Assembly: GCA_903840415.1 (NCBI GenBank)
Contig: CAIMFY010000067.1
Location: forward strand, 1 to 64,000
Direction of reading: 5' to 3'
Length of the DNA: 64,000 nucleotides
From: an uncultured Opitutia bacterium
GTDB taxonomy: Bacteria; Verrucomicrobiota; Verrucomicrobiia; Opitutales; Opitutaceae
The notes beneath the pieces were generated by a model, which had not been told where the DNA came from, searched no databases, and saw only the letters and a list, made by a program, of their open reading frames with translations. Position 1 is the stretch's first letter, and each line of letters begins with the position of its first letter. The position numbers were made by a program, and so were the translations under genes. This document shows positions 1 to 64,000 of this stretch, one piece after another.

Positions 1-836
1 ATTGTTTGCGACACCGGCGGCGTAGTGATGCTCGGCGCGACGGGCGCGGTATTGACCGTCAATGTCGCCGCGGCACTCGTCACCGAACCCACGGCGTTGG
101 TCACCGTGCAGATGTAACTGCTCCCGCTGTCGGCCGTCGTCATGGGAGAGGTAGTATAGCTAGGCGACGTCGCCCCGGGGATCGCGACCAAGTTCCTGAG
201 CCACTGGTAACTGAGCGGTGCGTCTCCACCAGCGACGACACTAAAGACCACCGTGCCACCCGCTGTGATTGTTTGCGACACCGGCGGCGTAGTGATGCTC
301 GGCGCGACGGGCGCGGTTTTGACCGTCAGTGTCGCCGCGGCACTCGTCACCGAACCCACGGCGTTTGTCACCGTGCAGATGAAACTGCTCCCGCTGTCGG
401 CCGTCGTCATGGGAGAGGTAGTATAGCTGGGCGACGTCGCCCCGGGGATCGCGACCAAGTTCCTGAGCCACTGGTAACTGAGCGGTGCGTCTCCTCCGGC
501 GACGACACTAAAGACCGCCGTGCCACCCGCTGTGATTGTTTGCGACACCGGCGGCGTAGTGATGTTCGGCGCGATCGGCGCCGGATTGACAGTCAGGGTC
601 GCCGCAAGTGTATTTTGGGCACCGGCCGCCGTGGAAACCGAGCAAACGAAGCTGCTGCCGCTGTCCGCCATGGCCGGTGACGCAAGCGTATAGCTCGCCG
701 ACGTTGCGCCCGGAATCGCGACCGTGTTCCGGGACCATTGGTAGGAGATTGGCGAAGTGCTAGTTGCAGCGACTGTGAAAGTAACACTGGTACCCGCCGT
801 CACAGTCTGCGACGCGGGTTGCACCGTAATGGTCGG
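1..836 (-). repeat. 267-bp tandem Ig-domain repeat units
   Basis: The DNA is organised in units of exactly 267 bp (89 codons). The same 20-base string begins at 1, 268 and 535. Units 36-302 and 303-569 differ at only about nine positions, roughly 97% identity, while the unit at 570-836 and those upstream are much more diverged. This indicates recent duplication or gene conversion at the growing 3' part of the array, which continues outside the window. Confidence 0.9.
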
Positions 837-2768
837 CCCCGCCGCCACAGTGAGCACAGCTGCGGCAGTCGTCGCCGAACCAGCACTATTGGTCACAGTA
901 CAGGTAAAGACGCTGCCGCTGTCGACCGACGAAATGGTTGCGGTCGTATAGCTGGCCGCGGTCGCGCCCGGAATCGCGACCGTATTCCGATACCACTGGT
1001 AACTAAGCGGTGCGCTACCGCTTGCCACGACACTGAAGACGACCGTCGCCCCGGCACTCACGGCCTGGGAGCCGGGCTGCATGAAAATAGCCGGCGCCGA
1101 AGTCCCCGCCGTGACGGTCAGGGTCGCAGCAGCACTCGTCACCGATCCAGCGGAGTTTGTCACGCTGCACGTGAAACTGCTCCCACTGTCCCCCATCGCC
1201 GTCGCCACAATGCTAAAGGAGGCGGAAGTGGCCCCCGAAATCGCGACCGAGTTCCTCAGCCATTGGTAGGTGACGGAGGTCGTGCTAGCGACCGTTACGG
1301 AGAAGGTGGCGCTGGAACCAGCCGTGACGGACTGCGAGAAGGGCTGCGTAGCTATGCTGGGGGAACTTGCAACCGTAAGGATGGCGGCGGCGCTCGTCAC
1401 GGATCCTGCGATGTTCGTCGCCACGCAGGTGAAACTCGCGCCGCTGTCCGCGGTCGAGGTCGACGGCAAGGTATAGCTCGCCGATGTCGCCCCGGAAATC
1501 GCGGCGGAATTGCGGTACCACTGGTAAGTGGGCGACGGACTGCCGCTCGCGACGAGCGTAAACGTGGCGCTCGCCGGAAGCGCAACCGTCAGGGAACTCG
1601 GCTGCGTCGTAACCTTCGGGGCGACCGCAGGATTAACCGTCAGAACCGCGGCGGTGCTCGTCACCGTGCCGGCGCTGTTCGTAACATTGCACGTGAACCT
1701 GCTCCCATCGTCGGCCGTGGTGGGCGCATAAGTGTAGCTCGCGGAGGTGGCCCCGGGAATCGCGGCAGCATTCTTCAGCCACTGGTAGGTGACGGCGACC
1801 GAACTGGTCGCCGCGACCGTGAAGGACGCCGTTGTGCTGGCCGTCACCGTTTGCGAACTGGGCTGGGTAGTGATGACAGGAAGGGCGACGGGGCCCGCCA
1901 CCTGAAAGTCCAGGGACGCCAGGTTAAACGTGTGCGTAGAAGTTCCCCGCGCCGTCCCCAGCGCGGAAAAAGGATCCGATCCATTATCGAACGAAACGGA
2001 GCCATCTCGCGCATAGATCGCGTACGGGTCCGCCGTCGGATGCAAGCTGTGGTAGTAGGGAGTATATAGGGAGATCGAATTCACCTGGTAGGCGCCCTTT
2101 GGCCAGTCGGCACCAACCGCGATCGACGCCGTGCCCGACAGCGGCGAGGACGCGACCGTCGCGGTGCGGACCGTTCCTGCCGGGTCCGTGAATGAAATGA
2201 TCACGTCCCGGGACGTCCCGCCAACCGTGGCGTAGTTAAACGAGACGTTATCCTGCGGAGCGACCGTCGCCGCGCTAGCCCGGCTGACCGCGGAAAGCTG
2301 AAAACTGGGCAGCGGGATCACCAAGAAATCCAACTGCGAGAAAATCATCATGTGGACCGCCGGCCCTGGAATGGTGCCATTTTGCACCGTGATCGTGTTG
2401 TTTCGGTTGTAGTAAATCGACCGGCCGACCGTATCCTTCAATAGAACGTAATTGACGATGTATTTGACGTTGTTCCCGGGCCAGTCTGCGGTGGCTGGAA
2501 TCGTGATCACTCCTGAAGGGGGATCGAAGGTGGTCGCATTTCTGACCCCGCCGTTTCCATCCGTAAAATTTACCGTGACGGAGGTCACCAACGCCGTCCC
2601 CGACAAGGCGTAATTAAAGACCACGTTGATCGGCGCGCAGATGTTTGCAGCACTCGACCGGTTAATCGCCACCAGTTGGGGCGCCGAACTCTGGGCGAGG
2701 AGGGAATGCGACCACCAAAGCGAGACCGCGAGCCAGCCCAAAAACTTCCGGCATCTAACCGGACGCAC
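1..2768 (-). CDS. Exported protein with tandem Ig-like domains (3' end beyond window)
   Basis: About 922 codons are visible and the frame is still open at position 1, so the C-terminus is missing. The likely GTG start at 2768 gives a basic n-region, a hydrophobic core (FLGWLAVSLWW) and a cleavage-like SLLAQ, a typical signal peptide. Residues of roughly 30-290 hold two related modules of about 115 residues (SRASAATVAPQDNVSFNY-like and NRSSAANICAPINVVFNY-like). Seven complete Ig-like domains of about 87-89 residues follow, plus the start of an eighth. Each has a TVTAG strand, a YQW core Trp, an IPGATSASYT segment, a DSGSxFxC Cys and a TLTV end strand. Such proteins are usually surface adhesins or extracellular matrix proteins; the ligand is unknown. 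It is transcribed away from the polysaccharide genes. An in-frame GTG/TTG pair near 2837 could be an alternative start but lacks a Shine-Dalgarno and a good signal peptide. Confidence 0.85.
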   Translation of the reverse strand, partial: MRPVRCRKFLGWLAVSLWWSHSLLAQSSAPQLVAINRSSAANICAPINVVFNYALSGTALVTSVTVNFTDGNGGVRNATTFDPPSGVITIPATADWPGNNVKYIVNYVLLKDTVGRSIYYNRNNTITVQNGTIPGPAVHMMIFSQLDFLVIPLPSFQLSAVSRASAATVAPQDNVSFNYATVGGTSRDVIISFTDPAGTVRTATVASSPLSGTASIAVGADWPKGAYQVNSISLYTPYYHSLHPTADPYAIYARDGSVSFDNGSDPFSALGTARGTSTHTFNLASLDFQVAGPVALPVITTQPSSQTVTASTTASFTVAATSSVAVTYQWLKNAAAIPGATSASYTYAPTTADDGSRFTCNVTNSAGTVTSTAAVLTVNPAVAPKVTTQPSSLTVALPASATFTLVASGSPSPTYQWYRNSAAISGATSASYTLPSTSTADSGASFTCVATNIAGSVTSAAAILTVASSPSIATQPFSQSVTAGSSATFSVTVASTTSVTYQWLRNSVAISGATSASFSIVATAMGDSGSSFTCSVTNSAGSVTSAAATLTVTAGTSAPAIFMQPGSQAVSAGATVVFSVVASGSAPLSYQWYRNTVAIPGATAASYTTATISSVDSGSVFTCTVTNSAGSATTAAAVLTVAAGPTITVQPASQTVTAGTSVTFTVAATSTSPISYQWSRNTVAIPGATSASYTLASPAMADSGSSFVCSVSTAAGAQNTLAATLTVNPAPIAPNITTPPVSQTITAGGTAVFSVVAGGDAPLSYQWLRNLVAIPGATSPSYTTSPMTTADSGSSFICTVTNAVGSVTSAAATLTVKTAPVAPSITTPPVSQTITAGGTVVFSVVAGGDAPLSYQWLRNLVAIPGATSPSYTTSPMTTADSGSSYICTVTNAVGSVTSAAATLTVNTAPVAPSITTPPVSQT

Positions 2769-2778
2769 CGTGGGAACG

Positions 2779-2804
2779 ATCGTAGCAACTCCTTCTGCTA
2801 CGAT
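2779..2804 (-). promoter_or_regulatory. 9-bp hairpin with the Shine-Dalgarno core in its loop
   Basis: Read on the minus strand, ATCGTAGCA pairs perfectly with TGCTACGAT around the 8-base loop GAAGGAGT. The loop contains AAGGAG, the only good Shine-Dalgarno match before the GTG start at 2768, which lies about 20 bases downstream of it. Folding would place the 3' stem arm between ribosome site and start codon and could modulate translation of the Ig-like protein. The structure is seen directly; the regulatory role is inferred. Confidence 0.5.
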
Positions 2805-3216
2805 GTTAGGAGTGAATCGGACCGCTTCCAACACTATTGGGGGGGTACTTGCGCAAGTTTCCATAAACGGGAGGCGCGGCGTTTTGCGTAGACTCGGCAT
2901 TGGGCTGGAAAATCAATGATAGATTAAGCCACGTCCGAAAGAATAAACTGGAAATGGAAACTGACCCAAATCAAGGCGATGTCGACTGAATAGAATAGCG
3001 CCTGGCGGGCCGGCAAGATCCGCCGACGCACACTCGCGAAATTAAACCGCCAACATATTTACGACGCATCGAGCTTGTGGTCCATGCACCACCCGTCGCC
3101 GTCAGCAGTGCGAGCACACCCAAGCCCGTGGCGACAGGAGTGGCTCCACTCATGGAGTTGATTGCCGCACGAACCGGGCAGAATCTGAAGTGTTCAACGC
3201 CGGCGATGACCAATCC
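2805..3216. other. Non-coding stretch, no recognisable gene
   Basis: About 400 bp between the leader of the Ig-like gene and the transposase fragments. Short open frames occur on both strands but none has a recognisable motif, a ribosome site or the codon bias of its neighbours. It probably holds the promoter of the minus-strand Ig-like gene, but I see no convincing -35/-10 pair. A run of seven G lies near 2840. Confidence 0.5.
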
Positions 3217-3297
3217 TGTGCCGACCAGTCAGACAACTGCTACAATAACGCCACCATGGAATCGTTTTGGAGCTCATTCAAAACCGAGACGGGACTC
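3217..3297 (+). pseudogene. IS3-family transposase (OrfB) fragment
   Basis: The frame reads SDNCYNNATMESFWSSFKTE, which matches the motif near the end of IS3-type OrfB integrase domains (DNCYDNAxMESFWxxLKxE, containing the last catalytic Glu). No upstream DDE residues, no OrfA and no terminal inverted repeats are visible, and similarity stops after about 27 codons. It is a relic of an insertion sequence, not a functional element. Confidence 0.7.
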
Positions 3298-3312
3298 GAA
3301 ATGATAAGGATG

Positions 3313-3378
3313 CTACGCACGCCAGTTCTCGGTGACGCGGCAGAACATCTGGTGTTCGATCTTGTTCCATTTGCTGGT
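3313..3378 (-). pseudogene. ISAzo13-type transposase fragment
   Basis: On the minus strand the frame reads TSKWNKIEHQMFCRVTENWR and then a stop. This resembles the block GTSKWNKIEHRLFxxIxxNWRGRPL that I know from ISAzo13-family (Rhodopirellula-type) transposases. Only about 22 codons remain. The fragment is fused in frame to the decayed epimerase tail upstream of it, so this short region records at least two insertion or deletion events. Confidence 0.6.
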
Positions 3379-3551
3379 AGCGTCCGCCGCAAGCAAAGTC
3401 TCCAATAACCATGTCCGAAGAAACCCGTAGCTCCCGTGAAAAAAATCCGGGCTCGCGTCAGATCACTCCACAGTTCTGCCAGATCTGTCACGACTTCGTC
3501 GATTTCCTGCCGCGGGAGAGGAGGTAATGCTGGCGCACTGGGAACTGACAT
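3379..3551 (-). pseudogene. Frameshifted N-terminal remnant of an NAD-dependent sugar epimerase/dehydratase
   Basis: An ATG at 3551 opens a frame that reaches ARIFFTGATGFFG, the Rossmann GxxGxxG motif of extended SDR epimerases, at about 3414-3443. Immediately after this the expected continuation TWLLETLLAAD is found in another reading frame, so a single-base indel near 3410-3416 broke the gene. The rest is replaced by the ISAzo13 fragment. It indicates that the polysaccharide locus once extended in this direction. Confidence 0.65.
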
Positions 3552-3657
3552 CACCTTCGCAGAAAAACGTCCACGTCTGCTTCAGGCAAGCTGCGTCGGT
3601 TCGGCGTGAAGACTAACTTGCCTTCACTCCTGCTCGCGGCACCGTCGAAACCCATCG

Positions 3658-4770
3658 ATGGATGTCCCGATTCTCGACCTTAAGGCCCCTACCGCCGAAC
3701 TCCGCGCCGACTGCGACGAAGCCTACCGGCGCGTGATGGACTCAGGTTGGTTTCTGCTGGGAAGTGAGCTCGCAGCGTTTGAGTCGGAATACGCCAAATC
3801 CGTCGAATCCGCCCATTGCATCGGAGTGGCCAATGGACTGGAGGCTCTACAACTCGTCCTTATGGCCCGCGGAATTGGCCCGGGCGATGAGATAATCGTG
3901 CCCTCCAACGGTTACATCGCCACGTGGCTTGCGGTCACACATGTTGGTGCGACTCCCGTGCCGTGCGAGCCCGATCCGCGCACCTATAATCTCGATCCTG
4001 CTCACATCGACGCGCTCGTCACGCCGCGCACCAAGGCCGTGTTGCCGATTCATCTCTATGGCCAGACGGCGGACATGGTGGCGATCAATTCCGAAGCCGA
4101 ACGTCGCGGACTTTTCGTGCTCGAGGACGCCGCACAGTCGCACGGCGCATTGTGTCACGGCCGCGCCAGTGGAGCCCTCGGCCACGCCGCGGGACACAGC
4201 TTTTATCCCAGCAAAAATTTTGGAGCGATGGCCGACGCCGGCGCCATCACGACTGACGATGCTGGACTAGCTGACCGTCTCCAACACCTGCGCAACTACG
4301 GCTGCAAGGTTCGCTACCAAAATGACTACATCGGTCTGAATTCGCGCCTCAGTGAACTCCAGGCCGCATTCCTTCGCGTCAAGTTACTCCACCTAATGGA
4401 CTGGAACTCCCGTCGCCGCGTGCTTGCTGCGCGCTACCTCAACCAACTCCGCGGCGTCGGCGATCTGGTGTTGCCGTATGTGCCGGAGTGGGCGGAGCCA
4501 GTGTGGCATCTCTTCGTCATCCGCACCGCTCGGCGCGATGCGCTTCAGGCGCACCTCACCGCGCGCGGCGTCGGCACACAGATTCACTACCCGACTCCGC
4601 CGCATCTTTCCGGCGCGTATCGCGACGCCGGCTGGAAGCGTGGCGACTTTCCAATCGCCGAAAAGCTCGCCGCCGAGGTGCTCAGTCTGCCGATCAGTCC
4701 GCACCACTCTGCTGAACAGATTGACTACGTGTGCGAGTCTGTGCGGTCGTTCTTCGATCCGCACGCATGA
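3658..4770 (+). CDS. DegT/DnrJ/EryC1/StrS aminotransferase
   Basis: A 370-residue PLP enzyme, full length for the family, that transfers an amino group to a keto-sugar nucleotide in the cytoplasm. Visible landmarks are an N-terminal ILDLKAP, the substrate-binding segment DEIIVPSNGYIATWLA, EDAAQSHGA for cofactor binding and the Schiff-base lysine K186 in FYPSKNFGA. The exact sugar cannot be read from sequence. It opens a four-gene run: the ABC permease starts inside its stop codon (ATGA), so the amino sugar it makes is probably part of the polymer exported by that transporter. A decayed epimerase lies just upstream on the other strand. Confidence 0.9.
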   Translation: MDVPILDLKAPTAELRADCDEAYRRVMDSGWFLLGSELAAFESEYAKSVESAHCIGVANGLEALQLVLMARGIGPGDEIIVPSNGYIATWLAVTHVGATPVPCEPDPRTYNLDPAHIDALVTPRTKAVLPIHLYGQTADMVAINSEAERRGLFVLEDAAQSHGALCHGRASGALGHAAGHSFYPSKNFGAMADAGAITTDDAGLADRLQHLRNYGCKVRYQNDYIGLNSRLSELQAAFLRVKLLHLMDWNSRRRVLAARYLNQLRGVGDLVLPYVPEWAEPVWHLFVIRTARRDALQAHLTARGVGTQIHYPTPPHLSGAYRDAGWKRGDFPIAEKLAAEVLSLPISPHHSAEQIDYVCESVRSFFDPHA

Positions 4771-5591
4771 GCAAGCCCGGCCACGACTCCTTTTTCGCCA
4801 ACCTCGCCCAAAAGCGCGAGCTGTGGTGGCAGTTCACCGTGCGGGCCGTTGAGCTCCGCCATCGCGGAAGTTACCTCGGCATCTTCTGGGCAGTGCTCAA
4901 CCCGCTGCTCATGCTGCTGGTTTACTACGTCGTGTTTGGCGTGATTTTCGGCGGCAGTTTCAAGGTGCTGCCCGATGAGACGAAGGCGGACTTCGTGCTC
5001 GCGGTGTTTTGCGGCCTGATCGTTTTTCACCTGACGGCAGAGACGATGACGCTGGCTCCGACGGTGGTGGTGACCAATCCCAACCTCGTGAAAAAAGTCG
5101 TCTTCCCGCTGGAGGTGCTGCCGCTCGCGCAGCTCGGCGCGGTCTGGTTTCATTTTTTTATCAGCCTCGGATTGATGCTGGTGGGGGCGCTGCTTTTCGG
5201 CCGCGGGCTGACGCTCGCCGGGCTCGCGTGGTTGCCGGTGATCTTGCTGCCGCTGGTGTTGCTTTCGGTGGGCATCGCATGGCTGTGCGCGGCGCTCGGA
5301 GTGTTTTTCCGCGATCTTGTGCAGGTGATGCCGTTTGTTTCGCAGGTTGTCCTCTATTCGAGCGCGATTTTTTATTCCGTGGCCAAGGCGCAGACTCTTC
5401 CAAGCGTCTGGATGTTTCTCCGGTGGAATCCCCTGCTCCACACGGTGAATCTCGTGCGCGATGCCCTGCTCTGGAATCGGCCCGTCAACCTCAGCCATCT
5501 CGGCTACACGTATGCGGCCGGAATCGGGATGTGCCTGCTCGGCGGCTGGGTGTTCCGCAAATTCCAGCCGGCCTTCGCCGACGTAATCTGA
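4767..5591 (+). CDS. wzm: ABC-2 type polysaccharide exporter, permease subunit (Wzm-like)
   Basis: A 274-residue inner-membrane protein with about six hydrophobic segments. The N-terminal cytoplasmic stretch ELWWQFTVRAVELRHRGSYLG is typical of Wzm/KpsM/TagG permeases. The ATG at 4767 overlaps the aminotransferase stop by 4 bp, which fixes the start; the upstream in-frame ATG at 4731 lies inside the previous gene. With the ATPase encoded 19 bp downstream it would form the channel that exports lipid-linked O-antigen or a similar polysaccharide. Confidence 0.9.
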   Translation: MSKPGHDSFFANLAQKRELWWQFTVRAVELRHRGSYLGIFWAVLNPLLMLLVYYVVFGVIFGGSFKVLPDETKADFVLAVFCGLIVFHLTAETMTLAPTVVVTNPNLVKKVVFPLEVLPLAQLGAVWFHFFISLGLMLVGALLFGRGLTLAGLAWLPVILLPLVLLSVGIAWLCAALGVFFRDLVQVMPFVSQVVLYSSAIFYSVAKAQTLPSVWMFLRWNPLLHTVNLVRDALLWNRPVNLSHLGYTYAAGIGMCLLGGWVFRKFQPAFADVI

Positions 5592-5610
5592 TTCGCAAAA
5601 AAATCTCCGC

Positions 5611-6978
5611 ATGGCCGGCGAACCCATCATCACCGTCAACAACGTCTCCAAGGCTTACCGCATTTGGGAGACGCCGTCCGCGCGGCTGCGCTCGCCGCTG
5701 TTGGAAGCGGCCGCCGGTGTGTTCCCAAAAAACTCTCCGCCGCACCGCGCGCTGGCGGGCCGCGCCGCGCGGGGCTGGCGCGATTTCTACGCGCTGCGCG
5801 ACATCTCGTTTCAGGTGCGACGCGGCGAAGGCACGGGCATCATCGGCCGCAACGGTTCCGGCAAGAGCACGCTCCTCCAGCTCATCGCAGGCACGTTGCA
5901 GCCGACGACCGGCTCCATCGACGTCAAGGGCCGCGTCGCCGCGCTGCTCGAACTCGGCAGCGGGTTTAACCCCGACTTCACGGGCCGTGAAAATGTCTAC
6001 CTCAACGGCGCGATCTTCGGGTTTTCCCAGCATGAGATGGATCAGCGGTTCGAGAGCATCGCGGAGTTTGCCGAGATCGGGTCGTTCATGGACCAGCCGG
6101 TGAAGATTTATTCGAGCGGCATGATGATCCGGCTCGCCTTCTCGGTGGCGACGGCGACGCAGCCCGACATCCTCATCGTGGACGAGGCGCTCAGCGTCGG
6201 CGATGTGTTCTTCCAACAAAAATGTTTTACGCGAATCCGGGAGATGCTGGCCAACGGCACCACGCTGCTCTTCGTGTCGCACGACGTCGGCGGCGTGCAA
6301 AACCTCTGCAGTCACGCGGTGCTGCTGCATGAAGGTGCGGCCGTTTTTCAGGGACCGCCCGAGGAAGCGGCCAGCCGCTACTACGCGTTGTCGAAAGGCC
6401 GCGGCTCCGCCGTCGCGTCGCACGCCGTCCGGCCCGACGCCGCCGGCCGCATCGAGCGGGAAAAGTTGCGCGCCGGACTCGCGTCCGAGTTTTCTCACCA
6501 CGACATCCTGCCACTCGCGCGTTCACGCCATGGCTCCGGCGAAATGAAAGTGACCGCCGCCTGCTTCATCAACGAACTGGGCGAACACTCCATGACCGTC
6601 GAGATGACGAAGGCCGCGACGATTCAAGTGCGGGTGCGCGCCGAGCGTGAAATCGCCGCGCCCTCGGTGGGCATCAACCTGATCGATCGGATGAACAACC
6701 TCGTGTTCGCCGCCGGCACCCGGCAGCAGGGCACGCCGATGCCGTCGATGGCTGCGGGCGAGGAGCGCGTGATCAAGTTCCGCCTCGAACTGGCCGTGCA
6801 GCCCGGCGAATATACGCTCAGCATCGGCTGCGGTGAACCGTCCGACGAGGGCCCCAATCACGGCTACGTCCAAGACCGCCACGAGGGGCTGGGGCCGGTC
6901 ACGGTGCACGCCAACGCCGGCCACATCTGGCCGTTCTACGGCATCGCCCGGCTGCCGCTGGAAATTTCCGTCCTTTGA
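5611..6978 (+). CDS. wzt: ABC polysaccharide exporter, ATPase with C-terminal carbohydrate-binding domain (Wzt-like)
   Basis: 455 residues. The ATPase half carries Walker A GRNGSGKST (80-88), the signature SSGM (from about 168), Walker B ILIVDEALSVGD (about 187-198) and the switch His in FVSHD. The C-terminal part from about residue 290 is a beta-rich region (EMKVTAACFINELGEHS onward) with the position and length of the Wzt C-terminal domain. In characterised O9a-type systems that domain recognises the capped non-reducing end of the glycan before export. The next gene starts inside its stop codon and encodes a candidate capping enzyme. Confidence 0.9.
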   Translation: MAGEPIITVNNVSKAYRIWETPSARLRSPLLEAAAGVFPKNSPPHRALAGRAARGWRDFYALRDISFQVRRGEGTGIIGRNGSGKSTLLQLIAGTLQPTTGSIDVKGRVAALLELGSGFNPDFTGRENVYLNGAIFGFSQHEMDQRFESIAEFAEIGSFMDQPVKIYSSGMMIRLAFSVATATQPDILIVDEALSVGDVFFQQKCFTRIREMLANGTTLLFVSHDVGGVQNLCSHAVLLHEGAAVFQGPPEEAASRYYALSKGRGSAVASHAVRPDAAGRIEREKLRAGLASEFSHHDILPLARSRHGSGEMKVTAACFINELGEHSMTVEMTKAATIQVRVRAEREIAAPSVGINLIDRMNNLVFAAGTRQQGTPMPSMAAGEERVIKFRLELAVQPGEYTLSIGCGEPSDEGPNHGYVQDRHEGLGPVTVHANAGHIWPFYGIARLPLEISVL

Positions 6979-8549
6979 ATCAAACTCCGATCTTCATCTT
7001 TGGCGTTCCGCGCTCGGGCACGACCCTGGTGCGGACGATTCTGAATTGCCACCCTCGCATCGCCTGCGGCCCCGAGGCACCCTGGCTGGCGAATCATCTC
7101 AGTCAAAATGTCATGGCGCTGCACCAGGCGCTGACCACGGACGATTTTGGTTATTCGAAAAATTTCGGCGTCGCGCCGGCCAAGGTCACGGCCCGCCTGC
7201 GCACGCTGGTCGACGGACTGTTCATGGATTTCGCTGCACAAAACGGCAAGCAACGCTGGGCGCACAAGACACCGGACGACTGCCTTTACGTCGATTTTTT
7301 CACCGAGGTTTTCCCCGACGCGAAGTTCATTCACCTCGTGCGCAATCCCTTCGATGTCGCGCTGTCGACGTCGCGCGTCCCGGCGCACCGCAAGGGCATC
7401 AGCGAGTGGCACGAGAACAACCTGATGATTGAACCGGGATTTCCGATCGCGAACACGCTCTTCAACAGTGCGCTCCGCTGGCAGCGCTGGAACGCGGGCC
7501 TCGAAGCGGGCCTGCGTGCCGTCAATTGCCGACGCGTCGATTATGAGGCGCTCGTCACGGAACCGGAAAAGGCGTTTGGCGAGTTGTTCGCGTTCCTCGG
7601 AGAGAAATTTTCGCCGGACATCCTCGATTACGGTAAATTCTCGAACATTCTGCCCGCGTGGGAATGGAGTTCCGCTGATCTCAAGGAGAATAAAAAGATC
7701 ACGGCCAGTCGCGCCGACCGGTGGAAGACGGAGCTCACCGCCGAGCAGATTCAGGTGTTGGCGACGGTCGCGGGCGTCACTGCGCCAGTCGCTGAAACCA
7801 CCGCGGTCAGGACGACGCCGCGAGTGAAGCTGGCCAACGTGGACGAACTTTCGTCGCCGCTGTTCACGGAGTTTATGAGCGGGCTCAACGCTTTCTCCGC
7901 GCCGCTCGGACTGCGCACGTTCACCGACTGGAGCAAGGTCTGGGAATACCCGTGGCTGTGGTTCAACGGCCTCGCGTCGCTCAATTGGACGGGCGCGCGG
8001 CTCGTGGACATCGGCACCGAAATTTCGCCGATGCCATGGTTTCTCGCGCTGAAAGGCGCCCGCGTCACTCTGATCGAGACGTCGCGCGAGTGGATTCCGG
8101 TCTGGGAAAATCTGCGCGCGAAACTCCACGTGGACGTCGACTGGCACATCGTCGACTCTGAGAAACTGCCCGTGGCCGACGCGAGTGCCGACGTCGTCAC
8201 GAGTTTTTCCGTGATCGAACACCAGCCGGACAAACCCGCGGCGCTCGCGGAGGTCGCCCGCGTGCTCAAGCCGGGCGGCACGTTCGGAATTTCCTTCGAC
8301 ATCTGCGAGCCGGAGCAAGGCATGACGTTTCCCGAATGGAATGGCCGCGCGCTCACGCTGGCCGAATTCGAACACGAAATCTGGCGGCACTCGGCGTTTG
8401 AACCACAGCCGGTGCCCGCGTGGAATCTGGCCGACATGCCGGCGTTCAAGACCTGGCACCTGCGAAGCGCGCCGCACCACAACTACGTGACCGGCGCCGC
8501 CGTCCTCTCGCGCGCCCGCAACGAGCGAAGTTCGGCCGCGACGGTGTAG
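6975..8549 (+). CDS. Sulfotransferase-methyltransferase fusion
   Basis: 524 residues from a TTG start overlapping the wzt stop by 4 bp; no ATG fits. Residues 1 to about 270 are a sulfotransferase: the 5'-phosphosulfate loop GVPRSGTT (10-17) and the 3'-phosphate motif FIHLVRNPFDVALSTSR (118-134, with R123 and S131) are intact, indicating PAPS as donor. From about 335 to 470 a class I methyltransferase follows: motif I reads LVDIGTEISP, a variant of the usual DxGxGxG, and SFSVIEHQ and EVARVLKPGG match later motifs. The location suggests sulfation and/or methylation of the exported glycan, possibly as a chain-end cap. Its last 67 bp overlap the convergent minus-strand gene. Confidence 0.85.
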   Translation: MNQTPIFIFGVPRSGTTLVRTILNCHPRIACGPEAPWLANHLSQNVMALHQALTTDDFGYSKNFGVAPAKVTARLRTLVDGLFMDFAAQNGKQRWAHKTPDDCLYVDFFTEVFPDAKFIHLVRNPFDVALSTSRVPAHRKGISEWHENNLMIEPGFPIANTLFNSALRWQRWNAGLEAGLRAVNCRRVDYEALVTEPEKAFGELFAFLGEKFSPDILDYGKFSNILPAWEWSSADLKENKKITASRADRWKTELTAEQIQVLATVAGVTAPVAETTAVRTTPRVKLANVDELSSPLFTEFMSGLNAFSAPLGLRTFTDWSKVWEYPWLWFNGLASLNWTGARLVDIGTEISPMPWFLALKGARVTLIETSREWIPVWENLRAKLHVDVDWHIVDSEKLPVADASADVVTSFSVIEHQPDKPAALAEVARVLKPGGTFGISFDICEPEQGMTFPEWNGRALTLAEFEHEIWRHSAFEPQPVPAWNLADMPAFKTWHLRSAPHHNYVTGAAVLSRARNERSSAATV

Positions 8550-11305
8550 GCCACGCACATCGCGACGATCGACCACGCCACCAGTCCATACCAGAACATC
8601 GCGCGCAGCATCCACGTCCCGCGGAACCGCACCAGCACCTCGCTTTGCCCGGCCGGCACGCGAAACGCGATAAGCCCTTGGCGAGTGAAAATATGTCGCA
8701 CGGCCTCACCGTTCAACGAGACGTGATAACCGGGAAAATTACTTCGGAACAGCTCCAGCATTCCCGCCTCGGGCGCGTTCACCCGGAGCGACAATGGCGA
8801 CAACGACTTTACTTCGATCGGCGCCCGCTCCGGCTGATAACGGGAAACGATCACGTCCGGAAAATCCTCGGGCCGGACTTCCGCGGTAGCGTTGGTGCCT
8901 TCACGTTTGAAAACAATCTCGAGCGATTCAGTCGTGGTGCCGGAGTTCCATATCGAGACCGTATGCGTGTTGAGTGGACTACACCCGAAGGCGCGGGCCA
9001 ATCCCGACGCCGGCAGCACATATTCCCTGTAAATGTCCTGTCCCCGCACCAGAAGCCAGCCGGTCACCGGGCGACCGTGAAAATCAAACCGGAGCAATTT
9101 GTGCTCACCGGCCTTCAGCTCAACTTTGGGCGAGAGGTAAACCCACTGAAGATAGGTGGGATCGCGGGTCGGCTGCGCGTGGAGATTTTCCCCGCTGAAT
9201 TTCTCCATCTCCCGCGCAATCGCATCAGGATCGATCAGGAGCGCGTGGTCGCCCCCCTGACGCCACAGCCGCGTTTCGAGTCGCGGGTCCATCGCGCCGT
9301 AGGAAAAATAATACGGCACTGGGAGCTGATCCCAGCTGTAGGTTTGCAGCACGACGTTTTCCGGCCGGTAGAGCTGATCGCTTCGCGCCTGCGGTGCGGC
9401 ATAGATTCTCCGAACCGTGCCAACGTGATCCCACAGCGCCCAGGGCAGCAGCAGGAGCACGCCGCCCATCACTGCCTTGTGCCACTTCGGCCGCTTAGCC
9501 AGTTCCGCCAGCATCGGATAAACGGCAAACAGCAGCACCGGCAGACAAAACGCCCAGCGCCGCGGCCAGTCGCTAATGCCGAGAACATCCCGCATTTCGT
9601 CAGTGGCGTTGCCCCAGATGAAGAGACTCAGCAACGGCACCGGCATCATCATAACGATCGCAACCAAAGCCGCGCCAAACGCGAGGCGCGCAAACACCGA
9701 CTGCGTGCGCCACACCAGCACCAATCCCACCAATAGCAGCAGCCACCACACGGCGTGCGGCTGGCAATCGTCGCCCCGCACGATCGCTTGCAAGGCGCCC
9801 AACCACGAGGCGTGGCTCTCGTTGATAAACCACGCGAGCGATTTTCGCGCCGGCAGTGAAGCGTCCGGAAACCACGCCGCCACGGCCGCGGCCGCCGCGA
9901 AAAAAACGCCGATGAACCACGGTTCCAGCCGCGCCCGCAGTGCCAGCTTCGGCCAGAAACGATTCGCGATCACCAGCACCGCAAAAAATCCTGCCACCAG
10001 CACGGAAAAGGGAAGCAACGAGGGTTTGAAATCCCGCAGCGTGAGCCAGACGGTTGGGAGCAGTGCCAGCCATCGGAAGCTGCGTCGGACAAAAGCCTGT
10101 GCGAGTGCCAGCACGAACAGGAACAACGCCAAAGCTGGAAGAATAAGATTGGGCACCGGGTCGAACCTTCCAACCGACCCTAATTCCGACATGGAGTAAA
10201 AATACGGTGCGGCCAAACCGCCAAACAGGCCGGCAGCTACAATCGCTCCGGCGGATTGGCGCACGGTTGGGCCGCCAATGGCGAAGCGGGCCATGAGACA
10301 CGCCGCCACGACTGCCATCGTCAGAAATGCGATTGGCGGGTGGCACAGCCACATCGCGGCACAACCGACGCCGATCCAAGCATACGCGCGCCAAGACGCT
10401 CCCTCCATCGCCCGGGCAGTCGCATGGTAAACCAGCACCGCCACCGGCAGCACCATTGCGGTCATGAACATGTCATGCACGACCAGTGGCATCATAATCG
10501 ACGGACTGATCGCGTAGATGACCACGAGCAAAAACGCGGTCCATCGGACATTGGGCTGCAGCCGGACGAGCGCGATATAGAACAACAGCACCGCCCCGAT
10601 GTAGCTCGCGATCACGGCGATATGCTCCGCGGCCAGAGGTGTGAGGGCGCGCAGTGTCAGCACATCGATAAGCGCTGTGAAATGCAGGAGCCACGGCGCG
10701 CTGCGAATCGTCTGCACGACACCGTTGAACGCGTAGATCGTCTCGCCGGAAAAAACGGGAAATTTCCCGCTGCGCACCTGCGTCAAAAAGTCGATGGCGA
10801 CGTTGCCATACCAGCGCGCGTCCTTCGGCCCGACCAGATACGGCGAGAGGTAGGCAAGCAGCGTCACACTCGTGAGTGCGAACAACAGCAGCACGCGTAG
10901 CTGTTCCGCCTCATCGGGCTCAGCCGAGCGCGCGGCAAGTTGCATCGCGATCCGCAACATTCCCGCCAAGCCCCGCGCCACGAGGACGAAGAACACGCGC
11001 TCACCCCACCCAGCCGTCCAACCCGGTATCACCAGCGCTCCGCCAACACCAATCGCAAGCAGCGCCGTTTCAACCGTCCATCGGGGCCACGCAGATTTTC
11101 GCCGCATCCAAATTCGGATCGAAGCCAACACCCCCAATAATACTGCAGCAGCGATCCAGCCTCCCATGGACAGGTGACCGGCGCGCAACGCGGTCACCGC
11201 TTGCAACGAATAAAAGCCCACCATCAGCTCGATCATCCATAGGAGGACGGAGCCGCAGATTCGCTTGAGCGGGGTTGGCGATAAGGCTTCGGGGAGCGGA
11301 ACCAT
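8483..11305 (-). CDS. Large multi-spanning membrane protein (PTPS-related/YfhO-like paralogue 1)
   Basis: 940 residues: many N-terminal membrane segments, a C-terminal extracytoplasmic region and one last membrane helix. Motifs shared with three paralogues in this window are DARWYGNVAIDFLTQVRSGK (near 160), IYREYVLPASG, a PGYHVSLNGE segment and a final VRFRGTW before the terminal helix. The topology resembles YfhO and the family annotated as 6-pyruvoyl-tetrahydropterin-synthase-related membrane proteins, which are GT-C-like. I infer a lipid-linked-sugar-dependent transferase; donor and acceptor are unknown. The ATG at 11305 is chosen because GGGAG lies 5 bases upstream; an ATG at 11326 is also possible. 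The gene is convergent with, and overlaps, the sulfotransferase fusion. Confidence 0.8.
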   Translation of the reverse strand: MVPLPEALSPTPLKRICGSVLLWMIELMVGFYSLQAVTALRAGHLSMGGWIAAAVLLGVLASIRIWMRRKSAWPRWTVETALLAIGVGGALVIPGWTAGWGERVFFVLVARGLAGMLRIAMQLAARSAEPDEAEQLRVLLLFALTSVTLLAYLSPYLVGPKDARWYGNVAIDFLTQVRSGKFPVFSGETIYAFNGVVQTIRSAPWLLHFTALIDVLTLRALTPLAAEHIAVIASYIGAVLLFYIALVRLQPNVRWTAFLLVVIYAISPSIMMPLVVHDMFMTAMVLPVAVLVYHATARAMEGASWRAYAWIGVGCAAMWLCHPPIAFLTMAVVAACLMARFAIGGPTVRQSAGAIVAAGLFGGLAAPYFYSMSELGSVGRFDPVPNLILPALALFLFVLALAQAFVRRSFRWLALLPTVWLTLRDFKPSLLPFSVLVAGFFAVLVIANRFWPKLALRARLEPWFIGVFFAAAAAVAAWFPDASLPARKSLAWFINESHASWLGALQAIVRGDDCQPHAVWWLLLLVGLVLVWRTQSVFARLAFGAALVAIVMMMPVPLLSLFIWGNATDEMRDVLGISDWPRRWAFCLPVLLFAVYPMLAELAKRPKWHKAVMGGVLLLLPWALWDHVGTVRRIYAAPQARSDQLYRPENVVLQTYSWDQLPVPYYFSYGAMDPRLETRLWRQGGDHALLIDPDAIAREMEKFSGENLHAQPTRDPTYLQWVYLSPKVELKAGEHKLLRFDFHGRPVTGWLLVRGQDIYREYVLPASGLARAFGCSPLNTHTVSIWNSGTTTESLEIVFKREGTNATAEVRPEDFPDVIVSRYQPERAPIEVKSLSPLSLRVNAPEAGMLELFRSNFPGYHVSLNGEAVRHIFTRQGLIAFRVPAGQSEVLVRFRGTWMLRAMFWYGLVAWSIVAMCVAYTVAAELRSLRARERTAAPVT

Positions 11306-11504
11306 GCGGACTCCCGATACCACCATAGTTCCGCTCTCTGTCGATCTTCTTGCACCCCGCCTACCGACAGGTTGCGCTCAAATGCATCAGCGATGCGTGC
11401 TTGAGCCAGACTTGTGGGTTATATCCCTGCGGCTGTCATCAGGCTGGCTGCGGTAAATCTTGCTCGCCTAAGTCCTCTCCGCTGCCTTTTTTTGACCCTT
11501 TTCA

Positions 11505-14500
11505 GTGTCCACTGCGCCCCAAAGCATCGTCTACCTCCGACCCGACACCATCGGCGATCTGGTCATTTTTTCGTCGGCGTTGGCCCAACTCCAGACGGCG
11601 TGGCCCAAGGCGCGCCACACGATCGTCGTCCGGCCCGGCTACGAGACTCTAGCGCCGCTCTTCCCCGCCTCGCTCCACTGGCACGTCGCCTGGTTCAATC
11701 CGTTCTCCCAAAAGCCTTCTGCCTGTCGCGGCGAACTGTCGGCCCTGCTCGGCGAACTCGAAAAACTCTCCCCCGATCTCATCCTCGCGCCGACGCACAA
11801 CCGCACTTGGCTTGAGGCCGCGGTTGCAGCGCATTTTCCGTCGGCCCGTCGCGTCGCCCTCGGCGCGCGTGACGTAGATCCGATTTTTGCGACGGCGCTA
11901 CGTCTCGAACTAGGGGTCGAAGTCGCGACCGCGTTCAGCGAAATTGTGCCGGCCGACGAGCGCGAAACCGACTGGGAAAACCAGCATCGGCTTGTCGACC
12001 ACCTCCTCGGTGCCGCCAATAAAATTGCCCGCCCCGCGCCCGCCGTCACGGTGCCAACCGCCGCTGCTGCACGAGCCGAAAAAATCCTCGTGGAGAAGCA
12101 GCTCACTTCCGGCGCATTCGTCGCGGTGTTTCCCGCCGGACTCGCCAACGTCCAGGTCAAGGCCTGGCCCGCCGCGAAGTTTGCCGAGTTAATCGTCGGG
12201 CTCCAACGCGACGAAACGCGAAAACTTCCCGTGCTGCTCCTCGGGCACGCGAGTGAGTCGGCGATTCTCGACGAAGTTTGCACCGCAGTCGTAAACCATA
12301 GTGGCGAGCGGCCCGCGATTTGGCTCGGACGCGATGGCGAAGTTCCGCTGTTGGCTGCGCTGCTCGCCCGTGCGAAATTCTACCTCGGCCACGATACTGG
12401 CGCGATGCATCTCGCCGCCGCCGTCGGCCGGCCCGTCGTCGGCATCTTTGGCGGTGGTCACTGGCCGCGTTTCCGGCCGATTGGAAAGCAAACTATCTCG
12501 GTGGTGCAACCCCTGCCCTGCTTCGGTTGCAACTGGGATTGTCAATTTGGCGACGGACCGTGCGTGAAGACGATCACGGTGGCCGATGTGCGTCGCGGTC
12601 TGGATCAACTTTTCGCTGCGGGCGACGCGCCCGTGAGCCTCGTCATCGAGGTGGCTAATTTCTCGCCGGAAACGCTGCGGTTGATCGCCGCCTCCGCGCC
12701 GCGTTTCCATGCGTTGCAGAGCGACCGGCTCGAAAGGCAGCACAAAATCGAGGAGCTGAAACTCGAGGCCGACATCAAGGACGGCGAAATCGCGTCGCTC
12801 AAAAAAGAGACCGACACGAAGGACGAGGAAATCGCTGACCTTAAAAAGGAAACCGACGGCAAAGACGTCGAAATCTCCGACCTCAAAAAGGAAACCGACG
12901 GAAAGGACGTCGAGATTACTGACCTCAAGCGCGCCGCCACCGAGCGCAAAACCGAGATGGAGGCCATCAAGGCCGAACTCGAAGCCGAGTGCGCCGAGAA
13001 GGACGCCGAGATCACGGAGTTAAAAAGCGAAGCCAACACCAAGGACACCGAGATCGATGCACTCAAAGCCACCTGTAACGAACGCGAGGCGCTGATCATC
13101 ACGCTCGACGGTCACGTTAAGGAATTTCAGCGGATCGTCGGCGAACTCAACGCGGCGCACGCCGACAAGGACAAACTGATCGCCGCGACGCAGGCCACCG
13201 CTGCTGAGCACGCCGACGCCAGCGAACGCCGCGCACGGGAAATCGCAGCCTTTGGCCCCCAACTCGAAAAGCTCGCGGACCTTGAGCGCAAGTTCGCCGC
13301 GCTCCCGCCCGACGCCGCACAATACGGCAAGTGGATCCACGACAAGAATGTCCACATCCGCAACATCGAGGCGCTCGTCTCCCTGCGCAACACCGAGCTA
13401 GCAGGTTTGCGGGCGACGATTGTCAATTACGCCGCCGGACATGGAAATCTCGAACAAGCAAACCACTTTGGCCGACTCCTCGCGGAGAAAGAGGCCGTGA
13501 TTCAGACGCTGCACAAAGCGTGTGTGGAGCGCGAGCGCGTGATCCAGCAGATGACGGCGGACGTCACTAAATCGACGTCGGTGCTTCGCCGGCTTTGGCA
13601 AGGCACAGGCGCCTACGTGCGGCTGAAATGGTGGCAACCGTTCGACGCGTGGCTATTCAACCAAGTCGTCGAAAAGTATTGGATGCAAATCGGCGTCCTG
13701 CGGCACTACGAACCGCGACCGATCGCATGGGATCGACGCCTCAAATCGGCGCGATTGAACACCGAGCAACTCCCCAAGATCGGCATCGTCACGCCGAGTT
13801 ACGGGCAGGAGCGCTATATCGAGGAGACGCTGCGCAGCGTGCTCGACCAGAATTATCCGAAGCTCGTTTACGTCGTGCAGGACGGCGGCTCGAAGGACGG
13901 CAGCCCGCAAATCATCGCGCGCTATGCCGACCGGCTGCGCGCTTGGGAATCCACCCCCGATAGCGGCCAGGCTGACGCCGTTCACAAGGGGTTCGCCAAA
14001 ATCGACGGCGAACTCGGCCCGGACGACGTGATGGCGTGGCTCAATTCCGACGACCTGATCGCGCCCGGCGCTCTGCGGGCCGTGGCGGGCTATTTTGCGG
14101 CGCACCCGGAGGTTGATGTCGTTTACGGCCACCGCATCATCATCGACGGCGACGATCGCGAGGTGGGCCGCTGGGTGATGCCGCGCCACGACTCCAAGGC
14201 GCTCGAATGGATCGACTACGTGCCACAGGAGACGATGTTCTGGCGCAAGCGCGCCTGGCATCTCGCGGGCGGAATCGACGCAAGTTTTCAATTCGCACTC
14301 GACTGGGATTTGCTCGCGCGGTTCACGCAGGCTGGCTGTCGCATCGTGCGACTGCCGTATTTTCTCGGGGCGTTTCGGGTGCATGCGGAGCAAAAGACCA
14401 GCCACGCGATCCATACGACCGGCGCCGACGAGATGCGGCGTATCCGCATGCGCTTCCACGGTGAGCGCGCGGACGATTTCGAAACCATCAACGCCTACGC

Positions 14501-14564
14501 CCGCCGCACGCGGTTCCGTGGTGCGCTCGTCGCACGGCTCATGGCGCTCGGAATCCGATGGTAA
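11505..14564 (+). CDS. GT9-coiled coil-GT2 bifunctional glycosyltransferase
   Basis: 1019 residues from a GTG start. Residues about 5-370 are a GT9 (heptosyltransferase-type) domain: IVYLRPDTIGDLVIFSSA at the start, VFPAG, and GHDTGAMHLAAAVGRPVVGIFGG in the donor-binding half. Residues about 405-700 are a long charged coiled coil including perfect 14-residue units. Residues about 755-1019 are a GT2 domain with IVTPSYGQERYIEETLRSVL, VVQDGGSKDGS and the metal site WLNSDD. GT9 enzymes commonly transfer heptose, which fits the GDP-heptose genes at the right end. Both catalytic modules look intact, so one chain probably adds two sugars, with the coiled coil as spacer or oligomerisation arm. Confidence 0.85.
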   Translation: MSTAPQSIVYLRPDTIGDLVIFSSALAQLQTAWPKARHTIVVRPGYETLAPLFPASLHWHVAWFNPFSQKPSACRGELSALLGELEKLSPDLILAPTHNRTWLEAAVAAHFPSARRVALGARDVDPIFATALRLELGVEVATAFSEIVPADERETDWENQHRLVDHLLGAANKIARPAPAVTVPTAAAARAEKILVEKQLTSGAFVAVFPAGLANVQVKAWPAAKFAELIVGLQRDETRKLPVLLLGHASESAILDEVCTAVVNHSGERPAIWLGRDGEVPLLAALLARAKFYLGHDTGAMHLAAAVGRPVVGIFGGGHWPRFRPIGKQTISVVQPLPCFGCNWDCQFGDGPCVKTITVADVRRGLDQLFAAGDAPVSLVIEVANFSPETLRLIAASAPRFHALQSDRLERQHKIEELKLEADIKDGEIASLKKETDTKDEEIADLKKETDGKDVEISDLKKETDGKDVEITDLKRAATERKTEMEAIKAELEAECAEKDAEITELKSEANTKDTEIDALKATCNEREALIITLDGHVKEFQRIVGELNAAHADKDKLIAATQATAAEHADASERRAREIAAFGPQLEKLADLERKFAALPPDAAQYGKWIHDKNVHIRNIEALVSLRNTELAGLRATIVNYAAGHGNLEQANHFGRLLAEKEAVIQTLHKACVERERVIQQMTADVTKSTSVLRRLWQGTGAYVRLKWWQPFDAWLFNQVVEKYWMQIGVLRHYEPRPIAWDRRLKSARLNTEQLPKIGIVTPSYGQERYIEETLRSVLDQNYPKLVYVVQDGGSKDGSPQIIARYADRLRAWESTPDSGQADAVHKGFAKIDGELGPDDVMAWLNSDDLIAPGALRAVAGYFAAHPEVDVVYGHRIIIDGDDREVGRWVMPRHDSKALEWIDYVPQETMFWRKRAWHLAGGIDASFQFALDWDLLARFTQAGCRIVRLPYFLGAFRVHAEQKTSHAIHTTGADEMRRIRMRFHGERADDFETINAYARRTRFRGALVARLMALGIRW
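12801..12926 (+). repeat. Three 42-bp tandem repeats coding coiled coil
   Basis: Units at 12801-12842, 12843-12884 and 12885-12926 each encode KKETDxKDxEIxDL (14 residues, two heptads). The second and third units differ only at wobble-like positions and one residue. More degenerate units of similar spacing follow to about 13100. Such arrays can change length by slippage without breaking the frame, altering the distance between the two glycosyltransferase domains. Confidence 0.85.
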
Positions 14565-14666
14565 TGGCGCCTGCCTCCCGCCCTTTCGTGCCGGCCGCTC
14601 TTGCACCCTCGAAACCGAGGCTTGTTAGCCCGCCGATTTTTTGAACGATTGCACCTTTAGCCCGCA

Positions 14667-17600
14667 ATGATCGCCCTGTTTCTCGTCCTTGGTCTTTTCC
14701 TCTGCCTGACGTTTGTCGGCCAAGCCGTCGTGGCCTTGATCCGGCCGCGGCTTGGCGTGCTGTGGAGTTGGTTCATCGCGCCGACGGTCGGGTTGGCGGT
14801 GTTCATCATCATCCTGACGCGCCTCAACGTCTGGGGCATCCCCATCCGCGTGGCCGGGCCGTGGACGACGCTCGCACTGCTCGTATTTTCCGCGGTGGTG
14901 TTTTGGTGGCGGCGGCCGGTGGTGCCGTGGCGGGCGCTGGCGCCGTTCTTCGCGATCACCGTGGCATATCTTCTCTACACGGGATTTCCGCTGTTCCGCT
15001 TCGGCTTCAACTGGATTTCATACGCCAACGACGACATGGCCAACTACTGCTTGGCCGCGGAGCGATTCCTCGCGCACGGCTACTACGAGTTGCCGCTGCA
15101 AACCGACCTCGAGGGCCGCGACTACGCACAGCACTACTGGTTCATGCACGGCCTCCAGCAGATTCGGCCGGGCTCGGAGCTGACGATCGCATGGGTCGCG
15201 TCGCTGACTGGGCTCAAGGCGCACCAGGTGTTCATGCCGGCGATTCTCATGCTGAGCATGATGCAGATCTTCGCGCTTGGTTCGGTGGCGATTTATCGCG
15301 GGCGCTACCGCAAGATGGTGCTCGTGGCGTTTGTGCTCTTCGCGTCGAGCCCGCTCTTCGGCCTCGGCACGCTCTACCAACTCATCGCGCAGGTCGGCGG
15401 CATTTCGATCCTGCTCGCGGCGTCGTCGGTGTTGCTGGCGTCGCGCAGTCTTACCTGGCGGCGCGCAGTGCTCGCCGGCATCATCACGGCGTGCCTCGCC
15501 ATTTTCTACCCAGAGGTGGCGCCGTTCGTCGCGCTGTCGATTTTGTTTTTCGCCTTGCGACTGCGCTACACGCAGCGGGAGACGTTCAACCGCTATGCGT
15601 TCTTCGTCGGCGGCGTGGCCGTGCTGACCTTTCTGCTGATCGCGACCAACACCTACCAGTTCATCAACACGCTGGTGATGCAGTCGGTCGGTTCCGCCGG
15701 TCTCGGCGCGATGGCCGACATCAACGATCAGAGCGGCGGCCTCGTGCTCTTCCCCTGGACGCTCGTGCCGTCGTTCATCCCGATGCTGTTCGGCCTGCAT
15801 CCGTTCGGCGTCGTCGGCCGCGATCCGGCTATCTCGATTCTCATCGTGATCGGTTTCGTGATGCTCGCCTACACACTGTGGCGCGCCGTGCGCAACGTCT
15901 TGCGCGAAGCGCCCGCCGGCTACCTCGGCGCGATCATGATCCCGCTCGGGTTCTTCCTGTTTTTCAAGGGCCAGGACTTCGGCCTCTTCAAGCTCGCGAT
16001 GTTCGCGCAACCGATCATCTGCCTCTTCGTCGCGCAGGCGTTTGCGCACTTTATGTTTGCGCGGCAGCCGGCGGTGCGGCCGTGGGCATGGGGCGCGCTG
16101 GCGTTGTTTTTCTGCGGCACACTCTGGCCGCACTGGTATTACGTCGACGCTTCCTACGGCAACTACGGCGGTGGCCTGACCGAAATTGCGCAGGCCTCGA
16201 ACCGGGGCGTGAATTTCACGCCACCGAAGGATCTCAAGTTCGACGCCATCGAGAGCGACATCAACAACGTCGTCTCCGCCAAAATGCTCGCGCAATATAC
16301 CCAAGGCATCGACACGCGTTTTCTGTCGCGCAGCTACATGGACAACATCGCCAACATCGCGGTGTTGAAATTCCTCCGCGACCCGAATCCCGATCTCGGC
16401 CCGCAAGCCCGCATCGTCGAGAAATTGTCACTGCTACGCTTCCTTCTCCCCGAGGAAATCATGACCGGCAACGTGCCCGACTACCGGGTGATGACCATCG
16501 GCAAGATCGGCGACGGCACCGGCACCGCGAACAACTGGACCGAGACCGGCTCGCGCCACCTGAACTACCGCGACCGGCTCTTCGTGTCCGTCAACCGCGA
16601 CCTCGACCATTTCAACAAGGAGAATCACGACGGCGGCTGGCGCACGCAAAACGTCTACCAATACAAACTCGAGAGCCAGGTGAAGAACCAGCTCGTGTTC
16701 ATCCACTCCGAGTTGAGCCCGCACTACTATTCGTCAGCGCGGTTCCGGGCGGCCTTCTTCCAGCGCGAACTTGAGCCGTATGGCTTGGAGTTCGGCAGCA
16801 ATTTCCAAGGCACCGGTCGCTGGACGCTCTTCAACATCGTCAACCCCACGCCGAAGCTCAGATTCATCATCGATTTTTCGCGCACCGCGCTCGGCGACGG
16901 CCGCGAGAAACTGCCCGCGAAGGCGCGCCTGATCGGCGAGGAAGACTACGCGCTGCCCTTCGTCGGCTACGGCTCGTCGCGTCTCGTCTCCGGTCCCATC
17001 ACGCCGGAATATTTCGAGCAGCAGGCCTACGTCACGATCGACTTCGCCGAGGAGCCCCAGCCGATTCTCAAGGAGAAGACCGGCCTCATGCGGCTCTACG
17101 GTCTCAAGTTCAACTTGGACGATCGCCGACTCGTCGGCTTCACGCGCGACATGTCCGTCATCAGCGAGGAAGACTACCGCTCGCGTCAGCGTCCGACCAA
17201 GCTCAGCAATTTTCCCCACGACCTCTACCTCACGGACAAACTCCTCGAATACTCCGGTCTCTACGAGGACGGCTGGATCTGCCGCGATGCGCTCGTGAAG
17301 CTCGCCGGTTCGCACCCCGGGCAGGTGCTCTACTTCAAGGGCTTCATTCCCGACACCGAAAAATTCCGCACCCAAGGCGTAGACGTCACCTTGTCGATCA
17401 ACGAAAAGCCCACCGAGATCGTCAACTTGCGCGCCGGCGAGTTCACGCTCACCCGCCTCATCAAGGAGGCCGCCGACGTCACCTCGATTTCGCTGCACTT
17501 TTCTGACGCCGTGGCTTACGGCCAGAAAGACAAGCGCCCGATGTCGGCGTTCGTCCGCGAGATTTCCATCAGCGACATTCCCGACCTCACCGCCTTCCGC

Positions 17601-18323
17601 AAACTCACCAACCAGAAGGGAGACAAATTCGATCTCACCGGTGTCGACGACGACGGCTGGATCGGCAAGACCGTGCAGTTCACCGCGCCCGCCTTTGCCG
17701 AGTTCAAAGTCCTGAAGATCGATCTTGAGACGCCCGGCTGGTCGCCGCTCGCAAAGAACAAACTCACCGCCTCGGTGAACGGCGCGCCATTCTTCAGCGA
17801 AGATGCCACGCCCGCGACCTACCCGAGCGTCCACGTGCCGCTGATTGCCGGCCAGACCACGACGGTGCGACTCGAGTCCGCCGCAGTTTTTCCACTGCCA
17901 GGCGACACCCGCCAGCGCTCGTTCATCATCAAAAATATCTCGTTCGAAAATCTCAGCCCAACGGATCTGTTTACCCGCGGCTGGCACAAGAGCGGATACC
18001 TCTTCGACATCGATCACGCCGACGCCGACGGTTGGGTGGATCGCAAGATCGCGTTTCGCTTCCCAGCGACCGCCAAATTCAAGACCGCCATCATCGAGGT
18101 CATTCGTTATCCAGCCAAGGCCGACTTGCCACTCGCCGTCACCATGAATCGCACCGCACCCGCCAGCCATGTCCTCGAATTGCAGAAGACCGAACGCATC
18201 CGGGTGCCGCTCTCCGCCCTCGCCGACACGATGCTCACCCTCGCCGCCGAACGCAGCTTCCCGCTCGCCGCCCCCGACCCGCGCAGCCGCTCGTTCCGGA
18301 TCGTGAATATCGACTTCGAGTAA
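14667..18323 (+). CDS. Giant membrane protein with three C-terminal DGW repeats
   Basis: 1218 residues. Residues 1 to about 530 are hydrophobic with 12 or more membrane segments. An acidic-aromatic loop, WISYANDDMANYCLAAERFL, lies after the first helices and resembles the catalytic loop position of GT-C transferases. The remaining part is soluble and probably periplasmic. It ends with three repeats of about 126 residues, marked by YEDGWICRD (near 866), DDDGWIGKT (near 994) and DADGWVDRK (near 1120). These are beta-rich and look like carbohydrate-binding modules, but I do not recognise a named family. Gene order suggests co-transcription with the upstream GT9-GT2 gene and the downstream GT2 gene. 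Confidence 0.8.
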   Translation: MIALFLVLGLFLCLTFVGQAVVALIRPRLGVLWSWFIAPTVGLAVFIIILTRLNVWGIPIRVAGPWTTLALLVFSAVVFWWRRPVVPWRALAPFFAITVAYLLYTGFPLFRFGFNWISYANDDMANYCLAAERFLAHGYYELPLQTDLEGRDYAQHYWFMHGLQQIRPGSELTIAWVASLTGLKAHQVFMPAILMLSMMQIFALGSVAIYRGRYRKMVLVAFVLFASSPLFGLGTLYQLIAQVGGISILLAASSVLLASRSLTWRRAVLAGIITACLAIFYPEVAPFVALSILFFALRLRYTQRETFNRYAFFVGGVAVLTFLLIATNTYQFINTLVMQSVGSAGLGAMADINDQSGGLVLFPWTLVPSFIPMLFGLHPFGVVGRDPAISILIVIGFVMLAYTLWRAVRNVLREAPAGYLGAIMIPLGFFLFFKGQDFGLFKLAMFAQPIICLFVAQAFAHFMFARQPAVRPWAWGALALFFCGTLWPHWYYVDASYGNYGGGLTEIAQASNRGVNFTPPKDLKFDAIESDINNVVSAKMLAQYTQGIDTRFLSRSYMDNIANIAVLKFLRDPNPDLGPQARIVEKLSLLRFLLPEEIMTGNVPDYRVMTIGKIGDGTGTANNWTETGSRHLNYRDRLFVSVNRDLDHFNKENHDGGWRTQNVYQYKLESQVKNQLVFIHSELSPHYYSSARFRAAFFQRELEPYGLEFGSNFQGTGRWTLFNIVNPTPKLRFIIDFSRTALGDGREKLPAKARLIGEEDYALPFVGYGSSRLVSGPITPEYFEQQAYVTIDFAEEPQPILKEKTGLMRLYGLKFNLDDRRLVGFTRDMSVISEEDYRSRQRPTKLSNFPHDLYLTDKLLEYSGLYEDGWICRDALVKLAGSHPGQVLYFKGFIPDTEKFRTQGVDVTLSINEKPTEIVNLRAGEFTLTRLIKEAADVTSISLHFSDAVAYGQKDKRPMSAFVREISISDIPDLTAFRKLTNQKGDKFDLTGVDDDGWIGKTVQFTAPAFAEFKVLKIDLETPGWSPLAKNKLTASVNGAPFFSEDATPATYPSVHVPLIAGQTTTVRLESAAVFPLPGDTRQRSFIIKNISFENLSPTDLFTRGWHKSGYLFDIDHADADGWVDRKIAFRFPATAKFKTAIIEVIRYPAKADLPLAVTMNRTAPASHVLELQKTERIRVPLSALADTMLTLAAERSFPLAAPDPRSRSFRIVNIDFE
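17220..18320 (+). repeat. Three tandem DGW-domain repeats
   Basis: At protein level the end of the gene is three related modules of about 126 residues each. They share the pattern acidic-DGW-(I/V), a beta strand with a phenylalanine pair, a VxLxxxxF segment and a terminal SFxIxNIxFE. The DNA is diverged, so the duplication is old. The last two copies end in the nearly identical SFIIKNISFE and SFRIVNIDFE. Confidence 0.7.
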
Positions 18324-18344
18324 ATTTCGCGCCTCACTCAGGTC

Positions 18345-19277
18345 ATGCTGCTCAGCCTCGTCGTCCCCGTTTACAAGGAGGAGAAGAACCTCCCCGAGTT
18401 CCTCCGCCGCATCCGCCCGATCCTCGGCGGCATAACGGAAGACTACGAAATCATCTTCTCGCTCGACCCGTCGCCTGACCGCACCGAAGACGTCATACTC
18501 GAACATCGGGCGGCCGATCCGCGTATCAAACTCCTGAAGTTTTCCCGCCGCTTCGGTCAACCCATGGCGACACTCGCCGGCATGGAGTACTCCACCGGTG
18601 ACGCCGTCATCGTGATGGATGTTGACCTCCAAGATCCGCCCGAACTGGTAGTGGAAATGGTCGCGAAATGGCGCGAGGGGTTTGATGTCGTCCTCCCCCA
18701 GCGGCGCGCCCGCACCGGCGAGCCGTGGATCAAGAAATTCGTCGCCGGCACCGGCTACAAGGTGATCAACAAGATCGCCGACGTGAAGATCCCGCAGAAC
18801 ACTGGTGATTTCCGCCTGATGGCGCGCCGCGTGGTTCGCGAAGTTGTGCGTCTTAAAGAGTCGCATGGTTTCCTACGCGGCATGGTAGCAGTCGTTGGGT
18901 TCAGGCAAGTCATCATCCCTTTTGATCGCCCGCCGCGCTTCTCCGGCGAGACCAACTATAACCGCTTCTTCGGGTCGCTGCGCATCGGGTTTAACGGCAT
19001 CTTCTGCTTCTCGACCTACGCGCTGACGCTTAGCACGCAACTCGGATTCGTGATTGCCGCCGCGTCGTTCCTCATCGCCCTCGCATATCTCGTCATGAAG
19101 CTGGCGGGCTTTCCGTTCCCGATCGGCAACCCGACGATGGTGATCTTGATCCTGTTCATGGGTGGCATCCAGCTCATCAGTGTGGGCATCCTCGGCGAAT
19201 ACATTGGCCGCATCTACGAAGAAGTCCGTGCCCGCCCGAAGTTCATCGTCGATCGCGCCGAGGGATTTGAAAAATGA
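18345..19277 (+). CDS. GT2 glycosyltransferase with C-terminal membrane helices (ArnC/GtrB-like)
   Basis: 310 residues. The GT2 domain shows LVVPVYKEEKNLPEFL, IVMDVDLQDPPELV (the DxD metal site and QDPPE typical of polyprenyl-phosphate glycosyltransferases) and QRRARTGEPW. Two membrane helices follow from about residue 225, ending before an RPKFIVD tail. In characterised relatives this architecture transfers a sugar from a nucleotide donor to undecaprenyl phosphate on the cytoplasmic face. The product would supply GT-C enzymes and the GtrA-like flippase at 49691-50083. The methyltransferase gene starts inside its stop codon. Confidence 0.88.
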   Translation: MLLSLVVPVYKEEKNLPEFLRRIRPILGGITEDYEIIFSLDPSPDRTEDVILEHRAADPRIKLLKFSRRFGQPMATLAGMEYSTGDAVIVMDVDLQDPPELVVEMVAKWREGFDVVLPQRRARTGEPWIKKFVAGTGYKVINKIADVKIPQNTGDFRLMARRVVREVVRLKESHGFLRGMVAVVGFRQVIIPFDRPPRFSGETNYNRFFGSLRIGFNGIFCFSTYALTLSTQLGFVIAAASFLIALAYLVMKLAGFPFPIGNPTMVILILFMGGIQLISVGILGEYIGRIYEEVRARPKFIVDRAEGFEK

Positions 19278-20029
19278 CGCTCATGTCCGCGACCTCCGCC
19301 AGTAAGTGGCCCAAAGTTCTGCCTCCGCTCACACCCGAACAGAAGGTGCGCAGCGACGAGTTCATGAAGCTTTGGCACGAGGTGCTTGCCGGCAAGCAGC
19401 GCTACGGATTGATCGAGAAGTTCAACCACTCGTTTCCAGTCAAGTTTTCGCGCCCGGGCTTCAAGACGACGCTCGAAGTCGGTGCGGGCCTCGGCGAGCA
19501 CATCCACCACGAGAAGCTCTCCACCGCGCAGGAGGAAAATTACTACGCCAACGAATTTCGCGAGAACATGGCGGCGGCGATTCGCCAGTCGTTTCCGCGA
19601 GTCAAGACCGTCGTCGGCGACTGCCAGCAACGTTTCGATTTCGCCGATGGATTCTTCGACCGCTTCATCGCAGTCCACGTCTTCGAACATCTGCCGAACC
19701 TCCCCGCCACGATCCGCGAAGCCTACCGCTTACTGAATCGTCAGACCGGCCAACTCCTCATCGTCATTCCCACCGAGGGAAGTCCCGCCTACTCCCTCGC
19801 CCGTAAACTCTCCGCCGAACGTGTCTGGAAGAAACACTTCGACGCCCCGTATCTCGAGTTCATCGGCCGCGAACACATCAATCTCCCCAACGAGATCATG
19901 GCCGAACTCGACCCGTATTTCACCATCGAGCAGAAAAGTTTCTTCCCGCTGCCATTTCTGCCGATGATTTTCTGCAATCTCTGCATCGGCCTCGCGCTGC
20001 GGCCGCGGCCGGTTCCGCTCTCGGCTTAA
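19274..20029 (+). CDS. Class I SAM-dependent methyltransferase
   Basis: 251 residues, ATGA overlap with the GT2 gene. Motif I is LEVGAGLGEH near residue 70, followed by an acidic strand end (VVGDCQQRFDF) and IAVHVFEHLPNLP, as in Methyltransf_11-type enzymes. The C-terminal hydrophobic stretch PFLPMIFCNLCIGLAL suggests membrane contact. The context points to a sugar or lipid-linked intermediate as substrate, but that cannot be read from sequence. Confidence 0.85.
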   Translation: MTLMSATSASKWPKVLPPLTPEQKVRSDEFMKLWHEVLAGKQRYGLIEKFNHSFPVKFSRPGFKTTLEVGAGLGEHIHHEKLSTAQEENYYANEFRENMAAAIRQSFPRVKTVVGDCQQRFDFADGFFDRFIAVHVFEHLPNLPATIREAYRLLNRQTGQLLIVIPTEGSPAYSLARKLSAERVWKKHFDAPYLEFIGREHINLPNEIMAELDPYFTIEQKSFFPLPFLPMIFCNLCIGLALRPRPVPLSA

Positions 20030-20041
20030 TTTCTCCGTCCT

Positions 20042-21028
20042 ATGCACCATGTCTTCGTGACCGGCGCCGCCGGTTTCATTGGTTCCACTTTGGTCGATCG
20101 CCTGCTGGCCGACGGCATCACCGTCACTGGCTGGGATAATCTTTCCACCGGTCAAATCCGTTTTCTCGACGGTGCGCTTAAGCATCCTCGTTTCAAGCTC
20201 ATCCGCGGCGACAACCTCGACTTGCCGGCTCTCACTGCCGCGATGCGGGGCGCTGACTTCGTTTTCCACTTCGCCGCCAACGCCGATATCAAGGACGGCT
20301 GGCAGCATCCGCGAAAAGATCTCGAGCAAAACACCATCGCCACGTTCAACGTCCTTGAAGCCATGCGCGCTAATGGCGTGAAACGGATCGGTTTTTCGTC
20401 GACCGGCTCCGTGTATGGCGAGGCGCTCGTCACGCCTGAGCGCCCGACGCCCGAGGATGACCACTTCCCCATCCAGACTTCACTCTACGGTGCCTCCAAA
20501 ACCGCCGGCGAAGGCCTGCTCGCTGCCTACGCCGAAGGCGCGCAGATCGACGAGGCCTACATCTTTCGCTTCGTCTCTATTCTTGGCGAACGCTACACGC
20601 ACGGCCACGTCTTCGATTTCTACCAACAACTTGTCGAACACCCCGACCGCCTCCGCGTCCTCGGTGACGGCTCGCAGCGCAAGAGCTACCTGTACGTGCA
20701 AGATTGTGTCGCGGCGCTCCTCCACGTCACACGCGCTCACACCGCTCGCGAGGCCCGGCACCACACGCAAATCTACAACCTCGGCACCGCCGAATACGTG
20801 CAGGTCAACGACAGCATCCGCGCCATCTGCAAAGCCCTAAACCTCTCGCCGAAATTGGAATATACCGGCGGCAACAAAGGCTGGATCGGCGACAATCCGT
20901 TCATCTTCCTCGACACGAAAAAAATCCAGTCCACCGGCTGGAAGCCGAAGCTTACCATCGAGCAAGGTATCATCCGCACGCTCCGCTGGCTTGAGGCTAA
21001 TCGCTGGGTTTACGAAGCGCGGCGCTGA
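20042..21028 (+). CDS. NAD-dependent epimerase/dehydratase (extended SDR)
   Basis: 328 residues. The NAD-binding motif GAAGFIG lies at 8-14, a DNLSTG turn follows beta 2, FSSTGSVYGE precedes the catalytic region, and YGASK supplies the catalytic Tyr and Lys. The overall pattern fits UDP-sugar 4-epimerases or closely related dehydratases. It closes the 11505-21028 gene run and is convergent, 72 bp away, with the minus-strand gene. No stable terminator hairpin with a T run is visible in that gap. Confidence 0.88.
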   Translation: MHHVFVTGAAGFIGSTLVDRLLADGITVTGWDNLSTGQIRFLDGALKHPRFKLIRGDNLDLPALTAAMRGADFVFHFAANADIKDGWQHPRKDLEQNTIATFNVLEAMRANGVKRIGFSSTGSVYGEALVTPERPTPEDDHFPIQTSLYGASKTAGEGLLAAYAEGAQIDEAYIFRFVSILGERYTHGHVFDFYQQLVEHPDRLRVLGDGSQRKSYLYVQDCVAALLHVTRAHTAREARHHTQIYNLGTAEYVQVNDSIRAICKALNLSPKLEYTGGNKGWIGDNPFIFLDTKKIQSTGWKPKLTIEQGIIRTLRWLEANRWVYEARR

Positions 21029-21100
21029 AAATCGCAGTCCGCGAGTGCGCCGCATACCGCGAGCACGCTATCGCCCAAATTGGGCAGTAGCATGATGTCG

Positions 21101-23983
21101 TTACAGCTTCAGTTGATCCGGCCGTTTGGTCTCGAGGATGCGCCCCGTAAAACTGGGTTTTGAAGTCGAGCCTCCGATCATGTTTTCACCAATTCGAATA
21201 TTTTGAGGAGCGGAGGGATGGAAGTCCGCCTCAGCGTCCAGCACGACCTGACCATCGACTCGGATAATAACACGACGCCCAAATGGCGACTGTTGAGACG
21301 CATAAAGTGAACCCATGCTAATCTCAACACGGTGACGCTGTGAGTAGTCCAACGGAAGGGGTGGGCTTGAGACGATCCCGTGGCCCCAATGATCCATGCC
21401 AAACTGAACGAGCCCTGCATCCAGATATTTCACAAATAAGATGTCGCCCGCCCCGGATTTGCCAGTTGTGACCAGCGGCTCTGCCTGACCATAGGCGTTC
21501 ATTGGAAATTCCAAATCCAGATCCACCGCGCCAAATTGCCCCCGGAATGGTTTTGCGGGCAGGATGCTCCAATCCATCTCCTGAACTTCAAGAATCCGGC
21601 CGCTAAATTCCGCCGACGCTGCACCGGATCCGATTCGATTCCACCCCAGTGCGACCGGCAGATCGGCGCCGGATTGGAATGAATATTCCGAATTGAAAAT
21701 CACTTCGTCGCCCAGCTTCGCATAGAACCGGAGGCCCGGAGACTCAATGCTTCCGATGAGTTCGCGACGCGGCTCGGTTGTATCCCAAACGCCCATCCAG
21801 AGGTCCAGGGTGGTGGCGACCACGGGATCGAACTTAACGGCTCGTCCAAACACGGCACCGCGCCGCTGGCTATCGAGAGCCAGCTGCACCGTGTGACCAG
21901 GCCCATAGATCAAGTAGAGCAATTCGCCTTGACCCTTTTCCCCGGTCGCGACCAACGGTTCATAGCCGGTGCCATCCGCAGGCAGAATCAGCCGCAGCCT
22001 GAGCGGGCGATGCACAGAAATCTCGCGCTGAAGTTGCGCTTCGCGAACCACCGGCATCCTTTCCTCCGCCAGCACCCGGCCGCTAAATCTCGGCCGAACC
22101 GCGTCCGAGCCAAAGCCCACAACGCCAACTTGCAGGTCCCACGGCCGCGATGGGTAACACTGCAAAGCTGCGGAAAGAACCACGCGCCCATTAACAATGA
22201 TTTCCAACTTGCGACGCGCGGCCTCGATCTCACCCGCTGACCAGGTGGCGAATAGCGGATGGTCGCTCGAAGGCAGGAGTGCGCTGCATGCCGCCTCCAC
22301 CACGAGCCGCCGGTCCGCCGGCAAGGCGACAGCCTGTCCGAGAATTTCACCCAAGCCCGCATGGAAAAACCCAAACTGAACCTGCGTCTTCGACACGTAG
22401 TGAACTTGCAGCCAATCGCGCTGATCGTCGCTATATCCGGTTTGAAAGAGAGGTTCCACTGACGCGACGGGCTCAGGCGGCAGTTCCACGGTCAGGCGCA
22501 GTCGACCGTAACGTTGACCCAACCATTGTTCGCCAGTGGCCGCGAATTTGTTGAGCAACCGCGCCATGCCTGCCGGCCTTTGCGGCTCGGGCAATCGTTG
22601 CACATAGATCGCCAGCACGACCGCAACCGAAACTACCGCGCACACTATGCCGAGCATCGAAATCCAACCGCCCAACCTGCGAATTTGGGCCGCCGTCATC
22701 GCCCCAATCGTTCCCAGCAGGATCAGCGCAGGCGCAAAGTCGCAGACATAGCGCAGAACTGGCGCAAAAAAGAAGATGCTGTCCATGATCAGGTTTGCCG
22801 CTCCAAGCCCGGCAATCACTCCGACCAATATCAATTTCCCGGAATTTTGCCGCTCGCCTTGCATGGTTATCGGCCAGCAGGCAAGCAGACCGATCCACAC
22901 GAGCGGCAAGTAACGCAGCACCCCGAATGGCGCCTCAGGCTTGACGACCAAAAACGGAAAAGACGGCTGCCACCAAACCTGCTGCCAGAGATACTCCGCG
23001 GCGTGGGGCCCGAGATTTTGCCAGGCCAACGGCGTGAAATTCACGAAATTCTGGCCCGCCAGCTGATACCTCATGCCAAACTCGAAGGGATTCCCAAACC
23101 GGAGCCAATTGTAGGCGAGAAGCCCAATGCCGATTGCTGCAACTGGACCAAACCCCACCAGCAGCGGTTTGAGCATGCGCTTTGGGCCACCTGAATTGCA
23201 TGCGCACCACCAAACCGGGAGCAAAAGCAGCGGCATCGACAGAACGTAGTTGGGGCGCGCCGCCTGCGTCAGCCCCAAAAGAAATCCTGCCGCCAACAGC
23301 CATCGTCCCCGACGACACGGGTCTGCCGTCAACATTCGCCCGATGCAAAATAATCCAGCCATGCTGAAAGCGTAGGCACAAGAAATCGGCACCTGATAGA
23401 ACTGCGGAAGCTGGTTGAGCAGAAGTGTCGGACAGCCCAGCCCAAGCGCGGCAACCAAGATCAGTGCATGCCAGCCGGAATATTTTGGAAACCAGTGCCG
23501 CCGCAAGTGCATCAAGAGGCTGGCGGCCATTCCAAGTCCGATTGAGCAGAACATAGCCACCGCCATCGGCTCCGCGAGGAACCGGCCGGTAATCAGTCGA
23601 AACGGTAGAAACACCACCAGCACTGGAGCGACGCCGAAGTAGAGGTAGTATTTGCCCTGCCAGAGCGTCATGTCATGGACGCGGTAAGGCGCGTTCGCCA
23701 CCGGGTCGTAAGGATCGGGCAGTGCCAGCAGCGCCGGATTTGGTTCCAACGCCACGTAAAGATGGCCGCGCATGAAACCGAGCGTCTGCAAATTATAGTA
23801 TCCCTCCGGCTCGACGTAGGTCCGGCGCGCGCCCGACAAATCTGCCGTCCAAAAATAGAGGAACGCAATGAGTCCGACCAAGAGTGGGCTGACTAATGGG
23901 AGAATTCTTGCCTGATGATTTCGCGGCGAACGCCCGGCTGATCCATCCGTCGGCTCCTCAGCCTTCGCACAAAACTGCGTCAT
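21101..23983 (-). CDS. GT-C-like membrane protein with three C-terminal FDHWG domains (family B)
   Basis: 960 residues from the ATG at 23983; upstream in-frame ATGs would add a basic extension. Residues about 25-490 hold 10-12 membrane segments. The motifs YYNLQTLGFMRGHLYVALEP and GKYYLYFGVAPVLVVFLP are shared with the genes at 44054-46903 and 52652-55981. The C-terminal half has three FDHWG domains at about 493-640, 658-798 and 816-956; the last carries the canonical FGMDHWG and FHPSAPQNIRIGEN. A membrane glycosyltransferase with a periplasmic glycan-binding array is the best reading. It is the only member of this group located left of the 24264-38744 operon. Confidence 0.75.
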   Translation of the reverse strand: MTQFCAKAEEPTDGSAGRSPRNHQARILPLVSPLLVGLIAFLYFWTADLSGARRTYVEPEGYYNLQTLGFMRGHLYVALEPNPALLALPDPYDPVANAPYRVHDMTLWQGKYYLYFGVAPVLVVFLPFRLITGRFLAEPMAVAMFCSIGLGMAASLLMHLRRHWFPKYSGWHALILVAALGLGCPTLLLNQLPQFYQVPISCAYAFSMAGLFCIGRMLTADPCRRGRWLLAAGFLLGLTQAARPNYVLSMPLLLLPVWWCACNSGGPKRMLKPLLVGFGPVAAIGIGLLAYNWLRFGNPFEFGMRYQLAGQNFVNFTPLAWQNLGPHAAEYLWQQVWWQPSFPFLVVKPEAPFGVLRYLPLVWIGLLACWPITMQGERQNSGKLILVGVIAGLGAANLIMDSIFFFAPVLRYVCDFAPALILLGTIGAMTAAQIRRLGGWISMLGIVCAVVSVAVVLAIYVQRLPEPQRPAGMARLLNKFAATGEQWLGQRYGRLRLTVELPPEPVASVEPLFQTGYSDDQRDWLQVHYVSKTQVQFGFFHAGLGEILGQAVALPADRRLVVEAACSALLPSSDHPLFATWSAGEIEAARRKLEIIVNGRVVLSAALQCYPSRPWDLQVGVVGFGSDAVRPRFSGRVLAEERMPVVREAQLQREISVHRPLRLRLILPADGTGYEPLVATGEKGQGELLYLIYGPGHTVQLALDSQRRGAVFGRAVKFDPVVATTLDLWMGVWDTTEPRRELIGSIESPGLRFYAKLGDEVIFNSEYSFQSGADLPVALGWNRIGSGAASAEFSGRILEVQEMDWSILPAKPFRGQFGAVDLDLEFPMNAYGQAEPLVTTGKSGAGDILFVKYLDAGLVQFGMDHWGHGIVSSPPLPLDYSQRHRVEISMGSLYASQQSPFGRRVIIRVDGQVVLDAEADFHPSAPQNIRIGENMIGGSTSKPSFTGRILETKRPDQLKL
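21116..22506 (-). repeat. FDHWG domains, three tandem copies
   Basis: Copies lie at about 22062-22506, 21588-22008 and 21116-21535. Each starts with a strand such as LRLxLxLP, then xEPLVxTGxxGxGD, a YV/YL strand, a central FDHWG-like turn, a predicted strand with MGSL, a VxxDGxVV strand and a final FxGRIL. The first copy is the most diverged and the last is close to consensus. Confidence 0.75.
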
Positions 23984-24263
23984 TTCTTGGTGGTTTAGCG
24001 GCGCAAGAAGCCAATGCCAGCAATATCGCAGGCGCATCTTCCGATTCAAATCGACACCGGTCCCGCTGCCCGCGCCCCAATGTTTGCCAAACCAAATGAA
24101 ATGCCCACCTGCGCTGAATCCCGATAATTTTCACGGGTGAAAACCCACCATTCCCAAGCGAAAATGAACTCCTATCCGCTCGCGGAATGCACCGAGGGAT
24201 TGCCAGCCGACGCGGGAGCGCACACAACCCACCGCTTTCGCGCGGCCTTCGCCCACGCTCCGA

Positions 24264-25463
24264 ATGATTTTTTCCACCTACTGGTTCGTCGTTTTTGCGG
24301 CACTCGTGACCGCCGGCTACTGGCTGCTGCCGGCAGCGAATTGGCGACTGCCCTTTCTCGCGGCCGCGTGCATGGTGTTTCACTTTCATTTCGCCGGGCC
24401 GGCCGGCGTGCTGCCGATTGTCGTGTTGGGAGTGGTGGTTTACGCGATCGGACTGTCTCGCAACCGCCATGCGTGCGCCGTCGGCATCGCCCTGACGGTG
24501 GTAGCCCTGTGTGGCTACAAATATGCGGTGTTCCTCAGCCACGATTTGCTGGGAGCACTTTTCCCAGTGGCGGCGGCGCGATCAGCGGCTTGGCTGAGCG
24601 CAACGCTGCCGGCTGCCGCTCCTCTGGGAATCAGCTTTTTCGCGTTTGAGTTTGTGCACTATCTTTACGAGGTGCGTCGCGGCGCGGAGCCGTTGCAGAG
24701 TCCGCTGCGGTTTCTGTTGTTCGCGATTTTCTTCCCCACGCTTGTGGCGGGACCAATCAAACGTTTTCGCGATTTCGATCCCGCGCTGGAGGCTGGGGCC
24801 CGAGACGTCGGCGCTGCAGACGTCATTGCCGGACTGCAGCGCATCGCACTCGGGTTCTTCAAAAAGATCGTGATCGCCGACAACCTCACCGCTGCAATCG
24901 ATCACTTTGCACCGCAGATGGGGGAACTCGCGCTAGGCTCGCGCTGGCTTCTGCTGGCGGCCATCGCGGCTCGGATCGTCACTGACTTCAGCGGCTACAG
25001 CGACATTGCGATCGGCGCGGCGCGGCTGCTGGGCATCCGGCTCCCCGAAAACTTCAACTGGCCCTACGCGGCGCGCAATCTCCCCGACTTCTGGGCGCGC
25101 TGGCATATGTCGCTCAGTTCGTGGATTCGCGACTACATTTACATTCCACTCGGTGGCAGCCGAGTGAGTCGGTTGCGGCGCGCGACGAACGTCTTCGTGG
25201 CGTTCGCGCTCTGCGGCCTGTGGCACGGGCCGGCGTGGCATTTCGCGCTGTGGGGCATTTACCACGGCGCCGGGCTGGCCCTCCAGGCGAACCTCAACCT
25301 CCTACCCGTCGTCGGCACGCCGTTGGGGCGACTCTTCGCCGCCGCTCCGCCCCTCGGTTGGGCGTTCACGCAGTTGTTCGTGTGGATCGGCTGGCTCCTG
25401 TTTTTCTTCCCGACGGCGCAGGCGGGGAAGATGGCGCTCGCCCTGTTCGGCCTTCACGCATGA
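24264..25463 (+). CDS. MBOAT-family membrane O-acyltransferase (AlgI-like)
   Basis: 399 residues with about ten membrane segments. It shows the conserved MBOAT blocks: GISFFAFEFVHYLYEVRRG, FPTLVAGPIKRFRDF, DFSGYSDIAIGAARLLG, FWARWHMSLSSWIRDYIYIPLGG and GLWHGPAWHFALWGIYHG. The last holds the presumed catalytic histidine. Relatives such as AlgI and PatA move acyl groups across the inner membrane to modify exopolysaccharide. It heads the 14-gene run, and its stop overlaps the start of an SGNH-type partner, the usual pairing for polysaccharide O-acetylation. Confidence 0.92.
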   Translation: MIFSTYWFVVFAALVTAGYWLLPAANWRLPFLAAACMVFHFHFAGPAGVLPIVVLGVVVYAIGLSRNRHACAVGIALTVVALCGYKYAVFLSHDLLGALFPVAAARSAAWLSATLPAAAPLGISFFAFEFVHYLYEVRRGAEPLQSPLRFLLFAIFFPTLVAGPIKRFRDFDPALEAGARDVGAADVIAGLQRIALGFFKKIVIADNLTAAIDHFAPQMGELALGSRWLLLAAIAARIVTDFSGYSDIAIGAARLLGIRLPENFNWPYAARNLPDFWARWHMSLSSWIRDYIYIPLGGSRVSRLRRATNVFVAFALCGLWHGPAWHFALWGIYHGAGLALQANLNLLPVVGTPLGRLFAAAPPLGWAFTQLFVWIGWLLFFFPTAQAGKMALALFGLHA

Positions 25464-26671
25464 ACGCCTCCGCCTCATCACCGAAAACTGCGGGCGCGAT
25501 CTGGCTATTGGCCGCATTCGCGGCCGGGATCATCGTTTCACTCACGACGCTGGCGGTGGTCGGACGCCAAGCGGCGGAGAAAAATTTTCATCCCGGCTTC
25601 ACCCGATTCCATCAAAAAATCGCTCCAGACACCAAATACTATCCTACCATCCACGAGATGATGGCTATCGTTCGCGAGCGGGCCGCCGGTGGCAAAATCC
25701 TTGTGGTTGTCGGCGGGAACTCGATCCTCTACGGCGTCGGTCAGCCCGCCGGGCATGTCTGGACGGAGCGCTTGCAGCGCGAACTGGGGCCCGCCTATGC
25801 CGTGGTCAATCTCGCGATGCGCGGCGCGGGCGTGACCGATTGCGCCGCGGTCGTCGCTGAAGCCCTGCGCACCGAGTTTCCGCGTCAGATCTATTTGGCC
25901 AATGCCTCGCCCACTCAGGCCTCGTTTCCTGACGGCACGCCTTCCTACCGCTTTGTTTTCTGGGAAGCTATCGCGAAAGGTCTGCTGATTGACGATCCCA
26001 CGCGGACAGAAGCCATCCGGGAAAGATACCGGCTCCGGCCAGACACTCTGGGGGGCCTACCTGAGCAACGACTCCGCGAAGCACTCGACGCCATTCTGAG
26101 TTTTGATGATTTCTGGAATCGCTTTACATTCGCTACGTGCAATACGATCTGGACACGGGAACGTCCGGTTGGATTGGACTCCTTCGCTCCACGCAAAATC
26201 TACACGGATAACGAACCCGACTACTTGACATTTCCAATCCTCGATCGCCGTCCTACCGGATGGCGTTTCGATGCAGAGTTAGGATTTTCCCGTGATGTCA
26301 GCTTGCTGGCGTTCACATTGGCCCCCAGCGGTCTCTGGGTTCCAAATCAGCCCCTATGGGATGCGCTGGCAAAGAGCATCGGTGGAGCCATTCCGCCATC
26401 GTTGCGTGCGCGCACTCTTATCATCCTGACTCGCAACAATCCCTATTATTTGGATCGTCTCACTCCCGCCGAGCAACAGCGTGATGACCTCGCTCACACC
26501 TTGTCCGTCCAAGTCTGGCAGCACGCAGGCTGCGAGTCAGTCGACTGCGGGCGGGGATATACCATCGATGACTATGGTGACCGCATTCACCTATCGTCCA
26601 CCGGCGGCGAAAAGCTGGCCCAACAAATCGCCACCGAAGTGAGAAGGATCTCGACCAAACTCCAATACTGA
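25460..26671 (+). CDS. SGNH-like acyltransferase partner of MBOAT
   Basis: 403 residues, start fixed by the ATGA overlap. One N-terminal membrane helix (about 11-34) anchors a periplasmic domain. Block I reads VVVGGNSILYG with Ser88 in GNS rather than the common GDS. Block II is NLAMRGAG (Gly near 122), and block V is GDRIHLS with Asp374 and His377 in the DxxH spacing of SGNH hydrolases and AlgX/AlgJ-type acetyltransferases. It would receive acyl groups from the MBOAT protein and transfer them to the glycan. Confidence 0.8.
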   Translation: MNASASSPKTAGAIWLLAAFAAGIIVSLTTLAVVGRQAAEKNFHPGFTRFHQKIAPDTKYYPTIHEMMAIVRERAAGGKILVVVGGNSILYGVGQPAGHVWTERLQRELGPAYAVVNLAMRGAGVTDCAAVVAEALRTEFPRQIYLANASPTQASFPDGTPSYRFVFWEAIAKGLLIDDPTRTEAIRERYRLRPDTLGGLPEQRLREALDAILSFDDFWNRFTFATCNTIWTRERPVGLDSFAPRKIYTDNEPDYLTFPILDRRPTGWRFDAELGFSRDVSLLAFTLAPSGLWVPNQPLWDALAKSIGGAIPPSLRARTLIILTRNNPYYLDRLTPAEQQRDDLAHTLSVQVWQHAGCESVDCGRGYTIDDYGDRIHLSSTGGEKLAQQIATEVRRISTKLQY

Positions 26672-26675
26672 TCCG

Positions 26676-26831
26676 ATGCCTCAATCTTATTTTTCATCGG
26701 GGCGTATTTTCAAAGACTTCGGGCGCCTGCTCGGAATGTTCGCACTCGGTCTCGTCGTGGGTGTATTCTTTCATTACCTGCTGTTTCGGCTCGGGCTGCC
26801 GGTGCAGCCCTTCATCTACGCAGCGTTCTGA
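26676..26831 (+). CDS. Small single-pass membrane protein, DUF5989-like
   Basis: A 51-residue ORF four bases after the SGNH gene. It has a short polar N-terminus (MPQSYFSSGRIFKDFGRLLG), one membrane helix (MFALGLVVGVFFHYLLF) and the ending QPFIYAAF. The size, single helix and terminal PFIYxxF match the small DUF5989 proteins that I know from gene clusters with SGNH/MBOAT and carbamoyltransferase genes. The tight spacing supports co-translation with the acylation pair; the molecular role is unknown. Confidence 0.7.
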   Translation: MPQSYFSSGRIFKDFGRLLGMFALGLVVGVFFHYLLFRLGLPVQPFIYAAF

Positions 26832-26930
26832 GCCGGCCGTGGCCAACCCGGGTAGGCTGCGGTCAAACAAGTCCACGCCCGCGCACGAAAAACCGTCGCC
26901 ATTCTCAGGGCCTCTCTGCACACTATTCCC

Positions 26931-27425
26931 ATGTTCAAATGGATTCTCGTGGCTGTAGGGGTCGTGCTGATTGGCGGATTCGTTTTCTGGCAGCGCAACT
27001 CGGTAAAGACCTCCTACGTCAACGGCCTCTCGCAATACAACAAACTACCCGGGCGCGAGTTCATCTTCGAGTGCGACTGCTATCTCTTTAAACTCGCCTC
27101 GCATCCGACCGACTATCCGCTCATCGGCACGCATGAGACCGTGTCCGAGCTTCCCGCAGCCGTGCAAGACAAACTGGTCGGTTCCGCACTACCGGGCGTC
27201 CGTCTCCTCGACACGGTGCGCACTGGCACGCGATTCAAAATCGTCTCTGTCCGTCGTGACGAGAGTCGCACGAAAACCAATGTGACGTTCGAGATTCTGC
27301 TCCTGGGTGAAACCGAGAGAAAATATCCGCGGCTAGATGCGTTTTTCCTCCTCGATCATTCACTTGAGTCAACCGGCGCGGCCCCGCAGGTCCGTGAGGC
27401 TTACGCCGTCGCCCGCGTGAGATGA
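26931..27425 (+). CDS. Membrane-anchored hypothetical protein
   Basis: 164 residues. One N-terminal helix (WILVAVGVVLIGGFVFW) is followed by a soluble, probably periplasmic domain of mixed alpha/beta character. It contains an ECDCYLFKL segment with two cysteines and an FKIVSVRRDESRTKTNVTF strand pair. No family is recognised. It lies 4 bp upstream of the GT-C-like gene at 27430, so an accessory role for that transferase is plausible. Confidence 0.7.
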   Translation: MFKWILVAVGVVLIGGFVFWQRNSVKTSYVNGLSQYNKLPGREFIFECDCYLFKLASHPTDYPLIGTHETVSELPAAVQDKLVGSALPGVRLLDTVRTGTRFKIVSVRRDESRTKTNVTFEILLLGETERKYPRLDAFFLLDHSLESTGAAPQVREAYAVARVR

Positions 27426-27429
27426 GGCT

Positions 27430-29121
27430 ATGGCCGCGGGCCGCCTAAGTCTTCTCCGCTCGTTGACACCGTGGGCGTTGCTAGCGCTGTTGGGCGCAGA
27501 GTTCGCGCTCTTCGACCAAGAAGGTGCGCGCCACCATTCTTGGATTTACCCGCGGTGGAACGACCAGGTGCAATACCTCACCGAGTGCTACACCGGCTGG
27601 GAATTCATGCGCGCGCACGGCTTCTGGCGCGGACTCTGGCAGACGCTCGTCAACCCGTCCGCGCAGGGCACGCTGCACGATTTTGCCGGTGTAATCGCAT
27701 TCACCGTCGCCGGCGGTCCGTCGCGCAGCGCGTTGCTCGCGCTCAACATGCTCGCGCTGATCGCGTGGCAGGCGGCGCTGTTTTTCGCGGTCGGGCGCAC
27801 GGCGGGTTCGCGCTCGCTTGCGTGGGCCGCCGCGGCGCTGCCGCTTACGCTCGCGTGGCCCTGGAACGGCTGGGCAGGATCGATGGCAGACTTCCGCCTC
27901 GATCATTTCGCGATGTGCGCCTTCGGCATCACGCTCGCCGTCGCGCTGCTCAACGACGGGTTTCGCTCGACGCGCTGGTCGCTCGCGTTTGGCGCGACAG
28001 TCGGCGTAACGCTGCTCACGCGATTCCTCACCGGCACTTACTTTGCGTTGATTTTTCCAACTTGTCTGGTTTGGGTGCTCTGCTCGCCGGATCGCGGCCG
28101 CCGCGCGGGCAACCTCGCGGTCGCCGCACTGGTCGCCTTCGCCCTCGCCGCGCCGATCTTTTGGCTTAACCGCGAGTGGGTCTGGAACTATTATTGGATC
28201 GGTCATTTCACCGGCCCCGAGAGCGCAATCCGCTCGCCGCACATGAACCTCACGCACTCCGTGGATTTTATCTGGACGCATTTTTCGCGCGATCACCTTG
28301 GTCCGGCATTCTGGCGTGTTGCCGGTGCGGGCAGTGTGGTGCTCGCAGCGCTCGCCTTTGTCCCGCGAAAAAGACCTGCCGAACGAGAATCGGCTTCAGC
28401 GGGCTTAGGCGCGCCACGCGACTGGCTGTTCTTCGGCACGGTGTTTCTCCTCGCACCAGCGCTCGTGCTTACGTTGCACAGCCAGAAATCTGAAATCGTG
28501 CTCGGAGTCCTCGTGCCCGGCGCGTTCGTGATCGTGCTTGCGCTCTGGTCGGCGCTGCAACGGCGCGCGACCACGCGTAGTCCGATTCAGGCCCATCGCG
28601 CCCTTAACTTCGGCGTGGCCGCTGGAATCGTGGCGTTTGCCAGCTGGCACTTCGTCGCGCGCCAATTCGCTCCGCCGCTCGACGACGATCACGCGGACGA
28701 TTTGCGTTCGATCAACCGTCTGGCCGACAGAGTTTTCGCATCGGCTAATGCAGGCAAACTGACCCGACCTTGGGTGGGCGTAAACCAAATCTCCACGGGT
28801 CTCGATGCGCTGGTGCTGAGCGTCATCTGCTACGAACGGCACAAGACGTGGGTGCCGTTCGCAATGACCCTCCCCACCGGCATCATGGAAGCCGACGAGA
28901 AACTCATCATGGAGCGCGTCGCGCTGAGTGATTTTCTCTTTCTCGTCGTCGATGGTCCGGTGAGTGACTGGCCGTTTGACCAGCAGCAGCGCCGGCTTTT
29001 GCCAAAAGTGCGCGCGTGGTGCGAAGCGAACCGCCACGCTGTCGAACGCTACGAGATATTCGGCCAGCGCATGGTGCTTTACCAGCGGCGTGAAATTCCG
29101 TTCGCTTCCGGCCGTCCATGA
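27430..29121 (+). CDS. GT-C-type membrane glycosyltransferase
   Basis: 563 residues with about ten membrane segments. After the first helix comes YPRWNDQVQYLTECYTGWEF, with Asp45 in the first extracytoplasmic loop, where GT-C enzymes (ArnT/PMT class) carry their catalytic acid. The C-terminal soluble part includes RPWVGVNQISTGLDALVLSV. Donor and acceptor cannot be named. It is sandwiched between a membrane-anchored protein (4 bp) and the SDR gene (ATGA overlap). Confidence 0.75.
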   Translation: MAAGRLSLLRSLTPWALLALLGAEFALFDQEGARHHSWIYPRWNDQVQYLTECYTGWEFMRAHGFWRGLWQTLVNPSAQGTLHDFAGVIAFTVAGGPSRSALLALNMLALIAWQAALFFAVGRTAGSRSLAWAAAALPLTLAWPWNGWAGSMADFRLDHFAMCAFGITLAVALLNDGFRSTRWSLAFGATVGVTLLTRFLTGTYFALIFPTCLVWVLCSPDRGRRAGNLAVAALVAFALAAPIFWLNREWVWNYYWIGHFTGPESAIRSPHMNLTHSVDFIWTHFSRDHLGPAFWRVAGAGSVVLAALAFVPRKRPAERESASAGLGAPRDWLFFGTVFLLAPALVLTLHSQKSEIVLGVLVPGAFVIVLALWSALQRRATTRSPIQAHRALNFGVAAGIVAFASWHFVARQFAPPLDDDHADDLRSINRLADRVFASANAGKLTRPWVGVNQISTGLDALVLSVICYERHKTWVPFAMTLPTGIMEADEKLIMERVALSDFLFLVVDGPVSDWPFDQQQRRLLPKVRAWCEANRHAVERYEIFGQRMVLYQRREIPFASGRP

Positions 29122-29942
29122 ACCTTGTCCTCACCGGCACCAGCACTGGCATCGGCCGCGCTCTCGCGGAGCGGTTGCTTTCGCGTGGCCATCGGGTGTG
29201 GGGCTTGGCTCGCTCCGATCAGTCGGACTTCACCGCGCAACACTCGGGCACATTCCGCGCCTCACGCTGCAACGTCGCCGACTGGGCGCAAATCGAACGC
29301 GCCGCCAGCGAGGTCGCCGCCGCGTGGTCCCACGTTGACGGAGTGGTCGCTTGCGCCGGTCTGCAAGGCGAAGTCGGCCCCGCCAGCACTGCCGATCCCG
29401 CCCGCTGGAGTGCGACGGTGCGTGCGAATCTCGACGGCACGTTTTTTGCGTTTCGAGCTTTCCACGCTCAACTTGCCCGCGCCTCGCATCGCGCCAAGTT
29501 TGTGGCGTTTTCGGGTGGCGGTGCGACCAAGGCGCGCGCCAATTTTTCTGCCTACGCGGCAGCCAAGACCGGTGTCGTCCGCCTCATCGAAACCCTCGCA
29601 GAGGAACTCCGCGACCAAACGATCGATCTCAACGCCATCGCACCCGGCGCGATCACCACTCGCCTGACCGACGAAGTGCTCGCCCTTGGTCCGGAAGTCG
29701 TGGGTCAGGCAGAATTTGCCTCTGCGCAAAAGCAAAAAGCCACCGGCGGCGCATCGCTCGAGAAAGCGCTCGATCTCGTCGAATGGCTCCTTTCGCCTGC
29801 GAGCGACGGCATCAGCGGCCGGCTCCTCGCCGCGCCTTGGGATCCGTGGGCCACACTCGGCGCGCACGCCACCGCACTCGCCGCGACCGACATCTACACA
29901 CTGCGCCGCATCACGCCTGAAGAACGCGGGAAAAAATTCTGA
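29118..29942 (+). CDS. Short-chain dehydrogenase/reductase (SDR)
   Basis: 274 residues. The cofactor motif TGTSTGIG lies at residues 6-13, the catalytic pattern is FSGGGA followed by YAAAK, and ACAGLQG corresponds to the NAG motif. It is a classical SDR, probably reducing or oxidising a sugar or sugar nucleotide given its place at the head of the sugar-nucleotide genes. Substrate and cofactor preference are unclear. The ATGA overlap with the GT-C gene fixes the start. Confidence 0.85.
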   Translation: MNLVLTGTSTGIGRALAERLLSRGHRVWGLARSDQSDFTAQHSGTFRASRCNVADWAQIERAASEVAAAWSHVDGVVACAGLQGEVGPASTADPARWSATVRANLDGTFFAFRAFHAQLARASHRAKFVAFSGGGATKARANFSAYAAAKTGVVRLIETLAEELRDQTIDLNAIAPGAITTRLTDEVLALGPEVVGQAEFASAQKQKATGGASLEKALDLVEWLLSPASDGISGRLLAAPWDPWATLGAHATALAATDIYTLRRITPEERGKKF

Positions 29943-29994
29943 GCGCCACTGGCGCCCTTCTCTCAATTTTCCTTACCCTATTCTTCTTCCTTTC

Positions 29995-31008
29995 ATGAAC
30001 GGCATCGCCATCGTCGGCTACGGTTACTGGGGCCCAAAACTCGTCCGCAATTTCCTCCAGAGCGGCGCCTTCGCCCGCGTCGTGATCTGCGAGGAAAACT
30101 CCGAGCGATTGGCGCGCGGCCTCCGGGAAAATCCCGGCGCGCTACCGGCCGACTCCTTTGCCCGCGTGCTCGCCGACTCCAGCATCGACGCGGTGGCGCT
30201 CGCAACCCCCGTCGCCACGCACCACGCGCTCGCCCTCGCCGCCCTCGCCGCCGGCAAACACGTGCTGGTCGAGAAACCACTCGCGACTCGCAGCTCCGAG
30301 GCCGGCGAACTCGTCGCGCTCGCCGCCGCGCGCGGACGCGTCCTGATGGTCGATCACACCTACGTTTACCATCCAGCGGTGCAGCGCATCCGCCAACTCG
30401 TCGCCGACGGCACCCTCGGCCGACTCGCCTACATCGACTCCACCCGCATCAACCTCGGCCTCTTCCAGCACGACGTAAACGTCCTCTGGGATCTCGCCGT
30501 CCACGACCTCGCGATCATCAACAGCCTCACCTCTGAGCGCCCCGCCATAGTGCAGGCCATCGGCGCCTCCCACACCGCCAGCCCGCTCGCCAACATCGGC
30601 GTGCTCGTCCTCCGCTACGCTTCCGGCCTCTTCGTCCACTTGAACTGCTCATGGGTCTCGCCTGTGAAAATCCGCCACATGCTCATCGGCGGCGACAAGA
30701 AGATGGTCGTCTATGACGATCTCGACGCCAACGAGCCCGTGAAAATCTACGACTCCGGCTTCACCGCGCGCACCGACGAAGAGCGCAACCGCCTCCTTTT
30801 CGAATATCGCGCTGGCGACGTTTATTCCCCGAAAATTCCCCCGCGCGAAGCCCTCGCCAACCTCGTCGCCGACTTCGTCGCCGCGATCCGACAGGAACGC
30901 CCCGCCTTTTCCGACGGCCGGTTCGGCGCCGACACGGTGAAAATCCTCGAAGCCGCCGAGCAATCCGTCACCAGCGGCGGCAAGGAAATTTCCCTCTCAT
31001 GGAAGTGA
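29995..31008 (+). CDS. Gfo/Idh/MocA oxidoreductase (WlbA/WbpB-like)
   Basis: 337 residues from the ATG at 29995; an open frame upstream belongs to the SDR region. The Rossmann motif GYGYWGPK is at 8-15, the catalytic lysine is K94 in EKPLA, and the downstream VHDLAI supplies the second catalytic His near 171. With the following hexapeptide N-acetyltransferase and DegT aminotransferase it gives the order of the WlbA-WlbB-WlbC (WbpB-D-E) module. That module makes 3-amino and 2,3-diacetamido uronic sugars by 3-oxidation, transamination and acetylation. The UDP-GlcNAc 6-dehydrogenase of that pathway is not in the window. Confidence 0.85.
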
Positions 31009-31499
31009 TCAACGAAGACTCACCGCGCCGCTCGCTCGTCAACGTCCGCGTCGGCGCCGGCGTGAAGTTTTTCAATTTCGTCAACGCCTACGGCTGCGAG
31101 ATCGGCGACGGCACGAAGGTCGGCACGTTCGTCGAGATCCAGAAAAGCGCCCGCATCGGTCGTCGCTGCAAAATTTCCAGCCACACCTTCATCTGCGAGG
31201 GCGTCGAGATCGGCGACGAAGTGTTCGTCGGCCACAACGTTTCCTTCATCAACGACAAGTTTCCGCGCGCCACCAACGCCGACGGCACGCAACAAACCGA
31301 AGCCGACTGGCACGTCGTCCCGACACGCGTCGGCCACCGCGCCTCGATCGGCACGAGCGCGACGATTCTCTGTGGCGTGACGATCGGCGACGGCGCGATC
31401 GTGGGCGCCGGCAGTGTCGTCACGAAAGACGTGCCGCCCGGCGCCACCGTCGCCGGCAATCCCGCGCGCCTGCTGCCCACTCGAAAATCCAAAATCTGA
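30999..31499 (+). CDS. Left-handed beta-helix N-acetyltransferase (WlbB/WbpD-like)
   Basis: 166 residues of hexapeptide repeats ([49 protein letters not shown]) ending in the typical [14 protein letters not shown]. The N-terminal [17 protein letters not shown] and [15 protein letters not shown] resemble WbpD-type acetyltransferases acting on UDP-3-amino sugars. It overlaps the upstream oxidoreductase by 10 bp and precedes the DegT gene by 13 bp, consistent with one pathway. Confidence 0.88.
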
Positions 31500-31512
31500 A
31501 ATCGAAAATTCC

Positions 31513-32616
31513 GTGACCGTCCCTTACTTCGATCTACCCGCCCAAATCCGCTCGCTGCGCCCCGAGCTCGACGACGCCATTGCGCGCACGCTCGACTCGT
31601 GCGCCTTCTGTCTCGGCCCGGACGTCGTGCAGTTCGAGAAGAACTTCGCCGCCTACTGCGGCGCCGCGCACGCCGTCGGCTTCAACAGCGGCACTTCCGC
31701 GCTCCACGTTGCCGCGCTCCTCCTGAACCTCGGGCCCGGCGACGAAGTCATCACCACGCCACACACGTTCGTCGCCACGAGCTGGGCACTGGCCTACGTC
31801 GGAGCGAAACCCGTGTTCGTCGACATTGATGACGCCACGATGAACCTCGATCCGCGTCTCCTCGAGCGCGCCATCACGCCGCGCACCAAGGCCGTGATGC
31901 CCGTTCACCTCTACGGCCACCCATTCGACGCCGATTCGATCCTCGAAATCTGCCGCCGTCATAACCTGCCGCTCATCGAAGATGCCGCGCAGGCCCACGG
32001 CGCACGTTACAAAGGGAAAGTCGCCGGCACGTTTGGCGATCTTTCGGGTTTCAGTTTCTATCCGGGAAAAAATCTCGGCGCCTGCGGCGAGGCCGGCGCG
32101 CTTGTTACCAACCGCGCCGACTTCGCGGCGCGCGCCCGCTCGCTGCGCGAACACGGCTCGTCCGTCCGCTACTATCACGACGAGGTCGGCTTCAACTACC
32201 GCATGGAGGGGCTACAAGGCGCAGTGCTTAACGTGAAACTCCGCCACCTCCCCGCGTGGACCGCCGCGCGCCGCCGCCTCGCGCACCGCTACCACGAACT
32301 GCTCGCCGGCACGCCACTCGCGTTGCCGCGCGAAGCGGCGTGGGCCGAGAGCGTTTACCATCTCTACGTCGTGCGTCATCCGGCCCGCGATTGCCTGAAG
32401 ACTCACCTCGAAAAATGCGGCGTCGGCACCGCGCTCCACTATCCGCTCCCACTCCATCTCCAAAAATGCTTCGCCGCCCTCGGACACCGCGCGGGCGATT
32501 TCCCCGTCGCCGAACGCGCCGCCCGCGAATGCCTCAGTCTCCCGATCTATCCCGAATTGACCGACGCGCAGCAGGACCACGTCGCCGCGAGCATCAAATC
32601 GTTTTCGGCTTGGTGA
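31513..32616 (+). CDS. DegT/DnrJ aminotransferase (WlbC/WbpE-like)
   Basis: 367 residues from a GTG at 31513, chosen because the protein then begins TVPYFDLPAQIRS, the normal family N-terminus; the longer frame reads through the previous gene. PLP motifs are GFNSGTSALHVAALLL, EDAAQAHGA and K186 in FYPGKNLGACGEAG. Together with the two preceding genes it probably places an amino group at C3 of a 3-keto sugar nucleotide. Confidence 0.9.
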   Translation: MTVPYFDLPAQIRSLRPELDDAIARTLDSCAFCLGPDVVQFEKNFAAYCGAAHAVGFNSGTSALHVAALLLNLGPGDEVITTPHTFVATSWALAYVGAKPVFVDIDDATMNLDPRLLERAITPRTKAVMPVHLYGHPFDADSILEICRRHNLPLIEDAAQAHGARYKGKVAGTFGDLSGFSFYPGKNLGACGEAGALVTNRADFAARARSLREHGSSVRYYHDEVGFNYRMEGLQGAVLNVKLRHLPAWTAARRRLAHRYHELLAGTPLALPREAAWAESVYHLYVVRHPARDCLKTHLEKCGVGTALHYPLPLHLQKCFAALGHRAGDFPVAERAARECLSLPIYPELTDAQQDHVAASIKSFSAW

Positions 32617-32626
32617 TACCGCCCCG

Positions 32627-33643
32627 ATGAAGATCGCCCACTCCAATTTGCGCGTCCTCGTCACCGGCGGAGCCGGTTTCATCGGCTCGCACCTCGTCGA
32701 TTTTCTCGCCGCGGCCGGCTGTTGCGTCGTCGTGCTCGACAATTTCTCCAACGGCAAACGCGAGCACCTCGCCGGCGCTGTCGCCACGGGCCGGGTCGAA
32801 ATCATCGCGGGAGACATCACCGACGCAGCGACCTGCGAACGCGCGATGCGCGATGTCGCCGTCGTGTTTCACCTCGCGTGCCTCGGCGTCCGCCATTCGT
32901 TGCACAGCCCGGTCGAAAACCACGCCGTCAATGCCCTCGGCTCGCTCCTCCTCCTCCAGGCCGCCCACCGCGCCGGCGTAGCGCGCTTCCTCTACATGAG
33001 CACGAGCGAAGTTTACGGCCGCGCGCTGGCGTTTCCGCTGACCGAGCAGGCGACCACGTGGCCGACGACGGTTTACGGCGGCTCGAAACTCGCCGGCGAA
33101 CACTACGCCGCCGCGTTTCACGAGTGCCACGGCGTGCCCGTCGTGCGCGTCCGCCCCTTTAACAACTACGGCCCGCGCGCCCACTTCGAGGGCGACTCCG
33201 GCGAAGTCATCCCGCGTTTCATCCTCCGTGCGCTTTCCGGCCTGCCGCCGGTGATTTTCGGCGACGGCGCGCACACCCGCGATTTTCTCTTCGTGCAAGA
33301 CTGCGCCGCGGCCCTCGTGCAAATCGCCGAGTGCGATGCCCTCGTCGGCGATCTCGTCAACCTCGGCTACGGTGAGGAAATCCGCATCGACGCCCTCTCG
33401 CGCCTAGTGCTCGCCGCTGTGGGCCGTGAAGATTTGCAACCCGTCCACGAACCCGATCGCCCCGGAGACGTGCCGCGCCTGTGGGTCGATCCGACAAAAC
33501 TCCGCCGTCTCACCGGCTGGAAACCGCCAACATCGCCCGCCACCGGACTCGCCGCCACGGTTGACTATTACCGCGCGCTCCACGCCGCGAATCCGGACTG
33601 CCTCGCCCAAATGCAGACGCGCAACTGGGAAATCGCCAAATGA
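32627..33643 (+). CDS. NAD-dependent epimerase/dehydratase (extended SDR)
   Basis: 338 residues. VLVTGGAGFIGSHLV is the NAD site, STSEVYG and YGGSK supply the catalytic residues, and NYGPRA and DGAHTRDFLFVQDC are substrate-domain motifs common to dTDP-glucose dehydratases, UDP-glucuronate decarboxylases and epimerases. The reaction cannot be separated further by eye. The next DegT gene starts inside its stop codon, so a 4,6-dehydratase plus aminotransferase pair is plausible. Confidence 0.88.
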   Translation: MKIAHSNLRVLVTGGAGFIGSHLVDFLAAAGCCVVVLDNFSNGKREHLAGAVATGRVEIIAGDITDAATCERAMRDVAVVFHLACLGVRHSLHSPVENHAVNALGSLLLLQAAHRAGVARFLYMSTSEVYGRALAFPLTEQATTWPTTVYGGSKLAGEHYAAAFHECHGVPVVRVRPFNNYGPRAHFEGDSGEVIPRFILRALSGLPPVIFGDGAHTRDFLFVQDCAAALVQIAECDALVGDLVNLGYGEEIRIDALSRLVLAAVGREDLQPVHEPDRPGDVPRLWVDPTKLRRLTGWKPPTSPATGLAATVDYYRALHAANPDCLAQMQTRNWEIAK

Positions 33644-34782
33644 TACCACTGGCCAAACCCGAGTTGGGCGAAGAGGAAATCGCCCTCGTCGCCGAAACGA
33701 TCCGTAGCGGCTGGATCACGCAGGGGCCGCGCGTGGCGGAGTTCGAAACGGCGTTTGCCTCCCGCGTCGGCACCGCGCACGCCGTCGCCACTTCAAACTG
33801 CACGACCGCGCTGCACCTTTCCCTCCTTGCGCTCGGAATCGGCCCTGGCGACGAGGTGATCGTCCCGCCGCACAGCTACATCGCCTCGGCCAACTGCGTG
33901 CTGCACGCCGGCGCGACTCCGGTGTTCGCCGACATTTCGCCCGGCTCGCTCAACCTCGATCCGGCCGCCGTCGCCGCCGCCATCACGCCGCGCACCAAGG
34001 CGATCATGGTGGTTCACCAAATCGGCCGCCCCGCTGATCTCGTCGAACTCGCCGCGCTCGCGCGGTCCAAGCATCTCACGTTGATCGAGGACGCCGCCTG
34101 CGCCATCGGCAGCGAGTATCGCGGCAAACCGATCGGCGACACCACCCACGCGCCGCTCGTGTGCTTCAGTTTTCACCCGCGGAAAATTCTCAGCACCGGT
34201 GATGGCGGCATGATCACGACCGGCGATGCCGCGCTCGCGCAGAAACTTCGCCTGCTCCGCCAGCACGGCATGTCCGTCAACGACCTCCAGCGCCACCGCT
34301 CCAAAACCGTCGTCACCGAGGAATACCCGATCCTCGGTTACAACTACCGGCTCACCGATGTGCAGGCCGCCATCGGTGTCGCGCAGCTCCGCAAACTCGA
34401 CGGCATCGTGGTCCGTCGGCGCGCCATCGCGGCGCGTTACGATGCCGGGTTTGCCGGCGTGCCCGGCCTCGGGATTTTCCGCGAGCCGTCGCACGCGCGG
34501 TGGAACCAGCAGACCTATGTCATCCGCCTCACCGGCGCGACCGCCGCGGGGCGCGACGCGTTCATGCAACGCCTGCTCGACGACGGCATCGCCTCGCGCC
34601 GGGGCATCATGTCGATCCACCGCGAGGCATGTTATGTTTCGCGTTTTGGCGCACAACACTTTCCCGAAAGCGAACGCGCCAGCGATCAATGCGTCTGTTT
34701 GCCGCTTTACACCCAGATGACCGACGCTGAAATCACCACCGTCATCGACGCCGTCCGCCGCCACGCGCCCGCCGTTCGCTGA
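33640..34782 (+). CDS. DegT/DnrJ aminotransferase, third copy
   Basis: 380 residues, ATGA overlap with the epimerase. It has MIPLAKPELGEEEIALVAE at the N-terminus, TSNCTTALHLSLLALGIG, EDAACAIGSEYRG and K182 in FHPRKILSTGDGGMI. The GDGG after the lysine and the basic loop MSVNDLQRHRSK are typical of sugar 4-aminotransferases. An acyltransferase gene follows after 4 bp, suggesting an N-acylated amino sugar as product. Confidence 0.9.
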   Translation: MIPLAKPELGEEEIALVAETIRSGWITQGPRVAEFETAFASRVGTAHAVATSNCTTALHLSLLALGIGPGDEVIVPPHSYIASANCVLHAGATPVFADISPGSLNLDPAAVAAAITPRTKAIMVVHQIGRPADLVELAALARSKHLTLIEDAACAIGSEYRGKPIGDTTHAPLVCFSFHPRKILSTGDGGMITTGDAALAQKLRLLRQHGMSVNDLQRHRSKTVVTEEYPILGYNYRLTDVQAAIGVAQLRKLDGIVVRRRAIAARYDAGFAGVPGLGIFREPSHARWNQQTYVIRLTGATAAGRDAFMQRLLDDGIASRRGIMSIHREACYVSRFGAQHFPESERASDQCVCLPLYTQMTDAEITTVIDAVRRHAPAVR

Positions 34783-34786
34783 ATCG

Positions 34787-35239
34787 ATGGAACCCACCGC
34801 CGCCCAAACCCTCCCGTCCAATCCCTACAACCCGTTCGCGTGGGTGGCGGGCACGCCTGAAATCGGCGAAGGCGTGTGGATCGGCGCGTTCACGCTCATC
34901 GACGGGCTCGGTGGATTGAAAATCGGCCACGGCTGCAACATCAGCTCCGGCGCGCAAATTCTCTCTCACTCGACTGCGCGCCGCTGCGTGACCGAGCGCA
35001 AGCATCCCGACGTCGACCGCAAGCCGACGGAGCTCGGAGAGTTCGTCTTCGTCGGCGCCAACGCCGTCGTGCAAATGGGCGCCAGGATCGGTCACCATTC
35101 GATCATTGGGGCGGGCGCCGTCGTGCTGGAGGACGCGGACGTGCCGCCCTATTCGCTCGTGGTCGGCGTGCCGGCGCGCGTCGTGCGCGACATCCGCGGC
35201 GAGATCGAAATGTGGAGCCAGGCCGGAGGCACCGCATGA
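34787..35239 (+). CDS. Hexapeptide-repeat acyltransferase
   Basis: 150 residues. Beta-helix turns such as IGEGVWIGAFTLIDG, IGHGCNISSGAQIL and VFVGANAVVQMGARIGHHSIIGAGAVV are followed by PPYSLVVGVPARVV. The insertion STARRCVTERKHPDVDRKP resembles the active-site loop of the xenobiotic/maltose acetyltransferase group with an adjacent His. It lies between a DegT gene (4 bp) and a GT2 gene (ATGA overlap), so it probably acylates the amino sugar made by the preceding two enzymes. Confidence 0.85.
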   Translation: MEPTAAQTLPSNPYNPFAWVAGTPEIGEGVWIGAFTLIDGLGGLKIGHGCNISSGAQILSHSTARRCVTERKHPDVDRKPTELGEFVFVGANAVVQMGARIGHHSIIGAGAVVLEDADVPPYSLVVGVPARVVRDIRGEIEMWSQAGGTA

Positions 35240-36177
35240 GCGAGAAAACGCCCACGCTCTCGATCGTCGTCGCCGCGTTCAACGAGGAGGGCAACCTCCC
35301 TCTAATCCACCAGCGCGTGCTTGCGCTCGACTGGACGGCGCTGGGACTGGCGCCCGAATTTGTCTTCGTCGACGACCACTCGCGCGATCGCACGCCGGCG
35401 ATTCTTCGCGAACTTGCCGCTCGTGATCCTCGCGTGAAGATGCTGCGGTTCTCGAAGAATTTCGGCAGCCACAAGGCGTTCACCGCCGGTCTCGAGCACT
35501 GCACCGGCGATGCCGCCGTCATCCTCGCCGCCGATCTGCAGGATCCGCCGGAGACGATTCCGCAACTCGTGGAAAAGTGGCGCGCCGGCGCGAAGGTCGT
35601 CTGGGCGGTGCGCACTCAGCGTGAGGGCGAGTCGGCCGGCACGAAGTTTTTTTCCGCGCTCTACTGGCACCTCATGCGCCGCTACGCTGAAGTCGAACCG
35701 CCGAAGGCCGGCGCCGATTTCCTCCTCGTCGATCGCCGCGTGATCGACGTGCTGCGCACGTCGCCGGAGAAGCACACCTCGCTGCTTTCCCTGATCCAGT
35801 GGATGGGTTTCGCGCAGGACAGCATTACCTATGTCAAACAGGAGCGCCACAGCGGCCGCTCGAAGTGGACACTGCGGAAAAAGCTCAAGCTCGCCGTCGA
35901 TTCGTTCGTCAGCTTCTCCTATTTTCCGATCCGCGTGATGTCGTCGGTCGGTTTTCTTTTCGCGATCACGGGCTTCGTTTATGCGCTCGTGGTGGCGGTG
36001 CGCGCGATTTTCTACGGCAGTCCGGTGCAGGGCTGGCCGGCGCTGATGTGCGCCGTGCTGATCGTCGGCGGCGTGCAACTCGTGATGCTCGGCGTCCTCG
36101 GCGAATACCTCTGGCGCGCCTTTGACGAGACGCGCGGCCGGCCGCGCTACGTTGTCGAGGAACGCATCAACCTCTGA
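35236..36177 (+). CDS. GT2 glycosyltransferase with C-terminal membrane helices (GtrB/ArnC-like)
   Basis: 313 residues from the ATGA-overlap start at 35236; an upstream open frame is a shadow of the acyltransferase gene. Motifs are SIVVAAFNEEGNLPLI, VFVDDHSRDRT, ILAADLQDPPETI and KQERHSGRSKWTL, then two membrane helices and a GRPRYVVEERI tail. This is the second polyprenyl-phosphate-glycosyltransferase-like enzyme here. It would supply lipid-linked sugar to the membrane protein whose gene starts on the last base of its stop codon. Confidence 0.88.
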   Translation: MSEKTPTLSIVVAAFNEEGNLPLIHQRVLALDWTALGLAPEFVFVDDHSRDRTPAILRELAARDPRVKMLRFSKNFGSHKAFTAGLEHCTGDAAVILAADLQDPPETIPQLVEKWRAGAKVVWAVRTQREGESAGTKFFSALYWHLMRRYAEVEPPKAGADFLLVDRRVIDVLRTSPEKHTSLLSLIQWMGFAQDSITYVKQERHSGRSKWTLRKKLKLAVDSFVSFSYFPIRVMSSVGFLFAITGFVYALVVAVRAIFYGSPVQGWPALMCAVLIVGGVQLVMLGVLGEYLWRAFDETRGRPRYVVEERINL

Positions 36178-38744
36178 TGCGCGCGCTGGTTCAGAAAGCG
36201 CGCGGCACCGTCTTCGTCTGGGAGCGGCGGGGGCGTTTTAGCGGCTCGCTGCTGCTCGGCGACGCGGCGATCGCGCTTTGGCTACTGTTCGCACAACGTG
36301 CCTTCCTCGGACTGCCGCCGGCAAGTTCCCATACGCTGGGAAAATTCGCAGTCGGCACCGCGCTCCTCGCGCTGGTGCTCCAACTCCACGCTTTTCCCGG
36401 CCGAAAATTTCGCTGGCTGTTGGCGAAAGCCGCACTGCTGGCCCCGGCGGTCGCCGTTCTCGCGTCGGCGCTGCACGCCACCACCCCGGCGGCGATCTGG
36501 CTCGGCGGTGCCAGCGCGCTTGCGCTTGTGGCTTTTCGCGCGGCCTACTTTGCCGCGCGTGCCGCTTGGCCGACGCATCCGCTCGAAGCGGCCCGCTGGA
36601 TTTTGCTGGGCGGCGCCGCGACCGCGGTGATGTGGCCGTTTTATCGGGCCGGCTCACTCGGCTCGGGTGACGCTCACTGGTATGCGCTCATGCTTGGCGA
36701 TTTCATCACGCAGCTTCGCGCGGGAATTTTTCCTGTCTGGGCCGGCCAGAGCGAATACGCCTTCAACGGCGCCGTCTCGCCGCTCCGGCTCGCGCCGTGG
36801 TTTCAACACGCCGGCGGCCTCATCGATCTCGTGTCCGTCCACGCTCTCAATTTCGTCGCGATCAAGAACGCCACGGTTGTCCTGACCGCACTCGCCAACG
36901 CCGCCTCGGCTTACGTTTGCCTGCGGCTGATCCTTGCGCAGCGCCCCGGCCTCGCGTGCGTGCTCGCCGCTCTTTTCGTGGCCAGCCCCGGAGTGATCGC
37001 ACCACTCGTGTCGGGCGATCAATACATGACGTTCGTGGCGATGCCGTTTCTGCCGGTCGCGCTTTACGGTTGCTGGCGGGTGTGGACGAGCGACGACTTC
37101 CGGGCACGGCTCGCCCTCGCGGCGGGACTCGGCGGTCTGTGGCTGAGCCACACGCCCGTCGCGATGTGGACGACTTTTTTCGCGATCGCCGCCTGCCTTG
37201 CGAAAGCGTTCGCCCGCCGCGAATGGGCCGCGGATACCCGCCGCGCGTTCCTCACCTCGGCACTCTTTGTGGTGCTCGGCACGTTTCCGATTTTTTCGGT
37301 GCTCGCGATCGACAATCAAAACCACGGAACCGCCAATGGCGCCGTCGCCGCCGAGGAAATTGCGCGCTGCTTCCCCGCCAATTTTCTCCCGCTCAACACC
37401 AACCCCGGTGCCGACCCGCTCTTCTCCTATCAAACGGGTTACGCCGCACTCGGTGCGTTTGCCTTGGCGATGTTCCTGCTTCGCGCGGCTCAGCCTCGCG
37501 GCGCCGCTTTCTTCATTCTCGCCACCTGGTCGATCGCGCTCTTCGTGCTGCCCGTGCCAGGTTTTAGCGAAGCATTTTGGCCGCATGCGCCGGATTGGTT
37601 TATGGCGATCAACAACGTCTGGCCGATGCAGCGCCTCTTTGGGATTTGGACCGCGTTGATGCTTTTCTCGTTTGCTGTGATCGCGAGCGACGATCGGATT
37701 TCGCGACGCACGTGGCTGACGAGCCTGTTGCTCTGCGCACTCTGTGGCGGAAGCGTTTGGTCGTGGCGTGAAGCACAGAAACTTGCCACACACGCTCGGG
37801 CGACCGCCTCCGATGTTGCAGGCACTTTGCTCGCGCTGAAGCCCAGCAACGTCGCCCTCACGCGTTATTCCTGGGCATCGTTTGCCATCACGCCGGCTCA
37901 CGTGAGCCACGGCTACATGGATCCACTGCTGGAGAACCGTCTGCTTGACGGCACGACGTTCGCGGTGCTCACCGCCAATGCCGACCGCGCGGCCCCGTTG
38001 GTGCGCCTCAATCCTGATCCCGTCGTGCTCCCGCGCCTGATCGAAACGGGCACGCTTACGGCGGTGCAGAGTTCACCCGACAACTATCTACTTGAGCCGG
38101 CCCTGCCGCTGGTGCCAGGAAAACGCCATGCGCTGCGGCTAGATTTCTTCCGACCCGAAGCGAAAGGCCTGCTCCAATCTTTCGACGGCCTGATGGGGCG
38201 ACAATATATCCTCCCCGACTCCGGAGAAAATATCATGCATGCCGGTCCGCCGCGCGCCTTCGGTTCGCTGCCGACAAGTTCTCGCGTGATGCCGCTTGAG
38301 ACCGCCGTCGACGTCCCGGTCGCGGTTCATTTTCGTTTTCTTGGCAGCGGCGCGAAGGACTCGCACAGTTTCGCCACGCCACGCTTCGCCTTCGCCCGCT
38401 ACTGGCTCTACACCTACGCGTCCGACGATCTCGCAGTGAAGATCGATTCGCTTCTGCCCTACCGCGCCCGCACCGATGTCGCCCGGGCCGCCTGGCTCGA
38501 GACGCCGCGCATGTGGCTCACCGGCTACCACGCCAAGGTAAACGGCAAACCCGCCGAAGTCCGCCGCTCACCCGACAACCTCGTGATGATCGCGCTTCCG
38601 CCCGGCTCAAGCGCCATCGCGCTCGACTACTTCGCGCCGTGGTGGCTGCGCGGAGTGTTTTGGATTTGCGTGATCGGCTGGGTCGCCGTGGTCACGGCGG
38701 GAATCCGCCGAGTGCTCGCGACTGCCCGCACGCTTCCAGCGTAG
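36177..38744 (+). CDS. Large membrane protein (PTPS-related/YfhO-like paralogue 2)
   Basis: 855 residues; the start overlaps the GT2 stop by 1 bp (TGATG). About 12-13 membrane segments are followed by an extracytoplasmic domain and a terminal helix. The family signature GSGDAHWYALMLGDFITQLR lies near residue 160. MWLTGYHAKVNGKPAEV and SAIALDYFAPWWLRGVFW mark the C-terminus. It is most similar by eye to the gene at 39920-42493. A GT-C-type transferase fed by the adjacent GtrB-like enzyme is the best inference. Confidence 0.8.
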   Translation: MRALVQKARGTVFVWERRGRFSGSLLLGDAAIALWLLFAQRAFLGLPPASSHTLGKFAVGTALLALVLQLHAFPGRKFRWLLAKAALLAPAVAVLASALHATTPAAIWLGGASALALVAFRAAYFAARAAWPTHPLEAARWILLGGAATAVMWPFYRAGSLGSGDAHWYALMLGDFITQLRAGIFPVWAGQSEYAFNGAVSPLRLAPWFQHAGGLIDLVSVHALNFVAIKNATVVLTALANAASAYVCLRLILAQRPGLACVLAALFVASPGVIAPLVSGDQYMTFVAMPFLPVALYGCWRVWTSDDFRARLALAAGLGGLWLSHTPVAMWTTFFAIAACLAKAFARREWAADTRRAFLTSALFVVLGTFPIFSVLAIDNQNHGTANGAVAAEEIARCFPANFLPLNTNPGADPLFSYQTGYAALGAFALAMFLLRAAQPRGAAFFILATWSIALFVLPVPGFSEAFWPHAPDWFMAINNVWPMQRLFGIWTALMLFSFAVIASDDRISRRTWLTSLLLCALCGGSVWSWREAQKLATHARATASDVAGTLLALKPSNVALTRYSWASFAITPAHVSHGYMDPLLENRLLDGTTFAVLTANADRAAPLVRLNPDPVVLPRLIETGTLTAVQSSPDNYLLEPALPLVPGKRHALRLDFFRPEAKGLLQSFDGLMGRQYILPDSGENIMHAGPPRAFGSLPTSSRVMPLETAVDVPVAVHFRFLGSGAKDSHSFATPRFAFARYWLYTYASDDLAVKIDSLLPYRARTDVARAAWLETPRMWLTGYHAKVNGKPAEVRRSPDNLVMIALPPGSSAIALDYFAPWWLRGVFWICVIGWVAVVTAGIRRVLATARTLPA

Positions 38745-38769
38745 TACGTCCCGCTCGTTTTACCTCCCG

Positions 38770-39852
38770 TCATTTCACCTCCGCGAGCGCCGGCAGGATG
38801 CTCTCAGGCGCCACGCGCTCTGCCCGCAAAATATCGCCGTAGAACAACGACTCCGCCGTCGAGCCACCAATGCGGTTTGCCCCGAGATTGATCTGCTCGG
38901 GCTTCGTAGGATGAAACACACTGGCACAGGCGATGATCGTTTTTCCGTCGAGTTGCACCAAACAGCGGGTGCGAAGCCGCGCCACCACCGGCGAATCGGG
39001 TTTCTTCGGATCGGCCGGCGCCAGCAACGAACCCATGCTAATCGTCAGCTCGTGCGGCAGACCATAGTCGCACGCCATCGGCTCGCTCAGCGGACCGCCC
39101 ACCAGCCAGTGATCGAAGCCGATTCGGATGTGCTGCTCGTCCACGTAGCGCACATAGATAAAGTCTCCCTTGCCGGTCACGCCCGTCACCACGATCGGCT
39201 CGTTTCGGCCGGTGAGATGCTTCGGAAACATCAGTCGGATCCGCACCGGCCCTGGATATTCCGCCTCCTCTTGACCATGCGTCGAGCCCGAGACCAACAG
39301 CGCACGCGACTCGGTCGCCGCCGCCAGCGCCACCTCCGACGCCACGGAGGTCGCGCCATCGATCGTGCCGGAAAAATTTCCGCCTGCGAGCGCGCCACCC
39401 ACAAAATTTTTTCCTAACACGCCCGTCGGCCGAGGCATCGCCGCAAATTTACCTTTCACCGACAGCACCGTGTGCCCGTCGAACTGCACGACCGCAAATT
39501 CCCGCAGCGCCGTTGTATTTCCCTCCAAGTCTCCGGCTGGCAGCAGACTGCCGAGCGAAAGCATCATCGTATGCGTGCCCGCGATCGGCGCGTCGATCGG
39601 TGCAGAAAACACCGCGCCTGTTTCCGTCTGCTCCCAGCCGAAGCAGACTTGCCCGTTCGCGAGCCGGCGGATGACCACGATGTCGCCCGCACCCGGCTGG
39701 CCGACCGAAAGCAACGGCTCAAAGCCCGCGGTCGGCTTCGCTGGCAGCGACACGCGAAATGCCACCGGACCCGTGCCCGTCCACGTCGCAGCCGACGCCA
39801 GCGCCACCGACAGAAAAATCGCGCCCGACCGGGCGAAAGAAAGCAAACGCAT
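38770..39852 (-). CDS. Secreted protein of two FDHWG domains
   Basis: 360 residues from the ATG at 39852, chosen because it gives a clean signal peptide (RLLSFARSGAIFLSVALASA) while the longer frame runs into the divergent neighbour. The mature part is almost entirely two FDHWG domains: residues about 27-165, where the centre reads FGWEQT, and 199-341, with IGFDHWLVGGPLSEP, ISMGSLLAP, VQLDGKTII and FHPTKPEQINLGANRIGGST. There is no membrane anchor or catalytic motif. It faces two paralogue-A membrane genes: 25 bp from the end of one and 67 bp divergent from the other. Confidence 0.75.
   Translation of the reverse strand: MRLLSFARSGAIFLSVALASAATWTGTGPVAFRVSLPAKPTAGFEPLLSVGQPGAGDIVVIRRLANGQVCFGWEQTETGAVFSAPIDAPIAGTHTMMLSLGSLLPAGDLEGNTTALREFAVVQFDGHTVLSVKGKFAAMPRPTGVLGKNFVGGALAGGNFSGTIDGATSVASEVALAAATESRALLVSGSTHGQEEAEYPGPVRIRLMFPKHLTGRNEPIVVTGVTGKGDFIYVRYVDEQHIRIGFDHWLVGGPLSEPMACDYGLPHELTISMGSLLAPADPKKPDSPVVARLRTRCLVQLDGKTIIACASVFHPTKPEQINLGANRIGGSTAESLFYGDILRAERVAPESILPALAEVK
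38828..39772 (-). repeat. FDHWG domains, two copies (secreted form)
   Basis: Copies lie at about 39358-39772 and 38828-39255. Copy 2 carries the best-preserved consensus: EPIVVTGVTGKGDFIYVRYVD, FDHW, GGPLS, MGSLL, QLDGK, FHPTKP, IGGST and FYGDIL in order. Copy 1 keeps EPLLSVG, LSLGSLLP, VQFDGHTVL and FSGTI but has lost the central DHW. Confidence 0.78.
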
Positions 39853-39919
39853 CGCGCGCCAGCAAAGTCTCGCGCCTCGGTGAGACAAGCGGCAAAACTT
39901 CGCCTCGTATTTTTTCGCT

Positions 39920-42493
39920 GTGCCCGCACCGCCCAATCTGCCTTCCCTTGGTCTGCCAGTCCTGCGCCGCAACCGCTTTTCGGCCGGGCTGCTGCTGATG
40001 GATGCGGCAGTGCTCGCGTGGCTCGCCTGGGCGTTCTGCCAGTTCACCGGCCGCACACCGGTTCACGTGATTTGGTTCTGTGGCGGGTCGCTCGCGATGT
40101 CCGGCGTCGCGTGGGCCTTGCTCGGTCACCAGCCTCCGTCGGGGTACTGGCGCGACTGGCTGGCACGCATCTTCCTCTGCGCTGGAGCCCTTTGGTGCGG
40201 GTTTCTGATCACGTTTTCAACTGGACTCGCCTCGACGATCGCCGCCGGTGTTTGGCTCGCCGTCGTCGGCGCCGCGCTGCTGGTCGCGCTGCGGATCGCG
40301 TGGTGGGCCGCGCTCGCGCGACTGCCCGAAACCAAGTGGGAACTCCTGCGCTGGCTCGCACTCGGCGCGCTCGCGGTGTGGGTGTTGCGGCCATATTATC
40401 ACGACGGCGGCATCGGCGCAGGCGACGCCCATTGGTATGCGGTCATGCTCGCTGATTTTGTGGAGCAACTGCGTGCGGGGATATTTCCCGTCTGGACCGG
40501 CCAGAGCGCCTTTGCCTTCAACGGCGCGGTCGTCCCACTGCGCGTCGCACCGCTCTTCCAGCACGAAGGCGGGCTGCTCGACTTGCTCACCGGTCGCGCG
40601 CTCGGACCACTGGCGTTGAAAAACGCCGTGCTCGCGCTGAACGGCCTCGCGATCGTTTTTGCCGCCTACGCCGCCTTTCGCGCGGTGCTGCCGCGGCGGC
40701 CGGATGCGGCGGCGGCGCTCGCGGGATTTTTTGCGGCGAGCCCGGCCGTGCTCGCGCCGCTCTACGCCGGCGATCAAATCATGACGTTCGTCGCGTTGCC
40801 GTTTTTGCCCGCGGTGTTTTACGCCTGCTGGCGAGGCTGGGTGCGCGATGATTTGGCGGCGCGCGTCTGGCTTGTCGCCGGACTGGCCGGGCTCTGGCTG
40901 GCGCATTCGCCGATCGGAATGTGGACGACGGTTTGCGCTGGCGCGCTCTGGCTCGCTCGTCTCGCCATGCGCACCGACCGGAGCGGCGCGTGGCGCGAAC
41001 TCGCGGTGATGGGCGGGCTGTTCTCGCTGCTGGCGTCGTGGCCGTTTCTCTCCATCCTCAGCCTCGACAATCTCAACGCTGTGCCGACCAGCGGCAGCTC
41101 CGTCGCCGAGAATGTCCGGGCGGCGTTTCCCGCCAATTTTCAACCCGTCAGCGCGGATGCCAAAAATATTTCCGACTACCAGCCTGGCTTCGCCGTGCTC
41201 GCGCTCTTCGCCGCCGGTGCGGTGTGGTGGCGAGGACGCCGGGCGCCGGGCGCCATGGGCTTTGCGATGCTGGCGCTGGCACTACCGGCATTGATGCTGC
41301 CCGTGCCGGGGTGGCTCGAATGGTTTTGGACCCACATGCCGCAAACCGTGGTGAACATCACCAACACTTGGCCGATGCAGCGCCTCATGGTCATCTGGGT
41401 CGCGGCGATGTTGTTTTTCGTCGCCAGCGTTCTCGCCGCATCGTGCGGCGAAGAGCATCGGCATCCCGGGGCACTTCGCCTCTTCGCGTGGGCGCTCGCC
41501 CTCCTGTCACTCGCCGCATGGTCGGCCAGCGAAGCAGCCAAGTTTTCCCGCGCCGCCCTAACCACGCGCACCACCGGCGCCGCCGCCGAGCAGGTGCTCG
41601 TCCTACACAACCGGCTGCTCACGCGCTACGCCTACTCGTCGTTTTCCCGCACGCCGTATTATTACAGCCACGGCTACATGGATCCGCTGTGGGAAAATCG
41701 CCTGCTTCGCCCCGGCAGCGAAACGCCTGTCGCCACCAACGCCGAAGGCGCCGTCCACGGCCCTCCGATTGCTCAGGGCGTTTTCATTGCGACCAACGAC
41801 CACCACACGAATTTCTATAACCTCTCGCCCTCGCTCATCCTCGAACCCGGCCGGCGCTATGCGCTCACATTGGATTTCATCGGACGGCCTGAGCCGGCGA
41901 TCCTGCAATTTCGCGGCGGCGGCGTTTTTCGCGAATACGTTTTGCCCGACTCGGGAAATGGCATGTCGCCGTTGCACCTGACGCGGGCGTTTGGCGCGCT
42001 GCCAACCTCGGAGCACACGATCTCGTTGTGGACCGACTCGGCGCGCGCGGTCTCCGTCACCGGCCTCTGCATCGCGCCCGGGCGCGCCCAGGTGGCGACG
42101 TTTCCCTTTGCCCGCTTCTCACTGCACGCCTACCGGCCCGACGACCTGCCGATCCGCGTGACGAGTCTCATGCCTTACCGAGTCATTGCTTACACACCCG
42201 AGCCTGCGTGGCTTGAGACTCCGCGGATGTGGCTCGGCCGCTATCGGGCCACCGTCAACGGCCAAGCCGCCGAAGTGCGCCGCTCCGCCAACAACCTCGC
42301 CATGGTGCGGCTTGATCTCGGCGACAACAACGTAGCGCTCGATTACGCTCCGGGTTTTTGGCTTAGCACTTCCTACTGGGCCATGCTCGCCGGTTGGGCC
42401 ACACTCGCCCTGCTTGCACTGCTCAAAATCCTGACCGCGGCGCGCGACGCCGCTCACTTGCCCACCGGGGCGAGCGCTTCCGGGGCCGGTTGA
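39920..42493 (+). CDS. Large membrane protein (PTPS-related/YfhO-like paralogue 3)
   Basis: 857 residues from a GTG start. The layout equals that of the gene at 36177: membrane half with GAGDAHWYAVMLADFVEQLR near residue 168 and SAFAFNGAVVPLRVAPLFQH; extracytoplasmic part with FREYVLPDSG; terminal MWLGRYRATVNGQAAEVRRS and a last helix. It is isolated on the plus strand, flanked by the two secreted FDHWG proteins, and its last 40 bp overlap the end of the convergent one. Confidence 0.8.
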   Translation: MPAPPNLPSLGLPVLRRNRFSAGLLLMDAAVLAWLAWAFCQFTGRTPVHVIWFCGGSLAMSGVAWALLGHQPPSGYWRDWLARIFLCAGALWCGFLITFSTGLASTIAAGVWLAVVGAALLVALRIAWWAALARLPETKWELLRWLALGALAVWVLRPYYHDGGIGAGDAHWYAVMLADFVEQLRAGIFPVWTGQSAFAFNGAVVPLRVAPLFQHEGGLLDLLTGRALGPLALKNAVLALNGLAIVFAAYAAFRAVLPRRPDAAAALAGFFAASPAVLAPLYAGDQIMTFVALPFLPAVFYACWRGWVRDDLAARVWLVAGLAGLWLAHSPIGMWTTVCAGALWLARLAMRTDRSGAWRELAVMGGLFSLLASWPFLSILSLDNLNAVPTSGSSVAENVRAAFPANFQPVSADAKNISDYQPGFAVLALFAAGAVWWRGRRAPGAMGFAMLALALPALMLPVPGWLEWFWTHMPQTVVNITNTWPMQRLMVIWVAAMLFFVASVLAASCGEEHRHPGALRLFAWALALLSLAAWSASEAAKFSRAALTTRTTGAAAEQVLVLHNRLLTRYAYSSFSRTPYYYSHGYMDPLWENRLLRPGSETPVATNAEGAVHGPPIAQGVFIATNDHHTNFYNLSPSLILEPGRRYALTLDFIGRPEPAILQFRGGGVFREYVLPDSGNGMSPLHLTRAFGALPTSEHTISLWTDSARAVSVTGLCIAPGRAQVATFPFARFSLHAYRPDDLPIRVTSLMPYRVIAYTPEPAWLETPRMWLGRYRATVNGQAAEVRRSANNLAMVRLDLGDNNVALDYAPGFWLSTSYWAMLAGWATLALLALLKILTAARDAAHLPTGASASGAG

Positions 42494-44052
42494 ATTCCGA
42501 TGAGTGTCCCGGTGAACTCCGGCACGCAACTCGACGCGCCGACGGGGTTTTGCCCAAACACGATTTTATCTGGAACAGACGGATGCGAACGCGTCGCGGC
42601 TGCGAGCGCCACGCGGCCATTCAGCATCACGCGCACTTCGTCGCGCCGCGCCCGCAGCGCCGGCTGCTGCTCGAAGAGTGAACTGCCGGCGGGCGGAAAC
42701 AGCGCGCCGAAACTCGCCTCGATCTCCTGCGTCACCGCCGGATCGATCTCAATCGGTGCCGAGACCGGGCCGCCCACGCCCCAGTGATCGAACGCCAGCT
42801 GCACGTGCCGCGCATCCGAGTAGCGCACATAAATTAAATCGGCGGCGCCCGTCGCACCCGTGCAGAGCAGCGGCTCCGCCACCCCGATGCGATCGAGGGG
42901 AAATTTTACCCGTAGCCGCACCGGCCCGGGCCAGCCCTCCCACACCACCGCCGGGGCGCCCATGTGATCCACCACCCGCGCATTAGCGGCGATTACATCA
43001 ACCGCCGCAAGAGCGGTGAGCGACTCGCCCGCGCCATCGAAATATCTTTGCGCCGGGCGCGACTCGACTACATCGGCGCCGAACACGATGTTCTCCGCCC
43101 GCGACGAATGAAACTCCGCCCGCTGCGCCAGCGCCACGCGCCCGTTCAACTCCACGAACAACCAGCCGCGCAATCGCGCGACGTCGGGCTCGCGCTGCGC
43201 CAACTCGTCGTCTGCCGGCGGCAACAAACCATCCGCCGAGATCAGGATTTCCTGCGCGCCCACCCGCAGCGGCAGCGGCTCGGACTCAATCGTGCCCGCA
43301 CCCGCATGCGAGAAACCGATCCGCGCACGTCCATCCGGTTGGACGCTCCAGTAAATCAAGTCGCCCGCGCCGAGCCGGCCGGTCGAGAGCAACGGCTGCC
43401 GCTCGCCGGCAGCATCGGCGGCGGCGCGCACCGCGAGCCGCACCGGCCCTGGAAATCCGCGCCACACCGCGTCGCGCACGACGCCGCGCGCCATCAGCGG
43501 CAACACCGCAGCCGCCACCTCGGATTCGTCTACCGGCACCACGTGAGCGAAAATCCGCTCGTTGAAAACGATCTGGCTCGAACTATCCAACGAAAATTTT
43601 GCCGGCCGCGCGAGCACGACTTTTCCGTCGAGCATCACCAGCAGTTCGCTCGCGAGGTGAAGGAGTTGCGGACGCGCCCAGTAAATTTCGCTCCGCAACG
43701 GCGGCAGCAACGATCCCAGCGAGACCAACAGCTGGTGCGGCCGCACCGACTCGATTGCGATCTCGTCGGACTCGGCGGTGCGCCGGCCTTCGTGCGAAAA
43801 AACAAATCGGGCGCGGCCCGGCCGCGCCACGTGCAGTGCGAGCGTGTCTCGGGCGCCCGCCGCACCGGTCGTCACGAGCGAAAAGTCCCCCTTAGCGGTC
43901 GCGGACAGATTCAGTTCGCCGCGCACCGGTCCCGGCCAGCCGTCCCAGCGCGCCAGCGGTTCGGCGCCCGTCGCGACGGTGGCGCCGAGCGTTAGGAGAA
44001 TAAGGATTCGCGGCAGCAAGCCTCGCGAGAAGACATGCGCCGCGCCCCGCAT
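42454..44052 (-). CDS. Secreted protein of three FDHWG domains
   Basis: 532 residues with a signal peptide (LLPRILILLTLGATVATGA). Three domain copies span residues about 39-169, 200-341 and 374-517. The third is closest to consensus (EPLLCTGATGAADLIYVRYSD, LAFDHWGVGGPVSAPIEID, VMLNGRVAL, FGQNPVGAS, FTGTLIG), while the others read FSHEGRRT and FSHAGAGT at the centre. WPGPVR precedes each copy. There is no catalytic motif. Its start is 1 bp after the stop of the upstream membrane transferase gene, so it is probably translated with it. Its 3' end overlaps the convergent plus-strand gene by 40 bp. Confidence 0.75.
   Translation of the reverse strand: MRGAAHVFSRGLLPRILILLTLGATVATGAEPLARWDGWPGPVRGELNLSATAKGDFSLVTTGAAGARDTLALHVARPGRARFVFSHEGRRTAESDEIAIESVRPHQLLVSLGSLLPPLRSEIYWARPQLLHLASELLVMLDGKVVLARPAKFSLDSSSQIVFNERIFAHVVPVDESEVAAAVLPLMARGVVRDAVWRGFPGPVRLAVRAAADAAGERQPLLSTGRLGAGDLIYWSVQPDGRARIGFSHAGAGTIESEPLPLRVGAQEILISADGLLPPADDELAQREPDVARLRGWLFVELNGRVALAQRAEFHSSRAENIVFGADVVESRPAQRYFDGAGESLTALAAVDVIAANARVVDHMGAPAVVWEGWPGPVRLRVKFPLDRIGVAEPLLCTGATGAADLIYVRYSDARHVQLAFDHWGVGGPVSAPIEIDPAVTQEIEASFGALFPPAGSSLFEQQPALRARRDEVRVMLNGRVALAAATRSHPSVPDKIVFGQNPVGASSCVPEFTGTLIGIQPAPEALAPVGK
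42500..43935 (-). repeat. FDHWG domains, three copies (secreted form)
   Basis: Copies lie at about 43545-43935, 43030-43451 and 42500-42930, separated by linkers of about 30 residues. Each is introduced by a (G)WPGPVR or GFPGPVR strand. The central turn changes from FSHEG to FSHAG to FDHWG. Confidence 0.75.
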
Positions 44053-44053
44053 G

Positions 44054-46903
44054 TCAATGTGTGCCCACCGCCAAAATTCTTCCAGTAAACGCCGTCTCGG
44101 CGGTGGAAAGCCCGATCGCGTTCAACCCCACCGTCGTCTGCTCGCGCGTTGACGGATGAAACGCCTGCGCCACATCCATCACCACGATACCGTTCAGTTC
44201 CACACGCAGCCGGCCGCGCCCCGGATCGCCGGCCGCAAGCAGCGGGCCCCAGGCAATGATGAGTTCTTGTTCCGCATCGAGGTTCACCCGCACCGGTGCC
44301 GACACCTGGCCGCCAACGCCCCAGTGATCGAAACCCAGGCTAACGTGCTCGCTGTCGAGATATTTTACGTAAAGCCCGTCGCCCTTGCCTGTCACACCCG
44401 TGGTCAGCAATGGCTCACGCCCGCCGGATTTTCCCAACGGAAAACGCAACTGCAACCGCAACGGTTGCCCCGACCAAATGGCCGAATCCAGCTCCGTGCG
44501 TTCTAGGCCATGCCTCGGTAATATTTCCATGTCGCCACCAAACAGCCGCCGACTCGTGTCGATGGGAAAAGGCGTGCAACCCGTGAACAGTTGCCAGTCT
44601 CGTGCCGGATGAGTGACGAAGCGCTCCGTCAGAACCGTGTGCCCGTCGAGCCGGACGTTTACCCCACGTTCCCGCCAAAACTCGCGTTGCTCCGTCGTCA
44701 GCCAAGCGCTCGCGGTGAGCGTCCCGAGTTCGATTTCGAATTCGTGCGGCAGCTCGTAGTCAACTGTCAGCGGCGCGGAATACCGCAGCACTGGCCAACC
44801 AGCATGGTGCATCCCCATCCGAATCGTCCGTGGGTCATCGTAGCGAACGCAGACCAAGTCAAAGCGCTCTGATTCGCCCGCGACCACCAGCGGCTCCTGC
44901 ATTCCGAACCGGTCTCGCGGTAGCCGCACGCGAACCCGCACCGGTCCAGACTCGGTCAACTTCTCCTTTAACCACGCGAGATCTGGCCCAAGCCCGCGCA
45001 CAAATCTGATGGTTCCGCCAAAGTCTGGCTCTCCGGCCAAAAATCCCCGCCGCTTTCCCCAAGCCACTTGTCCCGGCGACGCTGCAAAACACTGCGAGTC
45101 GAGCGATAACACCTCCGCCCCGTCCAGCTTCGCTTGCACGTGCGTTGCAAGCCGATCCGCACCCGCTGGCAACGCATCATACCACGGATGCCAAGGCGGG
45201 GGACACAGCGTGCCCAGACTCAAAATCAACTTTCGCCGCTCGCCCGGCCGCAAAGCAAACACCGGACCTTCGCGCCCACCCACGCCTTGATGGTCGAAGC
45301 GCAAACAGGCATGCTCCGCGTCGCGGTAGCACACCATGATCGAATCCACGTCCGTGCCCGCACCCCCGACCAAAAGTGGCTCGACCCGAGTCTGCACCCC
45401 ACGAGGAAAAACGACCTCCGTTTCAATCGTGCCCAGCGCTGGATTCGTCCACCGCCAGAGTGGCCAAACCGCCCGATCGCACCAGCGGGCCAGTCGTTCA
45501 AAACCGTGCCTGTTCCCTTCGAGGAAAAAATGATGCACATGCCAACTGGCCCCCGCGTTCAGAAAAATCAGCCACAAGAGCCAGACGCCTGAAACCGCCG
45601 TCCACCACCGCCGCCCGGCGTGCGCAGCCGCCAGCACGCCGGCCAGCGCCGTCGCAAATAAAACCGGATGAAAATCCAAGGCATAGCGGTTGCTCTGCAC
45701 GGGCGCCATCGCGACGAGGCACAAACTCGCTCCCGCCCAAGCGAGCGCCGCCAGAACGATCGCCCGCAGCGCCGGTTTGTCCCGCACGGAATTTCGACCG
45801 CCGAGAACGAGCGCGAACATCGCGAACCCAAAGAATGGCAGAAACCAAAACTGCCCATGCACCTGCTCAAAATAATATCCTACTGGTTTTGGCCCGGGCG
45901 CCACGAAAGGGAAAAACCAGCCCACATCCGGCGGCGTGAAATAATATACTCGGAGATTTTTCCACACCGACTCCAAGGTAAACGGAAACCCATTCCCGTT
46001 CGATCCGAGTTGATGGTGCAAGCCGAACTCCAGCGGATTTTCGAACCGCGCCCAGTTATACCACAGCAGCGCCACCACGGCTCCGCCGAGCGGCAGTCCG
46101 GCCGCCGCCAGCCAGCGCCAGATTGGAAATTTCTCCCCTGACTTCCACGCGCGCCACCACCGCCAAGCCAGAATCCACGCCAATGCCGCGACGGCGCCAG
46201 CGACCAAAGTCGGCCGTGACCCCACTGCTAAGCCCGCGCACATGCTTGCTACCGTGAGCCAGCGCAGCGCCCGCGCCGGACGCAACACCATCAGAGTCAG
46301 GCAGAGCACGCCGGCAGCCGACCACAGCCAGCCCGCTGTCACCGCCACTTCGTAAAACAACGGGCGGCGCAGCACGACGGGCACGCCGTTCGCCAGACCG
46401 AGCGCCGCAACGAGGCCGATCCATACCACGCCGCCAGCGCGGGGAAAAAATTCGCGTCGCATCAGCGCGAGCCACAGCAGCGCGACGAGATACGCCACCG
46501 ATGCGAGCAGCGGCACCGCCGCCCACTCGGGAAAATCGTGGCCCGTGATCACCTTCCACGGCAGAAACAGCGCGAGCGCCGGCGTCGCACCGAAGTAGAG
46601 AAAATATTTCCCCTTGTAGTAGCTCGCATCGAGCAGCCAGAACGCGTCCGGCGTCACCACCCGGTTCGGCAGCTCCACGCGCAGCGTCGGATCCGGCGTC
46701 ACCTTCATGTAGAGGTGCCCATCCAGGAAACCGTGAACGAGTAGGTTGTAATAATCCTTGGATTCCCCGCCAAACGCCGCGCGGTTTCCACCCGACGCCG
46801 CCGTCCAGAAATAAAACGCGATCACGCCCGCCGCGACGAGCGGCGCAAGCAGTCGCACCAGCCAGGGCCGAGTGCGGTTCAGGCTTTTTTCCTCAGTCGC
46901 CAT
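44054..46903 (-). CDS. GT-C-like membrane protein with three C-terminal FDHWG domains (family B)
   Basis: 949 residues from the ATG at 46903; a longer frame to 46960 would overlap the upstream gene by 82 bp instead of 25. The membrane half (about 15-470) has YYNLLVHGFLDGHLYMKVTPDP and GKYFLYFGATPALALFLPW, the family-B signature. FDHWG domains lie at about 490-632 (LRFDHQGVGG), 651-794 (MGMHHAGWP) and 811-942 (LGFDHWGVGGQVSAPV). It is adjacent to the secreted three-domain protein, consistent with shared substrate recognition. Confidence 0.77.
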   Translation of the reverse strand: MATEEKSLNRTRPWLVRLLAPLVAAGVIAFYFWTAASGGNRAAFGGESKDYYNLLVHGFLDGHLYMKVTPDPTLRVELPNRVVTPDAFWLLDASYYKGKYFLYFGATPALALFLPWKVITGHDFPEWAAVPLLASVAYLVALLWLALMRREFFPRAGGVVWIGLVAALGLANGVPVVLRRPLFYEVAVTAGWLWSAAGVLCLTLMVLRPARALRWLTVASMCAGLAVGSRPTLVAGAVAALAWILAWRWWRAWKSGEKFPIWRWLAAAGLPLGGAVVALLWYNWARFENPLEFGLHHQLGSNGNGFPFTLESVWKNLRVYYFTPPDVGWFFPFVAPGPKPVGYYFEQVHGQFWFLPFFGFAMFALVLGGRNSVRDKPALRAIVLAALAWAGASLCLVAMAPVQSNRYALDFHPVLFATALAGVLAAAHAGRRWWTAVSGVWLLWLIFLNAGASWHVHHFFLEGNRHGFERLARWCDRAVWPLWRWTNPALGTIETEVVFPRGVQTRVEPLLVGGAGTDVDSIMVCYRDAEHACLRFDHQGVGGREGPVFALRPGERRKLILSLGTLCPPPWHPWYDALPAGADRLATHVQAKLDGAEVLSLDSQCFAASPGQVAWGKRRGFLAGEPDFGGTIRFVRGLGPDLAWLKEKLTESGPVRVRVRLPRDRFGMQEPLVVAGESERFDLVCVRYDDPRTIRMGMHHAGWPVLRYSAPLTVDYELPHEFEIELGTLTASAWLTTEQREFWRERGVNVRLDGHTVLTERFVTHPARDWQLFTGCTPFPIDTSRRLFGGDMEILPRHGLERTELDSAIWSGQPLRLQLRFPLGKSGGREPLLTTGVTGKGDGLYVKYLDSEHVSLGFDHWGVGGQVSAPVRVNLDAEQELIIAWGPLLAAGDPGRGRLRVELNGIVVMDVAQAFHPSTREQTTVGLNAIGLSTAETAFTGRILAVGTH
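44077..45434 (-). repeat. FDHWG domains, three tandem copies
   Basis: Copies lie at about 45006-45434, 44521-44949 and 44077-44470. The most C-terminal copy is nearest the consensus and the middle one the most altered, the same gradient as in the related gene at 21101-23983. Confidence 0.75.
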
Positions 46904-49665
46904 ACCCAAAAGCCCAGCAGCCCGCCCCACGTGAGCGCGCTCGTCCACCACGTCACCCACAACGCCGTCGTGCCGACATACCGCAATTCCACGGTGTGCA
47001 ATCCCGCCGGCACCGGCACCATCGCCATCCGCTCAACCGACGAGCGCACCATTGCCAGCTTGCCGTCCACCGTCGCCTCGTAGCCCGGCAGCCAGACGCG
47101 CGAGGTCTCGACGAATCCCGGCCAGCTCATCGCGGCTGTCACCCGATACGGCAGCAGCGAATCGACGCGCACGAGCGCCCGCGCCGCGTCGTAGTGCGAG
47201 ACGGAGACGTTTGCGAAAGGGCTTCCGTCCGACGGCAGCGTGCAGCTGGCGCCGCGGCGAAATGAAAACTCATACCGCTCAGCCACGGTGCCCGAATTCC
47301 ATAGCGAGATAACGCGCGAAGCCTTGGCCGTCGTGCCGAACGCCCGGCGCAATCCCGATTCCGGCAGCGCGTATTCGCGATAACACCTGGCACTGGCGCT
47401 GATCAGAAAGAGAAAACCGGAGTAATTCTTGGCCGAATCAAACTCGAAGCGCAGCAGCACGTGCTCGCCCGGCGCGAGCGTAAGCGTCGGCCCGAGCATG
47501 AGCCACCCCGGAGCCGGCGGCGCGTAAGGCAGGCAAACCAGTTTCAGCTCCGTGCGTCCGCCTTCTTCCATGCGCAGCGCCGTGACGTCCGGGCCAATTC
47601 GCACGCGTTTCAATTCGTCGAGCGCGCGCACTTCGAGCCGCGGATCGATGATGCCGTTAGAATAATAGGTCGGGATCGGCTCCAGATCGTAGGCGAAGCG
47701 TTCGAGCTGGATATTTTCGGAGCGAAATTGTTTTTCGGTATGCGCAAGCGTGGCCGTCACGCGGAAACCTCGGCGCACAATCCCAAACGCCTCATGCACC
47801 GCCCAACCTGCCGCTAAAGCGATCGCCAAGCCGATCAGCAGCCTCGCCGTTCGGCCCCTCGCCGGTTCCGTTGCCAGCCACACGAGCCAACCCATCGCGA
47901 GCAAGCCTGCCCACGCCGGCATGAGGCGTAGCATCAACGTCAATCCCGCCGTCACCCCAAACCATCTCGGGGCATAACCCACCAAGAACTCGCTCACCCA
48001 TGGGATGCGAACGACGATAAATATCGGGAGCAGCGCGACCGCGAACCAAAGCTTCGCCGCGAGCGGTCGCGCTCGAAAAAAACCCACAGCCAGCACCGCG
48101 AGCGCCAGCCACAAACCAAGCCCCGGCTGCGAGTCGCTCGGCTGGTTCACGAGTGGTGAGAGCGGCAGAAAAAAGTGCCCGGAAATTGTGGCGTTGAGGT
48201 TCAGATCCTGAAGTCGGCTCTCATCGCGCGCCGGATTGTTCGGACCAAGCCAGGCCTGTGTGAGTCCGGCCGCCAGCAGCGCGCAGGGAAACAGGATTTC
48301 GATCGTGTGTTCTGCCGGATTGAACCTACGGCGCCAGCGCGCCAGCGCCACCACAGCCAGGGCGAGCAGAGCAGTTGCCACCATCCACCACAGCCATGGC
48401 GCGCGTCCGACCCACAGCAGCCAGCCACCCGGAGCCAGCAAGAGCAGCCACCACATTCCCCGCCGTCGCAGCACCGCACCGGCGAGGCCGGCCAGCCAGA
48501 GCGCAATTCCGCCAATTTGAAAAACGTCATCGCGCAGTGAAATCGGCTCCCGCGACGGGAGTTCGCTCATGCCATAAAAATAATACGCCCCGAGTCCCGC
48601 GAATAGCAGCGCGCCCAGCGCCGCGGCACGCAGGCGTGCCGGCGTGACTTCGCCGCAAAGCAAACCGCCGCCCTGTAACAGCAGCGTCGCCATCGTCGCG
48701 AGCATCGCGATGGGCGGATGGCACATCCACGCGAGCGCGAGTCCCGCCGCGAGCGACACGTAACCTCGGCCGTCGGCCGCGAGCAGCACGCGCGCGTTTC
48801 CGTAAAAGGCCAGCGGCAGCACGGCGATTGCCATCCAAGTCATGTAGGCGTCGGCATGGTAAAGCGCCTCGAGCGAGGCCGGCGCGCCGAGGTAAAGCAG
48901 CGCGACCGCCGCGGCTTCCCATCGGTATCGCGGTGCCAATGCCACACCGGCTGCATACATTCCGAGCCCACCCGCGAGCGCCGCCGTGATCGCGGCGAGG
49001 TGTTGCAGCGCACACGTCTCGAGCGCCCGGAACGTGAGCACATCCCACAACCCCGCCACATGCATGAACACCGGCGCGGAGCGAAACGGATGCACGCCGC
49101 CGTTCCATGCGAGTTCACCCTGTCCCACGAAAACGGGAAACACGCCCGCGCGCAGTTGCGCGACGAAGTCGCCCAGCATGTAGGCATACCAGCGGGCGTC
49201 CGTGCCACCGACGAGCCGGTCGGTGAATAGCGGCAGTGTCACCGCGGTCGCCGCCGCCCCGACGAGCAGCACGCGCACGGCGTCGCCCGTGCTGTCGTCG
49301 CTGTGTGCCGCCGTTGCTGCCGACCACAAGCGCCAGCCCCGCATAAGCACCGCCACGAGGAGGAGCGCGTAGAGCGTCTGGCCCAGTGTGAATCCGCCAT
49401 GACCCCAAGCGCTGAGTTCGTTCAATAGAAATCCCGGAGCCACCACCTCGGCGAGTGCCGCGCCCCACGCCGGCAAAATCGCACGCGTCAGATCCGCGCG
49501 CACCACGAGGATCGCGACCGCCCATGCCCCCCAAGCTGCGAAAAATTGCCCGACCCCGAGCCGCAAGTTGGCGAGAGCATCCATTGCAAAAAGTGCCAGC
49601 GCCACGAGCAAAAGTTCCCCGGCCAACAGCACGGTCACCCTGAAAAAACCGGCACGTGGGTGCAT
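46879..49665 (-). CDS. Large membrane protein (PTPS-related/YfhO-like paralogue 4)
   Basis: 928 residues from the ATG at 49665; the frame is open to 49710 but that would enter the GtrA gene. It carries GGTDARWYAYMLGDFVAQLR near residue 155, QGELAWNGGVHPFRSAPVF, CYREYALPESGLRRAFG and, at the end, VWLPGYEATVDGKLAMVRS before the last membrane helix. By eye it is closer to the gene at 8483-11305 than to the two plus-strand paralogues. It overlaps the next gene in the operon by 25 bp. Confidence 0.8.
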   Translation of the reverse strand: MHPRAGFFRVTVLLAGELLLVALALFAMDALANLRLGVGQFFAAWGAWAVAILVVRADLTRAILPAWGAALAEVVAPGFLLNELSAWGHGGFTLGQTLYALLLVAVLMRGWRLWSAATAAHSDDSTGDAVRVLLVGAAATAVTLPLFTDRLVGGTDARWYAYMLGDFVAQLRAGVFPVFVGQGELAWNGGVHPFRSAPVFMHVAGLWDVLTFRALETCALQHLAAITAALAGGLGMYAAGVALAPRYRWEAAAVALLYLGAPASLEALYHADAYMTWMAIAVLPLAFYGNARVLLAADGRGYVSLAAGLALAWMCHPPIAMLATMATLLLQGGGLLCGEVTPARLRAAALGALLFAGLGAYYFYGMSELPSREPISLRDDVFQIGGIALWLAGLAGAVLRRRGMWWLLLLAPGGWLLWVGRAPWLWWMVATALLALAVVALARWRRRFNPAEHTIEILFPCALLAAGLTQAWLGPNNPARDESRLQDLNLNATISGHFFLPLSPLVNQPSDSQPGLGLWLALAVLAVGFFRARPLAAKLWFAVALLPIFIVVRIPWVSEFLVGYAPRWFGVTAGLTLMLRLMPAWAGLLAMGWLVWLATEPARGRTARLLIGLAIALAAGWAVHEAFGIVRRGFRVTATLAHTEKQFRSENIQLERFAYDLEPIPTYYSNGIIDPRLEVRALDELKRVRIGPDVTALRMEEGGRTELKLVCLPYAPPAPGWLMLGPTLTLAPGEHVLLRFEFDSAKNYSGFLFLISASARCYREYALPESGLRRAFGTTAKASRVISLWNSGTVAERYEFSFRRGASCTLPSDGSPFANVSVSHYDAARALVRVDSLLPYRVTAAMSWPGFVETSRVWLPGYEATVDGKLAMVRSSVERMAMVPVPAGLHTVELRYVGTTALWVTWWTSALTWGGLLGFWVWRLRKKA

Positions 49666-49690
49666 CGTTCGGATTTGCCGCTCGTGTCCG

Positions 49691-50083
49691 TCAGCCGCGG
49701 GCGGTCGCAAACACCCGGAATTGCATCACCACAAACGCCAACGCCATCTGCGCCACCGTCGACACGCCCGACGCCACCCATGACGCCATCGGCGTGAAGT
49801 GCGTGAGCAGTTTAAAGCACGTGGTCTGGATCAGGAAAGCGGCCAGCGTCATCAAAAAATACCCCGACACCTGCCGTCTCCCCACCGCGCTCCGATCGCG
49901 AAACGTCCACCACTTGTTCAGGGAAAAATGCAGCGCGATCGTCGGGGGATAAGCCGCGAAAAATGCCAGATCCGCACCCAACCGCGGCGCCAGCCACCAA
50001 TTGAGCCCCATGAAAAAAAGCGTGACAGTGCTGCCGACCAAGCCGAAGCGCAGCACGCGCCGCATGAGTTCCGAATTCAACAT
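49691..50083 (-). CDS. GtrA-family membrane protein (lipid-linked sugar flippase)
   Basis: 130 residues with four membrane helices, full length for GtrA. Landmarks are RRVLRFGLVGSTVTLFFMGLNW at the N-terminus and the central FSLNKWWTFRD, the family hallmark (NFxLNKxWTF). Characterised relatives help to move undecaprenyl-phosphate-linked sugars across the inner membrane. The two GtrB/ArnC-like GT2 enzymes at 18345 and 35236 are candidate partners, and the GT-C-like proteins around it would use the flipped sugar. Confidence 0.88.
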   Translation of the reverse strand: MLNSELMRRVLRFGLVGSTVTLFFMGLNWWLAPRLGADLAFFAAYPPTIALHFSLNKWWTFRDRSAVGRRQVSGYFLMTLAAFLIQTTCFKLLTHFTPMASWVASGVSTVAQMALAFVVMQFRVFATARG

Positions 50084-50133
50084 CGGCCGCTAGGACACGC
50101 CCGCCCCGCCGCGCTGACAAGCCACAATCGCGT

Positions 50134-52626
50134 TCAGCGCCCACCGGCACTGTTTCGCATCTTCAGCAGTTCTTCAACCGGCTCTGAAATGAGAGCGAAA
50201 ATTTCACCGCCGAATTGCGCGGTCGTGGTCGATCCACCGATCGTGTTTCGGCCGACCGTGATATTTTCCAGAGCCGTCGGATACGGTTTCACACTAGCGA
50301 CCAAGATCGGCCGGCCGTCGACCGCGATCACTACGGAATCGAGCAGCGCCATGAGTTCAGGCGATTGGGCGTAAAGGCGCGCCTCGCGCGGCGGCATCAG
50401 TCCTCCGTGACTCACCACGATGATCGCGCGGCGCGATTCGGCCAATGCCACGGGCGCCGACTCCGGCCCACCGACGCCCCAGTGATCGAAACCGAAAGTC
50501 ACCCGACCATCGCTCAGATAACGCACAAAGACAAAATCACCCGCCCCGGTTTTTCCGCTGACGACGAGCGGTTCTGCCTGTCCTACGATGCCTAGCGGCA
50601 ATCGCACGCGTATCCGCAAAGGCCCGCAGTAGCCCGTCCAGTCTGGCCCGGGGCTCGCCAAGGTGAGTCGCTCCGTCGCTTCCGCGGCGGTCAGGCGATC
50701 CTCGGGCAACCGCTGCAACACCTCCTGCCACCTGGCGCGATCGATGCCGCGGATTTCGCCCGTAAAACCTTCTCGCGCCGTCGAGCCACCCGCAAAATTA
50801 GCTCCGCCAAAAATGCTGCGCGCCTCCGCCGGATTCGTTGCTACACTTCCAGCCAAAGCTATCTCCCCGTCGACCGCCACGAGCACCGAGTTTTGCAGTC
50901 GCGACCAAGTCATCGGCCCGAGCTCGGCCGGTCGTTGGTCACCGGGAGGCAACTGGGCGCCACTGCTGAGCACCACCACATGTTCACGCGCCAAGTCGAT
51001 CACAATCGGAACGCCGAGCATTCCACCGCGGCCCCAGCAGTCGTAGCCGAAGCGCAGGTGGTTCGCATCGGCATATTGCACGTAGATGAAGTTGGCCTTC
51101 CCCGCGGAGCCACTGGTCAGCACTGGCTCCGAAAGCCCAGGCGCCATCGGCTCGGCGGGAAACTTCAGGCGCAGGAGCAGCGGCCCGGGGTAGCCACCGC
51201 CAATGTCCGGCAAACTCACGCTCGGCACGGCGATCAGTTGCATCGCGATGTCCTCCGTCGCGAAGCGCCGCCGCCGCTCTTCGTCGAGCCCTTCGTAGCG
51301 GTAGGGCGCGAATGACAGCGGATGCGCACACCGCAGCAGCACGTCATGCGGCCGGGGCTCGCTCATCACATGCCCCTCGCCCAGCCGATCGGCGTTGAGC
51401 ACCCGCAACAACGCCGGCGATTCCGTCCGCGCCGCCTGCGCCCGCGCCACCGCCAAACGCAAAAAATCCTGCGGAAACACCGTCCGCAGCGCCGCCGCCA
51501 TGTGCCAGCCCGCTCCCGCCGTCGTCGCCGCGATCAAAGCCACCCACGCCCATCTCCGAGTCCAACGGCTTGCGAGCGCCTCCGTCCCCGCCGCTGCGGC
51601 CAGACACAGAAACGGCACCAGCACGCGCGCCGTCCGGCCATAAACCACAAACGTGCGCCATCCGTCCGCACCCATGACGAGTCCCAAATACAGCGCCGCC
51701 ACCGCACCCACCCAGAGCAGGAGCCTCCGCGCTGGCGCTGCGCGTCCAGACCACAGGCCGGCACCGATGAGCGTCAGCCAGATGACGAGCCCGACGCCCT
51801 CGGTATCCCACAAATACTGCCAAACCACGATCCAACCGCGCCCGAAATCGCCCTGCGTAATTGTCCGCGAAAATTCCTGGAACGACGCGATCAAATCGCG
51901 ATCCAGCGCCCGCGCCGCCTCGACCGCCGCGACGATCGGCGCGAGCAGGCCGGCGCCCGCCAGCGCGGCGCGGACGAACATCCGCCGCCACGATTTTCCG
52001 CTCAGCACGTGAAACACCAGCACGACTCCGCCGAGCAGCCAGTAGCCGTTGTAGCTGAGGAAACCCAGCCCAGCACACAGTCCAGCGAGTGCGCTGCGCC
52101 ACCACACGGCGCGACCCAGCGCCAACCACGTTGCGAGCAGGCAGAAAAACAACGAGAGGTCATACGGGAAAAAATGCCGGCTGTAGTAAAAGAGGCTGCT
52201 AGCCCCCGCCAAGAAAAACGCCGCCAGCAAACTTTCCCGTTCACCCGCGCCTGCCGTTCTCGCGATGGCGAAAACCATCCCGATCGACAGCACCGAAAAA
52301 AAACCGAACCAGCTTGCGACCAGCACGCCGTTGTTGCCGTGGCGCAGTTCCCAAAAAGCGACTGGCACACCAGCGATTTTGAAAAGCAGATGGTCTGCCG
52401 TCCCGATTAACGCGAGCCACGCTTCGCGCGGCGCACCGTGGGCGAATTGCCACGCCGCCTCGCGCGAAGCCGACGAATACCGCATCTCATCCGGCCAGTA
52501 ACCTTGCCCGCCCGTGCTCGCGAGCCAGACGCGCAGTGCGAAGCTCACCGCGAGCAGCGCGACGAGTAGCGATCGATGGTGCCGCTCGCACCATGCAGGA
52601 GTCGAATTCGGTGCTGATGGCGGCAT
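50134..52626 (-). CDS. GT39/PMT-like membrane glycosyltransferase with two FDHWG domains
   Basis: 830 residues from the ATG at 52626. The N-terminal half is a GT-C transferase: after helix 1 the first outer loop reads GYWPDEMRYSS, with Asp46-Glu47 at the catalytic position known from ArnT/PMT relatives, then about ten helices. FDHWG domains lie at about 479-625 (FGYDCWGRGG) and 666-810 (FGFDHWGVGGPESAPVAL). Its membrane half differs from family B, so the same domain has been joined to at least two types of membrane protein. Confidence 0.8.
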   Translation of the reverse strand: MPPSAPNSTPAWCERHHRSLLVALLAVSFALRVWLASTGGQGYWPDEMRYSSASREAAWQFAHGAPREAWLALIGTADHLLFKIAGVPVAFWELRHGNNGVLVASWFGFFSVLSIGMVFAIARTAGAGERESLLAAFFLAGASSLFYYSRHFFPYDLSLFFCLLATWLALGRAVWWRSALAGLCAGLGFLSYNGYWLLGGVVLVFHVLSGKSWRRMFVRAALAGAGLLAPIVAAVEAARALDRDLIASFQEFSRTITQGDFGRGWIVVWQYLWDTEGVGLVIWLTLIGAGLWSGRAAPARRLLLWVGAVAALYLGLVMGADGWRTFVVYGRTARVLVPFLCLAAAAGTEALASRWTRRWAWVALIAATTAGAGWHMAAALRTVFPQDFLRLAVARAQAARTESPALLRVLNADRLGEGHVMSEPRPHDVLLRCAHPLSFAPYRYEGLDEERRRRFATEDIAMQLIAVPSVSLPDIGGGYPGPLLLRLKFPAEPMAPGLSEPVLTSGSAGKANFIYVQYADANHLRFGYDCWGRGGMLGVPIVIDLAREHVVVLSSGAQLPPGDQRPAELGPMTWSRLQNSVLVAVDGEIALAGSVATNPAEARSIFGGANFAGGSTAREGFTGEIRGIDRARWQEVLQRLPEDRLTAAEATERLTLASPGPDWTGYCGPLRIRVRLPLGIVGQAEPLVVSGKTGAGDFVFVRYLSDGRVTFGFDHWGVGGPESAPVALAESRRAIIVVSHGGLMPPREARLYAQSPELMALLDSVVIAVDGRPILVASVKPYPTALENITVGRNTIGGSTTTAQFGGEIFALISEPVEELLKMRNSAGGR
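50196..51190 (-). repeat. FDHWG domains, two copies
   Basis: Copies lie at about 50750-51190 and 50196-50628. Both keep GPLRIRVRLP-type entry strands, EPxxxSGxxGxxxFIYV and the final FTGEI or FGGEI. The central turns are YDCWG and FDHWG. Confidence 0.78.
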
Positions 52627-52651
52627 GAGATGCGAAGCAAAGGAGCGCGCC

Positions 52652-55600
52652 TCACTGGCCCTCAAGTGAAATCAGCACTCCGGAAAACTCGGGCACACTG
52701 GTCGAAAGCCCAACGGAGTTTTCACCAAACACGATCTCGCCCGGATGCGCCGTGTGAAATTTCGCCTGCGCCTCGATCACCGTGCGCCCATCGAGTCGCA
52801 CCCGCAGCGGTCCTGCGCCCCCACGCTCCCATATACCGTCGCCGAGCGTGAGCTCCAACTCATGCGGCTGCATGAAATCGACCTCGATCGGCGCCGACTC
52901 CGGCCCGCCGGTTCCCCAATGATCGAAACCGAAGCTCACCCGCCCGGCGGCGCCGTAGCGAATAAAAACGCCATCGGCCGCGCCGCTTCGCCCAGTCGTC
53001 AGCAGCGGCTCGCACATGCCCGTCCGATCGGCCGGAAACCGCACTGCCAGCCGAACTGAGCGTGACACAGAATTGGCGCGCACCGCCAGCGGGGGCGACG
53101 TGTGGGCGGCGGCGCGTCCGACTTCGCCACTGAAGCGCCCGGCGAGGTCGGTGCGGGCGCCGAACGCGCTCCGCCAACCCGCCGTCGCAACTACCGGCGA
53201 GTCGAAAAACTCCAGTCGCGGTTGAAAGACACTCACCCCGTTCCAGTAAAAACAGGTCCGCCCGCGCAAAAATTCTTCGGCGGAAATCTCGCCCGACGGC
53301 GACCGGCGCGCTTTCGACACTTCATGCCAGCGCACTTCGAGTTGTACGGGGGCCGCGAAAGCCGCCGGGATTTTTCCAGACCAAGTCGTCATACCAGCCT
53401 CGATCCAACCGAGTTGCACTTCACCCGCACCCGCGCTGCGCACCGCGAGCACACCGCGCGCTCCGGCCGCGTTGCAGTAAGCGAGCAGCGGCTCGGACGA
53501 CGACGCGGACAACTCGCGCGCCAGCGAAAATTCCGCGCGTGTGCCGGTCCAACCATCAGCACCGATCGCATCGCGTCGCACGCCGTCACCATTGAAATCC
53601 CACGCGAGAATCGTGCCTCCAAAATACAGCCGGCACGACGAAGCGCACACGGTGTTGCAGCCCGCGACGACTTGGGCGCCGACGAAAGCATGGTGCGCAT
53701 TTTTCCCGCGCAATACGTCGCGACTGCCGAGTCGAATGATCGGCCGCAATCCACTGCCATCAACCGGAATGAGCGGATCGAACGCGCCATCAGTCTCAAA
53801 CGCGATCGTCAAATCTTGGGGAGCGGCATAGTCGACGCTCACGGGCCCCGACCACTCAATCCCGCCGCCGATCTGATCGTGGCCGAAGCGCACTGTCGTT
53901 GGGTTCGAATATTCGACGAGCAAAACGTCGCCGCGGCTGCGCACACCGGTGGACAGCAGCGGCTCAGCGACGCCAAAGCGATCGCGCGGCAGAAGGACTT
54001 TGAGGTTGTAGACGAATGGTTCTTCGGGTGCGGCCAGGCCCGGCACCGGCATCGACTCCACGCGGCGGCGGACATTCTCAAGGCGCCCAGTAAAATACGC
54101 AGGTTGACTGGTGTAATCGACCCTGCGTTCACCAACCAGAATCTGGCCAGGGGAAGCTTCGTGGGGAATCGCGCCCGCGAAAAAAATCGTCTGTCCGTCA
54201 AGTTGGACAATCACGTTTTGTTTTTGGCGCTGCACATCGACTGCGTCGGTGCCTTCAAACCACGGATGCCCCGCGGGCGGCACAAGTGAGCCGAGCCAGA
54301 TTTTCATTTCGTGGGCGCGTCCCGGCACAAAGGCAAATTCGGGACCTGACGCGCCGCCCTCGCCCTCGTGATCGAATTCCAACCGCGCGCGTCCGGGGCC
54401 GAGCGTGACGACCGTGATCGTGTTGGTCAGGAGCGGCGCGCCTGTCGAGAGCAGCGGCTCGCGCTGGCCGGCGGGCACGTTCGGAAATGTCACCTCCATC
54501 GCGAGCGCGCCAAACGGCGGCGAGGTCAACCGGTGCAGCGGCCACACGAGGCGGTTGGCCACGCGCTCGATCGCCGCGTAGGTGGCGGGATTGTCCAAGC
54601 GGAAAAATTCGTGGACCTGAAAACTCGTCATGACGTTGACCACAATGGCGGCGAGTAGCGCCAGCGCACCGCCGCCGAATGCCACCCGCCACGCGCCGCG
54701 GCGACCCGACCACGCGAGCAGCGCCACGCCCGCGAGCAACACGAGCGCCGGATGAAAATCGAGCAGGTAGCGATTGGCGCGGGCGCTGACGCAGGCGACG
54801 AGCGCGAAATTAGCCACGAACCAAAATGCCAGCACGCCAACCACCGCGACGAGCGATTCCACTCGCCGGAGACGCTGCCAAAAGATCGCGCCCAGCACCG
54901 GCAGCGCGACGAGCCACGGGAGAAACCACCACTCGCCGTTGATATATTCGATGCCGATGTAGCCGGCGGGCCGCACGCCTTCGGGCCCCGGCGAAAAAAA
55001 CGGGAAGAACCAACCCGCCGACGGCGGCGTGAGGTAGTAAACCGTGAGGTTGTGGAGAAAATAGCGCGCCGAGACGTAGTTGTCAGCGATGCTGCCGACT
55101 TGGAAGCGGTGGCCGAACTCCAGCGGATCGCCAAAGCGCGCGTAGTTGTAGAGCGCGAGCCCTGCGCCACAGACCGCAGACGGCAACACCGCGGCCACGA
55201 CCCATCGCACTCGGAGCGCGAGCGGTTTACCATGTCCCTCGCGCCACCAGAGCCAGGCCAGCGCCACGCCGAGCGCGCCCGCACCCGCCAGAAGATTCGG
55301 CCGCGAGCCGACTGCGAGCCCGGCACTCAGGCTTGCGCACGCCAGCCAGAGTGTGCGGCGGCGCTCGAACAAAATCGCCAACGTTGAAAAATATAACAGC
55401 GCCATGCCCCACAAAAAACCGGCCGTGACCGCCGCCTCATAAACCTCGGATTTCCGCAGCGCCATTGGCGCCGCCGTCGCGAAGGCAAACGCGAGCGCCG
55501 CCACCGCCAGACTGAGGCGACTCGCGCGAGGAAAAAATTCGCCACGCATCAAGAGCAGCAGCGCCAAGCCGAGCCAGCAACCGAGCGTCGCCTGCGCCGC

Positions 55601-55981
55601 AACCGCGAGTTCGACCGGCAACTCCCGCCCCGTCAGCAGCGCATACGGCAGAAAAACTGTCACCGCCGGCGTCACGCCGAAATAAAGATAGTAATGCCCT
55701 GCGTAGAGACTCGCATCGAGCAGGTAAGGCGCGGCTCCGGGCCGTTTCTCAGGAGCCATCGCGATCAGCGCCGGATCGGGTGTGGCGTCCATGTAGAGGT
55801 GCCCCGACCGCAGTCCGCGCACGAGGAGATTGTAGTAATCGCTCTGCGGGCCGGGAGCGCACGGCAAGGGGGCGTTCGACGTCGACGTCCAAAAATAAAA
55901 CGCCGCCGCCGCTAGCCCCACGATTGCCACGAGGAGCCAATTGCCGATGCGCGCGCCCCGAATCGACGGGACCGGTCTCAT
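52652..55981 (-). CDS. GT-C-like membrane protein with four FDHWG domains (family B)
   Basis: 1109 residues from the ATG at 55981; 74 bp separate it from the divergent Gfo/Idh gene, so this gap holds the promoter of the six-gene minus-strand run. The membrane half (about 15-470) has YYNLLVRGLRSGHLYMDATPDP and GHYYLYFGVTPAVTVFLPY. Four FDHWG domains follow at about 493-635 (LEFDHEGEGG), 657-794 (GHDQIGGG), 812-954 (strongly diverged) and 972-1104 (FGFDHWGTGGPESAPIEV). An EF-hand-like DFNGDGVRRD loop sits between copies 2 and 3. It is the largest member of the group. Confidence 0.77.
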   Translation of the reverse strand: MRPVPSIRGARIGNWLLVAIVGLAAAAFYFWTSTSNAPLPCAPGPQSDYYNLLVRGLRSGHLYMDATPDPALIAMAPEKRPGAAPYLLDASLYAGHYYLYFGVTPAVTVFLPYALLTGRELPVELAVAAQATLGCWLGLALLLLMRGEFFPRASRLSLAVAALAFAFATAAPMALRKSEVYEAAVTAGFLWGMALLYFSTLAILFERRRTLWLACASLSAGLAVGSRPNLLAGAGALGVALAWLWWREGHGKPLALRVRWVVAAVLPSAVCGAGLALYNYARFGDPLEFGHRFQVGSIADNYVSARYFLHNLTVYYLTPPSAGWFFPFFSPGPEGVRPAGYIGIEYINGEWWFLPWLVALPVLGAIFWQRLRRVESLVAVVGVLAFWFVANFALVACVSARANRYLLDFHPALVLLAGVALLAWSGRRGAWRVAFGGGALALLAAIVVNVMTSFQVHEFFRLDNPATYAAIERVANRLVWPLHRLTSPPFGALAMEVTFPNVPAGQREPLLSTGAPLLTNTITVVTLGPGRARLEFDHEGEGGASGPEFAFVPGRAHEMKIWLGSLVPPAGHPWFEGTDAVDVQRQKQNVIVQLDGQTIFFAGAIPHEASPGQILVGERRVDYTSQPAYFTGRLENVRRRVESMPVPGLAAPEEPFVYNLKVLLPRDRFGVAEPLLSTGVRSRGDVLLVEYSNPTTVRFGHDQIGGGIEWSGPVSVDYAAPQDLTIAFETDGAFDPLIPVDGSGLRPIIRLGSRDVLRGKNAHHAFVGAQVVAGCNTVCASSCRLYFGGTILAWDFNGDGVRRDAIGADGWTGTRAEFSLARELSASSSEPLLAYCNAAGARGVLAVRSAGAGEVQLGWIEAGMTTWSGKIPAAFAAPVQLEVRWHEVSKARRSPSGEISAEEFLRGRTCFYWNGVSVFQPRLEFFDSPVVATAGWRSAFGARTDLAGRFSGEVGRAAAHTSPPLAVRANSVSRSVRLAVRFPADRTGMCEPLLTTGRSGAADGVFIRYGAAGRVSFGFDHWGTGGPESAPIEVDFMQPHELELTLGDGIWERGGAGPLRVRLDGRTVIEAQAKFHTAHPGEIVFGENSVGLSTSVPEFSGVLISLEGQ
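52670..54503 (-). repeat. FDHWG domains, four tandem copies
   Basis: Copies lie at about 54075-54503, 53600-54010, 53118-53545 and 52670-53066. Copy 3 is recognised only by position, length, its SSSEPLLAYC segment and its final FSGEV; copy 4 is canonical. Confidence 0.72.
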
Positions 55982-56055
55982 CGTTCTCCGATCTGGAGCC
56001 GCGCCCGAATAAAACCTTGCGTGTGCATTTCGCGTCAGCAAAGGCTCCGCGCCTC

Positions 56056-57081
56056 ATGGCTGACAAGCCGCAAACACCTCTTAACTTCGCGGTCATCGGC
56101 TGCGGTCTCATCGGTCGCAAACGCGTCCTCGCGCTCGGCAAGAATCCGCCGCTGCTTTACACTTGCGATCTAGACTCCGCCCGCGCCGCCGATCTCGCTA
56201 AGCTCGCGCCGGGTTGCGCCGCGGTCACCGATTTCAAAATCGTGCTCGCCGATCCGAAGGTCGGCGCCGTCATCGTCTCGACGCTCAACGCCTCACTCGC
56301 CCCCATCGCGCTCGCCGCCGTGCAGGCAGGCAAACACGTGCTCGTCGAGAAACCCGGCGCGCTCAACGCCGCCCAACTCCGCACCATCCGCGACGCCGCC
56401 GCCGCGACCGGCGTGCGCGTGCGGCTCGGCTACAATCACCGTTATCATCCCGCGCTGCAAAAGGCGCGCGCCCTCCTCGACAGCGGTGCGCTCGGGCCGC
56501 TGATGTTTCTCCGCGCCCGCTACGGTCACGGCGGCCGCAAAGGTTACGACCGCGAGTGGCGCGCCGACGCCGCGCTCTCCGGCGGCGGCGAATTGATCGA
56601 TCAGGGCGTGCACCTTATCGATCTCGCGGGCTGGTTTCTCGGCGACTTCGCGAAGGTGGACGGCCACGCGGCGACATATTTTTGGGACATGAAGGTTGAC
56701 GACAACGCCTTCCTCTCGCTCCGCACCGCCGCCGGCCAGACGGCGTGGCTGCACGTCAGCTGCACCGAGTGGAAAAACCTATTCTCCCTCGAAATCTACG
56801 GCCGCGACGCGAAGCTCGCCCTCGAAGGCCTCGGCGGCAGCTACGGCATCGAACGCCTGACGTTCTACAAAATGCTCCCTGAAATGGGACCGCCCGACAC
56901 GACGTCGTGGGAGTTTCCTCGCGGCGATGAATCGTGGGCGATCGAGACGCGCGAGTTCGCCGACGACATCCGCCTCGGCCGCGAGCCGTCGCCGGGCCTT
57001 CGCGAGGGCATCCGCACGCTCGAAATCGTGGAGGTTATTTACCGCCAAAGTAATTTTCCGGTTTCGATAGCGGGTTTCTGA
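56056..57081 (+). CDS. Gfo/Idh/MocA-family oxidoreductase
   Basis: 341 residues from the ATG at 56056; the upstream open frame is a shadow of the minus-strand gene. The NAD motif IGCGLIG begins near residue 14, the catalytic lysine is K99 in EKPGA, and LIDQGVHLIDLAGWFLG carries the Asp/His of the active site. It differs from the WlbA-like protein at 29995 and probably oxidises another sugar derivative. It opens the right-end plus-strand group, 86 bp before hddA. Confidence 0.87.
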   Translation: MADKPQTPLNFAVIGCGLIGRKRVLALGKNPPLLYTCDLDSARAADLAKLAPGCAAVTDFKIVLADPKVGAVIVSTLNASLAPIALAAVQAGKHVLVEKPGALNAAQLRTIRDAAAATGVRVRLGYNHRYHPALQKARALLDSGALGPLMFLRARYGHGGRKGYDREWRADAALSGGGELIDQGVHLIDLAGWFLGDFAKVDGHAATYFWDMKVDDNAFLSLRTAAGQTAWLHVSCTEWKNLFSLEIYGRDAKLALEGLGGSYGIERLTFYKMLPEMGPPDTTSWEFPRGDESWAIETREFADDIRLGREPSPGLREGIRTLEIVEVIYRQSNFPVSIAGF

Positions 57082-57167
57082 TTCCCACTTGTCATGCCGC
57101 CCAAGGCGGAAGCCATCGGGCGAAGGCTTGATGTTATCCGGTCCATCGCTCACCTCATTTTTCCATC

Positions 57168-58151
57168 ATGATCATTACTCGTTCACCCCTGCGCGTCTCC
57201 CTCGGCGGCGGCGGCACCGATCTGCCCTCCTACTATCGCGAGTTCGGCGGCTTCCTCGTCGCTGCGGCCATCGACAAATATGTCTACATCACGCAGCACC
57301 ACACGTTTCAGCCGGAGATCATCATCAAGTATTCCAAGCTCGAGCGCGTGCCGTCGGTTGATCAAATCGAGCATCCGATCATTCGCGAGGCGCTGAAACT
57401 CGTCGGCGTGACCGATCCTCATCTTGAACTCGCCTCGATGGCCGACATCCCCGGTGGCACCGGCCTCGGCTCGTCGGGCAGCTTCACGACCGCGCTGCTG
57501 AAAGCGCTGCACGCCTCCAAGAAAAACCTCATCGCCCCCGCCGAACTCGCCGAACAAGCCTGCGACATCGAGATCAACAAGCTCGGCGAACCCATCGGCA
57601 AGCAGGACCAATACATCGCGGCGATCGGCGGCATCACAGCGTTCACCTTTCACAAGGACGGCCGCGTCGAATATCGCCCGTGCAAAATCTCCGAGGAGAC
57701 GCTCTTCAACCTCGAGGACAACCTGCTGCTCTTCTTCACCGGCTACTCCCGCAGCGCCTCCGCGATCCTCAAGGATCAAAACGACAAGTCGAAGTCGAAC
57801 GATCAGGCGATGCTCGACAACATGCACTTCACGAAGGAACTCGGCTACAAGTCGCTCGCCTCGCTTGAGAGCGGCGATCTCGACGAGTTTGCCCGGCTCA
57901 TGGATGTGCACTGGCAGCGCAAGAAAGTCCGCAGCTCCGGCATGAGCAACGCGCACATCAACGACTGGTATGACCACGCGATGGCGAACGGCGCCCTCGG
58001 CGGCAAACTCATCGGCGCCGGCGGCGGCGGATTCCTGATGTTCTACGCCGGCGACAAAAAGAAACTCCGCCACGCGATGCGCGAAAAAGGCCTGCAGGAA
58101 GTTCGCTTCCGCTTCGACTTCGAAGGCTCGAAAGTCGTCACGCAGAACTGA
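57168..58151 (+). CDS. hddA: D-glycero-D-manno-heptose 7-phosphate kinase (GHMP family)
   Basis: 327 residues. N-terminal TRSPLRVSLGGGGTDLPSYY and the ATP loop PGGTGLGSSGSF (near 94-107) are the GHMP kinase motifs; the C-terminal GGKLIGAGGGGFLMFY is motif 3. This combination matches HddA, which phosphorylates D-glycero-D-manno-heptose 7-phosphate to the alpha 1,7-bisphosphate. The next three genes supply the remaining steps to GDP-heptose, which strengthens the assignment over other sugar kinases. Confidence 0.9.
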   Translation: MIITRSPLRVSLGGGGTDLPSYYREFGGFLVAAAIDKYVYITQHHTFQPEIIIKYSKLERVPSVDQIEHPIIREALKLVGVTDPHLELASMADIPGGTGLGSSGSFTTALLKALHASKKNLIAPAELAEQACDIEINKLGEPIGKQDQYIAAIGGITAFTFHKDGRVEYRPCKISEETLFNLEDNLLLFFTGYSRSASAILKDQNDKSKSNDQAMLDNMHFTKELGYKSLASLESGDLDEFARLMDVHWQRKKVRSSGMSNAHINDWYDHAMANGALGGKLIGAGGGGFLMFYAGDKKKLRHAMREKGLQEVRFRFDFEGSKVVTQN

Positions 58152-58155
58152 TCCG

Positions 58156-58878
58156 ATGGCTGCGTCTGAACTTCCCGTCGCGCTTCTCGCGGGCGGCATG
58201 GCCACACGACTCCGGCCGATCACGGAGAAAATCCCGAAGCTCCTCGTCGAGGTCGCCGGCGAACCGTTTTTCTCCCACCAGCTCCGACTGCTGAAAAAAA
58301 ACGGGCTCACGCACATCGTCCTCTGCGTCGGCTATCTCGGCGAAATGATCGTTGAGCAATATGGCGACGGCGCGAAATGGGGCGTGAAGATCGAGTATGC
58401 ATTCGACGGCCCGAAACTCCTCGGCACCGGCGGCGCGATCATCGCCGCACTGCCGAAGCTTGGAGAGGCGTTTTACGTGCTCTACGGCGACAGCTATCTG
58501 CCCATCGACTACGGTGCGGTGGGCGATTTTTTCCTGAAGTCGGGCAAGCTCGGCCTCATGACGGTTTTCGAAAACCACGGCCGCTACGACGCCAGCAACG
58601 TCGAGTTCGGCGGCGGCGAAATCAAAATCTACGACAAGAAAATCAAGACACCCGCGATGCTCCACATCGACTACGGGCTCGGTTTGTTTAGGGCGGCGGC
58701 GTTCGATGGCTTCGCCCGCGATGCCGCCGTCGATCTGGCCGCGGTGCAGCAGGCGCTCGTCGCGCGCCGCCAGCTCGCGGGCTACGAAATGAAGGAGCGT
58801 TTTTTTGAAATCGGCTCCCACGAAGGCTTGAACGAACTCGACGCGCTCCTCCGCAACCCCCAACTTTCTCCCAACTAA
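58156..58878 (+). CDS. hddC: Heptose 1-phosphate nucleotidyltransferase (HddC-like)
   Basis: 240 residues. LLAGGMATRLRPITEKIPKLL is the nucleotidyltransferase signature with the catalytic Arg and Lys; GTGGAI and LYGDSYLPID give the nucleotide- and metal-binding positions. In this context it would be the guanylyltransferase making GDP-D-glycero-alpha-D-manno-heptose. It lies 4 bp after hddA and 9 bp before the isomerase gene. Nucleotide specificity is inferred from the gene set. Confidence 0.87.
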   Translation: MAASELPVALLAGGMATRLRPITEKIPKLLVEVAGEPFFSHQLRLLKKNGLTHIVLCVGYLGEMIVEQYGDGAKWGVKIEYAFDGPKLLGTGGAIIAALPKLGEAFYVLYGDSYLPIDYGAVGDFFLKSGKLGLMTVFENHGRYDASNVEFGGGEIKIYDKKIKTPAMLHIDYGLGLFRAAAFDGFARDAAVDLAAVQQALVARRQLAGYEMKERFFEIGSHEGLNELDALLRNPQLSPN

Positions 58879-58887
58879 ACCTATCCC

Positions 58888-59499
58888 ATGTCATACTCCG
58901 TTCAACATCTCAAGGAAACCGCCGAAATCGTCGCCAAGCTCAATGCCGACCATTGCGAAAAGTGCGTCGCCGAACTCGTCGCCCTGCGTAATCGCGGCGG
59001 CCGCCTGTTCATCCTCGGCGTCGGTGGCAGCGCTGCCAACGCCTCGCACGCCGTGAACGATTTCCGCAAAATCGCCGGCCTCGAATGCTACGCGCCCACC
59101 GACAACGTCTCCGAGCTCACCGCCCGCACCAACGACGACGGCTGGGCCAGCGTGTTCGTCGAGTGGCTCCGCGGCTCGCGGCTCAACGCGAAGGACGCCC
59201 TGTTCATCCTCTCCGTTGGCGGCGGCAATTTGGAAAAGAATGTTTCCCCCGGCTTCATCTCCGCGATCCAGCTCGCGAAGCAAGTCGGTGCCCGCGTGAT
59301 CGGAATCGTTGGCAAGGATGGCGGCTATACCGCCACGCAGGCCGACGCCTGCGTCATCGTCCCGACGGTCAACGCGAACAACATCACACCGCACAGCGAG
59401 GCGTTTCAGGCGGTCGTCTGGCATCTCTTCGTCTCGCATCCTGATCTCAAGGTGAACCAGACCAAGTGGGAAAGCGTCGCGGCCCCGGCGAAAAAGTAA
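58888..59499 (+). CDS. gmhA: Sedoheptulose 7-phosphate isomerase (SIS domain)
   Basis: 203 residues with a SIS fold: LGVGGSAANASHAVNDFRKI matches the phosphosugar site of GmhA-type isomerases. ELTARTNDDGWASVF and SVGGGNLEKNVSPGFI line the active site, and NANNITPHSEAFQAVVWH closes the protein. It converts sedoheptulose 7-phosphate to D-glycero-D-manno-heptose 7-phosphate, the first committed step of the pathway encoded here. Confidence 0.88.
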   Translation: MSYSVQHLKETAEIVAKLNADHCEKCVAELVALRNRGGRLFILGVGGSAANASHAVNDFRKIAGLECYAPTDNVSELTARTNDDGWASVFVEWLRGSRLNAKDALFILSVGGGNLEKNVSPGFISAIQLAKQVGARVIGIVGKDGGYTATQADACVIVPTVNANNITPHSEAFQAVVWHLFVSHPDLKVNQTKWESVAAPAKK

Positions 59500-59501
59500 A
59501 C

Positions 59502-60089
59502 TTGCCGGTTTCGCGCGCCATCGTGTGTGAATCTCCCGCCAGCACCTTCCGTCGCGCGATCTTTCTCGACCGCGACGGCACGCTGAACCAGCAGGTGATT
59601 CGCAAGGGCAAGCCTTACCCACCGCAAACCGTCGACGAATTCACGCTGTTTCCAGGCGTGCCTGAAGCGTGCGCGCAACTCGCCGCCGCGGGCTTCGTGC
59701 TCGTCGTCGCGACGAACCAACCCGACGTCGGCCGCGGCACGCAGTCGCTAGCCGTCGTCGAGTCGATGCATACGAAGCTCCGTCAACTCGTCCCAACGAT
59801 TTCGCATATCGAAGTCTCCTACGCTCCCGGCCTCGACAAATCCGCTCCGCCCGATCGGCGCCGCAAGCCCGAACCCGGCATGTTGCTCGATGCCGCGCTT
59901 CTCCTCGGCCTCGACCTCGGCCGCTCCTGGATGATCGGCGACCGGTGGCGCGACATCGACTGCGGGAAACGGGCAGGTGTCCGCACCGTGTTCATCGACT
60001 TCGGCTACGCCGAAGAATTGAAAATGAAACCCGATTTTTCCGTCTCATCGTTCGTCGAAGCTGCCCGAATTATCCTTGCCCAGCCTTAA
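59502..60089 (+). CDS. gmhB: D-glycero-D-manno-heptose 1,7-bisphosphate phosphatase (HAD family), zinc loop missing
   Basis: 195 residues from a TTG at 59502, 2 bases after the gmhA stop; a GTG at 59523 would give 188. HAD motifs are IFLDRDGTLNQQ (Asp23, Asp25), VVATNQPDVGRG, RRKPEPGML and MIGDRWRDIDCG. The region that in E. coli GmhB carries the structural zinc ligands (CxH ... CxC) reads YAPGLDKSAPPDRRRKPEP here and has no Cys. It would remove the C7 phosphate made redundant by HddA. The gene order supports this role despite the missing zinc site. Confidence 0.85.
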   Translation: MPVSRAIVCESPASTFRRAIFLDRDGTLNQQVIRKGKPYPPQTVDEFTLFPGVPEACAQLAAAGFVLVVATNQPDVGRGTQSLAVVESMHTKLRQLVPTISHIEVSYAPGLDKSAPPDRRRKPEPGMLLDAALLLGLDLGRSWMIGDRWRDIDCGKRAGVRTVFIDFGYAEELKMKPDFSVSSFVEAARIILAQP

Positions 60090-60114
60090 ACCCAAAACCT
60101 CACTTCCTCCCACC

Positions 60115-60834
60115 ATGAAATCCCTCAACGACCTAAAAGTTCAACTCTACGCCGATGGCGCCGACAAAGCCGGCATCCTCGATCTCTACGCCAAGCCCTA
60201 CATCAAGGGCCTGACGACGAATCCGAGCCTCATGAAGAAGGCCGGCATCAAGGACTACGAGGCGTTCGCCAAGGACATCCTCCAGAGCGTCACCGCCAAG
60301 CCCATCTCGCTTGAGGTGTTCACCGACGACCTCGTAGACATGAAACGCCAGGCCCTGAAAATCAGCTCGTGGGGCCAGAATGTTTACACGAAAATCCCTA
60401 TCACCAATTCCAAGGGCGACTCGTGCCTCCCGCTCATCAGGGAGCTCAGCCTGCAAGGCGTGAAGCTCAACGTCACCGCGATTCTCACGCTCCAGCAGGT
60501 CGCCGGCGTCGCCGCCGCGCTCAATCCCGCCGTCCCGTCCGTCGTCTCGGTCTTCGCCGGCCGCATCGCCGATACCGGCGTCGATCCCATGCCGCTCATG
60601 CGGGCCAGCGGCGCGCTGCTCGGAGGTCAGCCGAAGGCCGAACTGCTCTGGGCCAGCACCCGCGAAGTGCTCAACATCTTCCACGCCGAAGAGTCCGGCT
60701 GCGCCATCGTCACCGTGCCGCACGACATTCTCGCAAAGGCCGCCAAGTTGCTGGGCATGGATCTCGCGGCGCTCTCGCTCGACACCGTCAAGATGTTCGC
60801 GAAGGACGCCGCCGACTGCGGCTACACGCTCTGA
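60115..60834 (+). CDS. Transaldolase-family protein
   Basis: 239 residues from the ATG at 60115. GLTTNPSLMKKAGI, the Schiff-base lysine in VYTKIPITN, LNVTAILTLQQV and SVFAGRIADTGVDP are the transaldolase and fructose-6-phosphate-aldolase motifs; the length is that of the short subfamily. Transaldolase can supply sedoheptulose 7-phosphate, the GmhA substrate, so its place directly after the heptose genes is meaningful. Confidence 0.9.
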   Translation: MKSLNDLKVQLYADGADKAGILDLYAKPYIKGLTTNPSLMKKAGIKDYEAFAKDILQSVTAKPISLEVFTDDLVDMKRQALKISSWGQNVYTKIPITNSKGDSCLPLIRELSLQGVKLNVTAILTLQQVAGVAAALNPAVPSVVSVFAGRIADTGVDPMPLMRASGALLGGQPKAELLWASTREVLNIFHAEESGCAIVTVPHDILAKAAKLLGMDLAALSLDTVKMFAKDAADCGYTL

Positions 60835-60905
60835 GCCACCCGCGAAATTCCGCATTTACCTCTGCGGCAGACTCGCGCACGTTCGCGGATCTGCCGCTTT
60901 TCATT

Positions 60906-62327
60906 ATGCCTTTTCGGATTCGCCCCGCACTTCTCGCCGCCCTCGCCCTGCTCGCCGCCGTCCCCGCGGCCGTCCCCGCGGCCGTCGCGTCCACGCCCGT
61001 TGACGACGCCGAGGCCCAGCGGCTCTACGACCGCGCCAACGACTTCGTCTCCAACATCAGCGAGGACGGCTACTCTTATTCCTATCTTCAGTTTCACTGG
61101 AAACGCGCTCAGGCCAACCTCGACCGGATTCTTGAGGTTTACCCCGACACACCCATCGGCCGCGCCGTAAAGTCCGGCCAGCTCAAGCTTGGGCCTTACG
61201 ACTTGGCTTATTTTCGGGAACGCGTCCTCTACCGCCTCGAGGAGAAGCGCCTCGCCGCGTCCGACTACGTTTACTGCGCCGTCTTTCTGACCAACATCGA
61301 CGACCAGCGCTGGGACCGGGTGAGGGTCGATGCCGTGCTTCGCATCGTCGAAGTGCTTTCTCGCCAGAAACGCTGGAGCGAGGCGCTGAAGTTTCCCATC
61401 CTTGATCCCTATCATCTGGAATTGTGGTCCGCGGTCTTCCGCGTCGCCGCCCGCTACGAGCAGGACGACCTCGTCAAGGAACTCCTCGCCAACACCGCCA
61501 AGGCCGATTTGCCGGTCATCCACGCCATCCTCGGCGAAGCCCTCGCCCTCCGCGGCCGCCCGCGCACCGAGATTGCCAAACTCCTCGACCTCGATCCCGC
61601 GGATGCCGTGAAGCTCGCCGTGCTCGACGGAATGGTGCAGCGCGAGGTGCAAATCCAGCGCTCCGCCCAGCTCCGCATTCCGACGAAAAATATCCGGCTC
61701 GCTAGTGATTCGCTCAAACGTCCGGAAGTCCGCGACGATGTCGTCGCAGTCGCAAAAACTTTTTTTCCCAAGGGCAATGCCGCCACGGATAAAATCCTAG
61801 CCGTTTACCGCGCCGGGCTCGGTGCGAAACCCGCCGCCACCGCTCCGGCCTCGGTCCACCTCGCCTACCTCGACTATCTCACGGCCTCCGAAAAGTTCGA
61901 CGAACTCTACAGTTACTTGGGCGATCCCGCGATTCCCGGTGAAGTGCGCCAGCCCTGCGAGTTAAAGTTGATCGAGCTGTTCGCCTTTGCCGGTCGCACC
62001 GTCGAATCCGAACATTACCGCGCTCCCTACCTCGCCGCCGGCGGCGCGATCGCCGACGCCGCGGCGCTCGCCCAATTCCGCGGCAAGATGACCTCCATCG
62101 AAGCGCCGCTCACCGTGCGCGAAAAGACCCTCGCCGAAATCCCCATCAAAGATCCCTGCGTGCTAGCGCAGGCGATCATGGAATGGCGGCTCACGCCGAA
62201 TCTCGCGCAGCGTGGCGCTGCTCCCTACGATGCTGTTGTCCGGCGTTTCGCGCCGGGCTTCGCTAATATCCCGCCCGTAAAATCCCAGAAAGTCGGCGAT
62301 GCCGCCAGCACGCTGAAACCCTACTGA
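60906..62327 (+). CDS. Secreted helical-repeat protein of unknown function
   Basis: 473 residues from the ATG at 60906. The signal peptide contains an Ala-Val-Pro-rich core encoded by an 18-base near-repeat. The mature part is helical with a TPR-like rhythm (EAQRLYDRANDFVSNISEDG, FHWKRAQANLDRILEVYPDT, ELLANTAKADLPVIHAILGE) and lacks catalytic motifs. FHWKRAQANLDRILEVYPDTPIG is reminiscent of outer-membrane assembly or secretion TPR proteins. No family is recognised. It sits between the heptose genes and a glycosyltransferase gene. Confidence 0.75.
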   Translation: MPFRIRPALLAALALLAAVPAAVPAAVASTPVDDAEAQRLYDRANDFVSNISEDGYSYSYLQFHWKRAQANLDRILEVYPDTPIGRAVKSGQLKLGPYDLAYFRERVLYRLEEKRLAASDYVYCAVFLTNIDDQRWDRVRVDAVLRIVEVLSRQKRWSEALKFPILDPYHLELWSAVFRVAARYEQDDLVKELLANTAKADLPVIHAILGEALALRGRPRTEIAKLLDLDPADAVKLAVLDGMVQREVQIQRSAQLRIPTKNIRLASDSLKRPEVRDDVVAVAKTFFPKGNAATDKILAVYRAGLGAKPAATAPASVHLAYLDYLTASEKFDELYSYLGDPAIPGEVRQPCELKLIELFAFAGRTVESEHYRAPYLAAGGAIADAAALAQFRGKMTSIEAPLTVREKTLAEIPIKDPCVLAQAIMEWRLTPNLAQRGAAPYDAVVRRFAPGFANIPPVKSQKVGDAASTLKPY

Positions 62328-62383
62328 GCCGCGCCGCGCACGTCCGACATCCCGCTTCGCCCACTTCGTTTTCTTTCCCCCCG

Positions 62384-64000
62384 TTGAACCTCCTCTTCGT
62401 CAACTACGGCGACTTCCGCACCAACAGCCTCAACCACATCGCCGGCTTCGCCAACGCGCTGTGTGCCGCGGGCCACGCCTGCATCGTCGCCGTCCCACAC
62501 GACAAGGAATCGATCACCGCGATCCGCGATCCGCTTTTCATCCCTGCGACCACCGGCGAACTCCTCGCCAAACCCGGTCTCTTCCCCAACGGCCAGCCCG
62601 CCGATCTCATCCATGCGTGGACCCCCCGCGAGGGCGTCCGCAAGTTCGTCCTCGCCTACCAGCGGCTCCTCACGACGCCCGCGCGGCTTGTCATCCACCT
62701 CGAGGACAACGAGCGTTTCCTGATCGAAGCCTACACTGGAAAAACTTTCGCCGCGCTCCGCGCCGAGAGCCCGCACGACACTTCGCTCTGGCTCGTCGAC
62801 GGCCTGCCGCATCCGCTCCGACACGAAAACTTTCTGCGCATCGCCGACGGCGTCACGCACATCGTGGAAAAACTCCGCGAGTTCGTCCCCGCCGGCACGC
62901 CGGCGCAACTCCTGCCTCCGCCGCTCGATCTCGCGCTCTACGCGCCGCAGCCGGCCGACAAAAAATTCCGCGCCGAGCTGGGCCTGCGCTCCGACGAGAA
63001 AGTCATCGTTTTCACCGGCAGCAATACATTCGTAAACGAACCCGAGATGCGCGAACTCTACCTCGCCGTCGCGCTGCTCAACCAGCGCGGCGTGCCGACG
63101 CGCCTCGTGCGCACCGGCTTCAATTCTCCCACCTTCCTAGACGGTCTCGCTGCCGGCGTGAAAGCGCACGTCCTCGATCTCGGCTTCGTGGAAAAAGCGC
63201 AGTTGCCCAAACTCCTCGCGCTCGCCGATGTGCTCGTGCAGCCCGGTCGCCCCGGCGCGTTCAACGACTACCGCCTGCCCTCGAAGCTCCCGGAGTTTCT
63301 CGCCAGCGGCCGGCCCGTCATCCTCCCGTCGACCAACCTCGCCGCGCAGATGCACGACGGCCGCGAGGCGCTCTTCCTGAAGACCGGCGCGCCCGCCGAA
63401 ATCGCCGACCTGTGCCAGAAGATTTTCACCGATCCGAAGCTCGCTACCGAACTAGGGAAACACGGCACCGCCTTCGCCCGCGCCCAATTCGATCCTTCAA
63501 AAAATACCCGCACGCTCTCCGAGTTTTTCGCCACTGTGCTCGCCCGCCCCGCGACGGCCAACTGGTCACTCGCCCCCGATCCGTTCGCCACGGAACTCAC
63601 GCTCGTCGTCGCGCAGTTCGCCGCCGCCGCGCCCGCTCCACTCGCCGCCGGGCTGGACGACTTTGCGCTCAGCCTCCGCCAACTTGAGTTAGCTGTCGAC
63701 ACGTCGCGCGGTGCTCTCGCCCAGCTCCTTGCGCAAAAGGAAGAGTTCCTGAAGCACGCCAAACTGCGCGACGAACTCTCCGCCCAGCACGTCCGGAACT
63801 CCGAGCATGAGCTCGTGCTCTCGCGCCAGCACTCCGCGCACCTCGCGGAAAAAGCCGCCGAGATGGAGCGACTCAGCAACCAGCACGCGAAAAATCTTGA
63901 GAACCAAATCGCGGCTGCCCGCGCCGAGACGGCCAATGCCCGCGCTGCGACTGAAGCGTCGACCGCGCATATCGCGAACCTCGAACAGGCCCGCGAACTC
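62384..64000 (+). CDS. GT4-type glycosyltransferase with coiled-coil tail (3' end beyond window)
   Basis: 539 codons are visible from a TTG at 62384; no ATG is available upstream in this frame. Residues 1 to about 385 form a GT-B enzyme: NLLFVNYGDFRTNSLNHIAGF at the N-terminus, VIVFTGSNTFVNEPEM starting the second Rossmann half, and LPSKLPEFLASGRPVILPST with the donor-binding Glu. From about residue 425 the sequence becomes a charged coiled coil (LSRQHSAHLAEKAAEMERL) that continues past the window edge. The design parallels the GT9-coiled coil-GT2 protein at 11505, so a second catalytic domain may follow. Confidence 0.82.
   Translation, partial: MNLLFVNYGDFRTNSLNHIAGFANALCAAGHACIVAVPHDKESITAIRDPLFIPATTGELLAKPGLFPNGQPADLIHAWTPREGVRKFVLAYQRLLTTPARLVIHLEDNERFLIEAYTGKTFAALRAESPHDTSLWLVDGLPHPLRHENFLRIADGVTHIVEKLREFVPAGTPAQLLPPPLDLALYAPQPADKKFRAELGLRSDEKVIVFTGSNTFVNEPEMRELYLAVALLNQRGVPTRLVRTGFNSPTFLDGLAAGVKAHVLDLGFVEKAQLPKLLALADVLVQPGRPGAFNDYRLPSKLPEFLASGRPVILPSTNLAAQMHDGREALFLKTGAPAEIADLCQKIFTDPKLATELGKHGTAFARAQFDPSKNTRTLSEFFATVLARPATANWSLAPDPFATELTLVVAQFAAAAPAPLAAGLDDFALSLRQLELAVDTSRGALAQLLAQKEEFLKHAKLRDELSAQHVRNSEHELVLSRQHSAHLAEKAAEMERLSNQHAKNLENQIAAARAETANARAATEASTAHIANLEQAREL

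Follow-up and report, generated by a model that had tools for sequence, protein, structure and literature searches.

What do two predicted secreted proteins built entirely of one repeated domain do on either side of a membrane gene, in a locus predicted from its gene content to be of the O-polysaccharide type (Wzm/Wzt, GtrB-like, GtrA)? Both lie in the window, that is, the whole stretch of 64,000 nucleotides of DNA analysed here (Table 1). As originally predicted, they consist of FDHWG domains only, two copies in the 360-aa protein 1 and three in the 532-aa protein 2. With protein 1 as the sole query, the three protein 2 copies were retrieved with E values of 9.5e-33, 1.2e-18 and 2.1e-7, and profile E values for the five copies range from 9e-40 to 4e-58, the latter computed after iteration on these very sequences. 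The presence of FDHWG copies in both proteins is far beyond chance. By a simple heuristic, both N-termini resemble signal peptides, with a positive n-region, a hydrophobic core and small residues at -3/-1. A lipobox was sought, and no cysteine lies within either signal region. Hydropathy shows no membrane segment besides the signal in either protein, and the codon-position base composition of both genes resembles that of neighbouring genes.

Table 1 Features of the window, with strand and the basis of each assignment
Feature	Position	Strand	Description or basis
Stand-alone, predicted secreted protein 1	38770..39852	-	360 aa open frame; signal peptide-like N-terminus and two FDHWG domains
Protein 1 predicted signal peptide	39793..39852, end approximate	-	heuristic only
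Protein 1 domain 1	39361..39771	-	profile; site mostly lost, 2/5
Protein 1 domain 2	38830..39252	-	profile; last-domain site 5/5; modelled, mean pLDDT 97.1
Stand-alone, predicted secreted protein 2	42454..44052	-	532 aa open frame; signal peptide-like N-terminus and three FDHWG domains
Protein 2 predicted signal peptide	43963..44052, end approximate	-	heuristic only
Protein 2 domain 1	43549..43932	-	profile; site lost, 0/5
Protein 2 domain 2	43033..43449	-	profile; site lost, 0/5
Protein 2 domain 3	42502..42927	-	profile; last-domain site 5/5
Domain-less YfhO-like GT-C between the stand-alone genes, 857 aa	39920..42493	+	predicted fold
Domain-less YfhO-like GT-C, 855 aa; clade shared with 39920	36177..38744	+	tree
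GtrB-like GT2, candidate polyprenyl-phosphate sugar synthase	35236..36177	+	PF00535 97.8 bits
F-type membrane protein, three FDHWG domains; its stop lies 1 bp before the start of protein 2	44054..46903	-	profile
Domain-less YfhO-like membrane protein, another clade than 39920	46879..49710	-	tree
GtrA-family flippase	49691..50083	-	PF04138 52 bits
P-type membrane protein, two FDHWG domains	50134..52665	-	profile
F-type membrane protein, four FDHWG domains	52652..56041	-	profile
F-type membrane protein, three FDHWG domains	21101..24049	-	profile
Wzm-like ABC2 permease; Wzt-like ATPase carrying a Wzt_C domain; would export the presumed acceptor polysaccharide	4731..6978	+	

The two genes flank 39920-42493, but the statement that they face it holds for protein 2 only, which lies tail-to-tail with it in a 40-bp overlap. 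Protein 1 is head-to-head with this gene (the start codons used lie 67 bp apart), and lies tail-to-tail with the second membrane gene, 36177-38744, across a 25-bp gap. At its other end, protein 2 does start 1 bp past the stop of 44054-46903 (TGA C ATG), which carries three domains itself.

The FDHWG domain spans about 141 residues and occurs in 17 copies in the window. Matches were found in at least 65 genomes, a lower bound from lists that cover some of the candidates per genome; stretches from 39 of these (41 genomes in all) were examined. Among the genomes sampled, the matches listed are confined to one family, Opitutaceae. A profile from a six-row alignment, scanned against the collection, retrieved seven named loci on six contigs, and plasmids gave no match. 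Pfam and NCBIfam scans assigned no family to the domain, nor to the window's membrane proteins of the F and P types.

Modelling predicts with high confidence that the domain is a concanavalin A-like or laminin-G jelly-roll beta-sandwich. With the model of protein 1 domain 2, Foldseek returned SHBG laminin-G (E 5.9e-4) and CBM40 (E 7.7e-4), and structure comparison gave its highest Z score, 10.5, with VIA (rmsd 2.9 over 127 residues). Among solved folds, the nearest are laminin G, CBM40, galectins and lichenases, in lists that name known families only. A profile search of solved structures found agrin (E 0.0024), in agreement with a laminin-G fold, and three mycobacterial chains (E 0.1). On the other hand, the domains do not belong to Pfam PF02210 (laminin-G): two of 61 touch it, with a best E of 0.056, and the modelled domain has no match. 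The suggestion that the proteins are exported and glycan-binding thus gains from the signal-like N-termini and the predicted lectin-type fold, while binding itself stays putative: for FDHWG proteins, a shared fold alone does not demonstrate function.

Last domains carry a conserved site, D-H-W ... N-x-I-G-x-S, which is complete at all five positions in 110 of 142 last domains versus 16 of 186 other domains. In non-last domains, the site covaries partially (W-S p 7e-9, D-S p 7e-14, W-N p 0.23; controls pairing W with either of two further positions, p 0.03-0.05). In addition, one protein (G007; genomes and contigs are labelled G and C) joins an FDHWG domain to an SGNH-like homologue (31% over 397 aa). 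The counterpart of this partner in the window is an SGNH-like gene following an MBOAT gene, presumably another polysaccharide-modifying enzyme, of the O-acetylation type. Hence, the domain appears portable between enzymes.

The gene between the two stand-alone genes had been called transferase-like, and its computed fold agrees: 39920-42493 is predicted to be a GT-C glycosyltransferase. The model, with a pLDDT of only 61.6, matched AftD best (Z 14.8; rmsd 6.5, 392 residues) and then AftA (13.6), followed by OST, PMT, PglB and ArnT, known families being the only ones named; for helical models, according to the tool's warning, a Z below about 13 can arise by chance. Foldseek gave six rows at E <= 0.001, GT-C enzymes without exception. 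A D or E occupies the G-x-x-D/E position in 7/7 aligned rows, probably in the first extracytoplasmic loop, and we take the acidic residue of this motif to have a role in GT-C enzymes. No FDHWG copy was found in 39920-42493. Pfam YfhO (PF09586) has no match in 39920 and scores 14.2 bits in 36177, below the gathering cut-off of 28.5, so "YfhO-like" is descriptive only. Overall, a three-component Gtr set is present in the locus (PF04138 52 bits; PF00535 97.8 and 99.4 bits; GT-C fold), and its components may work together.

To the check proposed originally, a homologue search, the answer was positive: stand-alone forms recur next to the same kind of membrane gene. At least seven exist, in five genomes of five genera, a lower bound given that stretches from 39 of the 65 genomes and part of the matches per genome were covered. 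This count leaves out open frames at contig edges (two in G190, G107:72155-73000, G194:C31, G162:C278, G193:C36), two proteins that keep a membrane-half remnant (G125:C221, 417 aa; G243:C244, 332 aa), a broken frame (G023:C86), a 142-aa frame (G247), decayed copies (G001:C27, G113:C14) and seven single-domain proteins with the membrane half after the domain (G001, G007, G010, G107, G174). Five of the seven adjoin a domain-less YfhO-like GT-C. Such a gene lies within 200 bp of 5/7 stand-alone versus 13/134 membrane-type proteins (Fisher p 3.5e-4), in a test that covers part of the stretches examined and is not independent, because the two window proteins share one neighbour and the stretches were chosen partly for short frames.

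This enrichment would not be expected if the stand-alone proteins, once secreted, bound polysaccharide for an independent job (to retain, shield or escort the exported polymer, or in outer-membrane assembly) rather than as glycosyltransferase subunits; that most other FDHWG proteins are membrane proteins also counts against this. Export signals, a lectin fold and a polysaccharide locus fit such a job equally well, and two of the seven stand-alone genes (G051; G200:80222-81643) lack a domain-less YfhO-like neighbour. In G051, moreover, all three listed FDHWG matches fall in the stand-alone protein.

The phylogeny of the membrane partners bears on the same point. Both window neighbours belong to a clade of nine full-length or nearly full-length YfhO-like GT-Cs (support 1.0), every one of which has the FDHWG domain either in cis or next door. 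Four are fused to three FDHWG domains (G192, G193, G198, G201), and four are domain-less with a stand-alone gene adjacent, across a 25-bp gap or overlapping (36177, 39920, G113, G200). The ninth, domain-less G162:C278, overlaps a P-type gene with three domains that is itself a GT-C. In the four genomes with fused forms, the listed FDHWG matches all lie in frames of at least 713 aa, apart from one in G193 (192 aa, at the start of a contig). Among the 11 nearest relatives outside the clade, no FDHWG domain was seen in cis, two of the 11 being not fully judgeable. Two partial sequences, absent from the first trees, grouped with the clade when added, and support for the enclosing clade, 0.984 before, was then 0.446. 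One (G201:C5) runs off its contig. The other (G023:C86:9395-10534; clade support 0.998) is N-terminally cut and domain-less, and its nearest domain gene, a P-type gene with an interrupted frame, is at least 4.7 kb away. The pattern therefore holds in nine of the ten members with a visible C-terminus. The G023 member reduces confidence in a trans-acting subunit and suits proteins with their own job, whereas the pattern as a whole, within one GT-C clade, is not what such proteins would lead one to expect; we regard an independent job as a rather doubtful, though serious, possibility. A general rule that domain-less YfhO-like GT-Cs always need an FDHWG domain was rejected, since such GT-Cs are present in two genomes without an FDHWG match among the matches listed (G242, G245).

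The same pattern bears on a regulatory role. Since four window proteins besides the stand-alones carry the domain in cis, soluble copies could act as regulators or decoys, binding finished polysaccharide or competing with the cis tails of neighbouring GT-Cs for one ligand, and thereby limiting decoration. In the clade, however, stand-alone genes occur where there is no cis tail, as if to supply it rather than to compete with it, and we consider this role very improbable.

A domain tree, built before the G051 protein and some stretches were added, addressed where the stand-alone domains came from. In it, nine of 15 stand-alone domains belong to the clade that P-type GT-C tails form (support 0.989), the leaves of which are 21 P-type, nine stand-alone, three double GT-C and two F-type domains. 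In both window proteins and in the G113 protein, the last domain groups with F-type last domains (0.927), and the three domains of the G162 stand-alone protein correspond in their order to those of an F-type tail. For a grouping of the first domains from three stand-alone proteins, support is only 0.67. Some stand-alone domains thus go with P-type tails and others with F-type last domains, which makes these arrays mosaics; by sequence, the domains derive from the tails of proteins of the GT-C type. Their closest relatives had been expected among the tails of the fused YfhO clade; these are not the closest, which counts against the trans-subunit reading.

Such a descent is what one would expect of relics, i.e., GT-Cs stripped of their membrane half and now functionless, as the original prediction had also considered. 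Decayed and truncated forms do exist: in the same genus, G001:C27 is a true relic with its membrane half in pieces across several frames, and G125:C221 and G243:C244 look relic-like. The G051 protein, with its last-domain site degraded (1/5) and no clear cleavage motif, could be read in the same way. However, the window proteins have intact frames, export-like signals and the base composition of their neighbours, and the last-domain site is kept at four or five of five positions in 6/7 stand-alone proteins. In addition, upstream of the G162 stand-alone gene lies a divergent YfhO-like gene rather than a lost half. Homologues with an in-frame membrane half, named beforehand as evidence against genuine stand-alone proteins, were indeed found (a 1953-aa G113 protein, 37% identity), but among the matches listed the closest relative of protein 1 is itself stand-alone (G113, 47% identity, E 1.5e-74), and protein 1 has counterparts in two other genera (47% and 37% identity). 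Judged from sequence, decay products are unlikely in the window, and relics are an improbable explanation of the stand-alone forms; of that suggestion, the derivation from GT-C tails stands.

We thus favour, with a probability of about 0.5, the reading that proteins 1 and 2 act in the periplasm, in trans, as carbohydrate-binding subunits of the YfhO-like GT-Cs next to them. Glycan binding, the ligand, the physical partnership and the roles of individual domains are what we infer here, from the observed domain architecture, occurrence, gene neighbourhood and cis/trans pattern and from the computed lectin fold, GT-C fold and export signals. The polysaccharide would be exported by Wzm/Wzt, while a polyprenyl-phosphate sugar would be made by the GtrB-like GT2, flipped by GtrA and transferred onto the polysaccharide in the periplasm by GT-C 36177 or 39920. 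The secreted array would supply the tail that these two enzymes lack and that some close relatives carry in cis. Its last domain, bearing the conserved site, would grip the polysaccharide, and the degenerate N-terminal domains may be spacer or docking units. More broadly, and at slightly less than even odds, we propose a two-chain GT-C in which a catalytic membrane subunit works with an exchangeable secreted lectin array that chooses the polysaccharide gripped, the module switching between cis and trans within one clade and being shared with an O-acetylation-type enzyme.

How GT-C enzymes acting outside the cytoplasm recognise polymers is only partly understood. FDHWG is an undescribed domain that some species have as part of the enzyme and others as a separate, predicted secreted protein encoded beside it. 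This offers a direct natural test of whether a soluble protein in trans equals a tail in cis. If so, swapping modules could redirect polysaccharide decoration in laboratory glycoengineering.

A 2021 review (PMC8035078) speculated that in smaller GT-Cs, acceptor binding may depend on a second protein. In three-component Gtr and CsbB-GtcA-YfhO systems, a GT2, a GtrA flippase and a YfhO-like GT-C likewise belong together, here in one locus, but the descriptions seen include no secreted domain array as an extra component. B. subtilis YfhO seemingly needs no extra specificity factor (PMC7389260), which counts against the trans-subunit reading. So does ORF12 (GT136) of Citrobacter youngae, whose C-terminal CBM binds unmodified polysaccharide and was dispensable under the conditions tested (PMC11127046); it resembles the window proteins as a CBM of a periplasmic O-polysaccharide GT-C, but is immunoglobulin-like and in cis, whereas the window domain is a predicted jelly roll on a separate protein. 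Malectin is a separate lectin associated with the oligosaccharyltransferase (GT-C) complex (PMC9144812), but unlike the window proteins it serves eukaryotic quality control and interacts with ribophorin I. GT-C arabinosyltransferases have CBMs for which binding of the acceptor polysaccharide is demonstrated or presumed (PMC7341804, PMC11127046). EmbA/B/C and AftD, the latter giving the window GT-C its best fold match, share a GT-C core with extracytoplasmic beta-sandwich domains, but have their CBMs in the same chain, whereas the FDHWG domain belongs to another family and in some species is on a separate secreted protein. In mycobacteria, a 2025 study proposed LpqZ and FecB as exported, CBM-like lipoproteins for the CBM-less GT-Cs AftA and AftB (PMC12802301). 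These pairs likewise provide a GT-C lacking a CBM with a separate exported protein; LpqZ and FecB, however, are lipoproteins resembling substrate-binding proteins, whereas the window proteins are predicted jelly-roll arrays without a lipobox, and their module is also found fused to relatives of the enzyme.

Two genes of the window encode predicted secreted proteins made up of FDHWG domains only, both with signal-peptide-like N-termini according to a simple heuristic. With protein 1 as the sole query, the protein 2 copies were recovered with E values of 9.5e-33, 1.2e-18 and 2.1e-7. An iterated profile then located 17 copies in six proteins of the window, these two and four membrane proteins (genes 21101, 44054, 50134 and 52652, named by their starts), with E values of 2e-32 to 4e-58 obtained after iteration on these very sequences. 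The domain corresponds to no family in Pfam or NCBIfam, and no prior description of it was found in the portions of the literature retrieved. A single base pair separates the start of the protein 2 gene from the stop of 44054-46903. The membrane gene between the stand-alone genes, 39920-42493, contains no FDHWG copy; it lies tail-to-tail with the protein 2 gene (40 bp overlap) and head-to-head with the protein 1 gene (67 bp between start codons). On its other side, the protein 1 gene is tail-to-tail with a second domain-less YfhO-like gene, 36177-38744, across a 25 bp gap. Two more partial copies occur in the window's own genome, each near a contig end (G000:C40:62408-62668, plus strand; G000:C8:32560-32748, minus strand), possibly from one gene divided by the assembly.

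Stand-alone FDHWG proteins and proteins with permuted domain order (G, genome; C, contig; window coordinates where no genome is named)
Feature	Location	Strand	Description
Protein 1	38770-39852	minus	360 aa, two FDHWG copies
Protein 2	42454-44052	minus	532 aa, three FDHWG copies
Stand-alone	G113:C89:16770-17996		
Stand-alone, first	G200:C87:80222-81643		
Stand-alone, second	G200:C87:89616-91391		
Stand-alone	G162:C287:157-1731		
Stand-alone	G051:C217:825-2426		
Permuted	G001:C43:121993-124125		
Permuted	G007:C23:33464-35581		
Permuted	G007:C23:480969-483131		
Permuted	G010:C33:230225-232675		
Permuted	G107:C30 (two)		
Permuted	G174:C20:68492-70828		
Permuted	G125:C269		
Permuted	G147:C130:67134-69317		

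FDHWG matches (E 1e-5) were found in at least 65 of 252 genomes and at least 17 of 49 genera of the window's family, the best 15 candidates per genome being scored. The order and phylum samples gave at least 5/223 and at least 5/337 matching genomes, the same five in both cases and all within the family. The named matches (7/7 loci on six contigs) come from Opitutus, Opitutaceae or Opitutia metagenome-assembled genomes. Stretches were taken from 41 genomes, including 39 of the 65, and yielded 152 FDHWG frames, at least seven of which are complete stand-alone forms in five genomes and five genera. The closest relative of protein 1 among the matches listed is the G113 stand-alone protein (47% identity, E 1.5e-74), followed by the tail of a 1953-aa double GT-C of the same genome (37%, 1.9e-61) and a G200 protein (37%, 4.8e-57). 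The original prediction raised the question of whether stand-alone forms recur beside the same kind of membrane gene, and they do: a domain-less YfhO-like gene overlaps or lies within 118 bp of five of the seven, the exceptions being the G051 gene and the first G200 gene. Within 200 bp, such a neighbour accompanies 5/7 stand-alone versus 13/134 membrane-type genes (Fisher p 3.5e-4, indicative only, since the two window proteins have one neighbour in common and the choice of stretches partly favoured short frames).

The second domain of protein 1 was modelled with high confidence by AlphaFold2 (mean pLDDT 97.1, pTM 0.91) from an alignment of 61 copies drawn from the window and from the named loci. 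Foldseek ranked laminin-G domains and CBM40 as its closest solved folds (E 6e-4 to 1e-3), and VIA-align matched it to a NanB sialidase domain, galectin-7 and lichenase (Z 10.3-10.5). Hence, the FDHWG domain is predicted to be a concanavalin-like jelly roll, a fold that many sugar binders share but that is itself no proof of binding. Five positions typify the last FDHWG domain of a chain: in raw counts that ignore kinship, 142 last versus 186 other domains carry D in 89% vs 38%, W in 92 vs 26, N in 97 vs 60, G in 91 vs 43 and S in 80 vs 37. With the fifth position scored as S or T, the full site is present in 110/142 last domains versus 16/186 others. Covariation in the other domains is only partial, being strong for D-S and W-S and not for W-N. 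In proteins 1 and 2, the last domain has 5/5 positions and the earlier ones 0 to 2 of 5.

The model of the 39920 protein (pLDDT 61.6) resembles GT-C glycosyltransferases. All six Foldseek matches at E 0.001 or better are Emb arabinosyltransferases or oligosaccharyltransferases, and AftD heads the VIA list (Z 14.8, rmsd 6.5, 392 residues); the protein missed the Pfam YfhO cut-off and is called YfhO-like only. In trees of 52 and then 71 YfhO-like sequences, 36177 and 39920 belong to a nine-member clade (support 1.0). Four members (G192, G193, G198, G201) carry three FDHWG domains at their own C-terminus, and four are domain-less and adjoin a stand-alone gene (36177, 39920, G113:17968-20565, G200:87053-89626). 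The ninth, domain-less on G162:C278, overlaps by 29 bp a gene for a P-type membrane protein with three domains. When short sequences were added, the clade was retained (0.998) and two partial members joined: one on G201:C5, whose contig ends before the C-terminus, and G023:C86:9395-10534, which finishes without an FDHWG domain, the nearest FDHWG gene being P-type, frame-interrupted and 4.7 kb off. An FDHWG domain in cis or adjacent thus fits nine of the ten judgeable members, G023 being the exception. In the four genomes with fused members, all matches listed sit in frames no shorter than 713 aa, save one frame of 192 aa where a G193 contig begins. The enclosing clade has a support of 0.984 in the 71-sequence tree and 0.446 once partial sequences are added. 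Its 11 other members have no FDHWG domain in cis (G018:C18 runs off its contig and G060:C8 has a broken frame), and no stand-alone gene was seen alongside them, several contigs being short; FDHWG membrane proteins are encoded at a distance of 483 bp in G244 and of 1.5 kb in G060:C8.

The window locus around 39920 also encodes Wzm, a Wzt that carries a Wzt_C domain, a GtrA flippase and two GT2 proteins of GtrB-like type; it further contains sugar genes and an MBOAT gene, after which comes a weakly SGNH-like gene (17.1 bits; cut-off 32.9). By analogy with established systems of this kind, we take it to be an ABC-exported O-polysaccharide system with periplasmic decoration. GHMP kinase, nucleotidyltransferase and SIS-domain genes lie side by side at 57168-59499, pointing to a possible nucleotide-activated heptose pathway. 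A GtrB-like GT2 gene (18345-19277) adjoins 14667-18323 (plus strand), whose product, a membrane protein of 1218 aa, has an extensive C-terminal region and matches no Pfam family credibly.

The original prediction also allowed for the stand-alone proteins being relics of transferases that lost their membrane half, which seems unlikely. In a tree of 291 domains, 9/15 stand-alone domains group with tails from 50134-like P-type proteins, in a clade (0.989) of 21 P, 9 stand-alone, 3 double GT-C and 2 F-type leaves. The last domains of proteins 1 and 2 and of the G113 protein group with F-type last domains (0.927). The G162 array, whose three domains match an F-type tail in the same order, is of independent origin. 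The arrays thus derive from GT-C tails, and some are mosaics. Intact frames, export-like signals, a site kept in 6/7 and recurrence across genera suggest that the arrays are still in use, the exception being the G051 protein (site 1/5, cleavage motif not evident). In contrast, a decayed F-type gene on G001:C27 (stretch L076, about 22291-24383, minus strand) is an example of a real relic, with membrane-half pieces in different frames and domains partly retained. Membrane-half remnants are also still present in G125:C221 and G243:C244.

Other arrangements of the domain were observed. In at least nine proteins, a single FDHWG domain is N-terminal to the membrane half (see table). In G007:C18:30532-32526 (L119:5532-7526, minus strand), it precedes a sequence homologous (31% over 397 aa) to window gene 25460-26671, the SGNH-like one that comes after the MBOAT gene. 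This fusion fits one module common to enzymes working on a single acceptor; a gene resembling the window MBOAT by eye adjoins it. The 1953-aa chain of G113:C89 (L055:10884-16745, plus strand) unites two membrane transferase-like units with three FDHWG domains: one half is YfhO-like and most similar to window 46879, the other is P-type and resembles 50134. Cassettes of P-type, GT2 and YfhO-like genes without the domain (G050:C24, G060:C85 and G049:C101; L135, L139 and L140) possibly represent the state preceding its acquisition.

The domain architecture, its distribution, the gene neighbourhood and the clade pattern with the G023 exception are direct observations, whereas the folds and the export are computational predictions. 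We propose that the secreted arrays would bind the exported polysaccharide and act in trans with the adjoining GT-C. EmbB and AftD are GT-Cs with known CBMs in cis, and a GT-C CBM binds its O-polysaccharide yet is dispensable (PMC11127046). For B. subtilis YfhO, an extra factor seemed unnecessary (PMC7389260). A separate partner for small GT-Cs has been a matter of speculation (PMC8035078), and one has been proposed for the pairs LpqZ/AftA and FecB/AftB (PMC12802301).
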